From Vicingaceae bacterium (GTDB lineage Bacteria > Bacteroidota > Bacteroidia > Flavobacteriales_E > Vicingaceae), in the NCBI GenBank assembly GCA_018402765.1, contig JAGYIE010000002.1, positions 496,001 to 560,000 of the forward strand: 64,000 nt of DNA. The letters are read 5' to 3'. Below are positions 1 to 64,000 of this stretch, piece by piece. Position 1 is the first letter of the stretch, and every line of letters starts with the position of its first letter. The notes beneath the pieces are model-generated. The model saw only the letters and a list, made by a program, of their open reading frames with translations, had not been told where the DNA came from and did not search any database. The position numbers and the translations under genes are program-made.

Positions 1-589
1 CATATATATTTCTAAACTCCAATTGATTTATAAACAAATACAACTTTGCTTTATGTTTGTTATATAAACTATCGAGCAGATTAGCATTTGTAATTTCTGC
101 ATTCATGAATCGCTCTTCAGTTACCTTTTTTGTTACAATCTGCCCGCCGTAATCGGGGGTCTCTTCTCTTTTAAATGACCCTTTTATTTTGCCTTTTAAT
201 GCTTTAGCTTTTTGTTCAACAGTGTTTGTTTCTTCTAAAGGGAGGGCTTCATAATTTAATTTTCTTGATCTATAAATATGTGTAAGGTCTTGTTCTATTT
301 CGTCTTCCATGAAATAAAATGAAAGTACACTATATTTTTTATTAAATGATTGATACAAGTGAAAGTCAAGCGCTTTTGAAAATTCGTTTTTCATTTGGGC
401 GGCGCTCAGTTTATTGTCTTTTTCTAATTGTTTATCAATTTCTGAGATATACATGAACGGCTCAAAAGGAATCAATAAAACGGCTGCTTTATCTGATGTC
501 GCTCCGCCATTAAACTGCATTGTTCCGCTTTGTGAATAGGATACTAAATGGCAAAGGAGGATACTGAAGAGTAAGCTACGCGTTTTCAT
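1..589 (-). CDS. Secreted protein of unknown function (C-terminus beyond window edge)
   Basis: The minus-strand frame is open from an ATG at 589 to the window edge (196 codons), so only the N-terminal part is present. It starts with MKTRSLLFSILLCHLVSYSQ, a clear signal peptide with cleavage probably after the SYS-Q region. The mature part is charged and mixed alpha/beta, with a Lys/Glu-rich segment around residues 115-150 and a hydrophobic LYLFINQ motif near residue 187. Resembles conserved Bacteroidota secreted proteins without a known role. It lies about 95 bp downstream of rseP on the same strand and could be cotranscribed. I do not recognise a function. Confidence 0.75.
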   Translation of the reverse strand, partial: MKTRSLLFSILLCHLVSYSQSGTMQFNGGATSDKAAVLLIPFEPFMYISEIDKQLEKDNKLSAAQMKNEFSKALDFHLYQSFNKKYSVLSFYFMEDEIEQDLTHIYRSRKLNYEALPLEETNTVEQKAKALKGKIKGSFKREETPDYGGQIVTKKVTEERFMNAEITNANLLDSLYNKHKAKLYLFINQLEFRNIY

Positions 590-684
590 AAGTCTATGGT
601 TTGAATCAAAATTAGTCCATAAATCCCTAACGACAGTTAACAGCTTATGGATTTTAAAACAAGAAAATGTTAATAAGCTAGATC

Positions 685-2004
685 TTATTGAAATAAACGA
701 AGTATATCATTTCCATTCGCCAGAACCATTAAAGACAAAAGAATAACAAAACCAACGATTTGTGCATTCTCCAAGAATTTATCTGACGGCTTTCTTCCAC
801 TTACAATCTCATACAACAAGAATAAAACATGGCCTCCATCTAATGCAGGAATTGGAAGAATATTCATTATGGCTAAAATAATGGAAAGGAAAGCGGTAAA
901 GCTCCAAAAACGTTGCCAATCCCACTCAGGAGAAAATGCTTTACCAATACTTATAAACCCACCTAATGATTTATATGCTTCAGTTTCGGGCTCAAAAACT
1001 AATTTCATTTGTTTAATGTAATTATCAAAAGAGTCATAAGCTTTATTAACCCCTGCAGGAATAGACTCTAAAGCACTATATTGCTCAGTAGAAAAAGTAA
1101 TTTGCTCATTTATAGGAGTTATGGCAAAGCCTAAAGTTCCACCTTTACTAACATTTGCAGGTAATTCTATGGTGGAATTATTTCTAATTACTTTTAAAAC
1201 AACTGACTCGCTACGATGACTTTTTAAGTAATTCACTACATCTTGAAAATAAGGAGTCGCCTCATTATTTATTCCTACAATTCGATCTTTAGGAAGCAGT
1301 CCTGCAGTATCCGCTGCAGTGTTAGGTGTCACTTCTTTTACCTCAGCAATAATTGCAGGCTCTAAAAAGCTTTTCTGATTTTTAATTAGTCCTGAGATGG
1401 TTCCTTCAGGAAGCGTAATATCTTCTTGACGTTGATCTCGTTCTACTGTAACTTTTTTTGCATTGTTGATTAAGATATTCATTTGAATATCACTGAATTT
1501 TTCAACTTTTTCGCCATCTACAGCTATAATTTTATCTCCGCTTTTTAGCCCCATATCAATAGCTATACTATCAGCATATACGCCATATTTTAGGCCTTCT
1601 GTAGGGATGTATTCATTCCCCCAAGTAAACAGAATTCCTGCATAAATAACAATTCCAAGAATCACATTTACAACTACTCCACCCAGCATAATGATCAGTC
1701 TTTGCCACGCGGGTTTAGATCTAAATTCCCATGGCTTAGGCGCTTCTTTTAATTGTTCTTTATCCATAGATTCATCTACCATTCCGGCTATTTTTACATA
1801 ACCTCCTAATGGTAACCAGCCTATTCCATATTCTGTCTCTCCTTTTTTAAACTTAAATAAAGAGAACCATGGGTCAAAGAATAAATAAAACTTTTCAACC
1901 TTGGTTTTGAATAATTTGGCTGGTATAAAGTGTCCTAGCTCATGTAAGATTACAAGTATTGATAAACTCAAAATGAGCTGCGCGGCTTGAATAAGTACTT
2001 CCAT
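685..2004 (-). CDS. rseP: RIP zinc metalloprotease RseP (site-2 protease, M50)
   Basis: An inner-membrane protease that cuts transmembrane segments, for example of anti-sigma factors or signal-peptide remnants. The zinc-binding HELGH motif is at residues 21-25 in the first membrane helix. A cytoplasmic or periplasmic middle region (about 125-300) contains two PDZ-like segments, and the third zinc ligand sits in the IPALDGGH motif near residue 390. The C-terminus has a further hydrophobic helix. At 439 residues it has the usual length for the family. It follows dxr by 77 bp on the same strand, a common pairing in Bacteroidota, so both are probably in one transcription unit. Confidence 0.95.
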   Translation of the reverse strand: MEVLIQAAQLILSLSILVILHELGHFIPAKLFKTKVEKFYLFFDPWFSLFKFKKGETEYGIGWLPLGGYVKIAGMVDESMDKEQLKEAPKPWEFRSKPAWQRLIIMLGGVVVNVILGIVIYAGILFTWGNEYIPTEGLKYGVYADSIAIDMGLKSGDKIIAVDGEKVEKFSDIQMNILINNAKKVTVERDQRQEDITLPEGTISGLIKNQKSFLEPAIIAEVKEVTPNTAADTAGLLPKDRIVGINNEATPYFQDVVNYLKSHRSESVVLKVIRNNSTIELPANVSKGGTLGFAITPINEQITFSTEQYSALESIPAGVNKAYDSFDNYIKQMKLVFEPETEAYKSLGGFISIGKAFSPEWDWQRFWSFTAFLSIILAIMNILPIPALDGGHVLFLLYEIVSGRKPSDKFLENAQIVGFVILLSLMVLANGNDILRLFQ

Positions 2005-2081
2005 TTTTAATATAAAATCAATCGGTAAAATTAAGTATTCTACTTACTAAAGACACAAGTAAAATGACAATCAATGTTAAA

Positions 2082-3257
2082 TTACTGTTTCACTAGCTCT
2101 TCTGCGATTCTTCTTGCTTCAGAATTGCTTCCGATGTAATCGTCTAAAGTAGGTTTTTGAATAAAAGTAGCTTTAGCCATACAAGCTGAATTTATAGATG
2201 CGATATCAAGAAATCCTATTTTTTCGTCTAAAAATGCTTTATTGGTTATTTCGTTTGCTGCATTTAAAATGCATGCTGCATTTCCACCCATATTCATTGC
2301 TTCATAAGCAAGAGTTAAATTTTGAAACGTGTCTGTGTCTGCTTTTTCAAATGTGAGTTGAGGGTAATCTAAAAAATTAAATCGAGGAAAATCTGCATAT
2401 ATGCGCTGAGGGTAAGCCATTGCATATTGTATAGGCAATTTCATATCAGGAAGTCCCATTTGGGCTTTCATGCTTCCATCAGTAAATTGCACGAGACTAT
2501 GAATAATAGATTGCGGATGAACGATTACATCTATTTGGTCTGGATTTAGATGAAATAACCATCTTGCTTCAATTACTTCTAAACCTTTATTCATTAAGGT
2601 AGCCGAGTCGATAGTAATTTTAGCGCCCATTTCCCAATTTGGATGTTTTAACGCTTGGGCTCTAGTAACCTTTTCAAGCTGACTTTTACTCCAGCCTCTA
2701 AATGGACCGCCTGATGCAGTTAAATATATTTTTTCTACAGGATTGTGAAATTCACCTACCAAACACTGAAAAATAGCAGAATGCTCAGAATCAACGGGTA
2801 ACAATGGCACTCTATTTATAGCGGCTAATTCCGTTACTAAATCTCCGGCAACCACCAGCGTTTCTTTGTTGGCTAGTGCAATAGCCTTCTTAGCAGCAAT
2901 AGCTTTAAGCGTAGGTTTAAGTCCGGCATACCCAACCAATGCAGTTAAAACCATGTCAATTTCTTCCATCTCAACAATCTGTTCTAACGCATCCGCTCCT
3001 GCATACGTTTTGATATCGTGGCTCCATAAAGCCTCAGAAACTTTATTGTATTGACTTACGTCACAAATTACTACCGCATTTGGTTTAAATTTAATAGCTT
3101 GTTTTATTAATAAGTCCGCATTGGTGTTGCTCGTTAATACTTCAATGGCAAACTTATTTGGATTTGCAGCGATTACTTCTAGAGCTTGAGTTCCTATAGA
3201 ACCTGTAGAGCCTAGTATAGCGATATGTTTTTTAGTTTCCTCTTCTTGATTTTGCAT
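2082..3257 (-). CDS. dxr: 1-deoxy-D-xylulose 5-phosphate reductoisomerase
   Basis: Catalyses the NADPH-dependent conversion of DXP to 2-C-methyl-D-erythritol 4-phosphate, the committed step of the MEP isoprenoid pathway, in the cytoplasm. The N-terminal nucleotide-binding motif is ILGSTGSIGTQALEV (about 14-28). The metal/substrate region has VDSEHSAIFQ (about 156-165), and the catalytic loop appears as TASGGPFRGW (about 180-189). MNKGLEVIEA and HPQSIIHSLVQF follow. The 391-residue length is full. The rseP gene lies downstream on the same strand. Confidence 0.97.
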   Translation of the reverse strand: MQNQEEETKKHIAILGSTGSIGTQALEVIAANPNKFAIEVLTSNTNADLLIKQAIKFKPNAVVICDVSQYNKVSEALWSHDIKTYAGADALEQIVEMEEIDMVLTALVGYAGLKPTLKAIAAKKAIALANKETLVVAGDLVTELAAINRVPLLPVDSEHSAIFQCLVGEFHNPVEKIYLTASGGPFRGWSKSQLEKVTRAQALKHPNWEMGAKITIDSATLMNKGLEVIEARWLFHLNPDQIDVIVHPQSIIHSLVQFTDGSMKAQMGLPDMKLPIQYAMAYPQRIYADFPRFNFLDYPQLTFEKADTDTFQNLTLAYEAMNMGGNAACILNAANEITNKAFLDEKIGFLDIASINSACMAKATFIQKPTLDDYIGSNSEARRIAEELVKQ

Positions 3258-3333
3258 AGGCTACAAATTTGATAAAAATGATTTAACTATTAAGACCAAT
3301 TAGATGGATTAATTCGTTTATGAAAAAAAAGAC

Positions 3334-3456
3334 ATGAAAATTGAACGAATTGATTTGCGATTAGTAAACAGCATGTTTATTTTAATTCTCACTAACGTTT
3401 TAATAGGTTATTTAGTTTATCTTTTTAAATATAGTAGTTTATTAAATTGCAAGTAA
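3334..3456 (+). CDS. Possible 40-residue single-pass membrane peptide
   Basis: A short ATG-to-TAA frame lies in the gap between dxr and the M49-like pseudogene. It would encode a charged N-terminus (MKIERIDLRL) followed by one hydrophobic stretch (MFILILTNVLIGYLVYLF), the shape of a one-helix membrane peptide. No conserved family is evident and no ribosome-binding signal decides the start. It could equally be chance in AT-rich DNA, so this is a weak call. Confidence 0.2.
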   Translation: MKIERIDLRLVNSMFILILTNVLIGYLVYLFKYSSLLNCK

Positions 3457-3519
3457 TAAATTGGGCGTATTGTGTTAATTAACAAATCGCTATAATTTAA
3501 CACATTAAAACATAATTTT

Positions 3520-5245
3520 ATGCATCCACTTTTAAAAAACGCCCTTATCTCTGCGACAATATTTTCTTATTTTGCTTGCATTTTTCTACGAATTCTTCTG
3601 AGCAAAAGGTTGACCCAATTGGCGCACTAACTTCTTCAACTGCTGAAGCTCGCCAAGAGATTTATGCAAAAGTTAGTTTGACAACGGATATTTCTTTGTT
3701 ATCAGACAACGAAAGAAAAGTTTTGCCTTACTTAATTCGTGTTGCAAAGTTAATGGACGAGATATTTTGGAAGGAATCTATTCCAGAAAGTGTGATAGTA
3801 GATATGGGTTCTCTGACTATAGGTCAAAAATTGTTTTATGATTTGAATTATGGCCCTTGGGATCGATTGGTTAATTTTAAACCTTTTGTTGTTGGTATAG
3901 GCGAAAAACCAATAGGGACAAATTTTTATCCTGCGGATATGACTAAAGCCGAATTTGAAGCGATGAAAGCTACAGATAAATCGAGCTTATATACTGTCAT
4001 CATAAGGGATGATAAAGGACAATTAACAACGATTCCCTACCATAAATTTTTAATCATCAATTAGCAGCAGCAGATTTGTTAGACTCTGCTTCGTTAATTA
4101 CTGATGATAAAGGGCTACAAAAGTACTTGTCGCTATGAGCTAAAGCACTAAGAAATGACTTGTATGACGAGTCAGTTCTTGCTTAAATATGCAAAATAAT
4201 ACGTTAGACTTAATAGTTGGTCCAATAGAAAACTATGAAGATCGATTATTTGGGTACAAAGCTGCCCATGAAGCCTATGTTTTGGTTAAGGACAAAGTAT
4301 GTAGCGCAAAGTTGTCAAAGTATCTTACTTACATGCAAGAACTACAAGAAAATCTTCCTGTAGAGGCTTATTATAAAGCTGAAAGCCTGGGATTGATGCT
4401 CAATTAAGTGCTTATGACATGGTTTTCTATGCAGTGGATTGAAATGGAGGCAGCAAGACTATAGCGGTAAGCCTGCCTAATGATGAAACTATCCAGAAAA
4501 CGGTTAGAACTAGGAGGCCATAGCTAAAGAATGCAATGCGTGCAAAGTTTGATCAAATTTTATTACCCATTTCCGAAGTTCTTATTGACTCATCACAGCG
4601 CAAGCACATCACCTTTGATGCTTTTTTTGCTAATATTATGTTTCATGAAGTGGCTAACGGATTGGTTATTTAACATATAAACGACTAAAAACAAGCAGTT
4701 CGTGAAGCATTTAAAGAAAGGTATTCAGCACTTGAAGAAGGTAAAGCTGATATATTAGGGGTATACACGGGTCGTCAATTGCTTGTAAAACAAATATATA
4801 CTGATGGAGAGTTAATGGATAATTACGTAAACTTTTAAGCAAGTATATTTCGTTCTGTTCGTTTTGGCGCTGCGTCGGCACACGGACAAGCAAACATGGT
4901 TAGGTTTAATTTTTTAAGGAAAAAGGAGCTTTTATATTAAATGACAACGGCACCTATGCTGTAGCATTTGATAAAATGACTGAAGCTATGGATGAGCTTT
5001 CTGCTATTATAATCAAACTTCAAGGAGATGGAGATTACAATGGAGTTGTCAAGTTACTTAAACAGATGGGAGATGTTGATAATCAATTGAAAACAGATTT
5101 GGAAAAATTAAATAATGCAGGTATTCCTGTTGATATTTATTTTGATCAGGGTGTTGAGGTTTTAGGATTATTAGGGAATGATAATATTAAGTTAATCTTA
5201 AACTATAATTCAATCAATTACTTTTGTACTTTCTTAAAATGCTAA
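3520..5245 (+). pseudogene. Degraded M49-like (dipeptidyl-peptidase III-like) zinc peptidase lipoprotein
   Basis: Pieces of one protein are spread over all three forward frames in the correct order. A lipoprotein signal starts at ATG 3520 and ends in the lipobox YFAC. A frameshift near 3580 leads to a long piece with LNYGPWDRLVNF and GTNFYPADMTKAEFE (3576-4064). Then come frame changes near 4055 and 4186, a GPIENYEDRLFGYKAAHEAY piece (4189-4390), and a third change near 4395. The stretch to about 4915 carries five in-frame stops (4440, 4521, 4671, 4686, 4836). A last shift precedes the C-terminal piece (to about 5245). The zinc site is broken: HEVAN at 4644-4658 replaces the expected HEVAH, although the distal EEGKAD ligand motif (4734-4751) survives. 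No intact peptidase can be made. The order and number of lesions argue against sequencing error. Confidence 0.88.
5219..5226 (+). promoter_or_regulatory. Candidate -7 promoter element of the adhesin gene
   Basis: TACTTTTG matches the Flavobacterium/Bacteroides -7 consensus TAnnTTTG and ends 38 bp before the adhesin ATG at 5265. No good TTG -33 element is seen at 17-23 bp upstream (only GTTAATC). The site lies inside the tail of the M49-like pseudogene, so the dead gene would supply the promoter region. Confidence 0.45.
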
Positions 5246-5264
5246 TAACTGTAAATAAAATATT

Positions 5265-8200
5265 ATGAAAAAAATTCTACTGTCGGTTTTATTCGCGAGC
5301 AGTGTATTGTTTAACAATGTGCTTGAGGCACAATGCACCGATTTGTTTTTCTCTGAATATATAGAAGGGAGTAGCAATAATAAAGCAATAGAAATTTATA
5401 ACCCAACGAACACTAAAATAGGGTTAGATAATTATCAGGTTCGTTTATATGCAAATGGTAATAGTTCACCAAACTCAACTCAAAGTTTTGCCTCTACAGA
5501 TTCTATTGATGCGTTTGGTGTTTACGTATTATCTAATAGTAGCGCTGCTTTATCTGGGATTACTAGTAATTCTAATAAAACATCAAGTGCAACTAATTAC
5601 AATGGAGATGATGCTGTGGAACTTTATAAAATTTCTACTACTAGTAGTATTGATATCATTGGAGTAATTGGAACTGACCCTGGGTCGAGTTGGCCAATCA
5701 ACGGAACAAATGCTATTTCTGGGTCTACGGCAAATAACACTTTAGTAAGAGATCCTTCAGTTCAACAAGGACAATTGAATTGGGTAACGGGTTCATCTGA
5801 ATGGTTAGTGTTTACTATTGATATGGTTGATTCATTAGGAGGCCATAGTTCAGTTTGTGCCGTTCCTTCTGCACCTGCACCTTCAGTATCTGCAGTTGGA
5901 ACTAATGTATCTTGTAATGGTGCTGCTGATGGCTCAATCGATTTATCAGTATCAGGTGGTACAGCGCCATATACATTTCTATGGAGCAACGCTTCAACAA
6001 CTGAGGATATCACGGGACTGGTTTCTGGAACATATACAGTTACAGTAACAGATGCCGTATCTTCGACTATAACCTCTTCAACTACTATCACAGAGCCTGC
6101 AGCTATTACCATCACGATTTCTGAAATAAGTCCAGTTTCTTGTAATGGCAATAATGATGGAATTTTAAGTGCATCTGCATCTAATGGTGCAGGAGGTTAT
6201 TCATATGCATGGAGTAATAATATCACTACAGCAACGAACTTAAATGTAGGAGTAGGAACATATACAGTGACGGTTACAGATGCAAACTCATGCACGAAAA
6301 CCGAATCATATACACTAAATGGCCCTGCTGCTATTGGAATTACCTCTATCGTTACCAATGTTTCTGCTAATGGGGCCACTGATGGGGCAATTGACATTTC
6401 CATTACAAATGGCATTGCGCCACTAGCATATGCTTGGAGTAATTCAGCAACTACTGAGGATTTATCAGGATTGTCAGGTGGAACATATACTGTTACAGTT
6501 ACAGATGCAGGAAGTTGTTCAAATACAGCCTCATTTACGGTAGTTGAACCAGCAGTATTAACCGCTAGCATAGCTAGCCAAAATAATGTTGCTTGTAATG
6601 GTGGACTAACAGGTTCTCTCACTGCTACTGCATCGGGAGGTACTTCTCCATATACTTACTTATGGTCAAATGGGTCACCTACTGACACTACATTAAGCCT
6701 TGCAGCAGCTTCATACACAGTAACAGTAACAGATGCAAATAGCATTACAGCAACAGTTTCTGCTACAATTACTGAACCGACATCAATAGTTGGATCTGGA
6801 ATTGTTACCAATGTTTCAATAAATGGTGGTTCTGATGGGGCAGTTGATTTGACTGTTTCTGGAGGAGTTGCTCCTTATTCATTCTTGTGGTCTAATGCTG
6901 CAATAACAGAAGATATTACGAATGTTAGCGCAGGAAGTTATAATGTAACCATAACTGATGCTAACACTTGTACCATTACAAATAATTTCACTGTTAATCA
7001 ACCAACTACTTTAAATTTAACGACCACTAAAACTGATGCTTTGTGTAATGGTGCAGCAGCAGGTGCTATAGATTTGACAGTATCAGGGGGTTCTACACCT
7101 TATACCTTTGTTTGGTCTAATGCTGCAACTACGGAAGATTTAGTAGGGTTATTGGCAGGCACATATACTGTTACTGTAACAGATGCATTTTCGATTACAG
7201 CAACAACTTCTGCCACGATTACTGAACCTACAGCTATTGTTACGTCTGTAGGAGTAGATTCTAACATTTCGTGTAATTCTTTTTCTGATGGTGGTCTTTC
7301 TGCATCAGCTACGGGAGGAATAGCGCCATACAGTTTTGTATGGTCAAATGCAGCAACTACAGCGTCAATAACAGGTGTTGCTTCAGGAACGTATACAGTT
7401 ACTATTAGTGATGCAAACAATTGTACATCTGTTGGTTCAGGAACGATTACTCAGCCTGCTGCTTTAGTTGCATCTGTTGCAGTTGATTCAAATGTATCCT
7501 GCAACGGATTTGCAGATGGCGGTTTATCAGCTTCAGCTAATGGTGGGACTGCTCCTTATAACTATTTATGGTCAAATGCAGCAACTACAGCCTCAATAAC
7601 AGGTGTTGTTCCCGGAACATATACAGTTACTATTAGCGATGCAAATAATTGTTCGACAGCTAGTTCAGGAACGATTACTCAGCCTGCCGCTTTAGTAGCT
7701 TCAGTATTCGTTGATTCGAATGTTACTTGTAATGGATTTTCAAATGGCGGATTAACAGCTTCTGCATCAGGAGGAATTTCACCTTATAACTATTCATGGT
7801 CAAATGCCGTAACTACAACTTCTATTACAGGTGTTGGAGCAGGTACATATACGGTAACAATAACTGATGCAAATAATTGTTCAACAACATCTTCAGGTAT
7901 AATTACAGAGCCTTTGGCATTATTGTTATCAAATGTATCTACTAATGTTACGACCAATGGTGGTTCAGATGGTTCAATTGACTTAACCGTTTCAGGTGGA
8001 ACCGTCCCGTATGTTTTTAATTGGAGTAATTCAGCAATAACTGAAGATATTACTGGATTGTCTGCAGGTACATATACAGTTACTGTGACAGACAATAATT
8101 CATGCACTTCTTCTACAAATGTTATTATTACTCAGCCTGCAGGTTCTTTAGCTGAATTAATTATTACTGAAATCATGTATAATGGTCCCGAAGCAGGGAC

Positions 8201-10802
8201 AGATACTTCTGAGTTTATTGAATTCTTAAATGTTGGTGCTACTTCCGTTGATTTAACCGGATATAGCTTTTCACAAGGCGTAACACATACTTTTACAAGT
8301 GGGCTTGTTGCTCCTGGAGATTATTTTGTAATTGCTTATGATTCCACTGCTTTTAGAAATACATTTGGAGTAGGGGCAGATTTTCAATGGACTTCAGGAG
8401 GGTTAAGTAACGGAGGAGAGGATATTGTCTTAATAGATAATTTCGGAAGAACGGTTGACTCTGTAGATTATGACGATGGAGGCTTATGGCCATCAGGTTC
8501 CGGAGCAGGACAACCTGATGGAGGTGGAGCATCTATTGTATTATGTGATTCTACTTTAGATAATAATTTGGGTTCATCTTGGAGTGCAGCTATTTCTCCT
8601 ATTTCAGGAAAAGTAGTGAATGGTTTCCAAATTTTTGCTAACCCCGGCGCGAAAGGGATCTGTTCTTTACCGATGTCTATTGCTATGGTGTTAGATTCAA
8701 ATGTAACTTGTAATGCAGGTGCTAGTGGAGGTGCTTCTGTAAACGTAACTGGTGGATTAGCTCCATTTACTTATGCTTGGTCTAACTCTGCAACTACTGC
8801 ATCCATTGCGGGTATTGCCGCAGGGACGTATTTTGTCACTGTAACTGATGCATTAAGCGCAAGCTTAAATGACAGCATAACAATAACGGAACCAACTGCA
8901 ATTTCAGTAACCGATATTATTACTAATGCTTCTGCAAATGGATTGACTGATGGAGCAATAGATATTACGACCTCGGGTGGTACAAGTCCATATTCATACT
9001 TGTGGAGCAATACTGCAACAACGGAGGATATTACAGGAGTAGGAGCAGGATCGTATACACTAACTGTAACAGATGCAAATTTATGTACTTCAGTGAATAC
9101 TTATACTATTTCACAACCTACTACTTTTGCTATAATTGATACTATTACGAATGTAAGTTGCAATGCAGGTACTGATGGTAATATAGCTTTGACTGTGTCA
9201 GGAGGAATCTCTCCATATACATTCTTATGGAATAATACTGCTATAACTTCTAATATTACAGGTTTATCTGCAGGTAATTATAACGTAACTGTAACAGATG
9301 CAAATTCTGCTACAGCTACTGCTAGCTATACAGTTACTGAGCCAACAGCAATAGCAATAACTGGTGCGGTAAGTAATGCAACAACTAATGGAGGGTCCGA
9401 TGGATCTATAGTAGCTTCTGCTACAGGTGGAACAAGTCCTTATGCCTTTCTGTGGAGTAATTCAGCAATTACGGATACTGTTTCTAATTTATCAGCCGCT
9501 ACTTATTTCTTGACCGTTACAGATGCTAATTTATGTACAAAAATTGACTCTTTTGTAGTAGGTCAGCCTGCAGGAGCTTTAGCTAATCTAATAATTACAG
9601 AGATAAATTATAATGGCCCTGAGGTAGGAACGGATACTTCGGAATTTATAGAATTTGTGAATGCTGGAACCACCGCTGTCGATTTGACCGGATATAGCTT
9701 TGTAGAAGGAGTAACTTTTACCTTCCCGCCTAGCTCGATAGCTCCTGGCCAATATATGGTTGTTGCTTTTGATTCCTCAGGGTTTAGAAATACTTTTGGA
9801 TTTAATGCAGACTTTGTTTGGACATCAGGAGGCTTAAGTAATGGTGGTGAAGATATTACAATAGTAGATAATTTTAATAGAACAGTTGATTCTGTAGATT
9901 TTGATGATTCAGCTCCTTGGCCTGCAGGATCTGCAGCAGGTCAGCCAGACGGAGGAGGAGCCTCTATAGTACTATGTGACTCTACTACTGATAATAATGT
10001 TGGATCAAATTGGTTCGCAGCGACATCTCCTGTAAATGGTGTAATTGTTAACGGACTTCAGGTATTTGCCAATCCAGGTGTGGGAGCTCCTTGTGTTCAA
10101 CCCTTGGTAGCTACTATTGCAATTGATTCAAATGTTACATGCAATAATGGGACAAATGGAGGATTATCGGTAAATCTATTAAGTGGAGCCGCTCCTGTTA
10201 CTTACTCATGGAGTAACTCAGCTACCACAGCTTCGATTACAGGTCTTTCAGCAGGAACCTATACGGTAACAGTGACTGATGGAAATTCAGCAACTTTAGT
10301 TGATAGTGCAACTATTACAGAGCCTATCGCGATATCATTTACATCGACGGTTGTTGATCAAACTGCTGCAGGTAATGATGGATCAATTGATATCACAGTT
10401 GTAGGTGGCACTGCACCATATATGTTTTTATGGAATACAGCTGATACAACTGAGGATATTTCAGGATTGAATGCAGGTGTATATACATTAACCATTACAG
10501 ATACCAATAATTGTGTTTTTGTTGATTCTGTAACAGTAGGATTGAGTATAGGTATTGAAGAAGTTTCACTAGAGAATAGCGTAATGATTTACCCTAATCC
10601 TTCAATAGGGTTAATAACTGTTGAAAGTTTAGCTCACTATGATCAGGTAAACATTTTTGATATCACAGGTAAAGTTATTTTTACTACCAATGTTTATGAA
10701 ATGCGAAATGTAATTGACTTAACTAATAATAAAGGAGGGGTATACTTCATATCTATCCAAGGAGAGTCTGGTCGAGTAATGAAGAAAGTGATCATTCATT
10801 AA
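5265..10802 (+). CDS. Giant T9SS-exported adhesin with SprB repeats and lamin-tail domains
   Basis: A 1845-residue cell-surface protein. It has an N-terminal signal peptide (MKKILLSVLFASSVLFNNVLEAQ region), then a lamin-tail-like domain (about 25-200, FFSEYIEGSSNNKAIEIYN). Ten SprB repeats of about 75 residues follow (about 206-955), each with CNG..DG, a LWSN core and GTYTVTVTDA. A second lamin-tail domain (about 960-1130), four more SprB repeats, a third lamin-tail domain (about 1439-1610) and two final SprB repeats come next. The C-terminus (from about 1775, MIYPNPS, ending VMKKVIIH) is a type A T9SS sorting domain. SprB-type proteins act in gliding and adhesion in Flavobacterium. The adhesive role here is inferred. 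Protein SprE, needed for T9SS, is encoded at 18283. A strong terminator follows. Confidence 0.93.
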   Translation: MKKILLSVLFASSVLFNNVLEAQCTDLFFSEYIEGSSNNKAIEIYNPTNTKIGLDNYQVRLYANGNSSPNSTQSFASTDSIDAFGVYVLSNSSAALSGITSNSNKTSSATNYNGDDAVELYKISTTSSIDIIGVIGTDPGSSWPINGTNAISGSTANNTLVRDPSVQQGQLNWVTGSSEWLVFTIDMVDSLGGHSSVCAVPSAPAPSVSAVGTNVSCNGAADGSIDLSVSGGTAPYTFLWSNASTTEDITGLVSGTYTVTVTDAVSSTITSSTTITEPAAITITISEISPVSCNGNNDGILSASASNGAGGYSYAWSNNITTATNLNVGVGTYTVTVTDANSCTKTESYTLNGPAAIGITSIVTNVSANGATDGAIDISITNGIAPLAYAWSNSATTEDLSGLSGGTYTVTVTDAGSCSNTASFTVVEPAVLTASIASQNNVACNGGLTGSLTATASGGTSPYTYLWSNGSPTDTTLSLAAASYTVTVTDANSITATVSATITEPTSIVGSGIVTNVSINGGSDGAVDLTVSGGVAPYSFLWSNAAITEDITNVSAGSYNVTITDANTCTITNNFTVNQPTTLNLTTTKTDALCNGAAAGAIDLTVSGGSTPYTFVWSNAATTEDLVGLLAGTYTVTVTDAFSITATTSATITEPTAIVTSVGVDSNISCNSFSDGGLSASATGGIAPYSFVWSNAATTASITGVASGTYTVTISDANNCTSVGSGTITQPAALVASVAVDSNVSCNGFADGGLSASANGGTAPYNYLWSNAATTASITGVVPGTYTVTISDANNCSTASSGTITQPAALVASVFVDSNVTCNGFSNGGLTASASGGISPYNYSWSNAVTTTSITGVGAGTYTVTITDANNCSTTSSGIITEPLALLLSNVSTNVTTNGGSDGSIDLTVSGGTVPYVFNWSNSAITEDITGLSAGTYTVTVTDNNSCTSSTNVIITQPAGSLAELIITEIMYNGPEAGTDTSEFIEFLNVGATSVDLTGYSFSQGVTHTFTSGLVAPGDYFVIAYDSTAFRNTFGVGADFQWTSGGLSNGGEDIVLIDNFGRTVDSVDYDDGGLWPSGSGAGQPDGGGASIVLCDSTLDNNLGSSWSAAISPISGKVVNGFQIFANPGAKGICSLPMSIAMVLDSNVTCNAGASGGASVNVTGGLAPFTYAWSNSATTASIAGIAAGTYFVTVTDALSASLNDSITITEPTAISVTDIITNASANGLTDGAIDITTSGGTSPYSYLWSNTATTEDITGVGAGSYTLTVTDANLCTSVNTYTISQPTTFAIIDTITNVSCNAGTDGNIALTVSGGISPYTFLWNNTAITSNITGLSAGNYNVTVTDANSATATASYTVTEPTAIAITGAVSNATTNGGSDGSIVASATGGTSPYAFLWSNSAITDTVSNLSAATYFLTVTDANLCTKIDSFVVGQPAGALANLIITEINYNGPEVGTDTSEFIEFVNAGTTAVDLTGYSFVEGVTFTFPPSSIAPGQYMVVAFDSSGFRNTFGFNADFVWTSGGLSNGGEDITIVDNFNRTVDSVDFDDSAPWPAGSAAGQPDGGGASIVLCDSTTDNNVGSNWFAATSPVNGVIVNGLQVFANPGVGAPCVQPLVATIAIDSNVTCNNGTNGGLSVNLLSGAAPVTYSWSNSATTASITGLSAGTYTVTVTDGNSATLVDSATITEPIAISFTSTVVDQTAAGNDGSIDITVVGGTAPYMFLWNTADTTEDISGLNAGVYTLTITDTNNCVFVDSVTVGLSIGIEEVSLENSVMIYPNPSIGLITVESLAHYDQVNIFDITGKVIFTTNVYEMRNVIDLTNNKGGVYFISIQGESGRVMKKVIIH
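5881..8145 (+). repeat. Ten tandem SprB-repeat units, first block
   Basis: Units of roughly 220-230 bp recur inside the adhesin gene. Each carries the coding pattern for a W-S-N core and a TYTVTVTDA strand. Neighbouring units are similar but not identical, with the closest resemblance among the units at about 7240-7920 (TTASITGV pattern repeated). Such arrays expand and contract by recombination. Confidence 0.85.
8150..10095 (+). repeat. Duplicated lamin-tail modules flanking four SprB repeats
   Basis: The coding stretches at about 8150-8670 and 9580-10095 encode two lamin-tail domains that are clearly duplicates. Shared runs include TDTSEFIEF, DLTGYSF, WTSGGLSNGGED, TVDSV and GQPDGGGASIVLCDST. 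Four SprB units lie between them. The third lamin-tail domain, at the N-terminus, is much more divergent. This points to a block duplication inside the gene. Confidence 0.85.
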
Positions 10803-10818
10803 TTGGTTGTTGATTTGT

Positions 10819-10859
10819 AATAACGGCCTCTTGATAAAACTTATCAAGAGGCCGTTATT
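10819..10859 (+). terminator. Strong intrinsic terminator of the adhesin gene
   Basis: A perfect 19-bp stem (10819-10837 with 10841-10859, core ACGGCCTCTTGATAA) closes a 3-nt loop and is followed by a T run. It starts 17 bp after the adhesin stop codon. It would also fold on the opposite strand. Confidence 0.92.
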
Positions 10860-10861
10860 TT

Positions 10862-11465
10862 TACAAAGAATTATTAAAGGTTGTTATCATAAAGTGCAGT
10901 GAATTGCATTTGATGTTTTTAACATTAGAAATCATTACTGTCCAATAAAAATTAAAAGGATATCGAATTAAAATAAATCTCGTCCTTTGAATTTTTATTT
11001 CTTCCAAATTTTATAAATACTAAGTTCATCCGGGTGATCTCCAATCACAGATTCGAGCTTTAATGTGGCTTTTCTTTCTTTTTAAGGTCACATTGAACTA
11101 ACGTTTCCGGTTTCGCTAAAGATTCATTTTATTTTCCAAAAACAAAAATTCAAGGGACATCATTTAAATTAGCACTTGTTTTTAATTCGAAATTTTAATC
11201 GAACAACAATGATTAGAAATACAATTATGAAATACGTTAATTTCCTATTTTAATTACTGCTTGGCAAGTCTTTAATTAAATAAACTAGTTGTAAAACAAG
11301 TGGATGATTTAAGAGAAAGGGGTTTTTATGAAGAACGTTAATGTACGAATATTGCTTTTTAATACCTTAACGGTTTAAAGGGGAGCAGAATTTTTTTTAC
11401 ACCTTTATAGTCGCAATTAATGATAGTGGATTACTAATTGTAAAGCTTTTATTTAGCTGTAGGGA
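10862..11465. other. About 600 bp without a recognisable gene
   Basis: Located between the adhesin terminator and the 3' end of the von Willebrand A gene. I find only short frames. One open minus-strand stretch at about 10995-11085 would read KATLKLESVIGDHPDELSIY and then stop; it has no start codon and no family I recognise, and may be a gene fragment. No hairpin or repeat stands out. Confidence 0.5.
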
Positions 11466-12698
11466 TTAATTATTTTTAAGCGATTGCTTTTTAACTTGAT
11501 TTAATAGAACATCTAATTCGCTCTCGTCATCCAGTGAAATATATTCGCCATTGCCATCCTTTGCGATACTTTTTAAGTTCTTTTCTGTCCACTGTTCATT
11601 TTTAATACCTACTGATGTTATGTAGATTCTTTTTTCTCTGGCATCTTGAATCATTTTAGGCACCCGTTCATTTTTTTCGCCTATTTTAAATGCTCCATCA
11701 GTTACTAAGTATATCTGATTGTTTCCATCCTCTATAAAAGATTCATAAGCAACCTCATAGGCTTTAATTAACCCTTTGTTTCCTGATGTAAACCCACCCG
11801 CAGAAATGGTTTCTAGCTTTGTTTTTATAAATTGTTTATTATTTGCGGGAGTTGATGGTAAAATTATTTCAGCCTCATCTTTATAACTAACAATAGCAAT
11901 CTTATCAATTTCTCTTAGAGGGTTTAATAGTTCCTTAATCGATTGCTTTAACAAGTCTAATTTGTCGTCTTTCCCCATCGACATAGATGCATCAATTAAG
12001 AATATGATATTATTAGGAATAAAATCATTTCGTGACAGCTCATTTGGTTGGGTAGATATTGGTGCTATAATTGGAATGTCTTCTGCCTCATTTTCAATTA
12101 GTATTACTTTTTTAATTTCCTTTTGAATGATCTTTATTGGTTCAATAATTTCTGGTTCCACATTATCAGAAATTTGTTGGTTGTATGTATCAATTACAAC
12201 TTCACGTTGTAAGGTATTGTTTGGCATTAGATTTACAAACGCTTTCTTTATTTCTGCTTTATTTTGGGGGCTACTTATAGTACTTTGTAATGGATTTACT
12301 TTTTTGTTACTAAAGTCAGGACAAGCTTGTAGCAGGTTTTTAGGAATCGTCAGAATTTCACCTTTTATTGTAACGGTGATTGGTTCAGTATTCGAACTAA
12401 AATACAGATTCACTTTTTCTGAAAACTTGCCTTTTTTCTTTGGTCGATACTTTAGTCGAACTATTTGTGCGTCATTATTTTGAAAAGACATTGATGTATA
12501 CTTTACCTCAAAATTTGAGCTATGTTCAATCCGGAGTAAAAATACTTTTTCACCACTATTATTGGTAATATTTAGGTCCAATACTTCTTCGTTTAGCTGA
12601 TCTATTTCACCTAAATCAAATACAGTGGCTGTAATCATTGTTTGTGCTGGCAGAATCAACGAAATTGAAACAAGAAATAAGCTAAATAGGTATCTCAT
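11466..12698 (-). CDS. Secreted von Willebrand factor A domain protein
   Basis: A 410-residue protein with signal peptide MRYLFSLFLVSISLILPAQ. The first 100 mature residues resemble an Ig-like beta-sandwich of the ASH/DUF1573 kind (LNITNNSGEKVFLLRIEH; LKYRPKKKGKFSEKVNLYF). A linker leads to a von Willebrand A domain from about residue 232: FLIDASMSMG carries the D-x-S-x-S metal-site motif, with the threonine in GGFTSGNKG and aspartate in LVTDGAF. The metal-ion adhesion site looks complete, so it probably binds a protein or peptide ligand. No T9SS tail is seen. The partner is unknown. It lies downstream of the M43 protease, separated by a terminator, so it may have its own promoter. Confidence 0.85.
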   Translation of the reverse strand: MRYLFSLFLVSISLILPAQTMITATVFDLGEIDQLNEEVLDLNITNNSGEKVFLLRIEHSSNFEVKYTSMSFQNNDAQIVRLKYRPKKKGKFSEKVNLYFSSNTEPITVTIKGEILTIPKNLLQACPDFSNKKVNPLQSTISSPQNKAEIKKAFVNLMPNNTLQREVVIDTYNQQISDNVEPEIIEPIKIIQKEIKKVILIENEAEDIPIIAPISTQPNELSRNDFIPNNIIFLIDASMSMGKDDKLDLLKQSIKELLNPLREIDKIAIVSYKDEAEIILPSTPANNKQFIKTKLETISAGGFTSGNKGLIKAYEVAYESFIEDGNNQIYLVTDGAFKIGEKNERVPKMIQDAREKRIYITSVGIKNEQWTEKNLKSIAKDGNGEYISLDDESELDVLLNQVKKQSLKNN

Positions 12699-12724
12699 AA
12701 ATATCTGTAGTCAAAATTTAGGCC

Positions 12725-12757
12725 AAAAAAAGAGGAGTAAACTTACTCCCCTTTTTT
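12725..12757 (-). terminator. Terminator after the M43 protease gene
   Basis: A run of A's, a stem GGAGTA/TACTCC (12734-12739 with 12744-12749) extended outward past one A-C mismatch, then T's, lies just after the M43 stop codon at 12765. The A-rich and T-rich flanks allow it to act in either direction. Confidence 0.75.
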
Positions 12758-12764
12758 AATTTAA

Positions 12765-15707
12765 CTATTGCTGTATGACTAATTTCTCTGTTTGTGTTTC
12801 TTTCGAATTCGATATTCTTATAAAATATACCCCATTTTTTAGCTCCTTGTCATCATTGAAGAAAGAATAAAACTTTCCATCTATTATGTTCACATTTTTA
12901 GAAATAATAAGCTTACCACTCATATCGAAAACATCAATCTGTCCCAATTCATTTATGTCTTCATGGATTGAATTGAATTGTATGTAGGTTCTATCGTTTT
13001 TATTTGGATTAGGGTATATCCTAAGCTGTTTGAACTCTCTTAGTGATGAACTATCAGTAAATGTGTTATTTGCTATAAATGTACTTGGTCGAATGGTTAT
13101 AGAGCAAGGTGTTCCATAACCTGTCCATTGTCCATCTATAAAAACATTTACATCAACTGTGTAAGTCGCTCCCTGTTGAATGCCAGGAACACCACCTAGA
13201 TATATGCGTTGATTAGTAGTAGTTCTTACAAAACTGTTGACGCCGGGGCCATCAAACCTAATTCTATAATCTGTTGCTCCCCTTTTCTGATAATACTGAA
13301 TAAATGAGTAGCGCTCATGTAAATTTGTTGCTCCGCAATATCTAGGATGTAAAGTAGACTGAGACGCTGATAAAGACATCGTTGTAAATGAACAGCTTGT
13401 CCCATAACCTATCCATGATCCATCTACAAAAGCGTCTACATCAACTGTATAAGTAGAACCATGCAACATGCCTGTTACACCATTTAAGTAAACCCTCCTG
13501 TTGATAGTAGTTTTTTCTACATTTGATACTCCTGGTCCATTAAATCTGACTCGATAGTTGGTAGCTGATGCATTTTGATAATATTGAATGAACCCCATTT
13601 TATGGTGGACATTTGTTGCGCCGCAATATTGTGGGTGAACTTTTACATCTATACTAGATAGTGTCTTTATTGAAATATTACATAGAGTGCCATAATTTGA
13701 CCAATTGCCCCTAACAAAAGCGGCAACTTCTACACTATACGTTTCTCCAAACTTCATTCCGGGCACATTTACTAAATATAATCTATTATTAGCGGTTGTA
13801 ACTTCTACATTTGAAACGCCTAGCCCGTTGAACCTTAATTTATAATTAGTGGCATCATTTCTAGTGTAAAATTGCACAAACCCTAGTTTATGATCTATTT
13901 GTGTAGCTCCGCAAAATTTAGGATGTAATGTCAAATCTAAACTTGAGATATCTTCTGTTGTTATTGGGCATACTACACCATAATTTGTCCATGCTCCGTT
14001 TATTAGAGCCGCGACATCAACCTGGTAAGTTTGATTACTCAAAAGGCTTGCAATACTTCCTAGATATAATCTATTTGAAGATCTAACAAATTCCTGATTA
14101 CTTAACCCTCCACCATTAAATCTAAATCTGTAGCTTGTTGCTCCTGATAATGGATTTGCCATAATCATCCCCATACTTAAATCTAAATTTGTTTCTCCGC
14201 AATAATTCGGATGAAGGGTTGTCGTTACAGAATTATTACTAATTGCGGGGCTAATAACTATTTCGTAATCCTCTGCTTGTCCTGTGTTTGGGTGGTAGCA
14301 AGGACCAGAAATGTTTTGTGAATGAAAATCGCTGATTAATCTTAATCTCAATGGCGCATTTGTGGTCACTCCTGTTGAAGGGATTATTATATTACCTGAA
14401 TGAGTTTTATTTTGATTAGAGGAAAATACTTCTTCACCTAAATCAGTAAAATCGCCATTATTGTTAAAATCAATGTACATTTTAACATCCTCATCGTTGG
14501 CAATTCCTGTAGTGATAGATAAGGGGTAAGTATTTCCTGCTATCACTGATATAGACTGAAGTTTAGAATTGTCTACATACCCCCCGTCAAGGACTGAACC
14601 TTCTGAGTTAAATTTTATATTGCTAAAAGACAACGACCTAATTCCGATTCCAAAATTGTTAGATAAATTAGCCGTAATAGGAGTGCAGCTAGCATTTATT
14701 GAATAACTAGCAGGCAATGTCGCTCCAAGAGAGCTTACTAACCCAGGTCTACTTGTTTCTAGTGCCGCTCGCATTCGTATTTTCTGATCACTTGTAAAGT
14801 TTAATGCACAAGACTGACTAGAGTAATTCATGAAATTAGAAGTAACAATATCAATGCTATTTCCTGTGCAAGAATTGATTCCTGAGGGACAATTACTACT
14901 TGCTCGTATATGAGGGTCAGTGTCCGCAACAAAATCACCATTTCCTGTAGGACAAACGGTTCCATTATTATCTCCTTCAAATGTGTGATAAAGATTTAGA
15001 CCATGTCCTAGCTCATGCACAAATGTTCTACTTTGATTATTCCATGAGTTCACTGTTCCAATGCTGCCAAAGCAGGTATTCATAATGATTGTTCCATCTA
15101 TTCTTGGGCTAGCCCCTGGGAAATAGGCATACCCTTGAATTCCAAAGCCTCCATTATTGTCATCTATTTCTGATATTACCCAAACATTATAGTAGTGTGT
15201 ATTTGGCCATATACTTAACGCTTTTATATCAGCCTCAGATGCACCATCAGAATTATTAGCATTTACGCCTTTTGAAGCATAGTTTGCAATTACACTTCCA
15301 TCAACTCTATTGATACCAGTAGTAGGGTTTCCATTTGGATCGCGCTTTGCTAGTATAAATTCAATTTCAGTATCTACACTTGAACCATGCAAGTTAGAAT
15401 ATCTTGCATTTAATGTGTCAATTGCAGAGAAAATTTGGTTGTCAGATATATTATTCCCCACACCCAAAGGCTCACCTATATGAACAATATGGATAACAAT
15501 AGGGATGGTAATTTTTGAATTAGATTTACTCAAATTTTGAGATAAATAATTTTTAATTTCTAATTCATTTTGATTAATTCTATTGGCATAGGTAGGATCA
15601 TTAATCAATAATTTCTTATGCATTTCGTCGGTGGCGCACAAATCAGTGGTCTGAGAAAATGACTTAGAAAGAATAAACAAGAGTGAAATCAGAAGTAGAT
15701 TCTTCAT
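12765..15707 (-). CDS. T9SS-exported M43 (pappalysin/cytophagalysin) metalloprotease with four repeats
   Basis: A 980-residue secreted zinc protease. Signal peptide MKNLLLISLLFILSKSFSQ. The catalytic domain (about 60-330) has the extended zinc motif HELGHGLNLYH and, downstream, the Met-turn region NFMNYSSQSCALNFTSDQ. A GEVED-type beta domain follows (ending GQAEDYEIVI). Then come four tandem repeats of about 93 residues, each starting LHPxYCGxT and ending with GxWxxYGxxC, with paired cysteines that could form disulfides. The C-terminal 80 residues (RIYPNPN ... VYFIRIS) form a type A T9SS sorting domain. Likely degrades extracellular protein. It lies 42 bp after the GH3 gene, possibly cotranscribed. 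Confidence 0.93.
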   Translation of the reverse strand: MKNLLLISLLFILSKSFSQTTDLCATDEMHKKLLINDPTYANRINQNELEIKNYLSQNLSKSNSKITIPIVIHIVHIGEPLGVGNNISDNQIFSAIDTLNARYSNLHGSSVDTEIEFILAKRDPNGNPTTGINRVDGSVIANYASKGVNANNSDGASEADIKALSIWPNTHYYNVWVISEIDDNNGGFGIQGYAYFPGASPRIDGTIIMNTCFGSIGTVNSWNNQSRTFVHELGHGLNLYHTFEGDNNGTVCPTGNGDFVADTDPHIRASSNCPSGINSCTGNSIDIVTSNFMNYSSQSCALNFTSDQKIRMRAALETSRPGLVSSLGATLPASYSINASCTPITANLSNNFGIGIRSLSFSNIKFNSEGSVLDGGYVDNSKLQSISVIAGNTYPLSITTGIANDEDVKMYIDFNNNGDFTDLGEEVFSSNQNKTHSGNIIIPSTGVTTNAPLRLRLISDFHSQNISGPCYHPNTGQAEDYEIVISPAISNNSVTTTLHPNYCGETNLDLSMGMIMANPLSGATSYRFRFNGGGLSNQEFVRSSNRLYLGSIASLLSNQTYQVDVAALINGAWTNYGVVCPITTEDISSLDLTLHPKFCGATQIDHKLGFVQFYTRNDATNYKLRFNGLGVSNVEVTTANNRLYLVNVPGMKFGETYSVEVAAFVRGNWSNYGTLCNISIKTLSSIDVKVHPQYCGATNVHHKMGFIQYYQNASATNYRVRFNGPGVSNVEKTTINRRVYLNGVTGMLHGSTYTVDVDAFVDGSWIGYGTSCSFTTMSLSASQSTLHPRYCGATNLHERYSFIQYYQKRGATDYRIRFDGPGVNSFVRTTTNQRIYLGGVPGIQQGATYTVDVNVFIDGQWTGYGTPCSITIRPSTFIANNTFTDSSSLREFKQLRIYPNPNKNDRTYIQFNSIHEDINELGQIDVFDMSGKLIISKNVNIIDGKFYSFFNDDKELKNGVYFIRISNSKETQTEKLVIQQ

Positions 15708-15749
15708 CGTATTGCTTTTGAGGTTAGTTTTTTTAAAGTTAATGTAATA

Positions 15750-17240
15750 TTAATAATTTAAAAGGTCTGCTATTTTACGGTCGTTAGAAAGTCGAGGTAA
15801 CTTGTTTTGCCCTCCTAATTTGCCTATTGATTTCATATAATTTTGAAAGGCTCCTTTTCTTACTACAGTAATTTTTAATGGTTGCAATATGTTGCCTGTG
15901 ATTAGGTCTTTGTAATAACTATTCTTTTTCTGTAATTCTACATCCAATGTATTTCGAAAGGTCATTAAATCTTTAGGGTCATCTTCAAACTCAATAAACC
16001 ATTCGTGAAAAGGTAGCTCTTCATCAGGAGGATTTACCTGAGGTGCTAAATGAAAGTCATTAAGTGATACTGCATGTATTTTACATGCTGTCTGAATAGC
16101 AGATTCTGCCTCTTCAGCTATTACGTGCTCTCCAAAAGCTGAGGTAAAGTGCTTAATTCTACCTGACACAATAACTCTATAGGGTGATAAACTGATAAAC
16201 TTGACTGTATCGCCAATTGAATACCCCCAAAGCCCTGCATTTGTGCTTAATATAAGGGCGTAGTTAATATCAAGCTTAACATCTTCTAATGCAAGGCGAG
16301 TAGGCTTTTCGTTGTAAAATTCATTAGTAGGAATAAACTCATAGAAAATCCCGGAACTTATATTTAATAACATACCATTTTCTAGCTGACTATCTTGATA
16401 AGCGATAAAGCCTTCCGATGCGGGATATAACTCAATTGTGTCTACTTTCTTACCAATTAGTTTTTCGAAAATGGAAGAATATGGCCCATAATTTACACCA
16501 CCATAGATAAATAGTGAAAAGTCAGGAAAGATTTCTTTTATATATTTTTTTCCTGTTTGTTTTAGCAACCGCTCAAAATACATTTGCACCCAGGGAGGAA
16601 TACCGCTAATAAGCGACATTCTCTCTTTTGAGGTTTCTATTGAAACTGCTTCTATCTTCTTTTCCCAATCAGCTATGCAATTTGTTTTGAAAGAAGGCAT
16701 CCTGTTTCGTTGTAAATAGTTTGGAACATGGTGGGCAACGATTCCTGAAAGTCGGCCTGTAGGAATTGCACCACTTTTATCTAATTCAGGACTACCCTGT
16801 AAAAATATCATTTTATAATCTACAAACTGTGCTTTGCCTGTTTCTGCAATATAACATAATATAGCATTTCGTGCAGCATCTATATGGTTAGAAATGGATT
16901 CTTTAGTTATAGGAATATATTTAGTTCCAGAAGTAGTGCCTGAAGTTTTACATAAATAGATTGGTCTCCCCTTCCAGAGCACATCCGCTTCACCTTTTTT
17001 TACCTTCAGAATATATTTTGCTAGTCCTTCATAGTCAGTTATAGGCACTTGCCTTTTGAATTCCTCATATGTATAAATATGGTCAAAGTTGTGATCCTTA
17101 CCAAATAGTGTATTCTTGCCCCCTGCTAATAATTCGTTAAAAACCTTTTTCTGAGCAGCAATAGGGTTTTGGCTCCACTTTTTAACTTTTCGTGCTTCTA
17201 ATTTTGCAAAGGGTATGCTTAACCAAGATTTAAATCCCAT
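15750..17240 (-). CDS. GH3-family adenylating enzyme
   Basis: A 496-residue cytoplasmic protein of the GH3 family, which in plants joins hormones to amino acids through an acyl-adenylate; bacterial members have no settled substrate. The adenylate-forming signature is visible as LCKTSGTTSGTKYIPIT (about 88-104), followed by ELYPASEGFIAYQD (about 270-283) and the C-terminal SGRIKHFTSAFGEHV segment (about 355-370). Its ATG directly abuts the stop codon of the upstream M23 gene (no spacer), so the two are translationally coupled. The same GH3/M23 pair beside sprE recurs in Bacteroidota, to my knowledge, but the reason is unknown. Confidence 0.88.
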   Translation of the reverse strand: MGFKSWLSIPFAKLEARKVKKWSQNPIAAQKKVFNELLAGGKNTLFGKDHNFDHIYTYEEFKRQVPITDYEGLAKYILKVKKGEADVLWKGRPIYLCKTSGTTSGTKYIPITKESISNHIDAARNAILCYIAETGKAQFVDYKMIFLQGSPELDKSGAIPTGRLSGIVAHHVPNYLQRNRMPSFKTNCIADWEKKIEAVSIETSKERMSLISGIPPWVQMYFERLLKQTGKKYIKEIFPDFSLFIYGGVNYGPYSSIFEKLIGKKVDTIELYPASEGFIAYQDSQLENGMLLNISSGIFYEFIPTNEFYNEKPTRLALEDVKLDINYALILSTNAGLWGYSIGDTVKFISLSPYRVIVSGRIKHFTSAFGEHVIAEEAESAIQTACKIHAVSLNDFHLAPQVNPPDEELPFHEWFIEFEDDPKDLMTFRNTLDVELQKKNSYYKDLITGNILQPLKITVVRKGAFQNYMKSIGKLGGQNKLPRLSNDRKIADLLNY

Positions 17241-18116
17241 TTATTTTAAATTTAGATACGTTTCAGGATTTAATGGTGTCCCGTCATACCACAATTCGAA
17301 ATGTAAATGCGGGCCATTGGTTAGCTCCCCAGAATTTCCAACAATCGCAATTGCATCTCCTGCATTAACTTGCTCACCAGTTTCTTTCATTAATACAGAG
17401 TTGTGTTTGTATATGGAAATTAGATTGTTCTCATGCTGTAAACTAATTACATATCCTGTTTCAGCAGTCCAGCCTGTAAAAATAACAACTCCTTTTATAA
17501 CTGCTTTTATCGCTTCGTTTTCAGGTGCAACAATATCAATTCCAAAGTGCTCTTTTTTAGGTTCGAAACTTCCTGTGACAAGTCCATTCAGCGGGGTAAA
17601 AAAATAAGTACCACTTAATAGAGTATTTCCTTTAGGAGCTTTATTATTATGTATATTGTATGCGTCTTCTTTTTCTACAAAATCTCTAAATAAAGAATCT
17701 TCTTTTGATGTCTTGCGAGCTTCTTCATCATATTGTGGGATGAGCTCATTTTCATTTGTTGATGTATCATTAGGAAGTTTGCCTTGAATGATAAGTCGAA
17801 TATTATTTAAATAATGCTGTTTTACACTAAGGTCATTTTCTAAAGAATCAACCTTAAGAACCATATTGGTAAGGTTTTGACGTAAGGTAACATCAGTATA
17901 ACCCGGAATAAATTCTCTTAATGGAGTAAAAGCAATAATTACAGTAACAATAAAAATCAGCAAAACTGAGCCTGAAATGAACAATAGAAATACATTAAGT
18001 GGAGAAAGACGAAAGGATAGTTTTTCTTCAAAGCTAATATCATTCAATATTACCAATCGAAATTTGCTCTTTAGGCGTTTAATTAAACGCTTTTTTTTAT
18101 TTTTTTCTTCTAACAT
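17241..18116 (-). CDS. Membrane-anchored M23 (LytM-type) peptidase with intact zinc site
   Basis: A 291-residue inner-membrane protein with a basic cytoplasmic N-terminus, one transmembrane helix (about 37-62), a coiled periplasmic stalk and a C-terminal LytM domain (about 185-285). All expected ligands are present: HFGID (first His and Asp), YKHNS (catalytic His) and GPHLHFELW (last His pair). It is therefore likely an active peptidoglycan endopeptidase. It is transcribed away from sprE and upstream of the GH3 gene, with TAA and ATG of the two genes touching. Confidence 0.92.
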   Translation of the reverse strand: MLEEKNKKKRLIKRLKSKFRLVILNDISFEEKLSFRLSPLNVFLLFISGSVLLIFIVTVIIAFTPLREFIPGYTDVTLRQNLTNMVLKVDSLENDLSVKQHYLNNIRLIIQGKLPNDTSTNENELIPQYDEEARKTSKEDSLFRDFVEKEDAYNIHNNKAPKGNTLLSGTYFFTPLNGLVTGSFEPKKEHFGIDIVAPENEAIKAVIKGVVIFTGWTAETGYVISLQHENNLISIYKHNSVLMKETGEQVNAGDAIAIVGNSGELTNGPHLHFELWYDGTPLNPETYLNLK

Positions 18117-18237
18117 TAGATTTTCAATTACTACAAATATCTGAATAAATAAGAGGATTCAGAAAGCGCTCTTTCCTTAAAAATGAATGATTATAATTAA
18201 TTTAGCAAATTTTTGTCTAAAATATAATAAAGTAGGA

Positions 18238-18257
18238 GTTGATAAGTTATTATCAAC
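18238..18257 (+). promoter_or_regulatory. Inverted repeat in the sprE leader
   Basis: GTTGATAA (18238-18245) and TTATCAAC (18250-18257) form a perfect 8-bp inverted repeat around GTTA, 25 bp before the GTG start of sprE and in the gap between divergent sprE and M23 genes. It could be an operator or a leader hairpin. No further evidence. Confidence 0.3.
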
Positions 18258-18282
18258 CCATTTATTTTCGGAAAAATAACTT

Positions 18283-20874
18283 GTGAAAAATAGCCTTTTA
18301 GTTGCATTAAAGTATGCCCTCTCATTCTTGGTTTTGATCATGGTATTCTCTGCCTGCTCTACCAAGAAAAACACTTTTATGAGTAGGAATTACCATAACA
18401 TGGTCGCTCATTATAATGGATACTTTAATGCTCGGGAGATTTTAAAGGAAGAGAATAGCAAACGTATAAATGCTCATAAGGATGACTACTCTCAACTACT
18501 GCCAATTTTTATCTATCCTACAGAAGACCAGTCTAAAGCATTGATTCCACAAATGGATATCGTTATTGAAAAATCGTCTACTGTAATTGATCGTCATTCC
18601 ATATACAAGCAGAAAAAAGAACATGTAAAATGGATTGATGATAGCTATTATTTAATTGGTCAGGCTCAATTTAATAAAGGAAATTTAGTCTCCGCCGAAG
18701 AAACATTTTTGTATATCTATCAAGGATTTAAAAAAGAGTCAATTCGCTATGAAGCAATACTTTGGCTTATAAGAACTCATATTGAAAAAGGAGAGTGGGA
18801 TAAGGTTGAAACTTATTTTGAGGTAATTGATAAAGATGTTTCTTACCCTGATGACAAGCAAGGTCTTTTAAATGCAGTCTATGCAGACTATCATATAAAA
18901 AAAGATAAGGATTATGATAACGCAATTTTAAGACTTGAAGAGGCAATAAGGTTTACAGAAGATCGTGATGATAAAAGAAGATATACCTATATTCTTGGCC
19001 AAATTTATCAGAAAAAAGGTTACCTAAAGAAAGCAAATGAGCTCTACGCGGATGTTTTAAAACTCAAGCCTGACTATGTTATGGCGTTTAATGCTAAAAT
19101 TAGTCGTGCCATAGCCTATGACTCGGAGTCAAACAACTCGGAAGACATTAAGAAAGAGCTTAATAAAATGTTAAAAGATCGAAAGAATGAAGAGTTTTAC
19201 GATCAAATTTATTTTGCTTTAGCAGAGTTAGCATTGACAGAAAAAGAGGAAGATTTAGCAATTACTTACCTTAAAAAATCGACAAAAGTTAGTACCGTAA
19301 ATATAAAGCAAAAGGCGTTATCCTTTTATAAACTAGCCGACATTTATTTTTCACGTCCAGATTATATCAACGCTCAAGCGTATTATGATAGCACAACGAT
19401 TTATCTTCCAAAGGATCATGAAGCGTATTATATAGCAGATGAGAAAAATAAGAGCTTAAAAGATCTAGTAAGAAATTTGAAAATAGTTCAGCTACAGGAT
19501 AGCTTATTAAAGGTTAGTAATCTTAGTGAGAAGGAGCAAAAAAGATTGGTTAACGACTTAATTAGTGAATACAAAAAACAGCAAGAGCGTGAACGGATGC
19601 AGCGAGAGGCCGCAGCTCTTGTTAAGGGGGAAAATGCTTCAGGAGGAACTGCAGCTCCTCCGGGTGGCTCAGGAGAATGGTATTTTTTCAATCCTACCTC
19701 TATGGCTTTTGGTCTTTCAGAGTTTAAAAGACTTTGGGGGGATCGGCCTTTAGAAGATAATTGGAGACGGAGTAACAAACAATCAACTATAGTTGAGGTG
19801 CAAAATGGGAATTTAGATGAAACAGGAGGTTCAGATCAAGGAAGCACCGCAGAGGCAATAGACGACCCTAAGTTGTCTGAAGAAACATATTTAAAAAATA
19901 TTCCAAAAACGTTTAATGATAGACTAGTTGCAAATGGCAAAATAGCGGAAGCTTTATACTCTATAGGGTTTATTTTTAAAGAGTCGTTTGAGGATTACCC
20001 AAGTGCAATACAAGCATTTGAACGATTAGTGAATGATTTTGATACAAGTTCAAAAGCACTACCTGCTCATTATCAGCTTTACCGAATTTATCTATATCAA
20101 AATAATCAAGAGAGTGCTAGATTACACAAAGATTGGGTATTAGAAAATCATCCATTTAGTGAATATGCATACATCATTAAAGACCCTAATTATAATAAGC
20201 AAGCTAAGGCAACTAAAGAAAAGGTTGAGTCCTTTTATGCTGCTACCTATAGATTGTTTGAATATGGTCTTTACACTGATGTAATTGCGAGTTGTCTAAA
20301 AGCAGATACTGTCTTTAATTCTCAACATTTAAAAGAGAAGTTTGATTTTTTAAAAGCAAAATCTATAGGATACACACGATCACTAGAAGAGTTTAAGTTA
20401 TCATTAGAAGAAGTAATTAAAAAGTACCCTGAAGATCCTGTAAAAGCCCAAGCTGCGGAGATTTTAGCTTATATCAATAAAAATTCTATTGCTCCTCCAA
20501 AGCCATTAAAGACGGATAGTTATGTTGTTGAAGACGATGAAAATCACATCGTTTTAATTAAGGTAAATCAACAAAACAACCAAAATGATCGTGTAAAGAA
20601 TTTGGTTACTAACTTTAACACAAAGTATTTTAAGAACGTAAAGTTTGATGTGTCAAAAATATTGGTAGGATCAAATCAAAATATGATCATGATTAGAGCT
20701 TTTGACGATAAAAGAGATGCAATGAATTATTATAATATGATTCAGAAGCAATCTACACTGGATCCGAGTATAAAAGAAGGCGTATACTTGATTACCAACA
20801 AAAACTTAAGAACGCTATTTAAAGAGAAAAACATAGAGGCATATGCAGCGTTCTTTAATTCAAAGTACTTTTAA
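18283..20874 (+). CDS. sprE: T9SS-associated TPR lipoprotein SprE/PorW
   Basis: An 863-residue lipoprotein homologous to gliding protein SprE (PorW), which is required for type IX secretion. GTG start, lipobox FSAC with the acylated Cys at residue 25, then NTFMSRNYHNMVAHYNGYFNA. The body is a string of TPR helices (for example about 115-330 and 540-700). A short low-complexity loop (GGTAAPPGGSG, about 455) precedes the family segment EWYFFNPTSMAFG ... WGDRPLEDNWRRS. The C-terminus carries a small conserved alpha/beta domain. Divergent from M23/GH3 and upstream of bactofilin and atp genes. It would serve export of the adhesin at 5265 and the M43 protease at 12765. Confidence 0.88.
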   Translation: MKNSLLVALKYALSFLVLIMVFSACSTKKNTFMSRNYHNMVAHYNGYFNAREILKEENSKRINAHKDDYSQLLPIFIYPTEDQSKALIPQMDIVIEKSSTVIDRHSIYKQKKEHVKWIDDSYYLIGQAQFNKGNLVSAEETFLYIYQGFKKESIRYEAILWLIRTHIEKGEWDKVETYFEVIDKDVSYPDDKQGLLNAVYADYHIKKDKDYDNAILRLEEAIRFTEDRDDKRRYTYILGQIYQKKGYLKKANELYADVLKLKPDYVMAFNAKISRAIAYDSESNNSEDIKKELNKMLKDRKNEEFYDQIYFALAELALTEKEEDLAITYLKKSTKVSTVNIKQKALSFYKLADIYFSRPDYINAQAYYDSTTIYLPKDHEAYYIADEKNKSLKDLVRNLKIVQLQDSLLKVSNLSEKEQKRLVNDLISEYKKQQERERMQREAAALVKGENASGGTAAPPGGSGEWYFFNPTSMAFGLSEFKRLWGDRPLEDNWRRSNKQSTIVEVQNGNLDETGGSDQGSTAEAIDDPKLSEETYLKNIPKTFNDRLVANGKIAEALYSIGFIFKESFEDYPSAIQAFERLVNDFDTSSKALPAHYQLYRIYLYQNNQESARLHKDWVLENHPFSEYAYIIKDPNYNKQAKATKEKVESFYAATYRLFEYGLYTDVIASCLKADTVFNSQHLKEKFDFLKAKSIGYTRSLEEFKLSLEEVIKKYPEDPVKAQAAEILAYINKNSIAPPKPLKTDSYVVEDDENHIVLIKVNQQNNQNDRVKNLVTNFNTKYFKNVKFDVSKILVGSNQNMIMIRAFDDKRDAMNYYNMIQKQSTLDPSIKEGVYLITNKNLRTLFKEKNIEAYAAFFNSKYF

Positions 20875-20908
20875 CAGCTTAGATTAGCAGGTAATTTTTC
20901 AAATATCA

Positions 20909-20916
20909 TATATTTG
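20909..20916 (+). promoter_or_regulatory. Candidate -7 promoter element of the bactofilin gene
   Basis: TATATTTG fits TAnnTTTG and ends 17 bp before the bactofilin ATG at 20934, 35 bp after the sprE stop. No TTG is seen at the expected -33 distance, so support comes from the -7 element and position only. Confidence 0.4.
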
Positions 20917-20933
20917 CAACAATACGATTAGGA

Positions 20934-21353
20934 ATGTTTAAAAAATCAATGTGGAAAATGGCTAGAAATAATGAAGCAGACACTTCGTCTATTAACATAA
21001 TAAGACAAGGCACGGATATAATTGGAGACGTTACTTGTAAGGGAGATATTCGAATCGATGGAAAATTAAAAGGAACATTAAATTGTGAAGGGAGGGTTGT
21101 AGTAGGTCAAGGAGGTTTGATCGAAGGGACCATTAATTGCAATAATGCAGACATTTCAGGTTCTCTAAAAGTAAATATTACAGTTAAAGAACTATTGACA
21201 TTAAAGAGCAGCTCAAATTTAGTTGGCGATATTAGTACGAATAAATTACAGATTGAACCTGGTGCTAATTTCTCAGGAAATTGCAAGATGGGTGCTGTTG
21301 TAAAAGGAATAGAATCTTCTAGTGACCGAAAACAACAAGAAAAAACAGCCTAA
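20934..21353 (+). CDS. Bactofilin (polymer-forming cytoskeletal protein)
   Basis: A 139-residue protein forming the bactofilin beta-helix. The core (about 20-120) shows the repeating pattern GTDIIGDVTCKGDIRIDGKL, then GTLNCEGRVVVG and GTINCNNADISG, with short unstructured ends. Bactofilins polymerise without nucleotides and scaffold cell-wall or envelope machinery. The 3' end overlaps the next gene by 32 bp. Its place between sprE and the ATP synthase genes is typical of Bacteroidota as far as I recall. Confidence 0.93.
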   Translation: MFKKSMWKMARNNEADTSSINIIRQGTDIIGDVTCKGDIRIDGKLKGTLNCEGRVVVGQGGLIEGTINCNNADISGSLKVNITVKELLTLKSSSNLVGDISTNKLQIEPGANFSGNCKMGAVVKGIESSSDRKQQEKTA

Positions 21354-21534
21354 CGACTTTTTAAAATATACTGGGATGGCCACGCAAATGGCTATTACAA
21401 TTTTGGCTGGTGTTTTTGGAGGCAGAAAGTTAGATGAATATTTAGGGCTTGAAATTCATACATTTACACTAGTAGGTTCTATTTTTGGAGTAGCTATCGC
21501 GCTCTATTTTTTAATTAAAGATTTTATCCGATAA
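21322..21534 (+). CDS. AtpZ/AtpI-type small membrane protein
   Basis: A 70-residue protein with two transmembrane helices (about 17-35 and 45-65) joined by GGRKLDEYLG, the hallmark loop of AtpZ-like proteins encoded beside F1Fo operons. These are thought to help c-ring assembly or cation transport. The start is GTG at 21322, inside the bactofilin 3' end, giving a 32-bp overlap. Its stop overlaps the next ATG by one base. Confidence 0.82.
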   Translation: MTENNKKKQPNDFLKYTGMATQMAITILAGVFGGRKLDEYLGLEIHTFTLVGSIFGVAIALYFLIKDFIR

Positions 21535-21920
21535 TGAATAAGTTCATCATCAAATTGGCAGTGTTGAGTGTGCTGCTTTTTTCATTGCATTACTTTACTT
21601 TTGAGCGATTAGGGATTCAATTAACATCATTGTATGCACTTTTTTATGGATTTCTAATAGCCATTACACTATTGTCATATGTGTTAATAATGAAGCAAAT
21701 AGACAAGCGTCCGCAGTTATTTGTTACCTACTTTATGGGTTCTATGACCGTAAAGCTATTTATTGCTCTAGGCATCATGCTTGTTGTAATATGGTTTAAT
21801 AGAGAAGATAGAGTCCCTTTAGCTATCGCATTCATGGTCTTGTATTTTGCCTACACATTTTTAAGTATATCAGCAATTTTACCCAACTTAAAAAGTGGAA
21901 AGAAAATAGATAATGCATAA
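21534..21920 (+). CDS. Four-helix membrane protein of the ATP synthase I-gene position
   Basis: A 128-residue protein with four predicted membrane helices (about 5-22, 35-53, 65-88, 95-115). It starts with a TAATG overlap on the AtpZ-like gene and precedes atpB by 84 bp. Position and topology suggest an AtpI-like assembly factor, but I see no diagnostic motif, so function is inferred from context only. Confidence 0.7.
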   Translation: MNKFIIKLAVLSVLLFSLHYFTFERLGIQLTSLYALFYGFLIAITLLSYVLIMKQIDKRPQLFVTYFMGSMTVKLFIALGIMLVVIWFNREDRVPLAIAFMVLYFAYTFLSISAILPNLKSGKKIDNA

Positions 21921-21959
21921 AATGCTCGTTATTATTTTTTAAAATCTTTTTTTATTCAC

Positions 21960-21967
21960 TACTTTTG
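21960..21967 (+). promoter_or_regulatory. Candidate promoter element of the atpBEFHAG operon
   Basis: TACTTTTG fits TAnnTTTG and ends 37 bp before the atpB ATG, in an AT-rich gap after the upstream small membrane genes. No clear TTG -33 element. If used, the core Fo/F1 genes can be transcribed separately from sprE-bactofilin-atpZ. Confidence 0.45.
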
Positions 21968-22004
21968 CAGTCGAAAAATCAAGACCTTCAAACGTTTATA
22001 AATA

Positions 22005-23123
22005 ATGGAGTTTAAATCAAACAAAAACAAGCTTTTAGTTAAAAAAAGCGCCATACTTTTAATTGGTTTCCTAGCTTTAAACTCTGTTAAGGCGAGTTCA
22101 TCAGAAGCACAAGAGGACGGTTTTAAGGCCGGAGAAATGATAATGCATCATATTTCTGATGCTCACGAAATACATATTATTGGAGATTTTGCAATTTACT
22201 TACCAGTAATTTTAAAAACAGAAGAAGGGTTTGACGTTTTTTCTTCTTCACATCTCTACCACAATGAGAGACATTTATCAGATACTGCATCGGGTAAGTC
22301 AATACATTATTATGCATATGAAGATTACATAATGGTTCATGAACATATTTACTATGCTGACGAAAATGGAGGTATTGTATTGGATGATAATGGTGAGGTT
22401 GCAAATCAAGGTGTAGTTTTGGATTTATCAATTACTAAAAATGTAGCGGGATTGTTCTTCACGATTATAATTATGTTCTTTATATTCTTTACAGTCGTTA
22501 AAGGATATAAGAAAAGAGGTATTGGAGCACCAAAAGGGATGCAGTCATTTATAGAGCCATTAATATTGTTTATTAGAGATGAGGTTGCAAGGCCTTCTAT
22601 AGGTAAGCAGGCGGATCGGTTTATGCCATTTTTATTGACGATTTTCTTTTTTATATGGATTAGTAACTTATTAGGGCTAATTCCATTTTTAGGTGGTTTA
22701 AATATAACAGGCACTTTAAGCATTACTATGGTGTTAGCCGCTTTTGTATTTATTACAATATTATTTAGAGGGAACAAACATTATTGGATGCATATTTTAT
22801 GGCCTCCAGATGTTCCTGCAGGAATTAAACTCATTTTGGTACCAATTGAAATAGCAGGGATATTCATTAAACCATTGGTTTTAATGGTGCGATTGACTGC
22901 TAATATTACTGCAGGCCACATTATTATATTGTCCTTTGTTTCATTGATTTTTATATTTGGTCAGCAAAGTGCTGCTGCAGGATATGGAATTGGTGTTGGA
23001 GCAACATTGTTCATGATTTTTATGAACTTTATAGAATTGCTTGTAGCATTTTTACAAGCATATGTGTTTACTTTATTAGCAGCTATCTATTTCGGAGCTG
23101 CCGTAGAAGAACCACATCATTAA
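22005..23123 (+). CDS. atpB: F1Fo ATP synthase subunit a
   Basis: The 372-residue membrane stator subunit that forms the proton half-channels. The essential arginine lies in LMVRLTANITAGH, and the last helices have FLQAYVFTLLAAIYF. The N-terminus is about 130 residues longer than in the E. coli protein: a signal-like hydrophobic stretch (about 14-30) and a hydrophilic, His-rich extension. Such an extension is usual in Bacteroidota. First gene of the core operon. Confidence 0.95.
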   Translation: MEFKSNKNKLLVKKSAILLIGFLALNSVKASSSEAQEDGFKAGEMIMHHISDAHEIHIIGDFAIYLPVILKTEEGFDVFSSSHLYHNERHLSDTASGKSIHYYAYEDYIMVHEHIYYADENGGIVLDDNGEVANQGVVLDLSITKNVAGLFFTIIIMFFIFFTVVKGYKKRGIGAPKGMQSFIEPLILFIRDEVARPSIGKQADRFMPFLLTIFFFIWISNLLGLIPFLGGLNITGTLSITMVLAAFVFITILFRGNKHYWMHILWPPDVPAGIKLILVPIEIAGIFIKPLVLMVRLTANITAGHIIILSFVSLIFIFGQQSAAAGYGIGVGATLFMIFMNFIELLVAFLQAYVFTLLAAIYFGAAVEEPHH

Positions 23124-23160
23124 TATGTATTTTTTTTATTAATTATATAAATCCTACAAA

Positions 23161-23406
23161 ATGGAATTATTAGCAATCTTATTAGAAGCGATGTCAGCTG
23201 CAGGTATAGCAGCTTTAGGCGCAGGGGTATCTGCAATTGGTGCAGGAATGGGTATCGGTAAAATCGGTGCTGCTGCACTTGAGTCTATGGCTCGTCAACC
23301 TGAATCTACTGGCGATATTAGAGCGGGAATGATTGTAGCTGCTGCACTTGTTGAAGGTGTTGCACTATTTGCAGTTATCGTTTGCCTATTAGTAGTTTTA
23401 GGTTAA
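23161..23406 (+). CDS. atpE: F1Fo ATP synthase subunit c
   Basis: An 81-residue hairpin of two membrane helices joined by the polar loop ARQPES. The ion-carrying residue is Glu65 in AALVEGVALF, and a GxGxGxGxG-like run (AGVSAIGAGMGIGKIG) packs the ring. Gly at position 66 instead of Ser and the lack of a sodium-site Gln suggest proton rather than sodium coupling (inference). A stable hairpin follows directly. Confidence 0.96.
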   Translation: MELLAILLEAMSAAGIAALGAGVSAIGAGMGIGKIGAAALESMARQPESTGDIRAGMIVAAALVEGVALFAVIVCLLVVLG

Positions 23407-23415
23407 GAAGAATTT

Positions 23416-23449
23416 AAGTGAGTTCTTAGCGGTTGGCTAAGGCTCACTT
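23416..23449 (+). terminator. Intercistronic hairpin between atpE and atpF
   Basis: AAGTGAG (23416-23422) pairs with CTCACTT (23443-23449) and CTTAGC (23425-23430) with GCTAAG (23436-23441), closing a 5-nt loop, with a small TT/G internal loop. TTATT follows. It may act as a partial terminator or as a 3'-end stabiliser favouring atpE mRNA. Full termination is unlikely because atpF lies 34 bp further on. Confidence 0.65.
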
Positions 23450-23482
23450 TTATTAGTAAAAAAACAATTTTATATACACGAT

Positions 23483-23971
23483 ATGTTATCAGTAAGTTTT
23501 GGGACTGTAATTTGGACCACAATAGCTTTTTTAGTTGTTGTTTTAGTTCTAGGTAAGTTTGCATGGCCTTCTATTTTAAAGTCTATTAAAGAAAGAGAAG
23601 AGTCTATAGAGGACGCTCTTCGCGCAGCTGAGAAAGCAAAGGAGCAATTACAAGATTTGAAAGAAGGTAATGAGAAATTATTGGCTGAGGCTCGACAGGA
23701 AAGAGACATAATGTTGAAAGAAGCTCGTGAAGTCAAAGAAAGTATTATTGCAGAAGCAAAAGATAGAGCAATTTTAGAAGCTGATAAAGTTATGGCTGCA
23801 TCAAGAGAAAGTATTCGTAACGAAAAGGCTGCGGCGATAGCAGAGATTAAAACACAAGTTGCGGAATTGTCTGTTCTAGTTGCCGAAAAGATATTAAAAG
23901 CTGAATTGTCTTCAAATGATCAACAAAATGCATTTGTAGAAGAGGCAATGAATAATGCTAAATTAAATTAA
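23483..23971 (+). CDS. atpF: F1Fo ATP synthase subunit b
   Basis: A 162-residue peripheral-stalk subunit. One N-terminal membrane helix (TVIWTTIAFLVVVLVLGKFA) ends in a WPSILKSIKEREESIEDAL junction, then a long, charged, alanine-rich coiled coil runs to the C-terminus. The length and pattern match bacterial subunit b. It sits between atpE and atpH, 12 bp before atpH. Confidence 0.95.
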   Translation: MLSVSFGTVIWTTIAFLVVVLVLGKFAWPSILKSIKEREESIEDALRAAEKAKEQLQDLKEGNEKLLAEARQERDIMLKEAREVKESIIAEAKDRAILEADKVMAASRESIRNEKAAAIAEIKTQVAELSVLVAEKILKAELSSNDQQNAFVEEAMNNAKLN

Positions 23972-23983
23972 TCAAAAGCAAAG

Positions 23984-24526
23984 ATGAAAGAGCCAAGAGT
24001 AGCTGCGAGATACGCCAAGTCATTAATGCTTTCTGCAAAAGAAAATTCTTCTGTAGAAAAAGTATTTAATGATATGGACATGTTACACCATTTGATTGGT
24101 GAAAGCAGAGATCTTTCACTTTTATTGAAAAGTCCAATAATAAATGAAGGTAAAAAATTAGAGGCAATCAACGCAATATTTAGCAATAAGTTACAAGCAT
24201 TAACCTTACGCTTTATGCAATTGGTGATTCGTCAAAATAGAGCATCTGTTTTAGAAGAAATTACTGAAGCTTTTATTTCTTCTTATAAAGCGGATAAAGG
24301 GATTGCAACTGTTCATATTACTACAGCAGAAATGTTATCTTCAGAAATGAAATCTAAGATCTCTAATCAGATTAAGGTGGAAAACAATTTGACAGCAATA
24401 GAGATTGTGGAACATGTTGATTCTTCTATTATTGGTGGAGTAATTCTCAGAATGGGGGATATTCAATTGGATGAAAGTGTAAGGGCAAAAATTAACAATA
24501 TAGAACGAGAATTTCTAAACGCATAA
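23984..24526 (+). CDS. atpH: F1Fo ATP synthase subunit delta
   Basis: A 180-residue OSCP/delta protein linking the b stalk to the alpha/beta hexamer. The N-terminal helical bundle begins RVAARYAKSLMLSAKE, and the C-terminal signature SSIIGGVILRMGDIQLDESV (about 146-165) is clear. It precedes atpA by 28 bp. Confidence 0.95.
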   Translation: MKEPRVAARYAKSLMLSAKENSSVEKVFNDMDMLHHLIGESRDLSLLLKSPIINEGKKLEAINAIFSNKLQALTLRFMQLVIRQNRASVLEEITEAFISSYKADKGIATVHITTAEMLSSEMKSKISNQIKVENNLTAIEIVEHVDSSIIGGVILRMGDIQLDESVRAKINNIEREFLNA

Positions 24527-24554
24527 CTAAGAATATTATAAACATAGTATAAAA

Positions 24555-26135
24555 ATGGCTGAAGTTAAACCAGCAGAAGTTTCTGCAATCTTAAAGCAAC
24601 AATTAGCCGGATTTAAATCCGAAGCTGATCTTCAAGAAGTAGGTACTGTTCTTCAAGTAGGAGACGGTATTGCTAGAATTTACGGTATGTCTCAAGTTCA
24701 ATCTGGGGAGCTAATTGAATTCGAAAATGGATTAATGGGTATCGTATTGAACTTGGAAGAGGACAATATTGGTGCTGTACTTTTAGGTTCTTCTACACTT
24801 GTTAAAGAAGGCGACACTGTTAAGCGAACAGGTAGAATTGCTTCTATCAAGACTGGAGAAGGGATGTTAGGGAGAGTTGTAGACACTTTGGGAACCCCAA
24901 TTGATGGTCGTGGACCAATTGAAGGTGAAACGTTTGAAATGCCTATTGAGCGTAAAGCTCCCGGAGTTATTTATCGTCAGCCCGTAAGTGAGCCACTTCA
25001 AACTGGTATTAAAGCGATTGACTCTATGATTCCTGTAGGAAGAGGTCAGCGTGAGTTAATTATCGGTGACCGTCAGACTGGTAAAACTTCTGTAGCGATT
25101 GATACCATTATCAATCAAAAAGAATTTTATGATAGAGGTGAGCCAGTTTATTGTGTTTATGTTGCAATCGGACAAAAGGGCTCGACAGTTGCAGGTATTG
25201 TAAAGACTTTACAAGATGCCGGAGCTATGGCATATACCACTATTGTTGCAGCAAATGCTTCTGATCCCGCCCCTATGCAATTTTATGCTCCATTTACAGG
25301 TGCCGCTATTGCAGAGTATTTTAGAGATACAGGACGTCCTGCATTAATAGTATTCGATGACTTATCTAAACAAGCGGTAGCTTACCGGGAGGTATCTCTT
25401 TTATTGAGACGGCCTCCTGGACGTGAAGCATATCCGGGTGACGTATTTTATCTTCACTCTAGATTATTAGAGCGTGCGGCTAAATTGAACTCTTCTGATG
25501 AGATTGCAGCTCAAATGAACGACTTACCTCCTTCTTTACAAGGTAAGGTAAAAGGCGGGGGTTCAATTACTGCTCTACCAATTATTGAAACTCAAGCAGG
25601 AGATGTTTCAGCATATATCCCCACTAATGTAATTTCGATTACTGATGGGCAGATTTTCCTGGAGTCTAACTTGTTCCTTTCTGGAGTTCGCCCTGCGATT
25701 AACGTTGGTATTTCCGTATCACGTGTAGGTGGTGCAGCTCAAATTAAATCCATGAAAAAAGTGGCAGGAACTTTGAAATTAGATCAAGCAGCCTATCGTG
25801 AGTTAGAGGCGTTCTCTAAATTTGGCTCAGACCTAGATTCTACAACAAAGTCTGTAATTGATAAAGGAGCGAGAAACGTAGAAATATTGAAGCAAGGATT
25901 AAATTCTCCAATGTCAGTTGAGAAGCAAGTTGCCATTATTCACTTAGGAACTAAAGGGCTTTTAAAACAAGTACCATTAGAAAAAGTAAGAGAGTTTGAA
26001 GCGGAATTCTTAGATTTCTTAGATGCGAAGCATAGAGACACATTAGATGCTTTAAAATTAGGAAAGTACACGGATGCTGAAATTTCTATACTAGAATCTG
26101 TAGCTAAAGATTTAACAGCTAAATATAAAAAGTAA
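24555..26135 (+). CDS. atpA: F1Fo ATP synthase subunit alpha
   Basis: The 526-residue noncatalytic nucleotide-binding subunit. Walker A is GDRQTGKTS (about 171-179), Walker B is in [11 protein letters not shown], and the alpha/beta signature [13 protein letters not shown] is present. The length is standard. Codon choice and G+C look slightly higher than in neighbours, as expected of a highly expressed gene. A hairpin separates it from atpG. Confidence 0.97.
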
Positions 26136-26144
26136 GAGCATATT

Positions 26145-26180
26145 ATTCCACTAGTTTTAGTCTACCAAAGCTACTGGAAT
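26145..26180 (+). terminator. Intercistronic hairpin between atpA and atpG
   Basis: Arms 26145-26158 and 26167-26180 pair over 14 positions with one C-C mismatch and one T-G wobble, closing an 8-nt loop. There is no T run, so an RNA-stability or processing role is likelier than termination. A second, perfect 16-bp palindrome (AATTCTAATTAGAATT, 26183-26198) sits directly against the atpG start codon and might affect its translation. Confidence 0.45.
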
Positions 26181-26198
26181 TGAATTCTAATTAGAATT

Positions 26199-27086
26199 AT
26201 GGCCAATTTAAAAGAAATACGAAGTAGGATTACCTCAGTATCTTCAACACGTCAGATTACCTCTGCGATGAAGATGGTTTCAGCCGCAAAGTTGAAGAGA
26301 GCTCAAGATGCTATTAATCAAATGAAACCTTACGCTGAAAAGTTAAAGGAATTATTGCAAGACCTTTCTACGAGTGCGGATACTATCGGAGATAGCCCTT
26401 ACAGTACTGAAAGAGAAGTTAATAATGTTTTACTAGTGCCAATCACTTCAAATAGAGGTCTTGCAGGTGCTTTCAATGCAAATATTATTAAAGCGACGAA
26501 TCAATTGATTAATAACCAACTTGAGGGTAAGAATGTAACAGTATTGGCTATAGGAAAAAAGGCTGACGACTTTTATAGAAAGACAGAATATAACATTAAG
26601 GGGAATACTCTTCCGAACAAACTAAATGAGTTATATGATGATTTATCATTTGAGAACGTAAGCAGAGTTACTGAAGCTGTTATGAAGTCATTTACTTATA
26701 AACAATTTGATCAGGTTCTTATAGTTTATAATGAATTTGTAAATGCTGCTATACAAAATGTAAATGTGGAACAGTTTTTACCACTAGTTCCTGCTGTTGA
26801 TGATCAAGGATCAAAATCAAAAAACACAGATTATATTTTCGAGCCAAACAAAGAAGAGATTGTTACAGAATTGATTCCAAAGTCTTTAAAGATTCAATTT
26901 TACAAGGCAATGTTGGATAGTTTTGCTTCTGAGCATGGCGCTCGTATGACGGCTATGCATAAAGCAACTGATAACGCCGGAACGTTAATACATGATTTAA
27001 AATTGGTTTATAATAAAGCTCGTCAGGCTGCAATTACTAATGAGATATTAGAAATTGTTGGAGGAGCAGCAGCATTGGATAATTAG
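26199..27086 (+). CDS. atpG: F1Fo ATP synthase subunit gamma
   Basis: A 295-residue central rotor shaft. The N-terminal helix has IRSRITSVSSTRQITSAMKM, and the C-terminal helix has the conserved EHGARMTAMHKATDNAG ... YNKARQAAITNEILEIVGGA. Last gene of this operon: a strong terminator follows and atpD/atpC are not in the window. A split of atpDC from the rest is common in Bacteroidota. Confidence 0.97.
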   Translation: MANLKEIRSRITSVSSTRQITSAMKMVSAAKLKRAQDAINQMKPYAEKLKELLQDLSTSADTIGDSPYSTEREVNNVLLVPITSNRGLAGAFNANIIKATNQLINNQLEGKNVTVLAIGKKADDFYRKTEYNIKGNTLPNKLNELYDDLSFENVSRVTEAVMKSFTYKQFDQVLIVYNEFVNAAIQNVNVEQFLPLVPAVDDQGSKSKNTDYIFEPNKEEIVTELIPKSLKIQFYKAMLDSFASEHGARMTAMHKATDNAGTLIHDLKLVYNKARQAAITNEILEIVGGAAALDN

Positions 27087-27099
27087 TTCTGATAATTAT

Positions 27100-27141
27100 A
27101 ATAAAAGCCTGAAAGAGAATATCTTCTTTCAGGCTTTTATT
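27100..27141 (+). terminator. Terminator of the atp operon
   Basis: A perfect 17-bp stem (27100-27116 with 27125-27141, core AAAAGCCTGAAAGA) closes an 8-nt loop 13 bp after the atpG stop. The stem's own T-rich 3' arm provides the uridine stretch. Confidence 0.9.
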
Positions 27142-27656
27142 GTTATATGTTCTGTTTAGGTGAAAGGCGATTCAGTAATCTACAACGCTGTTTTAACTCA
27201 AACCATTTTATTCATAAAATCTAACACATTTTTGTTAAATGTGAGAATACATTCCTATTTATTTAGGTCTTTACCCTACTTTATTTGCTTTCACTTTAAA
27301 CAGTAGGGTGTTTACCTTATATTCCTCAATAGTAATTCATTTAAGAGTTCTTCCTTAGTTCGCTACAACCCGCTTCACAGTTTCTGACCACCGGCTATTT
27401 TGATTCCGTTGACCACCTCTAACTGTATTCTCAGTATGACCAATAAGCTTATCTATTTTCTTGATTGTGTTTAGTAATTACTAATCTTAGGTTGATTATT
27501 TATTTTGGTTTTTACTATAAGGGTTAGAAGACTCCTTTCTGTAGTTTTATTTTTATTGATAATTGCTTAGTTTATTGAACTGGTTTTATTCGGCAAATGA
27601 TGAATTTGAAGATTGCCGAAGTTGATTTTTATATAAACTTTCCTGCTTTAAAATCA
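27142..27656. other. About 515 bp without a gene between atpG and the histidine kinase
   Basis: No frame looks coding. It holds a short inverted repeat, ACCCTACT (27273-27280) with AGTAGGGT (27302-27309), and two direct TGACCACC copies described separately. The DNA is AT-rich with many stops in all frames. Confidence 0.6.
27385..27417. repeat. Two TGACCACC copies 25 bp apart, possible IS21-family end remnant
   Basis: TGACCACC occurs at 27385-27392 and again at 27410-27417, separated by GGCTATTTTGATTCCGT. On the minus strand this reads as GGTGGTCA repeats with CCGG-like spacers, similar to the multiple terminal repeats of IS21-family elements found in Bacteroidota. No transposase gene is present, so at most this is a residue of an old insertion. 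Confidence 0.25.
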
Positions 27657-27664
27657 TAAATTTG
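27657..27664 (+). promoter_or_regulatory. Candidate -7 element of the histidine kinase gene
   Basis: TAAATTTG fits TAnnTTTG and ends 5 bp before the ATG at 27670. Transcription would then begin at or next to the start codon (leaderless or nearly so). No TTG at the usual -33 spacing, so the call is tentative. Confidence 0.35.
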
Positions 27665-27669
27665 AGTCG

Positions 27670-30600
27670 ATGAGAAAAAAATCCTTTTTATTTAAATTGG
27701 CTTTATTGATAGAATTGATTCTATTCTTATTATTAGTCTTACCCAAAAGTTGGATTAATCAGCAATACGGAAAGGTTCAATTAGCGATTGCCAAGGAAAA
27801 CTTTTTAGACTTAGAGGTTGAAGCAAGGAAGAACCTGGAAAATATGGTTCATTTCAAAGAATTAAGTGATTCTATAAACGATGGCTTAATTAGTTATTAT
27901 CTATTTACTGATGATTCCCTTGTATATTGGTCAAACAATAATGCAAGTATTAATGCAACTTTAAGCAAAACTGATATTGATAAGAAAGTTTTGTTACTTG
28001 ATGATGGATATTACTATTGTCAAAAAATTGTAAATCAAAAACATGTAGCCGTTTCAGCATTATTATTACAACAGCAGTATTTTCATAATAACGCGTATTT
28101 ACAAAACGGATTTACATTAAATAAGAATCTGGCCAAGTTGTATTCAATAGATACAACAGCAAATGAGGGAATTAAATTTAAGAATACCAATGAATCAGTT
28201 GTGTTTTCTATACAATCTGATTTGCCAAATGTAGAATTTCAATCGATAAGAGACTGGCAGGTGGGTGTGTACTTTATGGCCACGGTATTCTTTCTATTTA
28301 GTTTAGTTCAGTGGATACAACATAGACCCATCTATTGGTATGCCGGAGCTACATTCTTATTGATTAGTTTAAGATGGGTTAGTTATTATTTTCATTTTCC
28401 AGAATTTTTATACCGGTCAGATTTATTTAGCCCCAAAATATTTGCAATGAATGAATGGTTACCTAATCTAGGTGATACTATACTTCATTTGTTGTATGCA
28501 TTCACAATTTTGTGGCTTACCGTGTTACGTCTAGTAAGAAAAAAACTCAAAGCGCTTGGCTATATATTATTAGTTGTTTCGATATTTATTTTTGGTGCTT
28601 TCATCACTTACTTATTTAGAGGGTTAGTTATTAGCTCTACGATTAGTTTCGATTTGAGCAATTTATACTCACTAAACCTATATAGTTATTTAGGATTATT
28701 AGTGATGTGTTTTCTTCTATGTGCTATTTTTTTATTCATTTTTAGCGTGTTTAGCCAAAATAGAATGGTGTTTTCTCAAAGTGTTTTGGTTTTAATATTG
28801 TTAGGAATTTTAAACTATACTTTTCAATATTACTTAGGAGAAAGAAACATTATCTTCATCAATTGGCCATTTATATTTATGCTTTTTGTTGCAACCATTC
28901 AGCGATATTATAAAGGCAGGTATAATTTAACTCGTTCCTTATTTTTAATAGTAGTGTTGAGTTTTATTTCATCATATATTATTCTCCACCAGACTGCCCT
29001 AAAGGAGAGAAGGAATATGGCAGTAATGGCTCAAAAATTATCTGAAGAAAAGGATGTCATTGCTGAATATCTCTTTGCTAAGAGTGCGGAGAGAATGAAA
29101 AGTGATTCAATTCTTACGTCAATGATCAGGCAATACTGGGAAAATCCAATTGCTGTTAATGACTATATTACTTCTAACTACTTTAAAGACTTTTGGCAAG
29201 GATATAAATTACAATTTACATTTTGCACTCCTGATGATCGATTGTTTGTACAACCGGATAATCTAGAATTAAATTGTTTGCAGTTTTTTGATGAGCGAAT
29301 TGAAAAGCAGGGTAGCCCGACAGGCAGTTATCCACTTTTCTTAATGCAGTCAGAAACAGGTCAGATTTCCTATTTAAGTCGAATAGCTTTTGAAGTGGAT
29401 TCTACTCAGATTTATTTTTTCGCTGAATTCAATAACAAACGACTAATTGAAAATGAAGGATATCCAGAGCTATTGTTAGACCAAAAAGAGATTAGTAGAT
29501 CTATCAATTTAGGGGAGCTTTCTTTTGCAAAGTATGAGGATAATGAATTAGTGGCCAGTGCAGGAGATTATTCTTTTTCCTTCATTATCGATTCCATACC
29601 TGTAGAGGTAGGAGGGGTTTTAAAAATTAAAGATCAATCACATAATCACTTGTATTACAAGACTAGTTCATCTACAATATTGGAGTTAGTCGGACAAAGT
29701 AACGATTGGTTGAGTGCGTTTACAACTTTCTCGTATGTATTTACGATAATGGCGTCATTGATTGTGCTCATTGCTTTGGTAGCAAAAAAATTTCCCATTC
29801 AATTGGAATGGAGAATAACAGACTTTACAACTAAAATACAGTTGTTTATTATTGGAATTCTACTGTTATCGATAGGAATGTTTAGCGTCGCTTCAACTTA
29901 TTACATTAAAAAGCAGTATCGCTCTAAAAACGATAAGAATATCTCAGAGAAATTACGCTCAGTGCTTATAGAAGTCAACCAAAAATTAGGTGATGAAAAA
30001 GTGTTGAATAGCTCACTTTCTGAGTATATGACGCAAGTTTTGGTAAAGTTCTCAAATGTATTTTATACAGATATTAACTTGTACGGCTCCGATGGGAATT
30101 TAATAGCAACATCCAGACCTGAGATATTTGATATAGGACTTAAAGCACCATTAATGGATGCTAAAGCTTATTACATGATGGCGAAGAAGAAAAAGCGCAA
30201 CTTCATAAATAATGAGCACATTGGTCAGCTTAGCTATTTATCTGCCTATGTTCCCTTTTTCAATAATGAGGGTAAATTTTTAGCGTATTTGAATTTACCC
30301 TACTTCGCTAAGCAAAATGAGTTAGAGGAAGAGATTTCTAGTTTTTTAGTAAGTAGTATAAATATTTATGTAGTTATTTTCTGTTTCTCAATAATTCTTT
30401 CTGTCATTTTTGCGAATTACATTTCTAAGCCTCTTCAGTTATTAAAAGAGAATATATCTAAAGTAAATATTGGGTCTACAAATGAAATTATTGAATGGGA
30501 AGGAAGTGATGAGATTAGTAGTTTGGTGAAAGAGTACAATCGAATGGTAGTAAAGCTTGCTGATAGCGCAGATTTATTAGCTCGTACCGAACGTGCAGGA

Positions 30601-31266
30601 GCATGGAAGGAAATGGCTAAACAAGTAGCCCATGAAATAAAGAATCCATTGACGCCTATGAAGTTAAGTATTCAATACCTAAAGAGAGCTTCTGATGATC
30701 AACGAGCAGATTTAGCTCAACGAATAGATAAAACTACCGAAACGCTAATTCAACAAATTGATGCACTTGCTCAAATTGCTGATGAGTTTTCGAATTTTGC
30801 AAAAATGCCTGAGGCCCAAAAGCAGACCCTTGATTTTCTGCCAATTCTTAGCAATGCGGTTAATTTATATGATGAATTAGAGAATATTTCGTTAGAAACA
30901 GATTTGATTCAAACTAGTGTTTCTGTTGATAAAGACCAATTGTTGCGAGTTTTCAATAATATCATAAAAAATGGTTTTCAAGCAGTACCTAAAAATAGAA
31001 CACCAAAGATTTTAATAACTGCAGCTTTAGATGAATTGACAAATAATTACCAAATTAGAATTGAGGATAATGGACAGGGGATTTCTCCCTCTGATTATCA
31101 TCGTATTTTTGTACCTAACTTCACATCAAAATCTAGTGGAATGGGATTAGGATTAGCAATTGTAAAAAATATAATCGAACAATCCAATGGACGAGTATAC
31201 TTCGAGAGTGAACTAGGTGTAGGGACTACTTTTATCATAGTTTTACCCCGAGTAGCTGAAGAATAA
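27670..31266 (+). CDS. NtrY-like membrane sensor histidine kinase
   Basis: A 1198-residue multi-pass kinase. One N-terminal helix (about 8-25) and a periplasmic domain (to about 195) are followed by a cluster of membrane helices (about 200-440), a second extracytoplasmic sensor (about 445-680), further helices near 690 and 725, a double-Cache-like region (about 755-895), a helix near 900, and HAMP. The kinase core has the H box QVAHEIKNPLTPMKLS (His about 988), N box NNIIKNGFQAV, G1 DNGQGI and G2 GMGLGLAIVKN, all intact. The PLTPMKLS form is typical of NtrY relatives. No response regulator is adjacent, so its partner is unknown. Confidence 0.9.
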   Translation: MRKKSFLFKLALLIELILFLLLVLPKSWINQQYGKVQLAIAKENFLDLEVEARKNLENMVHFKELSDSINDGLISYYLFTDDSLVYWSNNNASINATLSKTDIDKKVLLLDDGYYYCQKIVNQKHVAVSALLLQQQYFHNNAYLQNGFTLNKNLAKLYSIDTTANEGIKFKNTNESVVFSIQSDLPNVEFQSIRDWQVGVYFMATVFFLFSLVQWIQHRPIYWYAGATFLLISLRWVSYYFHFPEFLYRSDLFSPKIFAMNEWLPNLGDTILHLLYAFTILWLTVLRLVRKKLKALGYILLVVSIFIFGAFITYLFRGLVISSTISFDLSNLYSLNLYSYLGLLVMCFLLCAIFLFIFSVFSQNRMVFSQSVLVLILLGILNYTFQYYLGERNIIFINWPFIFMLFVATIQRYYKGRYNLTRSLFLIVVLSFISSYIILHQTALKERRNMAVMAQKLSEEKDVIAEYLFAKSAERMKSDSILTSMIRQYWENPIAVNDYITSNYFKDFWQGYKLQFTFCTPDDRLFVQPDNLELNCLQFFDERIEKQGSPTGSYPLFLMQSETGQISYLSRIAFEVDSTQIYFFAEFNNKRLIENEGYPELLLDQKEISRSINLGELSFAKYEDNELVASAGDYSFSFIIDSIPVEVGGVLKIKDQSHNHLYYKTSSSTILELVGQSNDWLSAFTTFSYVFTIMASLIVLIALVAKKFPIQLEWRITDFTTKIQLFIIGILLLSIGMFSVASTYYIKKQYRSKNDKNISEKLRSVLIEVNQKLGDEKVLNSSLSEYMTQVLVKFSNVFYTDINLYGSDGNLIATSRPEIFDIGLKAPLMDAKAYYMMAKKKKRNFINNEHIGQLSYLSAYVPFFNNEGKFLAYLNLPYFAKQNELEEEISSFLVSSINIYVVIFCFSIILSVIFANYISKPLQLLKENISKVNIGSTNEIIEWEGSDEISSLVKEYNRMVVKLADSADLLARTERAGAWKEMAKQVAHEIKNPLTPMKLSIQYLKRASDDQRADLAQRIDKTTETLIQQIDALAQIADEFSNFAKMPEAQKQTLDFLPILSNAVNLYDELENISLETDLIQTSVSVDKDQLLRVFNNIIKNGFQAVPKNRTPKILITAALDELTNNYQIRIEDNGQGISPSDYHRIFVPNFTSKSSGMGLGLAIVKNIIEQSNGRVYFESELGVGTTFIIVLPRVAEE

Positions 31267-31270
31267 ATAA

Positions 31271-31278
31271 TACTTTTG
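31271..31278 (+). promoter_or_regulatory. Candidate -7 element before the enoyl-CoA hydratase gene
   Basis: TACTTTTG fits TAnnTTTG and lies 17 bp before the ATG at 31296, in the 29-bp gap after the kinase gene. If functional it gives the downstream seven-gene operon its own promoter. The -33 element is not clear. Confidence 0.4.
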
Positions 31279-31295
31279 AATAAAAATTCGAAGAA

Positions 31296-32075
31296 ATGGC
31301 TGAAAATATTTTAATAGAAAATGATGGTTCTGTTCAATTAATAATCATCAATCGTCCTGATAAATTAAACGCATTAAATAAGCAAACAATTGAGGAGATT
31401 GGTGATGCTGTAAGAACAGCGGATGCTAGTCAAGAGATCACTGCAATTATAATAACAGGCTCTGGACAAAAGGCTTTTGTAGCAGGAGCTGATATTTCAG
31501 AGTTTGCAAACTTTAATGGGAAAGAAGCTCATGCATTAAGCCAAAAGGGTCAATCTACCTTATTTAATGTAGTTGAAAACTGTCATACTCCTGTTATTGC
31601 TGCCGTAAATGGATTTGCTTTAGGTGGAGGGTTAGAATTAGCAATGAGTTGCCATATACGTGTAGCTTCTGATAATGCTAAAATGGGGCTTCCGGAAGTA
31701 ACATTAGGTGTAATTCCTGGTTATGGAGGCACACAGCGCTTGGCTCAGTTGGCAGGAAAAGGTAAGGCTATGGAGTTAATAATGACAGCTGATATGATCG
31801 ATGCCAATGAAGCATACAGAATTGGTCTTGTAAATCAAGTTACTTCGCAAGATGAATTATTAACAACGGCAAAAAAGATGGCGCATAAAATTTCTAGAAA
31901 CTCTTCTGTTGCCATTGGTAAAGCAATACAATCTATCAATGATGGATTTAGAGATGGAGTAAATGGCTTTGAATCTGAGATTAAACATTTCGGTGATTGT
32001 TTTGATACTGCAGACTTTAAAGAGGGAACAACAGCATTTCTAGAAAAAAGAAAGCCTAATTTTCCTGGAAACTAA
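31296..32075 (+). CDS. Enoyl-CoA hydratase (crotonase family)
   Basis: A 259-residue soluble enzyme of fatty-acid or acyl-CoA beta-oxidation that hydrates trans-2-enoyl-CoA. The oxyanion-hole motif is FVAGADISEF, and both catalytic glutamates of true hydratases are present: Glu114 in ALGGGLELAMSCH and Glu134 in GLPEVTLGVIPGYGGTQRL. The length is standard. Substrate chain length cannot be read from sequence. First gene of a plus-strand run reaching 38833. Confidence 0.92.
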   Translation: MAENILIENDGSVQLIIINRPDKLNALNKQTIEEIGDAVRTADASQEITAIIITGSGQKAFVAGADISEFANFNGKEAHALSQKGQSTLFNVVENCHTPVIAAVNGFALGGGLELAMSCHIRVASDNAKMGLPEVTLGVIPGYGGTQRLAQLAGKGKAMELIMTADMIDANEAYRIGLVNQVTSQDELLTTAKKMAHKISRNSSVAIGKAIQSINDGFRDGVNGFESEIKHFGDCFDTADFKEGTTAFLEKRKPNFPGN

Positions 32076-32111
32076 TTCGTTTTCCAATGAAATTTTATTC
32101 ACATAATTAGT

Positions 32112-33596
32112 ATGAATCCATTAAAAAAATTAGCTGGTCAAACTGCTATTTATGGATTGCCAAGTATTGTTGGTCGTTTGTTAAATTATGTGCTTGTTCC
32201 AATACATACTGCTGTTTTTTTACCAGAGAAGTTTGGTGTAATAATAGAAATGTATGCATATGTATCATTTTTGGTAGTATTGCTTACATACGGCATGGAG
32301 ACCGCCTTTTTTAGATTTAATTCTAAAGAAGAAAACAGTAAAGATGAGGTATTTTCTACCACCGTTCTGGCACTGATTGCCACAACGGTGGTTTTTATTT
32401 CTGTGGCCTCCATATTTGCTCAAAAGATAGCCGACTTTATTAGCTATCCAAATAATTCAGAGTACGTTATTTGGTTTTCTTTTATAGTAGGATTGGATGC
32501 TATTTCCTCCATACCATTAGCTAGGCTAAGGGATCAAAATAGAGCGCCATACTTTGCAATGGTTAACCTCGTGTCTATCTTTTTAAATGTAGGCTTAAAT
32601 ATTTTTTGGATTGGCTATTGTATCCCTGCTTACCAAGAAGGAGTAACTAATTTTTTTACCGAATATTTCTTTACGCCAACAATTGGCGTTGGGTACGTAT
32701 TTATAGCTAACTTATTTGCATCAGTTCTAAAGTTCGTATTGCTGTCACCAATAATTATAAAGTTAAAATGGAAGGTTGACTTTGGGCTGCTAAAAAGAAT
32801 GTTAAGTTATGGATGGCCTATTTTGGTGGCCAGTTTAGCGATTATTGTCAACGAAAACCTCGATAAAATATTAATTAAGTGGTTATTAAAAGATGAAATA
32901 GGAGTAGATGCAGCTACTGCTGAGGCAGGCATATATGGAGCATGTTATAAAATATCTATAATTATCAGCATATTTATTCAAGCTTTTAGATATGCAGCTG
33001 AGCCCTTTTTCTTTAACCAATCGAAAGAACAAGACGCTGCAAAGTCCTATGCGTTAGTGATGAAATACTTCGTAATAGTTTGTTCTTTTATTTTCTTAGG
33101 GGTGATGCTTTATATGGACCTGATTAAACATTTTGTAAGAAAAGAAGAATATTGGGTTGGTTTGGGAGTAGTGCCATATTTACTATTTGCTAATATCTTT
33201 TTAGGAATATTCTATAATCTATCTATTTGGTATAAACTAAGTGGTAAAACAAGATATGGAGCTGCTATTTCTTTGATTGGTGCCACTATTACTATTGTGT
33301 TAAACTTCATCTTGATACCTCGTGTTGGATATATGGGTTCTGCAATTACAACCTTAATTTGTTATGCTACTATGGTTGTAATTTCGTATTTCTTAGGGCA
33401 AAAGTATTTTCCTGTAAACTACCCAATTAAGCGGATATTGACTTATTTGCTAACAGCATTATCGATTTACTTAGTTTCTACACTAATAAGTATAGAGTCT
33501 AAATTATTTTTATACAGTGTAAATGTTCTTTTCTTAGCTGCTTTTATTGGCTTAGTAATCATTTTAGAAAAACCTAAAAAAGTTCTAATTTCGTAG
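32112..33596 (+). CDS. Polysaccharide/lipid flippase of the MOP superfamily (Wzx-like)
   Basis: A 494-residue integral membrane protein with about 12-14 hydrophobic helices. It opens with [19 protein letters not shown], the common start of oligosaccharide flippases, and has the repeated two-half layout of the MOP superfamily. It likely moves a lipid-linked glycan or a lipid across the inner membrane, but the substrate is unknown. No glycosyltransferases are adjacent, so it is not part of an O-antigen or capsule locus. In Bacteroidota this gene often precedes dut. Confidence 0.85.
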
Positions 33597-33649
33597 ATTA
33601 TTACTTCGTTTCTAACAAGAGAATTAGATTCTCACAATTCCATTTATCG

Positions 33650-34084
33650 ATGAAGATAAAAATTGTAAACCTCTCTAATCATGCACTACCAGAATATGGA
33701 ACAACAGCTGCTGCGGGTGTGGATTTAAGAGCCAATATAGATGAGTCAATTACATTAATGCCGCTGGAACGCGTTTTGGTTCCTACTGGTCTTTATATGG
33801 AAATTCCTGTAGGATATGAGGCACAAGTTAGGCCCAGAAGCGGGTTGGCTTTAAAAATGGGAATAACTGTATTAAACTCACCCGGTACTATTGATGCCGA
33901 TTACAGAGGTGAGATTAAAATTATTTTGATCAATTTATCTAATGAGCCATTTGTTATTGAAAATGGTGAACGAATAGCTCAAATGATTATTGCTGCTCAT
34001 GAGCAAGCGGAGTGGATACAAGTAGATACGCTAGAAGAAACCGAAAGGGGAGCTGGTGGATTTGGAAGTACAGGTGCAAAATAA
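33650..34084 (+). CDS. dut: dUTP diphosphatase
   Basis: A 144-residue trimeric dUTPase that hydrolyses dUTP to dUMP and pyrophosphate, keeping uracil out of DNA. All five motifs are visible: AAAGVDLRA, the RPRSGLALK phosphate-binding loop, [18 protein letters not shown] with the catalytic Asp, ERIAQMII, and the C-terminal [10 protein letters not shown] lid. Full length. Confidence 0.97.
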
Positions 34085-34105
34085 AAGAACTCTAAAAGAA
34101 ATTAT

Positions 34106-35104
34106 ATGAAGATTGTAGTACCAATGGCAGGTGTTGGAAAGCGCATGCGACCACATACTTTAACTATACCAAAACCTTTACTGCCAATAGCGGGAAAACC
34201 GATAGTACAAAGATTGGTTGAGGATATCGCTAAGGTTTGTGCTGAATCAATAGAAGAAATTGGATTTATTGTAGGAGACATTGGGCATAGAGCAGAAGCT
34301 CATTTGCTATCAGTGGCAGAAGGGTTAGGTGCAAAAGGAAGAATCTTTTATCAAGACCAAGCATTAGGAACTGCTCATGCAATTTTATGTGCAAAAGATT
34401 TACTAGATGGTAAAGTTGTTGTTGCTTTCGCAGATACTTTATTCAGAGCAGACTTTACATTGGATGATTCTAAGGATGGAATTATATGGGTGCAAAGTGT
34501 TGAGGATCCTAAAGCCTTTGGTGTAGTTAAAGTAGATGAGAATAATGTTATTTCTGACTTTGTAGAAAAGCCTCAAGAATTTGTTTCTGATTTGGCGATT
34601 ATTGGAATCTATTACTTTAAAGATGGGGCTAACTTAAATAAAGAACTTCAGTACCTTATCGATAATGAGATAAAGGATAAAGGAGAGTACCAACTGACAA
34701 ATGCTTTAGAGAACATGAAGCAAAAGGGAGTTAAATTTTCTCCTGGAAAAGTTGATGAATGGTTAGATTGCGGAAATAAAAATGCAACTGTCTACACAAA
34801 TCAGCGTGTACTAGAATTTATTAAAGACCAACACGGCATTTCACAATCAGCTAGCATAGAAAATTCAGTGGTGATTGCGCCTTGCTATATAGGAGAAAAT
34901 GCTGTTGTAAAGAATTCTGTAGTTGGACCTCATGTGTCTATTGGTCATAATACATGTATAGAAAATTCTATTATCAACAATTCAATTATTCAAACGAATT
35001 CAATATTGAAAGGAGTGACGTACACAAACTCAATGATAGGTAATTTTACATCTATTTCTAAGGAATTAAATGAATGTAGTATAGGAGATTATAATGAGTT
35101 ATAA
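34106..35104 (+). CDS. Sugar nucleotidyltransferase with left-handed beta-helix tail
   Basis: A 332-residue NDP-sugar pyrophosphorylase-like protein. The N-terminal Rossmann-type domain opens with VPMAGVGKRMRPHTLT followed by PKPLLPIAGKPI, the GxGxRMxPxT nucleotide-binding signature and its Lys. FVEKP and the region to about 240 complete the catalytic domain. The C-terminal part (about 250-330) shows hexapeptide-type turns (VVIAPCYIGENAVV, SVVGPHVSIGHN). It resembles glucose-1-phosphate thymidylyl- or uridylyltransferases; the sugar and base are not resolved. Overlaps the next gene by 11 bp. Confidence 0.88.
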   Translation: MKIVVPMAGVGKRMRPHTLTIPKPLLPIAGKPIVQRLVEDIAKVCAESIEEIGFIVGDIGHRAEAHLLSVAEGLGAKGRIFYQDQALGTAHAILCAKDLLDGKVVVAFADTLFRADFTLDDSKDGIIWVQSVEDPKAFGVVKVDENNVISDFVEKPQEFVSDLAIIGIYYFKDGANLNKELQYLIDNEIKDKGEYQLTNALENMKQKGVKFSPGKVDEWLDCGNKNATVYTNQRVLEFIKDQHGISQSASIENSVVIAPCYIGENAVVKNSVVGPHVSIGHNTCIENSIINNSIIQTNSILKGVTYTNSMIGNFTSISKELNECSIGDYNEL

Positions 35105-36833
35105 ACTTCAAATAATCAAATGGGTTGTTGTTTTTTCATCCCTTTTAGTTGGATGTAAGTCCACCGTGCCTTCGGTAAAAAACCAAACTAGCAATTCTGT
35201 CCTTACAGAAAAGCAACGAATTGATTTTGAAGAGCAGTTAATAGATGCGAGTAAGGAAAAAATGCTTGGAAACTTAGAAGCTGCTAAAAAGGGTTATCAA
35301 AAGTGTATATCAATAGATGTAAATGAGGCAACACCTTATTATGAATTGGCTCAAATTTATGCTGATCAAAGCAATGTTCCTAAAGCATATGAATTAGCAA
35401 GTAAAGCGGTATCATTAAGTGAGACTAATTATTGGTATTCCCTATTGAAAGCAAAACTTGCTATAGAACTGCAAAAGATTGACGAGGCTATAGGAATTTA
35501 TGAGCGGCTATCAAATGAAAAACCTGGTGATATAGAAATGCGATATGAGCTGGCAGGAATGTATCTTTTTAAAGGTAACATAAATGAAGGGTTTGCTGAG
35601 CTGGATAAAATTGAAGAAGAAATGGGGGTTTCTGATCAAATATCCATGCTTAAGCATCAGGTATATTTGAAGAATGGAGATGTGGAAAAGGCCGCTACCG
35701 AAATAAAAAAACTCATAAGTGCTAACCTAGGCAACATGGAGTATTATAAAACGCTAGCTGACACATATCTAGTAAACGGTAGAGAAAAAGAAGCATTGGC
35801 CGTTTATGAAGACATGGAGCAAATTGCTCCCAACGATCCAGAGTTAAATTTTACACTGGCGAGTTATTATCGTCAGAAAGGCGATGAAGAGAAAGCGAAG
35901 AGCTACATTTATCGTGCTTTTGAGAATCCTGAGGCTAATATTGATAAAAAAATAAGCGTATTGTTAGATTACTTTGATGCTTCAGAAAATAATAAAGTTG
36001 CAGAACAAGAAGCCTTTGAGTTATGTGAACGTCTTGTAGCTAACCATCCAGAAGAAGCTAAGGCTCATGCTATGTATGCTGACTTTCTTTATAGAGATAA
36101 GCAGTACAATGCAGCACTAAAGCAATACAGGAGGACATTAGAATTAGATAGTTCCAGATATGCAATTTGGAACCAATTGATTATAGTAGAATCAGAGTTG
36201 GGAGAATATGAACAACTTATAGCAACTTGTGATAGAGCATTGGAATTATTCCCAAATCAACCATTTCCCTACTTTTTTGCAGGGATTGCTAGTTCTCAAT
36301 TGAAGAAAAATGAGCAGGCAATAACTTATCTAGAAACAGGACTAGACTTTGCATTGGAGAACAAAGCGTTAAAAGCACAATTCTATGCTAGTATAGGAGA
36401 CGCATATCATTCGAATAAACAAAAGGAAGAAGCATATGCTGCTTACGATAAGAGTTTAAAAATTGAGCCTTCAAATGTTTATGTGTTAAACAACTATAGT
36501 TATTATTTATCTTTAGATAAAAATCAATTGGAAAAGGCAGCTGAAATGGCATCCTTAGCAAATAAAATTGCCCCAAATGAGCCCTCTTTTGAAGATACAT
36601 ATGGGTGGGTGCTTTTCCAGCAAGGTAAGTATAAAGATGCTAAGGTATGGATAGAAAGGGCATATCAAAATGGAGGCAAAGACAGTGGTGTTATTGTAGA
36701 GCACTTAGGCGATGTAGCGGCAATGTTGGGAAACAAAGAAGAGGCAATTACCTATTGGAAAAAGGCCAAGGAGTTAGGTGTGGAATCTCAATTTATAGAG
36801 CAGAAGATTAATGATGGTATATACTATGATTAG
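35094..36833 (+). CDS. TPR-repeat lipoprotein
   Basis: A 579-residue lipoprotein with lipobox LVGC (Cys21). The rest is almost wholly tetratricopeptide helices, with clear units such as ATPYYELAQIYADQSNVPKA, PELNFTLASYYRQKGDEEKA and YVLNNYSYYLSLDKNQLEKA. A protein-protein scaffold at the periplasmic face of a membrane is likely. It overlaps the nucleotidyltransferase by 11 bp and the DUF4292 gene by 8 bp, so it is translationally coupled to both. Confidence 0.88.
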   Translation: MSYKLQIIKWVVVFSSLLVGCKSTVPSVKNQTSNSVLTEKQRIDFEEQLIDASKEKMLGNLEAAKKGYQKCISIDVNEATPYYELAQIYADQSNVPKAYELASKAVSLSETNYWYSLLKAKLAIELQKIDEAIGIYERLSNEKPGDIEMRYELAGMYLFKGNINEGFAELDKIEEEMGVSDQISMLKHQVYLKNGDVEKAATEIKKLISANLGNMEYYKTLADTYLVNGREKEALAVYEDMEQIAPNDPELNFTLASYYRQKGDEEKAKSYIYRAFENPEANIDKKISVLLDYFDASENNKVAEQEAFELCERLVANHPEEAKAHAMYADFLYRDKQYNAALKQYRRTLELDSSRYAIWNQLIIVESELGEYEQLIATCDRALELFPNQPFPYFFAGIASSQLKKNEQAITYLETGLDFALENKALKAQFYASIGDAYHSNKQKEEAYAAYDKSLKIEPSNVYVLNNYSYYLSLDKNQLEKAAEMASLANKIAPNEPSFEDTYGWVLFQQGKYKDAKVWIERAYQNGGKDSGVIVEHLGDVAAMLGNKEEAITYWKKAKELGVESQFIEQKINDGIYYD

Positions 36834-37635
36834 AAGTAAAGTAGCAATAATCTTAGGGCTATCTTTTTTAATGCTTTCTTGCAGGGATAATAAGATTACT
36901 AGAAAGCCACTTGAAGGTAAGAACAAAGACTTCTTGATGAGGGAGCTGATAAAGAATGAAGTAGACTTTGCGACATTTTCAGCCAAATCAGCCATCACCG
37001 TAGAAAAAGAAGGTGCCAATAACGCGTTTAAGAGTACTATAAGAATTAAAAAAGATAGCGCTATATGGATTTCTATAACGCCTCTGTTTGGGATAGAATT
37101 GGCTAGAGTATTACTCACGAAAGACTCATTAAAAGTAATTAATCGCATTAATGCAGAGTATTTTGTAGGAGACTATGACTACTTTTATAAAAAGTATGAT
37201 ATAGCATTAGAGTTCGAAACGATCCAAGCTTTACTAATCGGAAACCGAGTTGATTTTGAAGAGGAAGAAAAGTTAAAATTTAGTATTGACGACCAGCAAT
37301 ATTATCTTGGTAACATTAAAAAGAGGAAAGTGCAGCGCAATGATAAAAATTCCAAAAGAAAGGAAGCTGATGAGGTAGTTAGTCTTTGGTTAAGTCCAAC
37401 AACGTATAAAATTGAAGAAATGCTGATTAGCGACTTAACAGCATCTCGATTTGTTAGAGCTCACTTTTTAGAACACCAATTATTTGATGAAGAACTTATA
37501 CCAACTCAGCTCACATATTATTTAAATGAATCTAAGCAAAATAAAGTAAGTATTGAGTATTCTAAAGTTACCTTAAACCAACCGATTTCGTTCTCATTTA
37601 ATATACCATCAAAGTATGAGCAGGTTTTTTATTAG
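36826..37635 (+). CDS. DUF4292 lipoprotein (LolB-like fold suspected)
   Basis: A 269-residue lipoprotein when started at the ATG at 36826, which places the signal peptide MIRSKVAIILGLSFLMLSC with acylated Cys19. An in-frame ATG at 36811 would add five residues before it and is less likely. The body has the pattern TFSAKSAITVEKEG ... STIRIKKDSAIWISITPLFGIELAR, like the half-barrel of LolA/LolB proteins that bind lipoprotein acyl chains. A lipoprotein-handling role is an inference from fold. Overlaps genes on both sides. Confidence 0.85.
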   Translation: MIRSKVAIILGLSFLMLSCRDNKITRKPLEGKNKDFLMRELIKNEVDFATFSAKSAITVEKEGANNAFKSTIRIKKDSAIWISITPLFGIELARVLLTKDSLKVINRINAEYFVGDYDYFYKKYDIALEFETIQALLIGNRVDFEEEEKLKFSIDDQQYYLGNIKKRKVQRNDKNSKRKEADEVVSLWLSPTTYKIEEMLISDLTASRFVRAHFLEHQLFDEELIPTQLTYYLNESKQNKVSIEYSKVTLNQPISFSFNIPSKYEQVFY

Positions 37636-38833
37636 TACTTATATTTTGATGCTTTTGACCCTCTTTGCCTCTGTTGCAAAGGGTCAAGGCAAGCAAGAAC
37701 TTCAGCAAAAGAAGAAACAATTGCAGAAGGAAATCATTTATACCAATAAGCTATTAAATGAAACTGCTGAAAACAAGAAAGCATCTATAAATCAACTTGT
37801 TCAGTTAAATAAGAAAATTGGCGCGCGAGAGGAGTTAATTCGCACTATGAATCAAGAAATTGATTTGATAGACTTTTCTATAGATAGTAATCAAACCGTT
37901 CTAGATTCATTAAATAGCACTCTTAAGTCATTAAAGGATGAGTATGCTAAGATTTTAAGAAATGCATATAAAAATAGAAGTGCTTACGACCAACTAATGT
38001 TTGTTTTTTCTTCTCAAGATTTTAATCAGGCATTTAAAAGACTAAAATATCTGCAGCAGTTTACAAGGTATCGCAAAAGCCAAGTTTTTAAAATAGAATA
38101 TACCCAAGAACAACTAAATAAACAGTTAATAGAGTTAGAAGCTGTGAAGCAAAGTAAAAAGAACTTACTCGCATCAATACAAAATGAATTTCAGAAGCTA
38201 GGTAGTGAAAAATATCAAAAGCAAACAGTTGTTAATCAGCTACAAGGCAGAGAGAAAGAATTAAAGAAACAATTGCAGGACAAGAAAAAAGCAAGTCAAC
38301 AATTAGAAAAGGCGATTGAACGCATAATTGCTGAGGAGATTAGAAAAGCTAGGGATGCAGCTAAGAAGGCAGGTAAAGATTCTAAGGGTTATCCATTAAC
38401 TCCAGAAGCTAAGGAGTTATCAAATTCTTTTACAGCAAATCAAGGGAAATTGCCGTGGCCAGTATTAGAAGGATTAATTACTGAAAAATTTGGAGAACAC
38501 CCACACCCTGCACTACCGGGAGTAAAAGTGCAGAATAATGGGATAGATATTTCTACCACAAAAGGATCTATTATTCGAAGTATCTTCGAAGGTGAAGTTA
38601 CAGCGGTTATTATTATTCCGGGAGGTGGTAAAGGATTAATGATAAGACATGGAGAATACTTATCTGTTTATACTTATTTTAAAGAATTATATGTAAAAAA
38701 AGGTGATAAAGTTACTACCAAACAAGACTTAGGAGTGGTAGTTACAGATGACGACAATAAGACAAATTTACACTTAGAGATCTGGAAAAACACCACTAAA
38801 CTAAACCCACAGTTATGGTTATATAGAAAGTAA
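37616..38833 (+). CDS. EnvC-like coiled-coil protein with degenerate LytM domain
   Basis: A 405-residue secreted protein: signal peptide (about 1-24), a long Lys/Gln/Glu-rich coiled coil (about 25-250) and a C-terminal LytM domain (about 285-402). The zinc site is incomplete. The position of the first ligand reads NNGIDIS (His replaced by Asn, Asp kept), the catalytic-His region reads VYTYFKEL (no His), and the final pair reads NLHLEIW (one His). As in EnvC, it is probably not a hydrolase but an activator of amidases at the division site. The M23 protein at 17241 has the full site. Overlaps the DUF4292 gene by 20 bp. Confidence 0.9.
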   Translation: MSRFFISTYILMLLTLFASVAKGQGKQELQQKKKQLQKEIIYTNKLLNETAENKKASINQLVQLNKKIGAREELIRTMNQEIDLIDFSIDSNQTVLDSLNSTLKSLKDEYAKILRNAYKNRSAYDQLMFVFSSQDFNQAFKRLKYLQQFTRYRKSQVFKIEYTQEQLNKQLIELEAVKQSKKNLLASIQNEFQKLGSEKYQKQTVVNQLQGREKELKKQLQDKKKASQQLEKAIERIIAEEIRKARDAAKKAGKDSKGYPLTPEAKELSNSFTANQGKLPWPVLEGLITEKFGEHPHPALPGVKVQNNGIDISTTKGSIIRSIFEGEVTAVIIIPGGGKGLMIRHGEYLSVYTYFKELYVKKGDKVTTKQDLGVVVTDDDNKTNLHLEIWKNTTKLNPQLWLYRK

Positions 38834-38940
38834 TATCCTTTTAAAAAACACGCTTAATTCTTGTAAGAATATTCTTTCTTAGTTAAATTAATATTTTATA
38901 AATTCACAATTAAAGTCGATAGACTCTAATTGTTGTATAT

Positions 38941-39272
38941 TACAACTTTGATAGTTATTCCATTGATAGCTCAGAAATGGGCAAACTAAATGATTAAGCA
39001 GAACGACTAATAAAACAACCCGCATTAAATAAAGAAGTTATTTCATACGCTGATCCTATGAGACCCAAAAGGTTTAACGAAGAGTTATCTAGAAAACGAA
39101 CAAGGTCCGTAATGGATTACTTTCAAGAGCTAGGAATTAATAAAATAGATTAAAAGGAATTGGAAAGGGAGAAGTTAATTTGCTGCTTATTCAAAACATT
39201 ATAAATGGTCCGTTAACAAAAGAAGAAAATAGAATCATTCGTAGAACAGAATTTAAAATTTATATTAAATAA
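38941..39272 (+). pseudogene. Remnant of an OmpA-domain C-terminus
   Basis: A whole peptidoglycan-binding OmpA domain can be read. One frame gives FDSYSIDSSEMGKLND, a TAA stop (38995), then LIKQPALNKEVISYADPMRP and LSRKRTRSVMDYFQELGINK. After a frameshift near 39143 it continues RLKGIGKGEVN and ends with NGPLTKEENRIIRRTEFKIY before TAA at 39270-39272. The TDSRG-type motif has drifted to ADPMRP. No signal peptide or N-terminal domain is left. The stop codon touches the ATG of the cyclase gene at 39273. Confidence 0.85.
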
Positions 39273-42200
39273 ATGGAGATGAAAAATTATAGGTTTTTCT
39301 TTTATATTACAATGATCTTTATTGTTAGCATAGCAAACGCTAATAATATAAAATTTCAAACACTTACAACTTCTGACGGACTTTCTCAAAGTTCGATAAA
39401 TGTGATACTGCAAGACCAGTCAGGGTTTATGTGGTTTGGCACACAAAACGGACTCAATAAATATGATGGTTATCAATTTGATAACTATAAAATGAGCCTA
39501 AATGATTCAAATACAATAGGAGGAAATAAAATCAATGATATTATACAAACCTCCGACGGACTCATTTGGATTGCAAATGAAACCGGTATATCGTCCTATT
39601 GCTCCAAAAAATTAGCCTTTTCAAATTACTTATTTGACTCATTAACATCTGAAGTAAAAGAGATACAACAAATCGTTTCCTTAGACAGCACACACTTGCT
39701 TTTATTAGCTAACCATCATATTATTGAATTTGATACTAAAGAGAAAAAGGCAAGATTGTTTTGGACGCCTTCTTCTAGAAATATTAAGTTAAGACAACTA
39801 AAAAAATGGAAAGGTCAGCTATATGTAACTACTGAGAATAGTTCTTACAGACTTGAAGAGACAAAAGGAATCATTCAAAGTTATCTTCTTATTTCAAATA
39901 TATCAGGAGGGTTTGTTGGTTTTGCAGAATCAGACTCACACTTCTATGCGTATTCATCTAATCAATTGTTCGAGTTAAACGAAAACCATGGATTTACCTA
40001 TAAGTTTGATTTATTTCCAAATTTAGATCAAGAATCTTTAGTTGCCTCTGATTTGCACTTTGATAAAAGGAATAAACTTTGGATTGGGACAACATCATCG
40101 GGCCTGTTTAGGTATGATTTAAAAACAAAGCAGGTAAATCAGTATGTTCACTCCTCTAATTTGTCTTCATCCATTAGCTCTAACACAATTTTGAGTATAA
40201 CTTCGGATAATACTGGTATACTTTGGGTAGGGACACGCTTCGGAATTAATAAATTCGATAGCGAACGTCAAAACTTTAATCATTATCAAATAGTTTCAGA
40301 TGATGAGTCTGTTGATAACAGTAAAGTCTGGTCAATTTACTCCAATAAATCCCAAATTGTTTGGATTGGAGGGGATAATGGATTGTCTAAGTTTAATCTT
40401 GTAAACAACAGCATTTCTACTTTTAAGCCCCAATTATCAGGGGTTTATGAAAGTAATGGTATTTATGCTATAGAACCTTACGAGGATGGGTTTTTAGTAG
40501 GAACAGAGGAAGGCTTCAAAAAGTTTGATACAATAAGCAACACATTCGTTTCTTTTGATCATCCTCAAAATAAAGGGAGAACATACAGTATTATAAAAAT
40601 GAATAACGGGGACTATTACATTGGAAACCGATTGGGATTACTTAAATACGAAAATACGCAAAAGATAACCTATTTTAATGATCAATCAATTGATATTGAA
40701 TCTTCAGAAAGGGCAAATATTGTTAGATGTATAAAAAAAGTTAATGAGAAGCTACTTTGGCTAGGCACAGAAGAAGGCATAGTTAGCTTTCATACAGTTA
40801 AGGTAAATCCATTTAAGTCAAGAATTTCATATCCAAAAATACCGGATAACTTTATAACAACTCTATGGTTTACAAAAAATAACCTTTGGTTTGGAACTAC
40901 AACTTCGGGAATGTTTAAAATGAATTTGGATAATTTCTCTCTTGAAAGTATTTCAGAAATAGATGGATTAAGTAATAATGCAATTAATAGTATTATAGGG
41001 GATGATCAAAATAATTTATGGATTTCAACAAACAAAGGGCTTAGTAGATACAATATCGGGAGTAAGTTGATTACCAATTTTAATGAAACAGATGGGTTAC
41101 AGAACAATGAGTTTAACTCAAATGCAGGCTTTAAGTCGAATAAATTAGAGTTGTATTTTGGAGGTATTGATGGATTTAATTTATTCACAGCAAATGAAAT
41201 AGCAATAAATAAGAATCCTCCAAAAATGGTAATTACTGGATTTAACTTGTTTAATAAACCGGTTGCAGTATCCGATAGTGGAATTTTACAACAAAATATT
41301 GCTGCTACCCGAAAAATAGATTTATCCTATGACCAAAAAGTAATCTCTTTTGAATTTGCAGCATTGCATTATTCCAATCCTAAAAAGAATAATCATGCCT
41401 ACATGTTAGAGGGTTTTGATAAAGATTGGGTTTATATTGAAAACTCAAGAATTGCGACGTATACTAATCTAAACTCAGGAGATTACATCTTTAAAGTTAA
41501 GGGGAGCAATAGTGATGATATTTGGAGTGAGCCAATTGAAATTCAACTTACGATTCACCCTCCATTCTGGGAAACTTGGGTTTTTAGAATTTTAGTTGTT
41601 GCTTCTGTTTTAGGATTGATTTTTTGGTATTACAGAAGCCGATTAAGAAGAGTTAGCCAGCAGAAAAAACTACTTGAATCTCAGGTAAAACACCGAACAA
41701 TTGAGATTATTAAACAAAAAGAAGAGGTAGAGATTCAAAAGCGATTAGTTGAGGAAGAAAAGGAAAAAACGGAGAAGCTTCTGCTCAATGTTTTACCAAA
41801 GGAAACAGCAGAGGAGCTAAAAAATAGAGGAAGGTCAAAGGCACGAAGTTATAAAAGAGCTACAGTTATGTTCACCGATTTTATAGGCTTTACTCAGATT
41901 GCAGAAAACTATAAGCCACAAGATTTAGTAGCCAAATTGGATAGTTTCTTCATTAAATTTGATGAGATTACAGAAAAGTATGATATTGAAAAGATTAAAA
42001 CGGTAGGTGATGCATACTTGTGTGCAGGAGGGTTGCCAATTAGAAATAAGAGTAATCCGATAGATACGGTTTTAGCAGCCTTACAAATTCAAAAGGTTAT
42101 GCAAGAAACCGCTGTAGAAATGACTCAAAAAAATGAGGAACCTTGGGAATTAAGAATAGGAATTCATACAGGAGATTTAATTGCAGGTGTGGTTGGAATA

Positions 42201-43079
42201 AAACGTTTTGCATATGATATTTGGGGCGATACCGTAAACATTGCAAGTCGATTAGAGACAGCTTGTGAGTCAGGAAAAATAAACATTTCAGGTACTACCT
42301 ACGAGGCTGTAGCAGAATTTTTTGAATGTGAATATAGAGGGAAAATACCCGCAAAGAATAAAGGTGAGATAGATATGTATTATGTCTATCGAGTTAAGCC
42401 TGAATTGTCTGAAAATGAAGATGGATTAACTCCCAATGAGGCTTTTGAGCATTATGTAAACTTAAAGCTATACAGTAATATAAATTATAGGAATGCAGAA
42501 AAGTATATTATAAAAAGATTATCAGATGAGCTTCCTGATGGCTTATTTTACCACGGTATTCACCATACGAAGGACGTTTGTGAAAGTGTAGAAAGACTAG
42601 CTATTTGGGAAGGAATAAGAGGAGAGGAGTTGTATTTATTAAAAACTGCTGCTTTATTTCATGATGCAGGGTTTATTGAATCTTATGAGAGTAATGAGCC
42701 TATCGGTGCCCAAATGGCCAAAGAAATGTTACCAAGTTTTGGATATACAGAAGAACAAATTGAACTTGTTAACAGACTTATAGAGGCTACAAAAGTTCCG
42801 CATAATCCACAAAGCCATTTGGAAGAATTAATGTGTGATGCAGATTTAGATTATTTAGGGAGGAATGACTTTTATCTCAAAGCCGATACATTAAAAAAAG
42901 AATTGATTAAATTTGGAAAACTTAAAGCAGAAAAAGACTGGGACTTTTTACAAGTTAAGTTCTTGACTATGCATAAGTACTTCACTAAATCTGCAAGACA
43001 AAGAAGAGACCCCGAAAAACAAAAAAGAATTATCGAATTAAAGAAAGTATTAAAAAAGTATGAAGAGGGGACAGCTTAG
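39273..43079 (+). CDS. Propeller-sensor adenylate cyclase with C-terminal HD phosphohydrolase domain
   Basis: A 1268-residue one-protein receptor. Signal peptide (about 1-24); a two-component-regulator propeller domain (about 25-650) with repeated WFGT/WIGT-G-L blades such as GFMWFGTQNGLNKYDG; a Y_Y_Y domain (about 680-760); one membrane helix (about 765-785); a coiled coil (about 790-850); a class III cyclase domain (about 862-1015) with FTDFIGFT and TVGDAY metal aspartates, the Lys of EKIKTVGD, YDIWGDTVNIASR carrying the adenine-selecting Asp and the catalytic Asn/Arg; and an HD domain (about 1060-1200) with HGIHHTKD, LFHDAGF and CDADLDYLG. Cyclase residues point to cAMP. A second start at 39279 is possible. 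Confidence 0.93.
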   Translation: MEMKNYRFFFYITMIFIVSIANANNIKFQTLTTSDGLSQSSINVILQDQSGFMWFGTQNGLNKYDGYQFDNYKMSLNDSNTIGGNKINDIIQTSDGLIWIANETGISSYCSKKLAFSNYLFDSLTSEVKEIQQIVSLDSTHLLLLANHHIIEFDTKEKKARLFWTPSSRNIKLRQLKKWKGQLYVTTENSSYRLEETKGIIQSYLLISNISGGFVGFAESDSHFYAYSSNQLFELNENHGFTYKFDLFPNLDQESLVASDLHFDKRNKLWIGTTSSGLFRYDLKTKQVNQYVHSSNLSSSISSNTILSITSDNTGILWVGTRFGINKFDSERQNFNHYQIVSDDESVDNSKVWSIYSNKSQIVWIGGDNGLSKFNLVNNSISTFKPQLSGVYESNGIYAIEPYEDGFLVGTEEGFKKFDTISNTFVSFDHPQNKGRTYSIIKMNNGDYYIGNRLGLLKYENTQKITYFNDQSIDIESSERANIVRCIKKVNEKLLWLGTEEGIVSFHTVKVNPFKSRISYPKIPDNFITTLWFTKNNLWFGTTTSGMFKMNLDNFSLESISEIDGLSNNAINSIIGDDQNNLWISTNKGLSRYNIGSKLITNFNETDGLQNNEFNSNAGFKSNKLELYFGGIDGFNLFTANEIAINKNPPKMVITGFNLFNKPVAVSDSGILQQNIAATRKIDLSYDQKVISFEFAALHYSNPKKNNHAYMLEGFDKDWVYIENSRIATYTNLNSGDYIFKVKGSNSDDIWSEPIEIQLTIHPPFWETWVFRILVVASVLGLIFWYYRSRLRRVSQQKKLLESQVKHRTIEIIKQKEEVEIQKRLVEEEKEKTEKLLLNVLPKETAEELKNRGRSKARSYKRATVMFTDFIGFTQIAENYKPQDLVAKLDSFFIKFDEITEKYDIEKIKTVGDAYLCAGGLPIRNKSNPIDTVLAALQIQKVMQETAVEMTQKNEEPWELRIGIHTGDLIAGVVGIKRFAYDIWGDTVNIASRLETACESGKINISGTTYEAVAEFFECEYRGKIPAKNKGEIDMYYVYRVKPELSENEDGLTPNEAFEHYVNLKLYSNINYRNAEKYIIKRLSDELPDGLFYHGIHHTKDVCESVERLAIWEGIRGEELYLLKTAALFHDAGFIESYESNEPIGAQMAKEMLPSFGYTEEQIELVNRLIEATKVPHNPQSHLEELMCDADLDYLGRNDFYLKADTLKKELIKFGKLKAEKDWDFLQVKFLTMHKYFTKSARQRRDPEKQKRIIELKKVLKKYEEGTA

Positions 43080-43208
43080 TTTAAGTTGAAAAAGTATTCT
43101 TTAGAATTATTTATTGTGTATTTAATTAGTGAGTAAAATTGTTTCAAAATCAAACTCATTTTTATATTATTGTACACTGAATCCCGACCTCATCGTAAAA
43201 GATGTATT

Positions 43209-44012
43209 ATGAAAAAAAGTCTTGTCATTACTGCATTGTTTCTTCTTACGCTAGTTTCAGTTTTTGCTGAAAATTCTGGTAATGTTGTTGTAGAAGGACA
43301 TTATCAAGGAAAAAACTTATTCATCAAAAATTCATTTGGTGGATCAGGTGTAGGGTTTTGTGTTTATGAAATTACGGTAAATGGAGAACTTTCTACAGAT
43401 GAAATTAACTCTAGCGCTTTTGAAATTGACTTCAACAATTTTAATCTTAAAATTGGAGATCCACTTTTAGTTACTATCAAGCATAAAAAGGATTGTGAGA
43501 TTCAAGTGCTGAATCCTGATGTATTGAAACCAAAAGCTACTTTCAATACAGGCGAAATATCATTTAATAACCATGGTGTATTAAGTTGGAATGCTTCAAA
43601 TGAGACTGGAGCTATGGACTATATAGTTGAGCAGTTTAGATGGAATAAATGGGTGAAAGTAGGTGAGGTTAGAGGTAAAGGAGTTCCTGGAAAACATGAT
43701 TACTCGTTCAAAATAACCCCGCATTCAGGAATAAATAAAGCAAGAGTAAAGCAAGTAGATTATACCGGAAAGCCAAGATTTTCTCCTGCAGTAGAGTATA
43801 ATGCAGATGTAGCTGAGATATCGTTAGAGGGTAAAACAAAATTTAAAGATGAAATAGTTTTTACAAATGGGGAAACATTATACGAGGTCTATGATAAGTA
43901 TGGTAATATCGTAAAAAGAGGATTTGGAGATAAAGCAAATGTTACTTCTTTGGAAAAAGGAACCTACTATTTAAGCTACGATAACAAAACGGAAACGATT
44001 GCCATTAAGTAG
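43209..44012 (+). CDS. Secreted protein with a reduced T9SS-like tail
   Basis: A 267-residue protein starting at ATG 43209, which places signal peptide MKKSLVITALFLLTLVSVFA at the N-terminus; an in-frame upstream ATG would put 13 basic residues before it. The middle looks like beta-sandwich domains (KPKATFNTGEISFNNHGVLS). The last 50 residues (LYEVYDKYGNIVKRGFG ... LEKGTYYLSYDN) follow the strand pattern of T9SS type A tails but lack the YPNP opening. A promoter-like TTG (43139-43141) with TATTATTG (43165-43172) lies upstream. Function unknown. Confidence 0.75.
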   Translation: MKKSLVITALFLLTLVSVFAENSGNVVVEGHYQGKNLFIKNSFGGSGVGFCVYEITVNGELSTDEINSSAFEIDFNNFNLKIGDPLLVTIKHKKDCEIQVLNPDVLKPKATFNTGEISFNNHGVLSWNASNETGAMDYIVEQFRWNKWVKVGEVRGKGVPGKHDYSFKITPHSGINKARVKQVDYTGKPRFSPAVEYNADVAEISLEGKTKFKDEIVFTNGETLYEVYDKYGNIVKRGFGDKANVTSLEKGTYYLSYDNKTETIAIK

Positions 44013-44030
44013 TCGATATAAATATTAATA

Positions 44031-44064
44031 AAAGCCTTCTTCAGTTATGAAGAGGGCTTTTTTA
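44031..44064 (+). terminator. Terminator after the secreted protein gene
   Basis: AAAGCCTTCTTCA (44031-44043) pairs with 44048-44060 around a GTTA loop, with one wobble pair, and runs into a T tract. It begins 19 bp after the stop at 44012. Confidence 0.85.
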
Positions 44065-44074
44065 TGAGTTAGAA

Positions 44075-44476
44075 ATGAGAAAAATAGAACACATCGGAAT
44101 TGCTGTAAAGAATATAGAAGAGTCTGCAAAAGTATACGAAACGCTTCTAAATACAACCATTTACAAAACTGAGTCTGTTCAAAGTGAGGGAGTAAAAACT
44201 GCTTTCATGAGAATTGGACAAAGTAAGATAGAACTACTAGAAGCTACAACTCCGGACAGTCCAATAGCTAAATTTATAGAAAAAAGGGGGGAAGGAACTC
44301 ACCATATCGCCTTTGATGTAGACGATATTGAGTTAGAAATACAACGACTTACTGAAGAAGGTTTTCAATTAATTCATCAAACACCAAAAAATGGGGCAGA
44401 TAATAAACTTATTGCCTTCTTACATCCTAAATCTACTGGCGGGTTATTGGTTGAGTTGTGTCAAGAAAAGCCTTAA
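44075..44476 (+). CDS. mce: Methylmalonyl-CoA epimerase
   Basis: A 133-residue VOC-fold metalloenzyme that interconverts (R)- and (S)-methylmalonyl-CoA in propionate metabolism. Metal-ligand motifs are visible: HIGIAV (N-terminal His), the central HHIAFDVDDIE, and the terminal GLLVELCQE glutamate. Full length. It converges with the aldolase gene and overlaps it by 4 bp. Confidence 0.92.
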   Translation: MRKIEHIGIAVKNIEESAKVYETLLNTTIYKTESVQSEGVKTAFMRIGQSKIELLEATTPDSPIAKFIEKRGEGTHHIAFDVDDIELEIQRLTEEGFQLIHQTPKNGADNKLIAFLHPKSTGGLLVELCQEKP

Positions 44477-45081
44477 CGAATTCGGCTGTAATAGTCCATT
44501 AAAACGGCTTCTGCTTCCATAAGTGTAGAACCGAATGTAATTATTCCCTCTTCATGTCCGGCCATAGCCATAATGCGCTTATTGCCTAAATCTTCTTCGT
44601 CAAACAACCGTTTAATCTCCATTGCCATTTCCGGGGTTCCGTAAGGTACAACAACTTTAGATGTAGGAACTTTACCCAATAATTCTTGCCACAACACTAG
44701 GTGGTGAACGTGAATAACCGCTTTGATAGATTGATTAAACGCATAAATGGCAGCGTGAGTCATTGATTCTGAGGATGCCTTTAAAGGCCCCCTGCACCAA
44801 ACAGAATTCTTGGCTAAATCGTAATTAGTTACTGTTGTAAAGTTCTCTTTAGTAATTGGATAGATGTTTCCAGTTTGTGTGGCTGAAATAACGAACGCAT
44901 TTCCATTTTCAAATTTTTGACTAATGTTTCCAAATCCAATTCCCAATTCAGGATAATTCCCAATTAGATTTAACTCATGCATCTTGTCTCTCCAATGCAT
45001 CAAATCAGAAATATCAAACATAAAATTATTTGGTTGCTGCTGCCAAAAGAGCTTAAATTTTATATAACCTTCATCTATCAT
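44473..45081 (-). CDS. Class II aldolase-family protein, MtnB-like dehydratase or DHAP-shunt aldolase
   Basis: A 202-residue zinc enzyme of the class II aldolase/adducin fold. Seen: SSESMTHAAIY (catalytic Glu), the metal-binding AVIHVHH, and GHEEGIITFG with a third His. It lies two bases after mtnA, so it most likely acts on 5-methylthioribulose 1-phosphate, either dehydrating it (MtnB) or cleaving it to DHAP (as the shunt aldolases do). Sequence alone does not separate the two, and no mtnD is present in the window. Confidence 0.82.
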   Translation of the reverse strand: MIDEGYIKFKLFWQQQPNNFMFDISDLMHWRDKMHELNLIGNYPELGIGFGNISQKFENGNAFVISATQTGNIYPITKENFTTVTNYDLAKNSVWCRGPLKASSESMTHAAIYAFNQSIKAVIHVHHLVLWQELLGKVPTSKVVVPYGTPEMAMEIKRLFDEEDLGNKRIMAMAGHEEGIITFGSTLMEAEAVLMDYYSRIR

Positions 45082-45083
45082 CT

Positions 45084-46190
45084 CTATCTTTTTTGCTCTG
45101 GGAATTGACTAATCAGGCCTTCTTCGCTGGCTGCGCAAACCCCTTTTTCTGTAATTAAACCTGTTACTAATCGCGCAGGAGTTACATCAAAACCATAGTT
45201 AGCAGCAGGAGTTGTTAAGGGGCAAATTAGGACAGACTCCACCCCATTTTTCCCTTTGCCAAATACGTATTTTACTTCATCTGCAGAGCGCATTTCTATT
45301 GGAATTTCTTTTACGCCATCACGTATTTCCCAATCGATCGTAGAAGAAGGAAGTGCCACATAGAAAGGTACATGATTGTCATTAGCGGCTAAAGCTTTTA
45401 AGTATGTACCAATTTTATTTGCCACATCACCTGATCTGGTTGTTCTATCTGTTCCTACAATAACCATATCTACAAGATTATGTTGCATTAAATGGCCTCC
45501 TGTATTGTCCGTGATTAACGTGTGAGGTACTCCTTGTTCGTTCAATTCGAAAGAGGTCAAGTTTGCTCCTTGACTTCTTGGACGAGTTTCGTCTACCCAA
45601 ACGTGTACCTTTATTCCTTTCTGATGGGCTTGATAAATGGGAGAGGTAGCCGTTCCCCAGTCAATGCATGCCAACCATCCTGCATTACAATGAGTTAGTA
45701 TGTTAACTACTTCTCCTGGCTTGTCAGCAGCGATTTCTTCTATAATTTGCAAACCGTGTTGTCCAATCATTCTACACGTTTCTACATCATCTTCAACAAT
45801 TTTATTTGCACCATTTAATAATGCTTCAATAATCGCTGATTTTGATGTTATTCCCTGAATTGCATTAAATTGCTCATTTAGCGCCCAAGATAAGTTTATT
45901 GCAGTAGGCCTGGTTTCGTTTAGAAAATCTTTTCTTTCATTTAAGTAAGTGATGATATCATCGCCAGAAAATTCTACAGCCGCTAAATAGATACCGTAAG
46001 CAGCCATTGCTCCAATAAGCGGAGCACCTCTAACAATCATATCTTTAATAGCAATTCCTGCCTCTTCGGATGTTTTCACATCTATAATTTTTACTTCATG
46101 AGGGAATAGCCGTTGATCAAAGGTTTGGATTAATCGACTATCACCATCTTTTACCCAAATCGTCCTTCTATACTCACCGTTAATAATCAT
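45084..46190 (-). CDS. mtnA: S-methyl-5-thioribose-1-phosphate isomerase
   Basis: A 368-residue enzyme converting methylthioribose 1-phosphate to methylthioribulose 1-phosphate in salvage of methylthioadenosine. Diagnostic features are ILTHCNAGWLACIDWGTA (catalytic Cys), ETRPRSQGANLTSFEL and VGTDRTTRSGDVANKIGTY (catalytic Asp). Similar to eIF2B-type subunits but with the isomerase residues. It overlaps the upstream HAD gene by 4 bp and is followed two bases later by the aldolase-like gene. Confidence 0.95.
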   Translation of the reverse strand: MIINGEYRRTIWVKDGDSRLIQTFDQRLFPHEVKIIDVKTSEEAGIAIKDMIVRGAPLIGAMAAYGIYLAAVEFSGDDIITYLNERKDFLNETRPTAINLSWALNEQFNAIQGITSKSAIIEALLNGANKIVEDDVETCRMIGQHGLQIIEEIAADKPGEVVNILTHCNAGWLACIDWGTATSPIYQAHQKGIKVHVWVDETRPRSQGANLTSFELNEQGVPHTLITDNTGGHLMQHNLVDMVIVGTDRTTRSGDVANKIGTYLKALAANDNHVPFYVALPSSTIDWEIRDGVKEIPIEMRSADEVKYVFGKGKNGVESVLICPLTTPAANYGFDVTPARLVTGLITEKGVCAASEEGLISQFPEQKR

Positions 46191-46828
46191 ACGTTAAAGA
46201 TTTTTTCTAAAGTTAAATCACCGCAAAGGTGTATTGTTTGTATTCCTAACTTATTCGCTGCTTCAATATGTTCTGCACTATCATCAATAAATAGTGTTTC
46301 AGAAGGAATTAATTTATGATTGCTCAAAATTAACTCAAATATTTCTGGATTAGGCTTCCTAAGGCCTAATTTGTAAGACAAATAAGTTCGATGAAATAGT
46401 GGGTCTAATCCGTTAATGCTAAATTTATTGAGTATATATTGATTGATTACTTCAATATGAATTTCATTGGTATTACTGCACAGATATGTATTTTTTAATT
46501 CGCGTTGTTTTTTTAATATCTCGATCCTTTCCCTAGGGATGTCTAACAGCATTTTATTCCAAATTATTTCTACCTCATCTGGTGTTATCTGTCGATCTAA
46601 AGTGTCAGAGATAATTGTACGAAATTGATAGGAATTTATTTTTTCAATCTCATAATCCTCAAATATTCCTGACGCCAAAAGCTGTTGATACTTGGTATCG
46701 AAATCTCCACTATAAGAAGATTTAAATGCATTAACAACTTCATTCGGGCTGATGTTTATAATGACTGCCCCGAGGTCAAAAATGATGTTTTTTGCGTATT
46801 CTATGCGTTGTTTCATCTTATTTTTCAA
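46187..46828 (-). CDS. HAD-superfamily phosphatase (YihX-like)
   Basis: A 213-residue haloacid dehalogenase-type hydrolase. The nucleophile motif is NIIFDLGAVIINI, with the D-L-G form seen in YihX-like sugar phosphatases in place of DxD. Motif II is TYLCSNTNEIH, motif III RKPNPE, and motif IV ETLFIDDSAEHIEAA. It is the first gene of a three-gene minus-strand operon with mtnA and the aldolase-like gene, so it may dephosphorylate a thiosugar intermediate, but this is only context. The second Met (46816) is an alternative start. Confidence 0.88.
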   Translation of the reverse strand: MKNKMKQRIEYAKNIIFDLGAVIINISPNEVVNAFKSSYSGDFDTKYQQLLASGIFEDYEIEKINSYQFRTIISDTLDRQITPDEVEIIWNKMLLDIPRERIEILKKQRELKNTYLCSNTNEIHIEVINQYILNKFSINGLDPLFHRTYLSYKLGLRKPNPEIFELILSNHKLIPSETLFIDDSAEHIEAANKLGIQTIHLCGDLTLEKIFNV

Positions 46829-46905
46829 AATACTAAATTAGTAAATGAAACTATACCTCTTTTATTAAACTAACAGCATTGATTTACTTACTTTGTGTAA
46901 TAGAA

Positions 46906-47130
46906 ATGGAGGATAGAAAAGCAAATAAAGAATCATCAGAATCTAATATACAGATTGGACCTAAAGATTTATTTGATCAATGGAGAGACAACTCAAGAAT
47001 TGAACAAGGGGATTCAGCTAAAACAATAGCCAAAAAGCTCGCTATCCAAGTGTTTGGAATACTGCTAATGCTCCTATTTAGTCCAATATTGTTAATTATA
47101 TTTTTGTTTGTGGTAGCAGTTTCTCTATGA
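46906..47130 (+). CDS. Small single-helix membrane protein
   Basis: A 74-residue protein when started at ATG 46906, chosen because it gives a charged N-terminus (MEDRKANKESSESN). The C-terminal 30 residues form one hydrophobic segment, possibly a helical hairpin (LAIQVFGILLMLLFSPILLIIFLFVVAVSL region). Its stop overlaps the next ATG by 4 bp (ATGA), indicating coupling. No family recognised. Confidence 0.65.
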   Translation: MEDRKANKESSESNIQIGPKDLFDQWRDNSRIEQGDSAKTIAKKLAIQVFGILLMLLFSPILLIIFLFVVAVSL

Positions 47131-47474
47131 ATAAAAGAGTCACACATTTCAGTTTTTGGTTCCCTGCTTTCCTATTTGTTATTCATCAACTATTGCAAAA
47201 AGTTATGGGGCTGCATATTCCTTTTATCGATTTTTATTTGGATGCCTTTTGTTTTGGCGCAATAGTCCCTGTATTTGTCTTAATTGAACGACAGTGGTGG
47301 TTTGATCAGTCCCAATTCACTAAAGTGGAATTTGCTATTTTACTTATTTTTTTGATACTTGTTTCAGAAGTAGGCTTGCCTTATTTGTCAAATAATTTAA
47401 TTACAGACTTTTATGACGCTTTGGCTATATTGCTAGGAGGGGTTTGGTTTTGGACGTTTCAACCGATAAAATAG
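47127..47474 (+). CDS. Four-helix small membrane protein
   Basis: A 115-residue protein with four hydrophobic helices. IPFIDFYLDAFCFGAIVPV and DFYDALAILLGGVWF show acidic residues inside or next to helices. Similar small proteins are common in Flavobacteriales without an experimentally set role. Coupled to the upstream 74-residue gene by an ATGA overlap and convergent with the Ig-like lipoprotein gene. Confidence 0.7.
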   Translation: MNKRVTHFSFWFPAFLFVIHQLLQKVMGLHIPFIDFYLDAFCFGAIVPVFVLIERQWWFDQSQFTKVEFAILLIFLILVSEVGLPYLSNNLITDFYDALAILLGGVWFWTFQPIK

Positions 47475-47475
47475 C

Positions 47476-47490
47476 AACAGCTGTGCTGTT
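47476..47490. terminator. Weak hairpin between convergent genes
   Basis: AACAGC (47476-47481) and GCTGTT (47485-47490) form a 6-bp stem with a 3-nt loop in the 21-bp gap between two convergent stop codons. The flanks are AT-rich but without long T runs. It may help end transcription in both directions. Confidence 0.35.
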
Positions 47491-47495
47491 TATAA

Positions 47496-49103
47496 TTAAG
47501 GAGTAATAGTCCAATCAATTTTTTTATCCCAATTAGAGCGTATTGTTATTTCACCTTCATATAAAGCTACTTTCTCAGGTAACTTTTGCTTAATAAAGTC
47601 TCCGGTATCCCACTTCCCGTTGGCATTGGAATCAAAAACTACTTTTAAATTATAAGTACCTCCGTCAAGGTGCTTAAAAAAGATGGTTTCATTGTTATTA
47701 ATAAATGATGTTGCAACAGCTTGTTTAGACGCATTCGTTAATTGTACTATCATCTGAGCATCAATTTGATCTGCGGGAGCATTTATTGTAACAGATAAAT
47801 TTCCGTAATCCTTAAATTCAGTTGTTTTAAATACAGAGCTTATTGTATCATTTGTTCTTAAATAATAATCGACAAAAGCTCCTGGTAATAGTTTTAGGAC
47901 GTAGTTCGACGCTTCAATTAATTCGATATTTTGGGAAAGGGATTTTTTATTTTCATTTAAATAAGAAATTGTAAAATCTACAGGAATAGAGTCTCTTAAA
48001 ACTGTTATTTTTGCTTTATCAAACTGCTGAATAGGCGTAGTAAACGATACGGTTATTGGGTTACTAATTTTATGACTTCCCGATGGAAATGATTGATGAA
48101 AGGTTAAAATTGAGTCACTAGTTGAACGTGGACCTGCTACTACTTTTATGGTATCAATAATTTTATCGTCTGCAATAACCTCTGCCGATGTGGAGATGCT
48201 ATCTGTTAAAAGAAAGTAGAAATCTACGGTATCTTTATTTTTGTAAACTTGTTTTATCAGTTGATCTTGTTTTATCTCATCGCTTAGGAGGTTTAGATGC
48301 AAAGTGTCAGCAGGTTGATTTAGGATTAACTGCAGTCTATTTTTATTAATCTCAGATTTTTTAAGGTATTGGCGATTTTTATCCTCTAGGAATGTAAATA
48401 ATTTAATGTTATTAAGGTCTGTATCTATTATAATTAATTCTTCTTGAAAAGCAATTACTTCATTCGCTTGATCGAATTTTAAATTTCTATTTTTATCATC
48501 AAGTCCAAAAATTAAGTACTCCCCTTCTTTTATATTGCTAAACTTAAACTCTCCGTCTTTATTCGTTTTGGTTATATATCTTGGTAACTCAAGGTAAGGA
48601 GTAGAATCTGTAGGGTTACTATATAACATAATTAACATTTTGTCAACAGGTTCTATCGTAAAAGCGTCCAATGCTATACCATTAACTTCAAGAGTATCTA
48701 TTTCTTCTCCTGTAGAAAATGCAAATTGGTAATTTGTCAAGGTGTTTCCTTCGTGATTATCTTTTATAGCGTTTCCAAAATTTATTGAGTAAGTGGTATT
48801 TTCTAGAAGTGTATCCTCTAGTTGAATATTGATAGACTTTCCTTTTAGTTGTATGATAGGAGGGTTATTTAATGGAGGCGAGATGGTAACTTCTTCCGTT
48901 ACACTAGTTAATTGGATATACTCATCAAATGTGATTGTAATTTCATTGGTATTAAATGAAGTACTTTCATTTTCAGGAGAAGTGCTTAAAACTTTGGGGG
49001 GTAATAAATCTTTTTCGCCTCCTGTAGGAGCAACTACTTGTGCACAACCTGACAGCAAAACCGAAAGGGCTAATACATTCGTGATTTTTTTTGATTTTTG
49101 CAT
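47496..49103 (-). CDS. Lipoprotein with bacterial Ig-like domain
   Basis: A 535-residue lipoprotein with lipobox LLSGC (Cys20), followed by the segment AQVVAPTGGEKDLLPPKV common to a Bacteroidota family. Residues about 35-135 form a Big_5-type Ig-like domain (STSFNTNEITITFDEYIQL ... YSINFGNAIKDNHEGN). A carboxypeptidase-regulatory-like beta domain follows (FKFSNIKEGEYLIFGLDDKN, about 185-210), and a similar module ends the protein (GGTYNLKVVFDSNANGKWDTG). Probably a periplasmic or surface structural protein; role unknown. Its ATG overlaps the stop of the fRMsr gene by one base. Confidence 0.85.
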   Translation of the reverse strand: MQKSKKITNVLALSVLLSGCAQVVAPTGGEKDLLPPKVLSTSPENESTSFNTNEITITFDEYIQLTSVTEEVTISPPLNNPPIIQLKGKSINIQLEDTLLENTTYSINFGNAIKDNHEGNTLTNYQFAFSTGEEIDTLEVNGIALDAFTIEPVDKMLIMLYSNPTDSTPYLELPRYITKTNKDGEFKFSNIKEGEYLIFGLDDKNRNLKFDQANEVIAFQEELIIIDTDLNNIKLFTFLEDKNRQYLKKSEINKNRLQLILNQPADTLHLNLLSDEIKQDQLIKQVYKNKDTVDFYFLLTDSISTSAEVIADDKIIDTIKVVAGPRSTSDSILTFHQSFPSGSHKISNPITVSFTTPIQQFDKAKITVLRDSIPVDFTISYLNENKKSLSQNIELIEASNYVLKLLPGAFVDYYLRTNDTISSVFKTTEFKDYGNLSVTINAPADQIDAQMIVQLTNASKQAVATSFINNNETIFFKHLDGGTYNLKVVFDSNANGKWDTGDFIKQKLPEKVALYEGEITIRSNWDKKIDWTITP

Positions 49104-49585
49104 TAAATAATACGTTCAATTAATTGAATAATTTGACCTAGGTAATGGTTGTCAATTTCATCAAAAGTACCCAATTCGGCGCTATCGATATCTAACACTA
49201 AAACCACTTCTCCACTTCTGAATGCAGGCAATACAATTTCTGATTTTGATTCTGAGCTGCAAGCTATGTGACCAGGAAATTCTTCTACATTCTTAACGAT
49301 TACAGTTGTTTTTTTTGTCCAAGCTGTACCGCAAACCCCTTTTCCTTTTTTTATTCTAGTACAGGCTATTGGTCCTTGAAAAGGGCCTAATACGAGTTCA
49401 TCAGCTTTAACAAAGTAAACACCAACCCACAAAAAGTTAAAAGCTTGCTTCAAAGCTGCCATTAGATTAGAAATGTTGGCAATGGTATCGCTTTCTCCAA
49501 GAATTAACGCCTCCAGTTGAGGCAGTAATTCTGAATATTGAGTGGCCTTATCAGAATTTTTGTTAATGATTAACTCTTCGCTCAT
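49103..49585 (-). CDS. Free methionine-R-sulfoxide reductase (GAF type)
   Basis: A 160-residue GAF-domain enzyme reducing free L-methionine-R-sulfoxide. The three family cysteines are present with the E. coli spacing: Cys75 in PIACTRI, Cys85 in GVCGTAW and Cys109 in HIACSSESKSEIVLP. The start at 49585 (MSEELIINKNSDK) gives the usual family length. An in-frame ATG at 49633 would add 16 residues that do not fit the family. It is coupled by a one-base stop/start overlap to the lipoprotein gene, with no obvious functional link. Confidence 0.9.
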   Translation of the reverse strand: MSEELIINKNSDKATQYSELLPQLEALILGESDTIANISNLMAALKQAFNFLWVGVYFVKADELVLGPFQGPIACTRIKKGKGVCGTAWTKKTTVIVKNVEEFPGHIACSSESKSEIVLPAFRSGEVVLVLDIDSAELGTFDEIDNHYLGQIIQLIERII

Positions 49586-49633
49586 GACTGTTTGATAAAA
49601 TAAGTTTATAAAATTAGACATATTCAGCTGCAA

Positions 49634-50107
49634 AAAAGAGCCTTCTTTTTAGAAGTATTAAAGTTAAAATGTTGACTAAGCAGTTCCTTCATTTTTGATT
49701 TTTTTTGCTGCGATATCTTTTTTATTAGTTAATTTCTCTGACGAATCTTTAGTTGGCGATAGATAAAGTTGGGCTAAGATTGTGACATTATCGGAGTTTA
49801 CATCATTTAATTTGCTTTTTCACAATGGGCAGATAAAGGAAAAATTGATGCAATAATTTGCCTGTTTTTAAGTGCAAAAAAGGAAGAACAATAGTATCAA
49901 TATTTCCAAACGAAGTAAAAAGGCCGCATTAAATTTCTAAACCGTACATGCTGAAAGCACGTTTTGTAATCAAAATGCTAAACGTCCGGTATTTGCTACG
50001 AATTTGTGGAATAGCTGTGATTATAATCATCAATATAGCAAATAATCTTAGCGCGCGTATACCGTTTTCAGCCATAAAATTAGAATTGTTTTGTGTATAA
50101 AAAGTAG
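49634..50107. other. About 470 bp with only fragmentary open frames
   Basis: No complete gene is convincing. A minus-strand stretch at 49676-49815 is open and would read LNDVNSDNVTILAQLYL, then Lys-rich to a TAG; the SDNVTI motif recalls the end of PP2C-type phosphatases, so it may be the tail of a lost gene. A 48-codon minus frame (49929-50075) would encode one hydrophobic segment next to the comF end. Both could be chance. Confidence 0.4.
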
Positions 50108-50797
50108 TTATAAACCAACAGCTATAGTAGCAATTGATAGTTTTGTTCCAGGCACTTTCAGTATAGCTGTTCCGCAAGCTTCGAGTGTAGAACCTGTAGT
50201 TAGCACATCATCAACTAATAAAATGTGCTTATTTTTAAGCAATTCGGTGTCGATTACTTTAAATACCTTTTCTACATTTTTCCATCGTTCATATCGCTTT
50301 TTCTTTGTTTGACTTTCCGTATCTAGTTCTTTTTTTATTGCAGAAGTTTCCAAAGGCAAATGCAATATATTCGCCATTCCTTCTGCAATATAATCGGATT
50401 GGTTATAACCTCTAAGTGCTTTCTTTTTTGCGTGTATTGGCACAGGTATAATTAGATCGACAGAAGATATAAAATTGCTGTTTTTTAGTTGATTGGCTAA
50501 AATAGAACCCAAGATATTTCCAATCTCTTTTTTTCCTTTGTACTTAAATTGATGCATAATATGTTGAACAATTCCTTCTTGTTTGAAGTAAACCAACGAG
50601 CAGGCATTTTCAATTAAAATTCGTCCCCAGAATATTCTTTCAACTAAGTTGTCTTTTTCTAAATGACTGTTAGTTAATGGTAAATTTCCAATACAAGGCA
50701 GACAAATTAGATGCTCTCGATGAAGCAGAGTTTTTCCGCATCCTGCACAGCTGCTCGGAAAAAACAAACTATTGAAACCTTTAATTAATACATTCAA
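50108..50797 (-). CDS. comF: ComF-family phosphoribosyltransferase-like protein
   Basis: A 229-residue cytoplasmic protein. The N-terminal zinc-ribbon has CAGCGKTLLHREHLICLPC (two CxxC pairs). The C-terminal PRTase domain carries VPIHAKKKALRGYNQSDYIA and the PRPP-binding HILLVDDVLTTGSTLEAC. ComF proteins act in DNA uptake and recombination after uptake. The start is TTG at 50797; the nearby ATG at 50793 is out of frame and a stop lies further upstream in frame. It is divergent from the gene at 50873. Confidence 0.92.
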   Translation of the reverse strand: MNVLIKGFNSLFFPSSCAGCGKTLLHREHLICLPCIGNLPLTNSHLEKDNLVERIFWGRILIENACSLVYFKQEGIVQHIMHQFKYKGKKEIGNILGSILANQLKNSNFISSVDLIIPVPIHAKKKALRGYNQSDYIAEGMANILHLPLETSAIKKELDTESQTKKKRYERWKNVEKVFKVIDTELLKNKHILLVDDVLTTGSTLEACGTAILKVPGTKLSIATIAVGL

Positions 50798-50810
50798 AAT
50801 GGCTAAGTTT

Positions 50811-50839
50811 TTGTAAAGCTTAAAATAAAATTACCTTTG
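50811..50839 (+). promoter_or_regulatory. Promoter of the coiled-coil membrane protein gene
   Basis: TTG at 50811-50813 and TACCTTTG at 50832-50839 are separated by 18 bp, a full match to the Flavobacterium/Bacteroides pattern TTG-N17-23-TAnnTTTG. The predicted start of transcription is about 27 bp before the ATG at 50873. It is one of two complete matches found here. Confidence 0.65.
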
Positions 50840-50872
50840 GTTTCAATACCAAAATAAATTACTGACACGAAT

Positions 50873-51793
50873 ATGGATTTAACTTCTAAACAAAACAATA
50901 ACAACAAGATAAACAATTTTTTGATTCTTTTGGTTGTTTCATTAGCCATTTTTTGTGGTGTGTTATTATGGCAGTATTTTGAGTTAAGAAATCAAAATGC
51001 CGATAAGGGTTCTGAAATTGAGGTATTAAATGATGAGCGATCTGAGTTGCAGGCCGAATTAGAAGAGATGCTTGACGATTTTGAAATGATGGAAACAGAC
51101 AATGATTCAATGCGCGCAGAATTAACTAATCGAAAAAATGAAATTGAAGATCTACTTTCTAAAGTAAAGGATAAAGACTTTGCAATTTACAAGTTGAGAA
51201 AGGAAACGAAAACACTTCGCACAATTATGAAGGGGTATGTAGTTACTATCGATTCATTGAATACGTTGAATGTGGGGTTGAGAGTTGAAAATAATGAGGT
51301 AAAAGAACGTCTTTCAAATGAACGTAAAACAAATCGGACTCTACAAGAAAAGAATGAAGGACTTAGCAGTAAGGTGGCAATGGCTTCAAGATTACAAGCT
51401 AGAAATATTAGAGCATTTGGCGTTCGAGTAAAACGGGATATGACGGGAAAAGATACAGATCGGGCAAACCGCACAGATAAAATACGTGTATGCTTTGATA
51501 TTGACGAAAATAAAATCACTCCATCAGGTAAAAAGAATGTATTCATTCGTATCATTGCTCCTGATGGTCAAATACTTTCAAAAGGATTAGCTGATAATTA
51601 CCGTTTTGAATTCGAAGGTCAAAAGGGCGTTTTTTCTGATAAACAAACGATTGACTATACAAATTCCGCTACGGAGGCGTGTTTAGATTATGCAAGAGAA
51701 AGTGAAACCATCGACTTTTTAGCTGGGGTTTATTATATCACTATCTATGCTGAAGATTACGAAATCGGAAATGTAAAGCTTGAATTAAAATAA
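50873..51793 (+). CDS. Membrane-anchored coiled-coil protein
   Basis: A 306-residue protein. After a polar Asn-rich start comes one transmembrane helix (FLILLVVSLAIFCGVLLW, about 18-35). A long heptad-rich coiled coil spans about 40-185 (EVLNDERSELQAELEEMLDD). The C-terminal 110 residues form a beta-rich domain (DKIRVCFDIDENKITPSG; KNVFIRIIAPDGQILSKG). It looks like an inner-membrane protein spanning the periplasm. Its stop is one base from the stop of the convergent barrel gene. Conserved in Bacteroidota in my recollection, role unknown. Confidence 0.8.
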   Translation: MDLTSKQNNNNKINNFLILLVVSLAIFCGVLLWQYFELRNQNADKGSEIEVLNDERSELQAELEEMLDDFEMMETDNDSMRAELTNRKNEIEDLLSKVKDKDFAIYKLRKETKTLRTIMKGYVVTIDSLNTLNVGLRVENNEVKERLSNERKTNRTLQEKNEGLSSKVAMASRLQARNIRAFGVRVKRDMTGKDTDRANRTDKIRVCFDIDENKITPSGKKNVFIRIIAPDGQILSKGLADNYRFEFEGQKGVFSDKQTIDYTNSATEACLDYARESETIDFLAGVYYITIYAEDYEIGNVKLELK

Positions 51794-51794
51794 T

Positions 51795-54700
51795 TTAGAA
51801 GAATGCTCTAAGTTGCATTCCTCCGGTATGTATTGTTGAAATATTTTCGGATTTACGACCGCTATAGTTAACACTTAATTGCAAAACTTTAGATAGGTTT
51901 CGTTGTAGGTTAAAGCTCCAAGTGGTATTCCCACCAGCTTGAAGTCCTTCTAAAATCTCAAATGATAAGGCGCTATTCGATCCACCATTAAAGTCGATTG
52001 AAATGTAGCGAATGTCAATGGTCATTGTGCCTTTTCCGGCTTTGCTGTATTGCATTTCTGTACCAATTGTTCTGCTAAAAGCTCGTTCTACTCCAAGTGT
52101 GTTATTTTTATCGGAATATGATCCAATAAGGCTTAATCTAAAGCTAACTCCTGGCTGGTAACTTATTTTAGGTTCTATTTCAAAGCTCTCGATATCGTAA
52201 TTCCTATTTGAGAATAATTCTGATGTATTTGATTTTTGATTCCAGCCAATCACGTTATTTACAGTAATTGTATTGGAGGCGTTGTATCTACTTCTTATCT
52301 CTCTATTGGTGCTCGATCTGCTCTCTACACCATTTGTAAGTAGACTTTTACTTTTATTGGTTTGAAAAAATAAATCAGTTCCAAATTTAGTCCCTAATCT
52401 ATTGATATAAAATGTATTTGATATTGTAGAGCTAACAGATACAAGCGTAGAGTCTTCGATTGGTGTAGCGAATGGATTGTATATATCACTGTTTCTGCTG
52501 GTCTTTCGTTCTGCCCGGTATGCAGTTTTGTTAGAGAATTTTGAAAGTAGGGCCAATACTCCTTTTTTATCATTAAGCAGAACCTCAGGACGTATAAATA
52601 GCACCTGATTAAATTGATTACTATATACCTTAACATATTCATTTGTAGGAGTAAATATGCGAATATAATTTGCTTGGAATACATTGTTTTCACCTGCTAC
52701 TTCAAATTCATTTAACTCTTTAATGCCATTACTATTGTAATCATTCCATAAATAAACCCCTTGGCCATCCGCTACTCTTAAGTATGAAAATTCTCGCTTG
52801 TTTTCTAAACCTGAACTAATTTCATAAAACGTATTCGCGCTTACAAATCCCTTTAGTGCTTTTGCATCATATTCTAATCGACCAATCAGTGTATTTTCAG
52901 GAGTAAGGTTAGATAAAGAAGAATCTACTAGTTGTAATCTTCTATAGGTAGCTTGTCCTTTTAATCGACTTCTTGCGTCTTTTGCTAATAAAAAAAGTAG
53001 ACTAAAATCTTCTGCTTTATTTGCTAAGTCTAATCGTGTGTCATTGGGTAAATAATCAAACCGTTGAGTATAGCTAATTTCATAACTATTGGTTGTGGTA
53101 TCTGCCGTTCTAATAAATGCTTTCCACTCAAGCTTATCGTTACTTGCTGCGCTAATTTTGTTATTGTCTAGTCTAAAAAGTGCTTTTTCCTGATCGCCAT
53201 ACACACCTACTATAAACTGCTTAATATCTTTAGTAATGGTGGTGTAGTGGCGTAAAAAATAGGAATCACTTAACCCTTCTGTGGTTAGAAAGCTACCGTT
53301 TGATTTTATGGTGTAACCATTATTTTTGTATGAACCCTGAAACGCATGCTTAACTCCTTGATAATTTTTTTCATTTAAAAAGAATCCTAAATTATATATC
53401 AGTTTACCACGATTACTAAACTCAAGACCTGTATATGCATTACCTAATTGTTGTGTTCCGTTTATTGCAAGGGTAGTTAAGTTCCAATCACGCTCAAACT
53501 CTACATCTCTGTAACGTTCAATAGGTTTAAAATTAGCTCCGCGTTGTTCATAGTGAAATCCTCCAAGAAATGAGGTTCTATTTTTTTCTTTTCCTCCAAT
53601 TATTGATTTGTGATCAAGTTGTATATCGAATCCGTACCCATCGTCATCTGCTGCATCTTTAGAAGAAAATGTATTTTTATCTAATTTGGTAACAGCTCCT
53701 TCAACATTAATAGTAGTCGTTTTTCTGATCTTATAAGTTGCTCCAAATGTTGCCATTTGAGTTCTTTTTGGACTTATGAGTTGAATAAATGGTATAAAGT
53801 TACCTTGACTTACTCCTGCGACTGGCTCTACCCATTTAAAAACTCGACCATTAGCAGCGCTTTGAATTCGCACATAATCACCTTCTCCAAAGTTAACTTC
53901 TGAAAATTGAACCCTATATTTTGCGCTATCCGGATTAGTAGAATAGACAAGTATATCCGAATACCCTAATGTATCTATTTGCTTGTAAAGAACTTGATCG
54001 TTTATAAATTCGTCTACTGTATCTAATCCCGAAACGAGTGCATCATTTAAACTATCTCCAATTTGGCTTAACAAGAGCTTATCTGCATCGCTTAATTCTT
54101 GAAGAAGTGGTTGTTGCTTATTGTCTTGTTCTGAATAGATATTTAAGCGAAGGGATAAGTTTTTCTTTTCAAATGTCTGATTGGTGTAAATTAAAGAACG
54201 AGCATAATTTCTTTCAGCATACTGAAACTCCGCTATTATTCGAGAGTCCTTTGTGATTAACCTGTTGGGTGTAAATGTAATTTCGCCTGTGTTATAATCG
54301 ATAATGTAATCAAAGTCTTGACCTCTTTTCATTAGTTGGCCATTTAGAAATATTTTCTCTGTTCCAGACAAAATGATAATAAATGTTTCGTTTTCTGCTC
54401 CTCTAAGTCGATATGGACCTTGATTTCCTTCTGTCCCTATTCCTCCATTTGGCTGTGTACTACCCAATACATTTCTAGCAAATTTTCCTCTAGAAACAGC
54501 AGCACTAAATTCTGAAGTTAGCACTGCTCTATTCTCTAACTTTTTATCAATTTCTTTATCTAAAAAAAATCGCGCTTTAATACTTCCACCTTGAACTTTT
54601 TTATCAAAATTCATAAAATAGCTATTGGGTCGTTGCATTCTAAAGTCACCTGCGGTTAATTCAAATTGCTCATTATATAATTGTATAAATACTTGGTCAA

Positions 54701-55289
54701 ATTCACGAAGTTGCTGCGTATTTCCTTCAGCTTGAATAGGTATGTTGTCGTCACTAATGGCAGCCTTAATACTAATATCTTCCGTTAATTTACCTGACAG
54801 TTGTAAATCTAAGTTAGAGTTTACTGAAAGGTTTTGATTGTTTCCGAAGGCAATACCTCTTGAGATACTTCCACTTTTATTTAATCCTCCCAAGTCAAAT
54901 TCATTTCCTTTGTTCTCGTCAGGTCTGATGCTGTAGAAATTTGGTCTACCTGGATCCTCTAACTGAATGCTTGAAATGTTCTTATTCTGATAAACAGCAT
55001 TGAAATTAAAATCGATTATTCGATAAGAGGCGGTGACTGTTTTAGACAAAAGAGATGAGTCTAAAATGATAAGTTTTGCATTCACGTAATCAATTTTATA
55101 TTGACTACTATTTATTCTCTTAGTGTTGATAAACAGAATTTCGCTATTATTTACTAGCGGAAAGCTGTCTATTGTTAGCGTATCATTTACTATCTCAATG
55201 TCTTTTTCTACGAATGTAGATAGTCGCTGACCCACACCTTCAATGCATAGTAGAAGCAGAAATACAGAAAGAAGGCAGTAAATTTTCAA
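51795..55289 (-). CDS. Large outer-membrane beta-barrel protein of unknown function
   Basis: A 1164-residue protein with signal peptide (MKIYCLLSVFLLLLCIEGVG region) and C-terminal phenylalanine (QLRAFF), as in outer-membrane barrels. Residues about 20-130 form a beta domain. Family segments follow: LGGLNKSGSISRGIAFGNNQ, AAISDDNIPIQAEGNTQQL, ELTAGDFRMQRPNSYFMNFD, and DYNTGEITFTPNRLITKDSR. The rest (about 360-1164) is long amphipathic strands. The middle motif resembles parts of SprA-like or usher-like barrels, but I do not identify it as SprA. Export of a substrate is a guess. Confidence 0.82.
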   Translation of the reverse strand: MKIYCLLSVFLLLLCIEGVGQRLSTFVEKDIEIVNDTLTIDSFPLVNNSEILFINTKRINSSQYKIDYVNAKLIILDSSLLSKTVTASYRIIDFNFNAVYQNKNISSIQLEDPGRPNFYSIRPDENKGNEFDLGGLNKSGSISRGIAFGNNQNLSVNSNLDLQLSGKLTEDISIKAAISDDNIPIQAEGNTQQLREFDQVFIQLYNEQFELTAGDFRMQRPNSYFMNFDKKVQGGSIKARFFLDKEIDKKLENRAVLTSEFSAAVSRGKFARNVLGSTQPNGGIGTEGNQGPYRLRGAENETFIIILSGTEKIFLNGQLMKRGQDFDYIIDYNTGEITFTPNRLITKDSRIIAEFQYAERNYARSLIYTNQTFEKKNLSLRLNIYSEQDNKQQPLLQELSDADKLLLSQIGDSLNDALVSGLDTVDEFINDQVLYKQIDTLGYSDILVYSTNPDSAKYRVQFSEVNFGEGDYVRIQSAANGRVFKWVEPVAGVSQGNFIPFIQLISPKRTQMATFGATYKIRKTTTINVEGAVTKLDKNTFSSKDAADDDGYGFDIQLDHKSIIGGKEKNRTSFLGGFHYEQRGANFKPIERYRDVEFERDWNLTTLAINGTQQLGNAYTGLEFSNRGKLIYNLGFFLNEKNYQGVKHAFQGSYKNNGYTIKSNGSFLTTEGLSDSYFLRHYTTITKDIKQFIVGVYGDQEKALFRLDNNKISAASNDKLEWKAFIRTADTTTNSYEISYTQRFDYLPNDTRLDLANKAEDFSLLFLLAKDARSRLKGQATYRRLQLVDSSLSNLTPENTLIGRLEYDAKALKGFVSANTFYEISSGLENKREFSYLRVADGQGVYLWNDYNSNGIKELNEFEVAGENNVFQANYIRIFTPTNEYVKVYSNQFNQVLFIRPEVLLNDKKGVLALLSKFSNKTAYRAERKTSRNSDIYNPFATPIEDSTLVSVSSTISNTFYINRLGTKFGTDLFFQTNKSKSLLTNGVESRSSTNREIRSRYNASNTITVNNVIGWNQKSNTSELFSNRNYDIESFEIEPKISYQPGVSFRLSLIGSYSDKNNTLGVERAFSRTIGTEMQYSKAGKGTMTIDIRYISIDFNGGSNSALSFEILEGLQAGGNTTWSFNLQRNLSKVLQLSVNYSGRKSENISTIHTGGMQLRAFF

Positions 55290-55419
55290 GCGAAGATCCT
55301 TTGATAACCGTAAATAAACGGAAAATTAAGCTTTTTAGTGAGTCTCCTTTCTCTTTACTTTCTAGTCCAAAAATTAATGCAGAAATTCACACTATAAAAA
55401 TTAAAAGTTAACAAAAGAA

Positions 55420-56187
55420 ATGAAAAGAATAATTTCCTACAACGTAAATGGAATAAGAGCCGCAATGAAAAAAGGTTTGGTGGACTGGATGAATGCTTCA
55501 CGACCTGACGTAATGTGTTTTCAAGAAACCAAAGCAAATGCAGATCAAGTAGATTCTGCTGAATTTGAAGCTTTAGGTTACTCCACATACTGGTTCTCTG
55601 CTCAGAAGAAAGGGTATAGCGGAGTTGCAATTTTTTCTAAGGAAACACCTAAGCACGTTGAGTATGGAATGGGAATTGAGAAATATGATTTAGAAGGAAG
55701 AGTCATAAGGGCTGACTATAATGGGTATTCCATTATGAGTGTTTATATGCCATCCGGAAGTTCAGGTGATGATAGACAAGCATTTAAGATGGGATGGTTG
55801 GCCGATTTCCAAAAGTATATTGATGAATTAAAAGAATCTATTCCGAATTTAGTTATTTGTGGGGACTACAACATTTGCCATAAACCCATTGATATTCATA
55901 ATCCTACTAGAAATGGAAGTACTTCTGGGTTTTTACCTGAAGAGCGAGAATGGGTGTCACAATTCATTAATAGTGGATTTATTGACTCATTTCGAGCTTT
56001 TAATCAAGAGCCGCATAATTATTCATGGTGGACATATAGAGCAGGGGCTCGGGGCAAGAATTTAGGATGGCGTATCGATTATCACATGGTGAGTAATTCT
56101 CTAGAAGATAAAATGAAAAGAGCTGCTATTTTACCTGAAGCCAAACATTCAGATCACTGTCCTGTGTTATTGGAATTGAATTTTTAA
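55420..56187 (+). CDS. xth: Exodeoxyribonuclease III
   Basis: A 255-residue AP endonuclease and 3'-5' exonuclease of base-excision repair. Motifs run in order: RIISYNVNGIRAAMKKG (Asn metal ligand), CFQETKA (Glu), MSVYMPSG (catalytic Tyr), VICGDYNICH (Asp/Asn), WRIDYHMVS and the terminal KHSDHCPVLLELNF (His). Complete and of standard length. Divergent from the barrel gene. Confidence 0.96.
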   Translation: MKRIISYNVNGIRAAMKKGLVDWMNASRPDVMCFQETKANADQVDSAEFEALGYSTYWFSAQKKGYSGVAIFSKETPKHVEYGMGIEKYDLEGRVIRADYNGYSIMSVYMPSGSSGDDRQAFKMGWLADFQKYIDELKESIPNLVICGDYNICHKPIDIHNPTRNGSTSGFLPEEREWVSQFINSGFIDSFRAFNQEPHNYSWWTYRAGARGKNLGWRIDYHMVSNSLEDKMKRAAILPEAKHSDHCPVLLELNF

Positions 56188-56281
56188 AAGGTATTAAATA
56201 AAAGCTGTTTAAAACTATTTTTAGGCACAAAATCTGCTAGTAATAAAAGATGAATATTTGTATAGATATAATATAATAGCC

Positions 56282-57283
56282 ATGAATTGTAAAAAATTAC
56301 TGTTACCAATTGTTTTACTGAGCTTATTTACTGCTTGTGTTCCTGCTAAAAAGTATGAAGAGTTAGTTCAGAGAAGAGTAGCTTGTGAAGAGCAAAATGA
56401 CGTATTGAAAGAAAAAACGAGAGAGCTAGAAGAGCAAATGACCGAAGTTCAGTCGAAATTTGAAGACTATGACCGACGATTGAAAGGCTTGCAAGCTGAT
56501 ACTACTGTACAAGGAAAGTCACTTCGAACCCTCACAAAAAATTACGACAAACTAAATCAAACCTATGATTTGTTGTTGGACAAGAACAGAGAATTATTAG
56601 CTGGAAATGCTGCCGATAATAAGCGGTTATTTGGAAGTTTACAAAATGCGGAGGGTCGATTACAAGCTCAAAAAGATGCCCTTGATGAATTATCTGAGAG
56701 TTTGAAACAGAAGGAGCAAAACTTAGAAAAATTAACCAGTGATTTAGAAGATCGAGAGGCGAAAGTAGCTGAACTTCAAAAAATACTTAGTGATAAAGAT
56801 TCTACTGTTAATGCACTTAGAATGAAAGTTCAAGATGCATTATTAGGATTTGAAAATAATGGATTAACCATTGAGAAAAGAAATGGGAAAGTATATGTTT
56901 CGTTAGATGAAAGTTTATTATATCAATCTGGAAGTTACAGTATTGATCTTAAAGGGCAGGAAGTATTGAAGAAATTGGCAGTTGTACTAGAGCAGAATTT
57001 AGATATTAATATTCTTGTGGAAGGACACACAGACAACGTGCCTTTAAAAAGCTCTGGACCAATAGCTGATAATTGGGATTTAAGTGTAAGAAGAGCAACT
57101 GCCGTTGTGAAAATTATTGTCGACAATAGTAAAGTTGACCCAAGTAGACTTACTGCAGCAGGTAGAGGGGAGTATGTTCCAATTGCATCGAATAAAACAA
57201 AAGAAGGAAGAACACAAAATAGAAGAACTGAAATTATTTTGTCTCCAAAGTTAGATGAACTATTAGAAATTTTAGGAGAATAG
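56282..57283 (+). CDS. OmpA-family lipoprotein with coiled-coil stalk
   Basis: A 333-residue lipoprotein. The start at ATG 56282 puts lipobox FTAC (Cys19) in place; an ATG eight codons earlier would spoil the signal. Residues about 25-190 are a coiled coil with heptads (LQKILSDKDSTVNALRMKVQ). The C-terminal OmpA domain (about 205-330) has VEGHTDNVPLKSS, SVRRATAVVKI and GRTQNRRTEIIL, including the Asp and Arg that bind diaminopimelate. It would tie the outer membrane to peptidoglycan. A perfect terminator follows. Confidence 0.92.
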   Translation: MNCKKLLLPIVLLSLFTACVPAKKYEELVQRRVACEEQNDVLKEKTRELEEQMTEVQSKFEDYDRRLKGLQADTTVQGKSLRTLTKNYDKLNQTYDLLLDKNRELLAGNAADNKRLFGSLQNAEGRLQAQKDALDELSESLKQKEQNLEKLTSDLEDREAKVAELQKILSDKDSTVNALRMKVQDALLGFENNGLTIEKRNGKVYVSLDESLLYQSGSYSIDLKGQEVLKKLAVVLEQNLDINILVEGHTDNVPLKSSGPIADNWDLSVRRATAVVKIIVDNSKVDPSRLTAAGRGEYVPIASNKTKEGRTQNRRTEIILSPKLDELLEILGE

Positions 57284-57308
57284 ATAAGTATTACATATAT
57301 TATTAATT

Positions 57309-57337
57309 AAAGCAGCTCAATTGAGCTGCTTTTTTTG
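57309..57337 (+). terminator. Terminator of the OmpA-type lipoprotein gene
   Basis: AAAGCAGCTC (57309-57318) pairs perfectly with GAGCTGCTTT (57323-57332) around AATT and is followed by a further run of T's. It starts 26 bp after the stop. Confidence 0.93.
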
Positions 57338-57360
57338 TTTTATTAATTTTCATTTAACAG

Positions 57361-57388
57361 TTGGTAGATAACATAAAACCTATATTTG
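57361..57388 (+). promoter_or_regulatory. Promoter implying a leaderless lipoprotein mRNA
   Basis: TTG (57361-57363), a 17-bp spacer and TATATTTG (57381-57388) match TTG-N17-23-TAnnTTTG fully. The element ends 5 bp before the ATG at 57394, so transcription would start at or within a few bases of the start codon. This also rules out a TTG translation start at 57361. Confidence 0.65.
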
Positions 57389-57393
57389 ATTAC

Positions 57394-58101
57394 ATGAAGT
57401 TGCTCTATTTAATATGCTTAGCTTTTGTGGCTGTTCTCTATTCAGGTTGTTTAGACCAAGAGGAAGATGGTTATTTACTAGATTTAGGAACTTATACTAT
57501 TGAGGGAGAGTTTTTAAAAAATTGTGAGGGAGATCCTATGAGCAATACATCATTAAGACTCCTTGTTCGAAGATCGAATGAAATATTGATTGGCAATAAT
57601 TCTGAAATACTTGCAACTGGAGTTACTGATCAGTTCGGAAAGTTTAGTATGTCATATACGGATTCAAGAAGGTATTCTAACTCTTCGGCTTATCAACTAT
57701 GGATACAGAAGTTAGATGAAAACAATACGTATACTATAAGTTCAATTCCTCTAACCCCTTACAAGAACAGTAAAGTAAACTTAATCGATGAGTTTGGCAG
57801 TAAAGTGTTGTTTTTAATAACAGGGGCAAACAATTTAACGAGTAATGATACATTAATTTTGATGCACTATTATGAAAGAATAAATGTTTTAGGCCCGTTT
57901 TATGAAGGTAGGGTTGTGGATAGCATAAACAATAAAAATTTTACAGGAGTTTCTAGTCTTACTTGGGCAATAGGGGATACTAACTTCCTAACAGGGAATA
58001 GATATAGTCGTCATCCCGGAAATTATGGGAGCATCCAATATAGTGTTGATTACTGTTCCTCAGATACTGTTTATATTGATTTAAGTAACACATTAAAGTA
58101 A
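57394..58101 (+). CDS. Lipoprotein with surface-export-like acidic motif
   Basis: A 235-residue lipoprotein, lipobox YSGC (Cys19), followed at once by LDQEEDG. Acidic residues right after the Cys are the lipoprotein export signal that sends lipoproteins to the cell surface in Flavobacterium and Capnocytophaga, so surface exposure is likely (inference). The remainder is beta-rich (TIEGEFLKNCEGDPMSNTSL), resembling a carboxypeptidase-regulatory-like fold. Start ATG 57394 fits both signal peptide and promoter. One-base overlap (TAATG) with the next lipoprotein gene. No function known. Confidence 0.8.
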   Translation: MKLLYLICLAFVAVLYSGCLDQEEDGYLLDLGTYTIEGEFLKNCEGDPMSNTSLRLLVRRSNEILIGNNSEILATGVTDQFGKFSMSYTDSRRYSNSSAYQLWIQKLDENNTYTISSIPLTPYKNSKVNLIDEFGSKVLFLITGANNLTSNDTLILMHYYERINVLGPFYEGRVVDSINNKNFTGVSSLTWAIGDTNFLTGNRYSRHPGNYGSIQYSVDYCSSDTVYIDLSNTLK

Positions 58102-58886
58102 TGAAACAACTACTTTTTATCTTAACAGGCGCAGTGATTTTTACCTCCTGTAATCTTTATAAACCGGCTTTAATAAATACCCCACTATTAGAGACACAGT
58201 CCGATGGAAATGCATCTGTTAGCTTAGGAAGAACTTTTGGAGTTCAAGCATCATATAGTCCATTAAAGAATATTGGAGTAATGGTTAATTATTCTAATGC
58301 ACTTCCCGTGTATGAGTACCAAAATGTAATTGATGAGCCCGAGAAAGTACTTATCAATACATATGCTAATCAACAGTATGAATTTGGATTAGGCTACTAT
58401 AAACGATTAACTGAACAATATTATTTTGAGCTTTACGTAGGCTATAGCGCTGGGGAGTCAGGTGTTGTCGAAAACAACTATTTTATTGCACGTTATGACA
58501 CTGATTTTAACCTTGCTTTTGAAGTAATGCACGAGGGTTGGTTTTTACAACCAACGTTTTCAGTCATACCTGAAAAAAATATAGAACTTGCATTCTCGGC
58601 AAAACTTGCTAATATCCAGTTTTATAACTTCAATCCAAGTCCCTTTTTTGATGTGCCCCCCAACTTTTTTACTAATTCTTCAATTTTGTCACTCCAGCCC
58701 ACTATGACCTTTGTTTTTAAACAGAATTGGTACAGAGGATTTTTTCAATGCGGGTTCTTTTTTTCAGAATACAGTCGATTTTATAGATCAAGATGGATGA
58801 ATGCTTCATTTGGCATTGGGCTAAACATTAATCAGTTAAAACAAACGATAAACGAGAATCGAAACTCTTCTGACGATTACCGCTGA
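58101..58886 (+). CDS. Lipoprotein, probably a small outer-membrane beta-barrel
   Basis: A 261-residue protein with lipobox FTSC (Cys17). Repeated aromatic-rich amphipathic strands (QYEFGLGYYKRLTEQYYFEL; WFLQPTFSVIPEKNIELAF; WYRGFFQCGFFFSEYSRFY) suggest a barrel of 8-12 strands. Translationally coupled to the preceding lipoprotein through TAATG, so the two may form one complex. No family recognised. Convergent with the SDR gene, 3 bp apart. Confidence 0.75.
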   Translation: MKQLLFILTGAVIFTSCNLYKPALINTPLLETQSDGNASVSLGRTFGVQASYSPLKNIGVMVNYSNALPVYEYQNVIDEPEKVLINTYANQQYEFGLGYYKRLTEQYYFELYVGYSAGESGVVENNYFIARYDTDFNLAFEVMHEGWFLQPTFSVIPEKNIELAFSAKLANIQFYNFNPSPFFDVPPNFFTNSSILSLQPTMTFVFKQNWYRGFFQCGFFFSEYSRFYRSRWMNASFGIGLNINQLKQTINENRNSSDDYR

Positions 58887-58889
58887 TTA

Positions 58890-59678
58890 TTACAAACTAC
58901 CTGTTCTACCGCCATCTACCGGAATATTAATTCCATTAATATAACTAGCGGCAGGTGATGCTAAAAATGCTGCTGCATTGGCTACTTCTTCCGGTTGAGC
59001 TACTCTATTCATTGGCACTTGAGCCTCCATCCCTTTCATAACATCGGCCTCAGCTTTTCCTGTTTTTGAAGCTTTATTACTTACTATCTGGCTTAGTCGT
59101 TCTGTGGCTGTAGCCCCCGGCAATACATTATTAACAGTAATACCATATTTGCCCAATTCATTTGCCATTGTTTTAGACCAATTTCCTACTGCTCCCCTAA
59201 CTGTATTTGATACGCCTAAACCTGTTAAGGGAATTTTTACAGAAGTAGATATAATATTTATGATTCTGCCATAGCCTGAATCTATCATTCCTTTTTTTAC
59301 TGCCGTTGCTAAAATATGATTATTGATAAGGTGCATCGAAAATGCAGCTTCAAACTCATCCGTGGTAGAATTTTCAATTGGTCCTGCAGGAGGTCCACCT
59401 GTATTATTAATTAGAATATTTACTGTTTTTCCTCCTGCTAAATAGTTTTTAATGGCTTGCTTTACTTGGTTGGTTTGGCTAAAGTCGGCAACAATATACT
59501 CATGTGCCTGACTTGATTCTGAAGGCAACTCTGAAAGCACAGCTTTTAGTTTTTCTTCATTTCGAGCTAAAAGTGTTATGCTAGCGCCCATGCTGGCCAA
59601 TTCCATAGCAATTGCTTTACCAATTCCTGCAGTACTTCCGCTAACTAATGCTCTTCTATTGGTTAAATCTAAATTCAT
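58890..59678 (-). CDS. SDR-family oxidoreductase with altered YxxxK site
   Basis: A 262-residue short-chain dehydrogenase/reductase-fold protein. The cofactor motif is SGSTAGIGKAIAMELASMGA (residues 13-32), with NNTGGP downstream. The serine of the active site is present (INIISTSVKI), but the position of the catalytic Tyr-x-x-x-Lys reads SNTVR in GLGVSNTVRGAVGNW: Tyr is replaced by Ser and Lys by Arg. The C-terminus (GINIPVDGGRTGSL) is standard. This SN-type subgroup exists, but its reaction is not settled. It sits beside and divergent from HAAO and ACMSD, so it may use a kynurenine-pathway intermediate. Confidence 0.9.
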   Translation of the reverse strand: MNLDLTNRRALVSGSTAGIGKAIAMELASMGASITLLARNEEKLKAVLSELPSESSQAHEYIVADFSQTNQVKQAIKNYLAGGKTVNILINNTGGPPAGPIENSTTDEFEAAFSMHLINNHILATAVKKGMIDSGYGRIINIISTSVKIPLTGLGVSNTVRGAVGNWSKTMANELGKYGITVNNVLPGATATERLSQIVSNKASKTGKAEADVMKGMEAQVPMNRVAQPEEVANAAAFLASPAASYINGINIPVDGGRTGSL

Positions 59679-59739
59679 CTACGTCTATTTTGTTCTGCTA
59701 AATTAGCTAATCCAAATAGCATTCTCAAAAGTTGTTGGC

Positions 59740-59747
59740 TAGCTTTG
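59740..59747 (+). promoter_or_regulatory. Candidate -7 element of the HAAO gene
   Basis: TAGCTTTG fits TAnnTTTG and ends 52 bp before the ATG at 59800, in the gap between the divergent SDR and HAAO genes. No TTG at -33 spacing. Confidence 0.35.
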
Positions 59748-59799
59748 TGGCATCATTAAAAACTTATTACCTTAGAACACTCATTTAAAATTACGAATC

Positions 59800-60324
59800 A
59801 TGGCGATTAGACGACCTTTTAATTTTCAAAAATGGATAGACGAACACCGTCATTTATTAAAGCCTCCCGTTGGCAATAAGCTAGTGTATGAGGATGCAGA
59901 ATTTATTGTAATGGTAGTAGGTGGGCCTAATGCACGTAAAGATTATCACTGGGAAGAGGGAGAAGAGTTTTTTTACCAATTGGAAGGTGATATAATTGTT
60001 AAAATTCAAGAAGATGGTAAGGCAGTAGAAGTTCCCATTAAAGAAGGAGAGATTTTCTTATTGCCTGCACGTGTGCCTCACTCACCAATTCGATCGGAAG
60101 GTTCTATTGGCTTAGTAATAGAGCGGAAGCGAATTAATGGAGAGAGAGATGGATTGCTTTGGTTTTGCGACAATTGCAATAACAAATTATTTGATGAATA
60201 CTTTGTGTTAAAAAGTATCGAAAAAGATTTTATGCCGGTATTTCGTAAGTTTTATGGATCAGAAGAATTAAGAACCTGCAAAGAATGTGGGACAGTAATG
60301 GAAGTAGACGAAAGGTTCGTATAA
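59800..60324 (+). CDS. nbaC: 3-hydroxyanthranilate 3,4-dioxygenase
   Basis: A 174-residue cupin that opens the ring of 3-hydroxyanthranilate to give aminocarboxymuconate semialdehyde. Iron ligands are His50, Glu56 (YHWEEGEEF) and His94 (RVPHSP), with substrate-binding Arg46, Arg98 and Glu109, one position lower than in the well-studied Cupriavidus enzyme. The C-terminus has a rubredoxin-like CDNC ... CKEC site, as in bacterial forms. Four bases before the ACMSD gene. Confidence 0.95.
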   Translation: MAIRRPFNFQKWIDEHRHLLKPPVGNKLVYEDAEFIVMVVGGPNARKDYHWEEGEEFFYQLEGDIIVKIQEDGKAVEVPIKEGEIFLLPARVPHSPIRSEGSIGLVIERKRINGERDGLLWFCDNCNNKLFDEYFVLKSIEKDFMPVFRKFYGSEELRTCKECGTVMEVDERFV

Positions 60325-60327
60325 GTT

Positions 60328-61344
60328 ATGGCAAAATTGCTTACAATAGATATTCACACACATATTTTACCTAAAAATATTCCCAATTTTCGTGAGAAGT
60401 TTGGATACGGAGGGTTTATTCATTTAGATCATCATAAGCCTTGTTGTGCCCGTATGATGATGGACAATAAATTTTTTAGAGAAATTGAAGACAATTGCTG
60501 GTCGGCAGAAGCCAGAATTAAAGAATGTGGACACCAGCATGTAGATGTTCAGGTATTGTCCACAATTCCTGTTATGTTCAGCTATTGGGCAAAGCCTTAT
60601 GATTGCCTAGAAGTAGCAAAGTTTTTAAATGATCACATTGCCGACATTGTGGCTAGATACCCAAAACGGTTTATCGGATTGGGCACTGTTCCTATGCAGG
60701 ATGCTGAATTAGCAATTGAAGAATTAAAACGATGCAAGGAAATTGGCTTAAAAGGAATTCAAATTGGAAGTCATGTAAATGATTGGAATTTAAGTTCGCC
60801 AAAACTGTTTCCTATTTTTGAGGCCGCTCAGGATTTAGACATGTCAATTTTTGTGCACCCATGGGATATGATGGGTAAGGAAAAAATGGAGCGCTACTGG
60901 TTGCCATGGTTAGTTGGTATGCCTGCTGAAACTTCACTAGCTATTTGCTCGATGATTTTTGGAGGAGTATTTGAGAAATTGCCAAAACTTAAAGTTGCTT
61001 TCGCTCATGGTGGTGGGTCATTCCCAGCAACTATTGGAAGAGTAGAACATGGATTTAATGTACGTCCAGATTTATGTGCTATCGATAACAATGTAAACCC
61101 TCGTGATTACTTAGGTAAATTTTACATTGATTCATTAGTTCACGACCCAAATGCATTAGATTTTGTGATTAAAACAATGGGAGAAGATTTTGTCGCTTTG
61201 GGCACAGATTATCCGTTTCCTTTAGGAGAATTAGAACCTGGAAAATTGATAAAGAGCATGCCTTATTCCGACAAACTAAAAGGTAAGTTACTAGCCAACA
61301 ATGCATTAAATTGGTTAGGGATGAATAAAAGTCAATTTATGTAA
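60328..61344 (+). CDS. nbaD: Aminocarboxymuconate-semialdehyde decarboxylase
   Basis: A 338-residue amidohydrolase-fold zinc enzyme that decarboxylates the HAAO product, steering tryptophan/kynurenine carbon to 2-aminomuconate and catabolism rather than NAD. Metal ligands are DIHTHILPKN (His10, His12), the SIFVHPWDM His, HGGGSFP, and GTDYPFPLG (Asp). Full length. Coupled to HAAO with a 3-bp gap. Confidence 0.93.
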   Translation: MAKLLTIDIHTHILPKNIPNFREKFGYGGFIHLDHHKPCCARMMMDNKFFREIEDNCWSAEARIKECGHQHVDVQVLSTIPVMFSYWAKPYDCLEVAKFLNDHIADIVARYPKRFIGLGTVPMQDAELAIEELKRCKEIGLKGIQIGSHVNDWNLSSPKLFPIFEAAQDLDMSIFVHPWDMMGKEKMERYWLPWLVGMPAETSLAICSMIFGGVFEKLPKLKVAFAHGGGSFPATIGRVEHGFNVRPDLCAIDNNVNPRDYLGKFYIDSLVHDPNALDFVIKTMGEDFVALGTDYPFPLGELEPGKLIKSMPYSDKLKGKLLANNALNWLGMNKSQFM

Positions 61345-61352
61345 AAAATAAT

Positions 61353-61384
61353 GAACCGCTAATGAGAAATGGTAGCGGGTTTTT
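61353..61384 (+). terminator. Weak terminator after the ACMSD gene
   Basis: AACCGCTA (about 61354-61361) pairs with TAGCGGGTT (61373-61381) with one bulged base and an 11-nt loop, then TTTTTAATTT. Confidence 0.55.
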
Positions 61385-61469
61385 AATTTCAACCTACAGG
61401 ATTCTTTAAGATAGGATTTAATCCTAAATTTACACTTCATATTTTTTAAGGTGCTTAAAAGCAATTTTA

Positions 61470-63371
61470 ATGAGTGATTCAATTAAACACGAGTGCGGAA
61501 TTGCCCTCATTCGACTTCTCAAACCTCTTGATTATTATCTGGAGAAATACGGTACAGCAACCTACGGAATCAATAAGCTTTATCTTTTGATGGAAAAACA
61601 ACATAACCGCGGGCAAGATGGTGCGGGCGTTGCCAATATTAAGTTTGATATGAAACCTGGAGAGCGTTACATCAGTCGACACCGATCGAATAGTGGCAAA
61701 CCCATTCAAGATGTTTTTGATAAGATTAATGGAGCTATTCAGGATGTCTATGATAAAAATCCTGAATTGTTAAAAGATACTGACTGGCTAAAGAAGAATG
61801 TTGGATTTACAGGAGAGTTGTATTTAGGACACCTGAGATATGGAACTTTTGGTAGAAATAGTATTGAAAATTGCCATCCATTTTTACGTCAAAACAACTG
61901 GATGACCAGAAACTTAGTGGTAGCCGGAAATTTCAACCTGACAAACGTAGATGAGTTGTTTGATTTGCTTGTTAACATAGGTCAGCATCCAAAGGAGATG
62001 TCAGATACAGTTACTGTATTAGAAAAAATTGGACACTTTTTAGACGAGGAAAACAACAAGTTATTTAGAGAATATAAGGCACTTGGCTATTCAAATGAGG
62101 AAATATCTTCCATGATTGCCAAGAAACTCGACGTTCAATCAATTCTAAAAAATGCTGCTTTAGATTGGGATGGTGGATACGCAATGGCTGGATTAATGGG
62201 ACATGGAGATGCTTTTGTTTTAAGAGACCCTTCAGGAATTAGACCTGCTCACTACTATCAAGATGATGAGGTCGTGGTTGTTACATCTGAGCGACCTGCA
62301 ATTCAAACCGCATTCAATGTGCCATTTGAATCCATAAAAGAGATAAAACCTGGGCATGCATTAATAATCAAAAAAGACGGCACAGTTGCACAGCAGCTTG
62401 TTCGTGAGCCATTAGAAGAAAAGCAGTGTTCATTTGAGCGTATCTATTTCTCCAGAGGAAGTGATGCGGATATATATAAAGAGCGAAAAGAATTGGGTCG
62501 TTCTATAACTCCTGAGGTGTTGAAAAGCATCAATTATGATGTGGACAATACCGTGTTTTCATTTATTCCAAATACTGCTGAAACAGCTTTCTACGGTATG
62601 GTGAAGGGCATGGAAGATTATATCAATCAAAATAAGTTAAAGGAAATTAGAGCACTAGGTCCTGATGCTACGGATGAACAATTAACTGAAGTACTCTCTA
62701 AGCGCGCAAGAGCTGAAAAAATTGCTATTAAAGATGCCAAACTTAGAACGTTTATTACACAAGATAGCGGTCGCGATGACTTAGTGGCTCATGTTTATGA
62801 TGTAACGTATGGAGCTATTCACATAGGTAAAGATAACTTGGTAGTGATTGACGACTCCATTGTTAGAGGAACTACATTAAAACAAAGCATTTTCAGAATT
62901 CTAGATCGACTAGGGCCTAAGAAGATTGTTATAGTTTCTTCTGCACCTCAAATTCGTTATCCAGATTGCTACGGAATTGACATGGCGAAATTGGGCGATT
63001 TTATAGCTTTTGTGGCAGCCATTACTTTATTAAAAGAGAAAGGCAAGGATGCTATTATAACAGACGTCTACAAAAGATGTAAAGCACAAGTAAACTTACC
63101 AAAAGAAGAAATCCGCAATTACGTAAAAGAAATTTATGCACCATTTACTGCTGAACAAATTTCCGATAAGATTAGCGAATTATTAAGACCCGAAGGCATT
63201 AATGCTGAGGTGCAGGTAATTTATCAAACAATTGAGGGTCTTCATAAAGCAATACCAAATCATAGAGGAGATTGGTATTTTACCGGTGACTATCCAACTC
63301 CAGGAGGGAATAAAGTGGTGAACAAAAGTTTCATAAATTATGTGGAAGGTAAGAACGAAAGGGCATATTAA
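61470..63371 (+). CDS. purF: Amidophosphoribosyltransferase (long Bacteroidota form)
   Basis: A 633-residue enzyme of the first committed purine step, making phosphoribosylamine from PRPP and glutamine. The glutaminase nucleophile is Cys9 (HECGIALIRL), followed by KQHNRGQDGAGVAN and LGHLRYGTFG. The PRTase PRPP loop is VVIDDSIVRGTTLKQS. It is about 130 residues longer than E. coli PurF, with extra segments in the glutaminase half (about 75-110 and 180-220) and a C-terminal extension. Long forms like this occur in Bacteroidota, often next to a shorter purF elsewhere. Confidence 0.9.
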   Translation: MSDSIKHECGIALIRLLKPLDYYLEKYGTATYGINKLYLLMEKQHNRGQDGAGVANIKFDMKPGERYISRHRSNSGKPIQDVFDKINGAIQDVYDKNPELLKDTDWLKKNVGFTGELYLGHLRYGTFGRNSIENCHPFLRQNNWMTRNLVVAGNFNLTNVDELFDLLVNIGQHPKEMSDTVTVLEKIGHFLDEENNKLFREYKALGYSNEEISSMIAKKLDVQSILKNAALDWDGGYAMAGLMGHGDAFVLRDPSGIRPAHYYQDDEVVVVTSERPAIQTAFNVPFESIKEIKPGHALIIKKDGTVAQQLVREPLEEKQCSFERIYFSRGSDADIYKERKELGRSITPEVLKSINYDVDNTVFSFIPNTAETAFYGMVKGMEDYINQNKLKEIRALGPDATDEQLTEVLSKRARAEKIAIKDAKLRTFITQDSGRDDLVAHVYDVTYGAIHIGKDNLVVIDDSIVRGTTLKQSIFRILDRLGPKKIVIVSSAPQIRYPDCYGIDMAKLGDFIAFVAAITLLKEKGKDAIITDVYKRCKAQVNLPKEEIRNYVKEIYAPFTAEQISDKISELLRPEGINAEVQVIYQTIEGLHKAIPNHRGDWYFTGDYPTPGGNKVVNKSFINYVEGKNERAY

Positions 63372-63396
63372 AGCCATTTATGTCATCAAAGAGAAA

Positions 63397-63424
63397 GACT
63401 TCACAATTTGTGAGGTCCTTTTTT
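63397..63424 (+). terminator. Terminator after purF
   Basis: GACTTCACA (63397-63405) pairs with TGTGAGGTC (63409-63417) with one G-T pair and a 3-nt loop, followed by CC and seven T's that run into the stop of the convergent gene. Confidence 0.85.
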
Positions 63425-64000
63425 TAGCGTTTTTCTAAAAAGTTCTCTGCAATCATGCAACGAACACTGCCACCGCCTATTTTTTCAATGGTTGGAATCG
63501 TTCCAATAATTAAATCTGAATTGGATGTTAGAAGACCAATTTGCTCTGATGATAAGCTTGAGTATGCAGTAGATGAAATAGCAATGAATTTTTTTCCGTC
63601 CTTATTTCTTAGTTGTATGCAGTTTCCTGCAAAGGCATTCATTTGTTTGTAAGTGATGTTTATGAGTTTCTTTCCTCCTGTTTTCAAATTAGTAAGGATT
63701 TGTTTTTTCTCCAAAGGATTTGGAATGGCTTCTAAGCAAATTATGGCAATTTCTTCACCAATACTCATTAACACATTGGTATGGTAGATAGCTTTTCCTG
63801 ATTGATCAAATGCATGAAAACAAGTGCTTGCATATTGCATAGGTGAAGCCCAACTTTTAACTAAATCTTCGTTTGTTCTACTTGAAATGCTTGCATAAAC
63901 GGTTCTATTTAAATGGTCGATTACTAAACTTCCAGTCCCTTCTAAGAATTTACCTTCTTTTTCTGTCCGACTAATATCATTAAAACTGCCAAAAATAAAG
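63424..64000 (-). CDS. ctlX: Amidinotransferase-fold hydrolase, CtlX-like (N-terminus beyond window edge)
   Basis: The frame stays open upstream of the internal Met at 63840 to the window edge, so about 192 C-terminal residues are seen. It reads FLEGTGSLVIDHLNRTVYAS, then SSRTNEDLV, a catalytic-His candidate (STCFHAFD), YHTNVLMSIG, FAGNCIQLRN and the terminal GGGSVRCMIAENF carrying the active-site Cys. These are motifs of the arginine-deiminase/amidinotransferase superfamily, closest to CtlX (citrulline utilisation hydrolase) of Bacteroidota. Upstream neighbours lie outside the window. Confidence 0.85.
   Translation of the reverse strand, partial: FIFGSFNDISRTEKEGKFLEGTGSLVIDHLNRTVYASISSRTNEDLVKSWASPMQYASTCFHAFDQSGKAIYHTNVLMSIGEEIAIICLEAIPNPLEKKQILTNLKTGGKKLINITYKQMNAFAGNCIQLRNKDGKKFIAISSTAYSSLSSEQIGLLTSNSDLIIGTIPTIEKIGGGSVRCMIAENFLEKR

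Follow-up and report, generated by a model that had tools for sequence, protein, structure and literature searches.

The window is a 64,000-nucleotide stretch of DNA in which positions 39273..43079 of the plus strand hold a single open reading frame with an ATG start, encoding a protein of 1268 amino acids that joins a sensor, a class III cyclase and an HD domain. All of the features that follow lie on this strand. A putative signal peptide (residues 1–23, 39273..39341) was read by eye, without a dedicated predictor, from the N-terminus MEMKNYRFFFYITMIFIVSIANA. It is followed by a predicted periplasmic beta-propeller region (residues ~24–695, 39342..41357), matched by Pfam Reg_prop in three stretches (5.7e-23), and by a Y_Y_Y domain (residues 700–761, 41370..41555; Pfam 2.7e-17). 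A hydropathy peak marks a probable single transmembrane helix (residues ~765–788, 41565..41636), and a signalling helix or coiled coil (residues 789–856, 41637..41840; helices 2–29 and 32–41 of the cyclase-HD model) leads into the class III adenylate cyclase domain (residues 857–1038, 41841..42386). The chain ends in a class I phosphodiesterase (PDE)-like HD domain (residues 1067–1268, 42471..43076). The initial annotation had read a propeller sensor, a cyclase and an HD domain in one chain, and this reading was borne out by Pfam, by residue conservation and by the AF2 model.

The cyclase domain scores 166 bits against Pfam Guanylate_cyc (7.9e-49; cut-off 21.9 bits), and the protein is the only class III cyclase encoded in its genome. 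Its nearest solved cyclases are mammalian adenylate cyclases, with AC9 among the PDB matches (7e-57). The intact metal, base-selecting and transition-state residues claimed for it earlier are indeed all present (D869 and D913, K909 and D982 for adenine, N989 and R993, respectively), and this ATP-type set is conserved across relatives: D913, K909, D982 and N989 are invariant in the window protein and 80 relatives, D869 is found in 80/81 with one residue ambiguous, and R993 in 75/81. Judging from these residues, the domain would convert ATP to cAMP.

The HD domain of the window protein falls just below the 22-bit Pfam HD cut-off (21.2 bits, 3.8e-4, residues 1097–1191), and its relatives exceed it. 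Because they do, and because the AF2 model of the domain (pLDDT 95.8) has the fold of the HD superfamily, the assignment is secure. H1094, H1098, H1130, D1131, E1142, D1189 and D1191 occur in 81/81 sequences, again the window protein and its 80 relatives, which confirms the intact H...HD...D ligands of the initial annotation. The ligands that, with an all-helical fold, define the HD phosphohydrolase superfamily are H1098, H1130, D1131 and D1191. Across 187 HD domains of all contexts the ligands are likewise kept, the exception being H64 in one standalone protein (in HD-domain numbering, 28, 32, 64, 65, 107, 125, 161 and 164 are the key residues H1094, H1098, H1130, D1131, T1173, D1191, Q1227 and F1230 of the protein). 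The class I cNMP phosphodiesterase motif H(X)3H(X)25-35D/E (PMC4222275) is also present, as H1094-XXX-H1098-X32-D1131, but since H(X)3H occurs in YpgQ-like proteins as well, the motif does not discriminate for class I PDEs. The best sequence-profile matches of the domain are generic HD hydrolases, namely 2pq7, YedJ, BH2835 and YpgQ of B. subtilis. Because such proteins are the better matches by profile and by Foldseek, the H..H..HD..D residues alone do not prove a PDE. The Pfam family PDEase_I (PF00233) gave no match to the window protein and 18.5–22.1 bits for relatives, below its cut-off of 24.8, so the protein is not filed as a PDEase_I member.

Structure comparison places class I PDEs beside these hydrolases. 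With one row counted per entry, the best 50 VIA-align rows for the AF2 model of the HD domain consist entirely of class I cNMP PDEs (PDE10A, 7A, 2A, 9A, 5, 6C and RhoPDE), with Z-scores of 16.9–18.1 over 189–197 of 202 residues and rmsd values of 2.6–3.3 Å; YpgQ-like proteins are absent from these 50. By this measure the model has the fold of the class I PDE catalytic domain, aligned almost end to end. With Foldseek, YpgQ-type HD proteins reached a best E-value of 1e-3 (query TM-score ~0.57–0.65) and PDE5 one of 1e-2 (~0.59–0.67). The domain was thus found to align to class I PDEs besides YpgQ-type pyrophosphohydrolases, and is not confined to unrelated dNTPases; such a confinement is what the initial annotation had named as counting against it. 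Alignment to PDE sequences is complicated by a long PDE insertion: hmmalign of these sequences to the HD model breaks down after the HD motif, and HHalign bridges the insertion. HHalign to PDE4D (score 35.6; shuffled maximum 21.7) sets H28, H32, H64 and D65 on YHN..H and HD, and T107, D125, Q161 and F164 on T, D, Q and F. Q1227 and F1230 would thereby lie on the substrate-selecting Gln/Phe clamp of PDEs, a placement in the C-terminal half that is not significant by sequence and leans on the predicted structure.

In a tree of HD domains, 25/25 sampled cyclase-fused HDs group with cyclase-adjacent HDs in one clade (A; branch support 99), and 22/22 PycTM fusions fall in its sister clade (B). Residue 161 separates the two: clade A has Gln in 119/132 and Asn in 13/132, all 13 being fused relatives, and clade B, which includes all PycTM fusions, has Gln in 0/55. 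Among unfused HD genes with 4-kb flanks, a class III cyclase lies within 4 kb of 9/18 clade A genes versus 2/38 clade B genes (Fisher p 2e-4), and in two genomes (L032 and L033) the last part of the cyclase gene overlaps with the beginning of the HD gene. In the sequences sampled, Gln at position 161 marks the cyclase-linked HD clade.

The initial annotation implied that the architecture is rare, a view that we rejected: the cyclase-HD unit occurs widely among Bacteroidota, being matched in 46/46 searched genomes of its own family (apparently Vicingaceae, Flavobacteriales) and encoded by relatives in at least 564 confirmed places in other genomes of the species collection. It is attached to at least five inputs other than the propeller sensor, and appears with GAF-PAS (L159), kinase-AAA-GAF (L196) or TPR (L073) modules, without any added input (L042/L043), and in a short membrane form whose gene immediately follows that of a PorE-like OmpA protein (L211–L213). 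A viral origin of the HD domain, or its use in phage counter-defence, was considered and set aside: of seven matches on viral contigs, just one, the GAF-PAS-cyclase-HD gene L159 on a 6-kb contig, is a strong relative. We found no characterized bacterial cyclase-HD protein and no work on HD-PycTM proteins in the open-licence literature; an earlier description elsewhere is possible.

Nothing in the window contradicts the statement that it lacks a CRP-type gene, and the genome encodes four CRP/FNR-family proteins. A CRP gene linked to the cyclase-HD gene occurs in relatives only, and not in the window's own genome. PycTM is also absent from this genome, and a role for the HD domain in a PycTM Pycsar system there was rejected for that reason. 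Nor does the protein belong to Pycsar as defined by a pyrimidine cyclase with a PycTM or PycTIR effector, given the lack of PycTM and the ATP-type cyclase residues.

Taken together, we consider it fairly probable that the protein is a receptor that makes cAMP and hydrolyzes it through the HD domain, that the two activities are set by the sensor or balanced, and that a CRP-family protein is the likely reader. The beta-propeller/Y_Y_Y portion of such an inner-membrane receptor would sense a ligand in the periplasm and pass the signal through one membrane helix and the coiled coil to the cytoplasmic cyclase, which would convert ATP to cAMP. The C-terminal HD domain, as a bacterial relative of class I PDEs, would convert cAMP to AMP near its site of synthesis. 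Both activities would most likely be sensor-set or kept in balance, giving a local on/off switch, and the cAMP would likely be read by a CRP-family regulator encoded elsewhere in the genome. We infer that cAMP is hydrolyzed, that the sensor controls the two activities reciprocally, and that a ligand and a CRP target are involved. The term "cAMP receptor" used in the initial annotation is a misnomer, since the protein would be a receptor that makes (and breaks) cAMP. Its make-and-break idea gains from the HD ligands, the PDE fold, the linkage of the clade to cyclases, fused or not, and the Gln marker, with cAMP as the probable HD substrate.

There is a minor but real chance that the HD domain actively hydrolyzes some other nucleotide, as a YpgQ-like dNTP/NTP pyrophosphohydrolase or a 2',3'-cNMP hydrolase would, and that joining it to the cyclase serves to control the supply of substrate or a second metabolite, and not cAMP. 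The best sequence matches and the best Foldseek E-values both come from HD proteins of the YpgQ, 2pq7, YedJ and BH2835 kind, and the HD domain of E. coli tRNA nucleotidyltransferase can act on 2',3'-cAMP (cited in PMC4222275). Moreover, SpdA, encoded at a cyaD1 locus in S. meliloti, had been predicted to degrade 3',5'-cAMP and proved specific for 2',3'-cNMPs (PMC4222275), a precedent showing that genomic linkage can mislead about the substrate of a cyclase-linked enzyme. Nevertheless, the enzymes to which the domain is linked here are class III cyclases in particular, and these produce a 3',5'-cNMP; the clade-marker Gln, T107 and F164, the latter two conserved, fall on positions of class I PDEs, and the HD fold spans nearly the whole of the PDE catalytic domain.

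We think it quite unlikely that the HD domain binds cAMP or another nucleotide without breaking it, acting as a regulatory product-sensing or dimerization domain of the cyclase. Fused domains are often regulatory, and without control, making and breaking in a single chain would be a futile cycle; however, all 80 relatives retain every metal ligand and the acid His, a degree of conservation not usual in a non-catalytic HD domain, and the domain is also found as a stand-alone gene adjoining cyclases. That the cyclase makes another cyclic nucleotide, whether cGMP or, as in Pycsar, a pyrimidine cNMP, which the HD domain then breaks, seems very improbable. PADLOC PycC matches (weak, 1e-14) and the fusion of the sister HD clade to the Pycsar effector domain PycTM point that way, whereas the ATP-specifying Lys and Asp of class III cyclases, present in 81/81 sequences, the closeness of mammalian adenylate cyclases and the absence of PycTM from the genome argue for cAMP.

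The cAMP make-and-break reading bears on a poorly understood subject, since little is understood of cAMP signalling in Bacteroidota, including cAMP removal, and canonical class I PDEs (PDEase_I) score over the cut-off in 0/198 Bacteroidota genomes. A broader reading, which we offer tentatively and regard as possible though not likely, is that the phylum holds a large unnamed family of compact class I-type PDEs split by signal: a Gln clade working with cyclases on a purine messenger, and a Gln-less clade working with PycTM or other modules on another messenger. The window protein would then be a receptor that makes and breaks cAMP under ligand gating, and the family would provide the phylum's missing cAMP-off enzyme. 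As a conserved two-enzyme receptor, the protein allows a direct test of whether bacteria switch a second messenger on and off locally. It also gives an initial candidate for a family of PDE-like HD proteins spanning the phylum, to which the HD portions of the widespread HD-PycTM proteins would belong.

Several known systems resemble parts of this receptor. Hybrid two-component systems of Bacteroidota join a Reg_prop/Y_Y_Y sensor to a histidine kinase and regulator; they share with the window protein the kind of periplasmic sensor and transmission through a single helix, but their output is a kinase and regulator in place of a cyclase and HD domain. In RelA/SpoT-type (p)ppGpp synthetase-hydrolases, one polypeptide makes a nucleotide messenger and breaks the same messenger with an HD domain; the synthetase is unrelated, the messenger and HD subfamily are different, and close homology is not claimed. 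YpgQ of B. subtilis (5dqv, 5dqw and 5ihy) and 2pq7 belong to the same HD superfamily and are among the best profile and Foldseek matches, with sequence matches that lie mainly in the metal-binding core (profile positions 13–131). The HD-PycTM proteins of Bacteroidota have a homologous HD domain (~30% identity) that is likewise fused to a nucleotide-signalling module, but it forms a separate clade, lacks Gln at 161 and is joined to a membrane effector instead of a cyclase. A system similar in apparent working is CAPE (COMBINED AC with PDE) of Marchantia polymorpha and other streptophytes, which shows both activities in vitro with a preference for cAMP over cGMP (PMC5159850, PMC8115329). Both proteins combine a class III cyclase and a PDE or PDE-like domain of the HD-superfamily fold in one polypeptide that is probably membrane-bound. 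In the plant protein a full class I PDE is N-terminal and the cyclase C-terminal (PMC8115329), whereas the window protein has the reverse order and a propeller sensor in the periplasm, and its compact bacterial HD domain of ~200 amino acids scores below the PDEase_I cut-off. With order and PDE family both different, it is not a CAPE-type fusion, the comparison concerns only how the proteins would work, and their origins are likely separate. In that sense the window protein would be a bacterial counterpart of plant CAPE, making cAMP and probably hydrolyzing it with its HD domain.

The receptor gene lies where the initial annotation placed it (39273-43079, plus strand, 1268 aa), and the reading of its product as sensor, cyclase and HD domain was borne out by Pfam, with matches to Reg_prop (5.7e-23), Y_Y_Y (2.7e-17) and Guanylate_cyc (residues 857-1038, 7.9e-49) and with HD at residues 1097-1191 scoring 21.2 bits against a cut-off of 22. 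The N-terminus reads as a putative signal peptide, and hydropathy analysis indicated a single membrane helix at about residues 765-788. Mammalian adenylate cyclases are the nearest solved structures to the cyclase domain (AC9, 7e-57). When the whole 3.1-Mb host genome was searched, a class III cyclase was found only in the receptor; the same genome also encodes four CRP/FNR-family proteins at other loci. Just downstream on the same strand, a gene that could be co-transcribed with the receptor (43170-44012) encodes a small, probably secreted protein with 0 Pfam matches and no assigned family. Also in the window are a likely gliding adhesin of 1845 aa (5265-10802), which carries SprB repeats, lamin-tail domains and a type IX secretion tail, a 1198-aa histidine kinase (27670-31266) that lacks any Pfam match at 1e-6 over its first 950 residues, and two large reading frames with 0 Pfam matches at that threshold (51795-55289, 1164 aa; 61470-63371, 633 aa).

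The receptor protein is real, conserved and widespread. Its cyclase-HD output unit was matched in 46/46 genomes searched in the host's family, spanning 16 genera; the match was a near-complete protein or a fragment of one at a contig end in 44 of them and covered only parts in the remaining pair, whose genome completeness is 87% and 72%. At least 564 relatives were confirmed in the species collection, their named hosts being mainly Flavobacteriales (Crocinitomicaceae, Cryomorphaceae, Brumimicrobium) together with Marinifilum and Labilibaculum; some few host names of MAGs (Kuenenia and Planktophila, for instance) probably reflect misassignment. Both domains were present in 80/80 loci kept, and the propeller in 61 of the 80. 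Across the window protein and these 80 relatives, cyclase residues K909, D913, D982 and N989 are invariant, D869 is kept in 80/81 and R993 in 75/81, while HD residues H1094, H1098, H1130, D1131, E1142, D1189 and D1191 are each kept in 81/81. In a phylum-wide sample, cyclases lacking HD and HD domains lacking a cyclase were both numerous.

Besides the propeller, cyclase-HD takes GAF-PAS (locus L159), kinase-AAA-GAF (L196) or TPR-repeat (L073) inputs, and occurs as a soluble protein (L042/L043) or a short membrane form (L005), the latter directly 3' of a PorE-like protein in L211-L213. Such a PorE-like envelope protein (TPR, PD40, CarboxypepD_reg, OmpA) is encoded directly 5' of cyclase-HD at L211, L212, L213, L257 and L262, which points to the cell envelope, type IX secretion or gliding. 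PorP/SprF-like genes are close by at some of these loci. At L032 and L033, cyclase and HD are two separate, overlapping genes. The GAF-PAS gene (L159:142-2280) adjoins a RecA-like gene; the 6.1-kb contig that carries them is filed as viral but may be a fragment of a host genome or of a prophage border.

HD domains of the same family, with about 30-45% identity, are also found standalone (about 190-205 aa), fused to the Pycsar effector domain PycTM or to a YitT/DUF2179 membrane protein (L176:1501-2958, L183:610-2064), and preceded by TPR repeats or a PrmC-type methyltransferase. The HD-YitT gene lies immediately 3' of a response-regulator adenylate cyclase gene at L183 and is grouped with RR-cyclase and response regulator genes at L203. 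HD-PycTM fusions, some 390-450 aa long, occur very widely across Bacteroidota (L175, L177, L179-L181, L185, L188, L191, L192, L195 and others), and could be housekeeping responders to some nucleotide. A tree of 103 HD domains split into two clades with support of 99 on both sides. Clade A holds 25/25 cyclase-fused rows, 7/8 standalone cyclase-adjacent rows and the YitT and TPR forms; clade B holds 22/22 PycTM fusions, the PrmC form and most standalone domains, as well as L195, labeled YitT in the tree but actually a PycTM fusion. Among unfused HD genes, taken by HD-score ranking rather than neighborhood and counted per clade by hand, a class III cyclase lay within the 4-kb flanks for 9/18 in clade A versus 2/38 in clade B (Fisher p 2e-4), with about 0.2-0.6 of the 18 expected by chance.

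The HD domain was compared with phosphodiesterases (PDEs) by fold and by sequence. The predicted models have pLDDT 95.8 for HD and 91.9 for cyclase-HD. Class I cNMP phosphodiesterases fill the best 50 VIA-align rows for the HD model, one per entry (Z 16.9-18.1, 189-197/202 residues, rmsd 2.6-3.3 A). Foldseek placed 2pq7 and YpgQ (1e-3) above PDE5 (1e-2) by E-value, and the TM-score on the query was about 0.6-0.67 in either case. Sequence profiles preferred generic HD proteins, matching PDEs mostly around YHN..H...HD. An HHalign comparison with a profile of PDE4D and PDE10A, whose sequences match solved chains over their full length, scored 35.6 (shuffled maximum 21.7) and paired HD-domain residues T107, D125, Q161 and F164 with Thr, Asp, Gln and Phe of the PDEs, the C-terminal half alone not being significant. 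That Gln is the purine-base selector of PDEs. Residue 161 sets the clades apart: it is Gln in 119 and Asn in 13 of 132 clade A domains, the Asn cases all being short forms of the family, and Gln in 0/55 of clade B. T1173 (T107) and W1223 are invariant across 187 HD domains from all contexts. Taken together, fold matches, aligned PDE residues and the clade-marking Gln give good, if indirect, support to the prediction of a purine cNMP phosphodiesterase.

Sensor binding would alter the coiled coil and thereby the cyclase dimer, and the HD domain would break down cAMP where it is made, so that the output would be either a sharp on/off switch or a signal confined in space. The two domains may be under reciprocal control, by analogy with synthetase-hydrolase proteins. 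The make-and-break switch proposed initially is the best supported reading of this conserved, widespread protein and somewhat favored overall, its HD substrate being a prediction. The best, though weak, candidate for a cAMP reader is the CRP-family protein G000:C10:242725 (L046), whose cNMP-binding region retains a GE..R motif, as judged by eye. Orthologues of this protein are encoded 5-7 kb from cyclase-HD in five family genomes, G027 (L257), G041 (L258), G022 (L259), G026 (L262) and G024 (contig C57); the candidate is weak because, at the threshold used, about 40% of family genomes lack an orthologue. In genomes G030 and G035, the same CRP gene has an HD-PycTM gene about 3 kb away.

A literature search of open-access papers found no prior description of a bacterial cyclase-HD receptor. 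The SpdA case, in which a gene beside a cyclase gene falsely implied 3',5'-cAMP hydrolysis (PMC4222275), cautions against reading substrate from cyclase neighborhood. The closest known system is plant CAPE, a single protein with both adenylate cyclase and PDE activities proven (PMC5159850). The receptor resembles CAPE in its proposed mode of action but does not belong to that group, since domain order, PDE family and input all differ.
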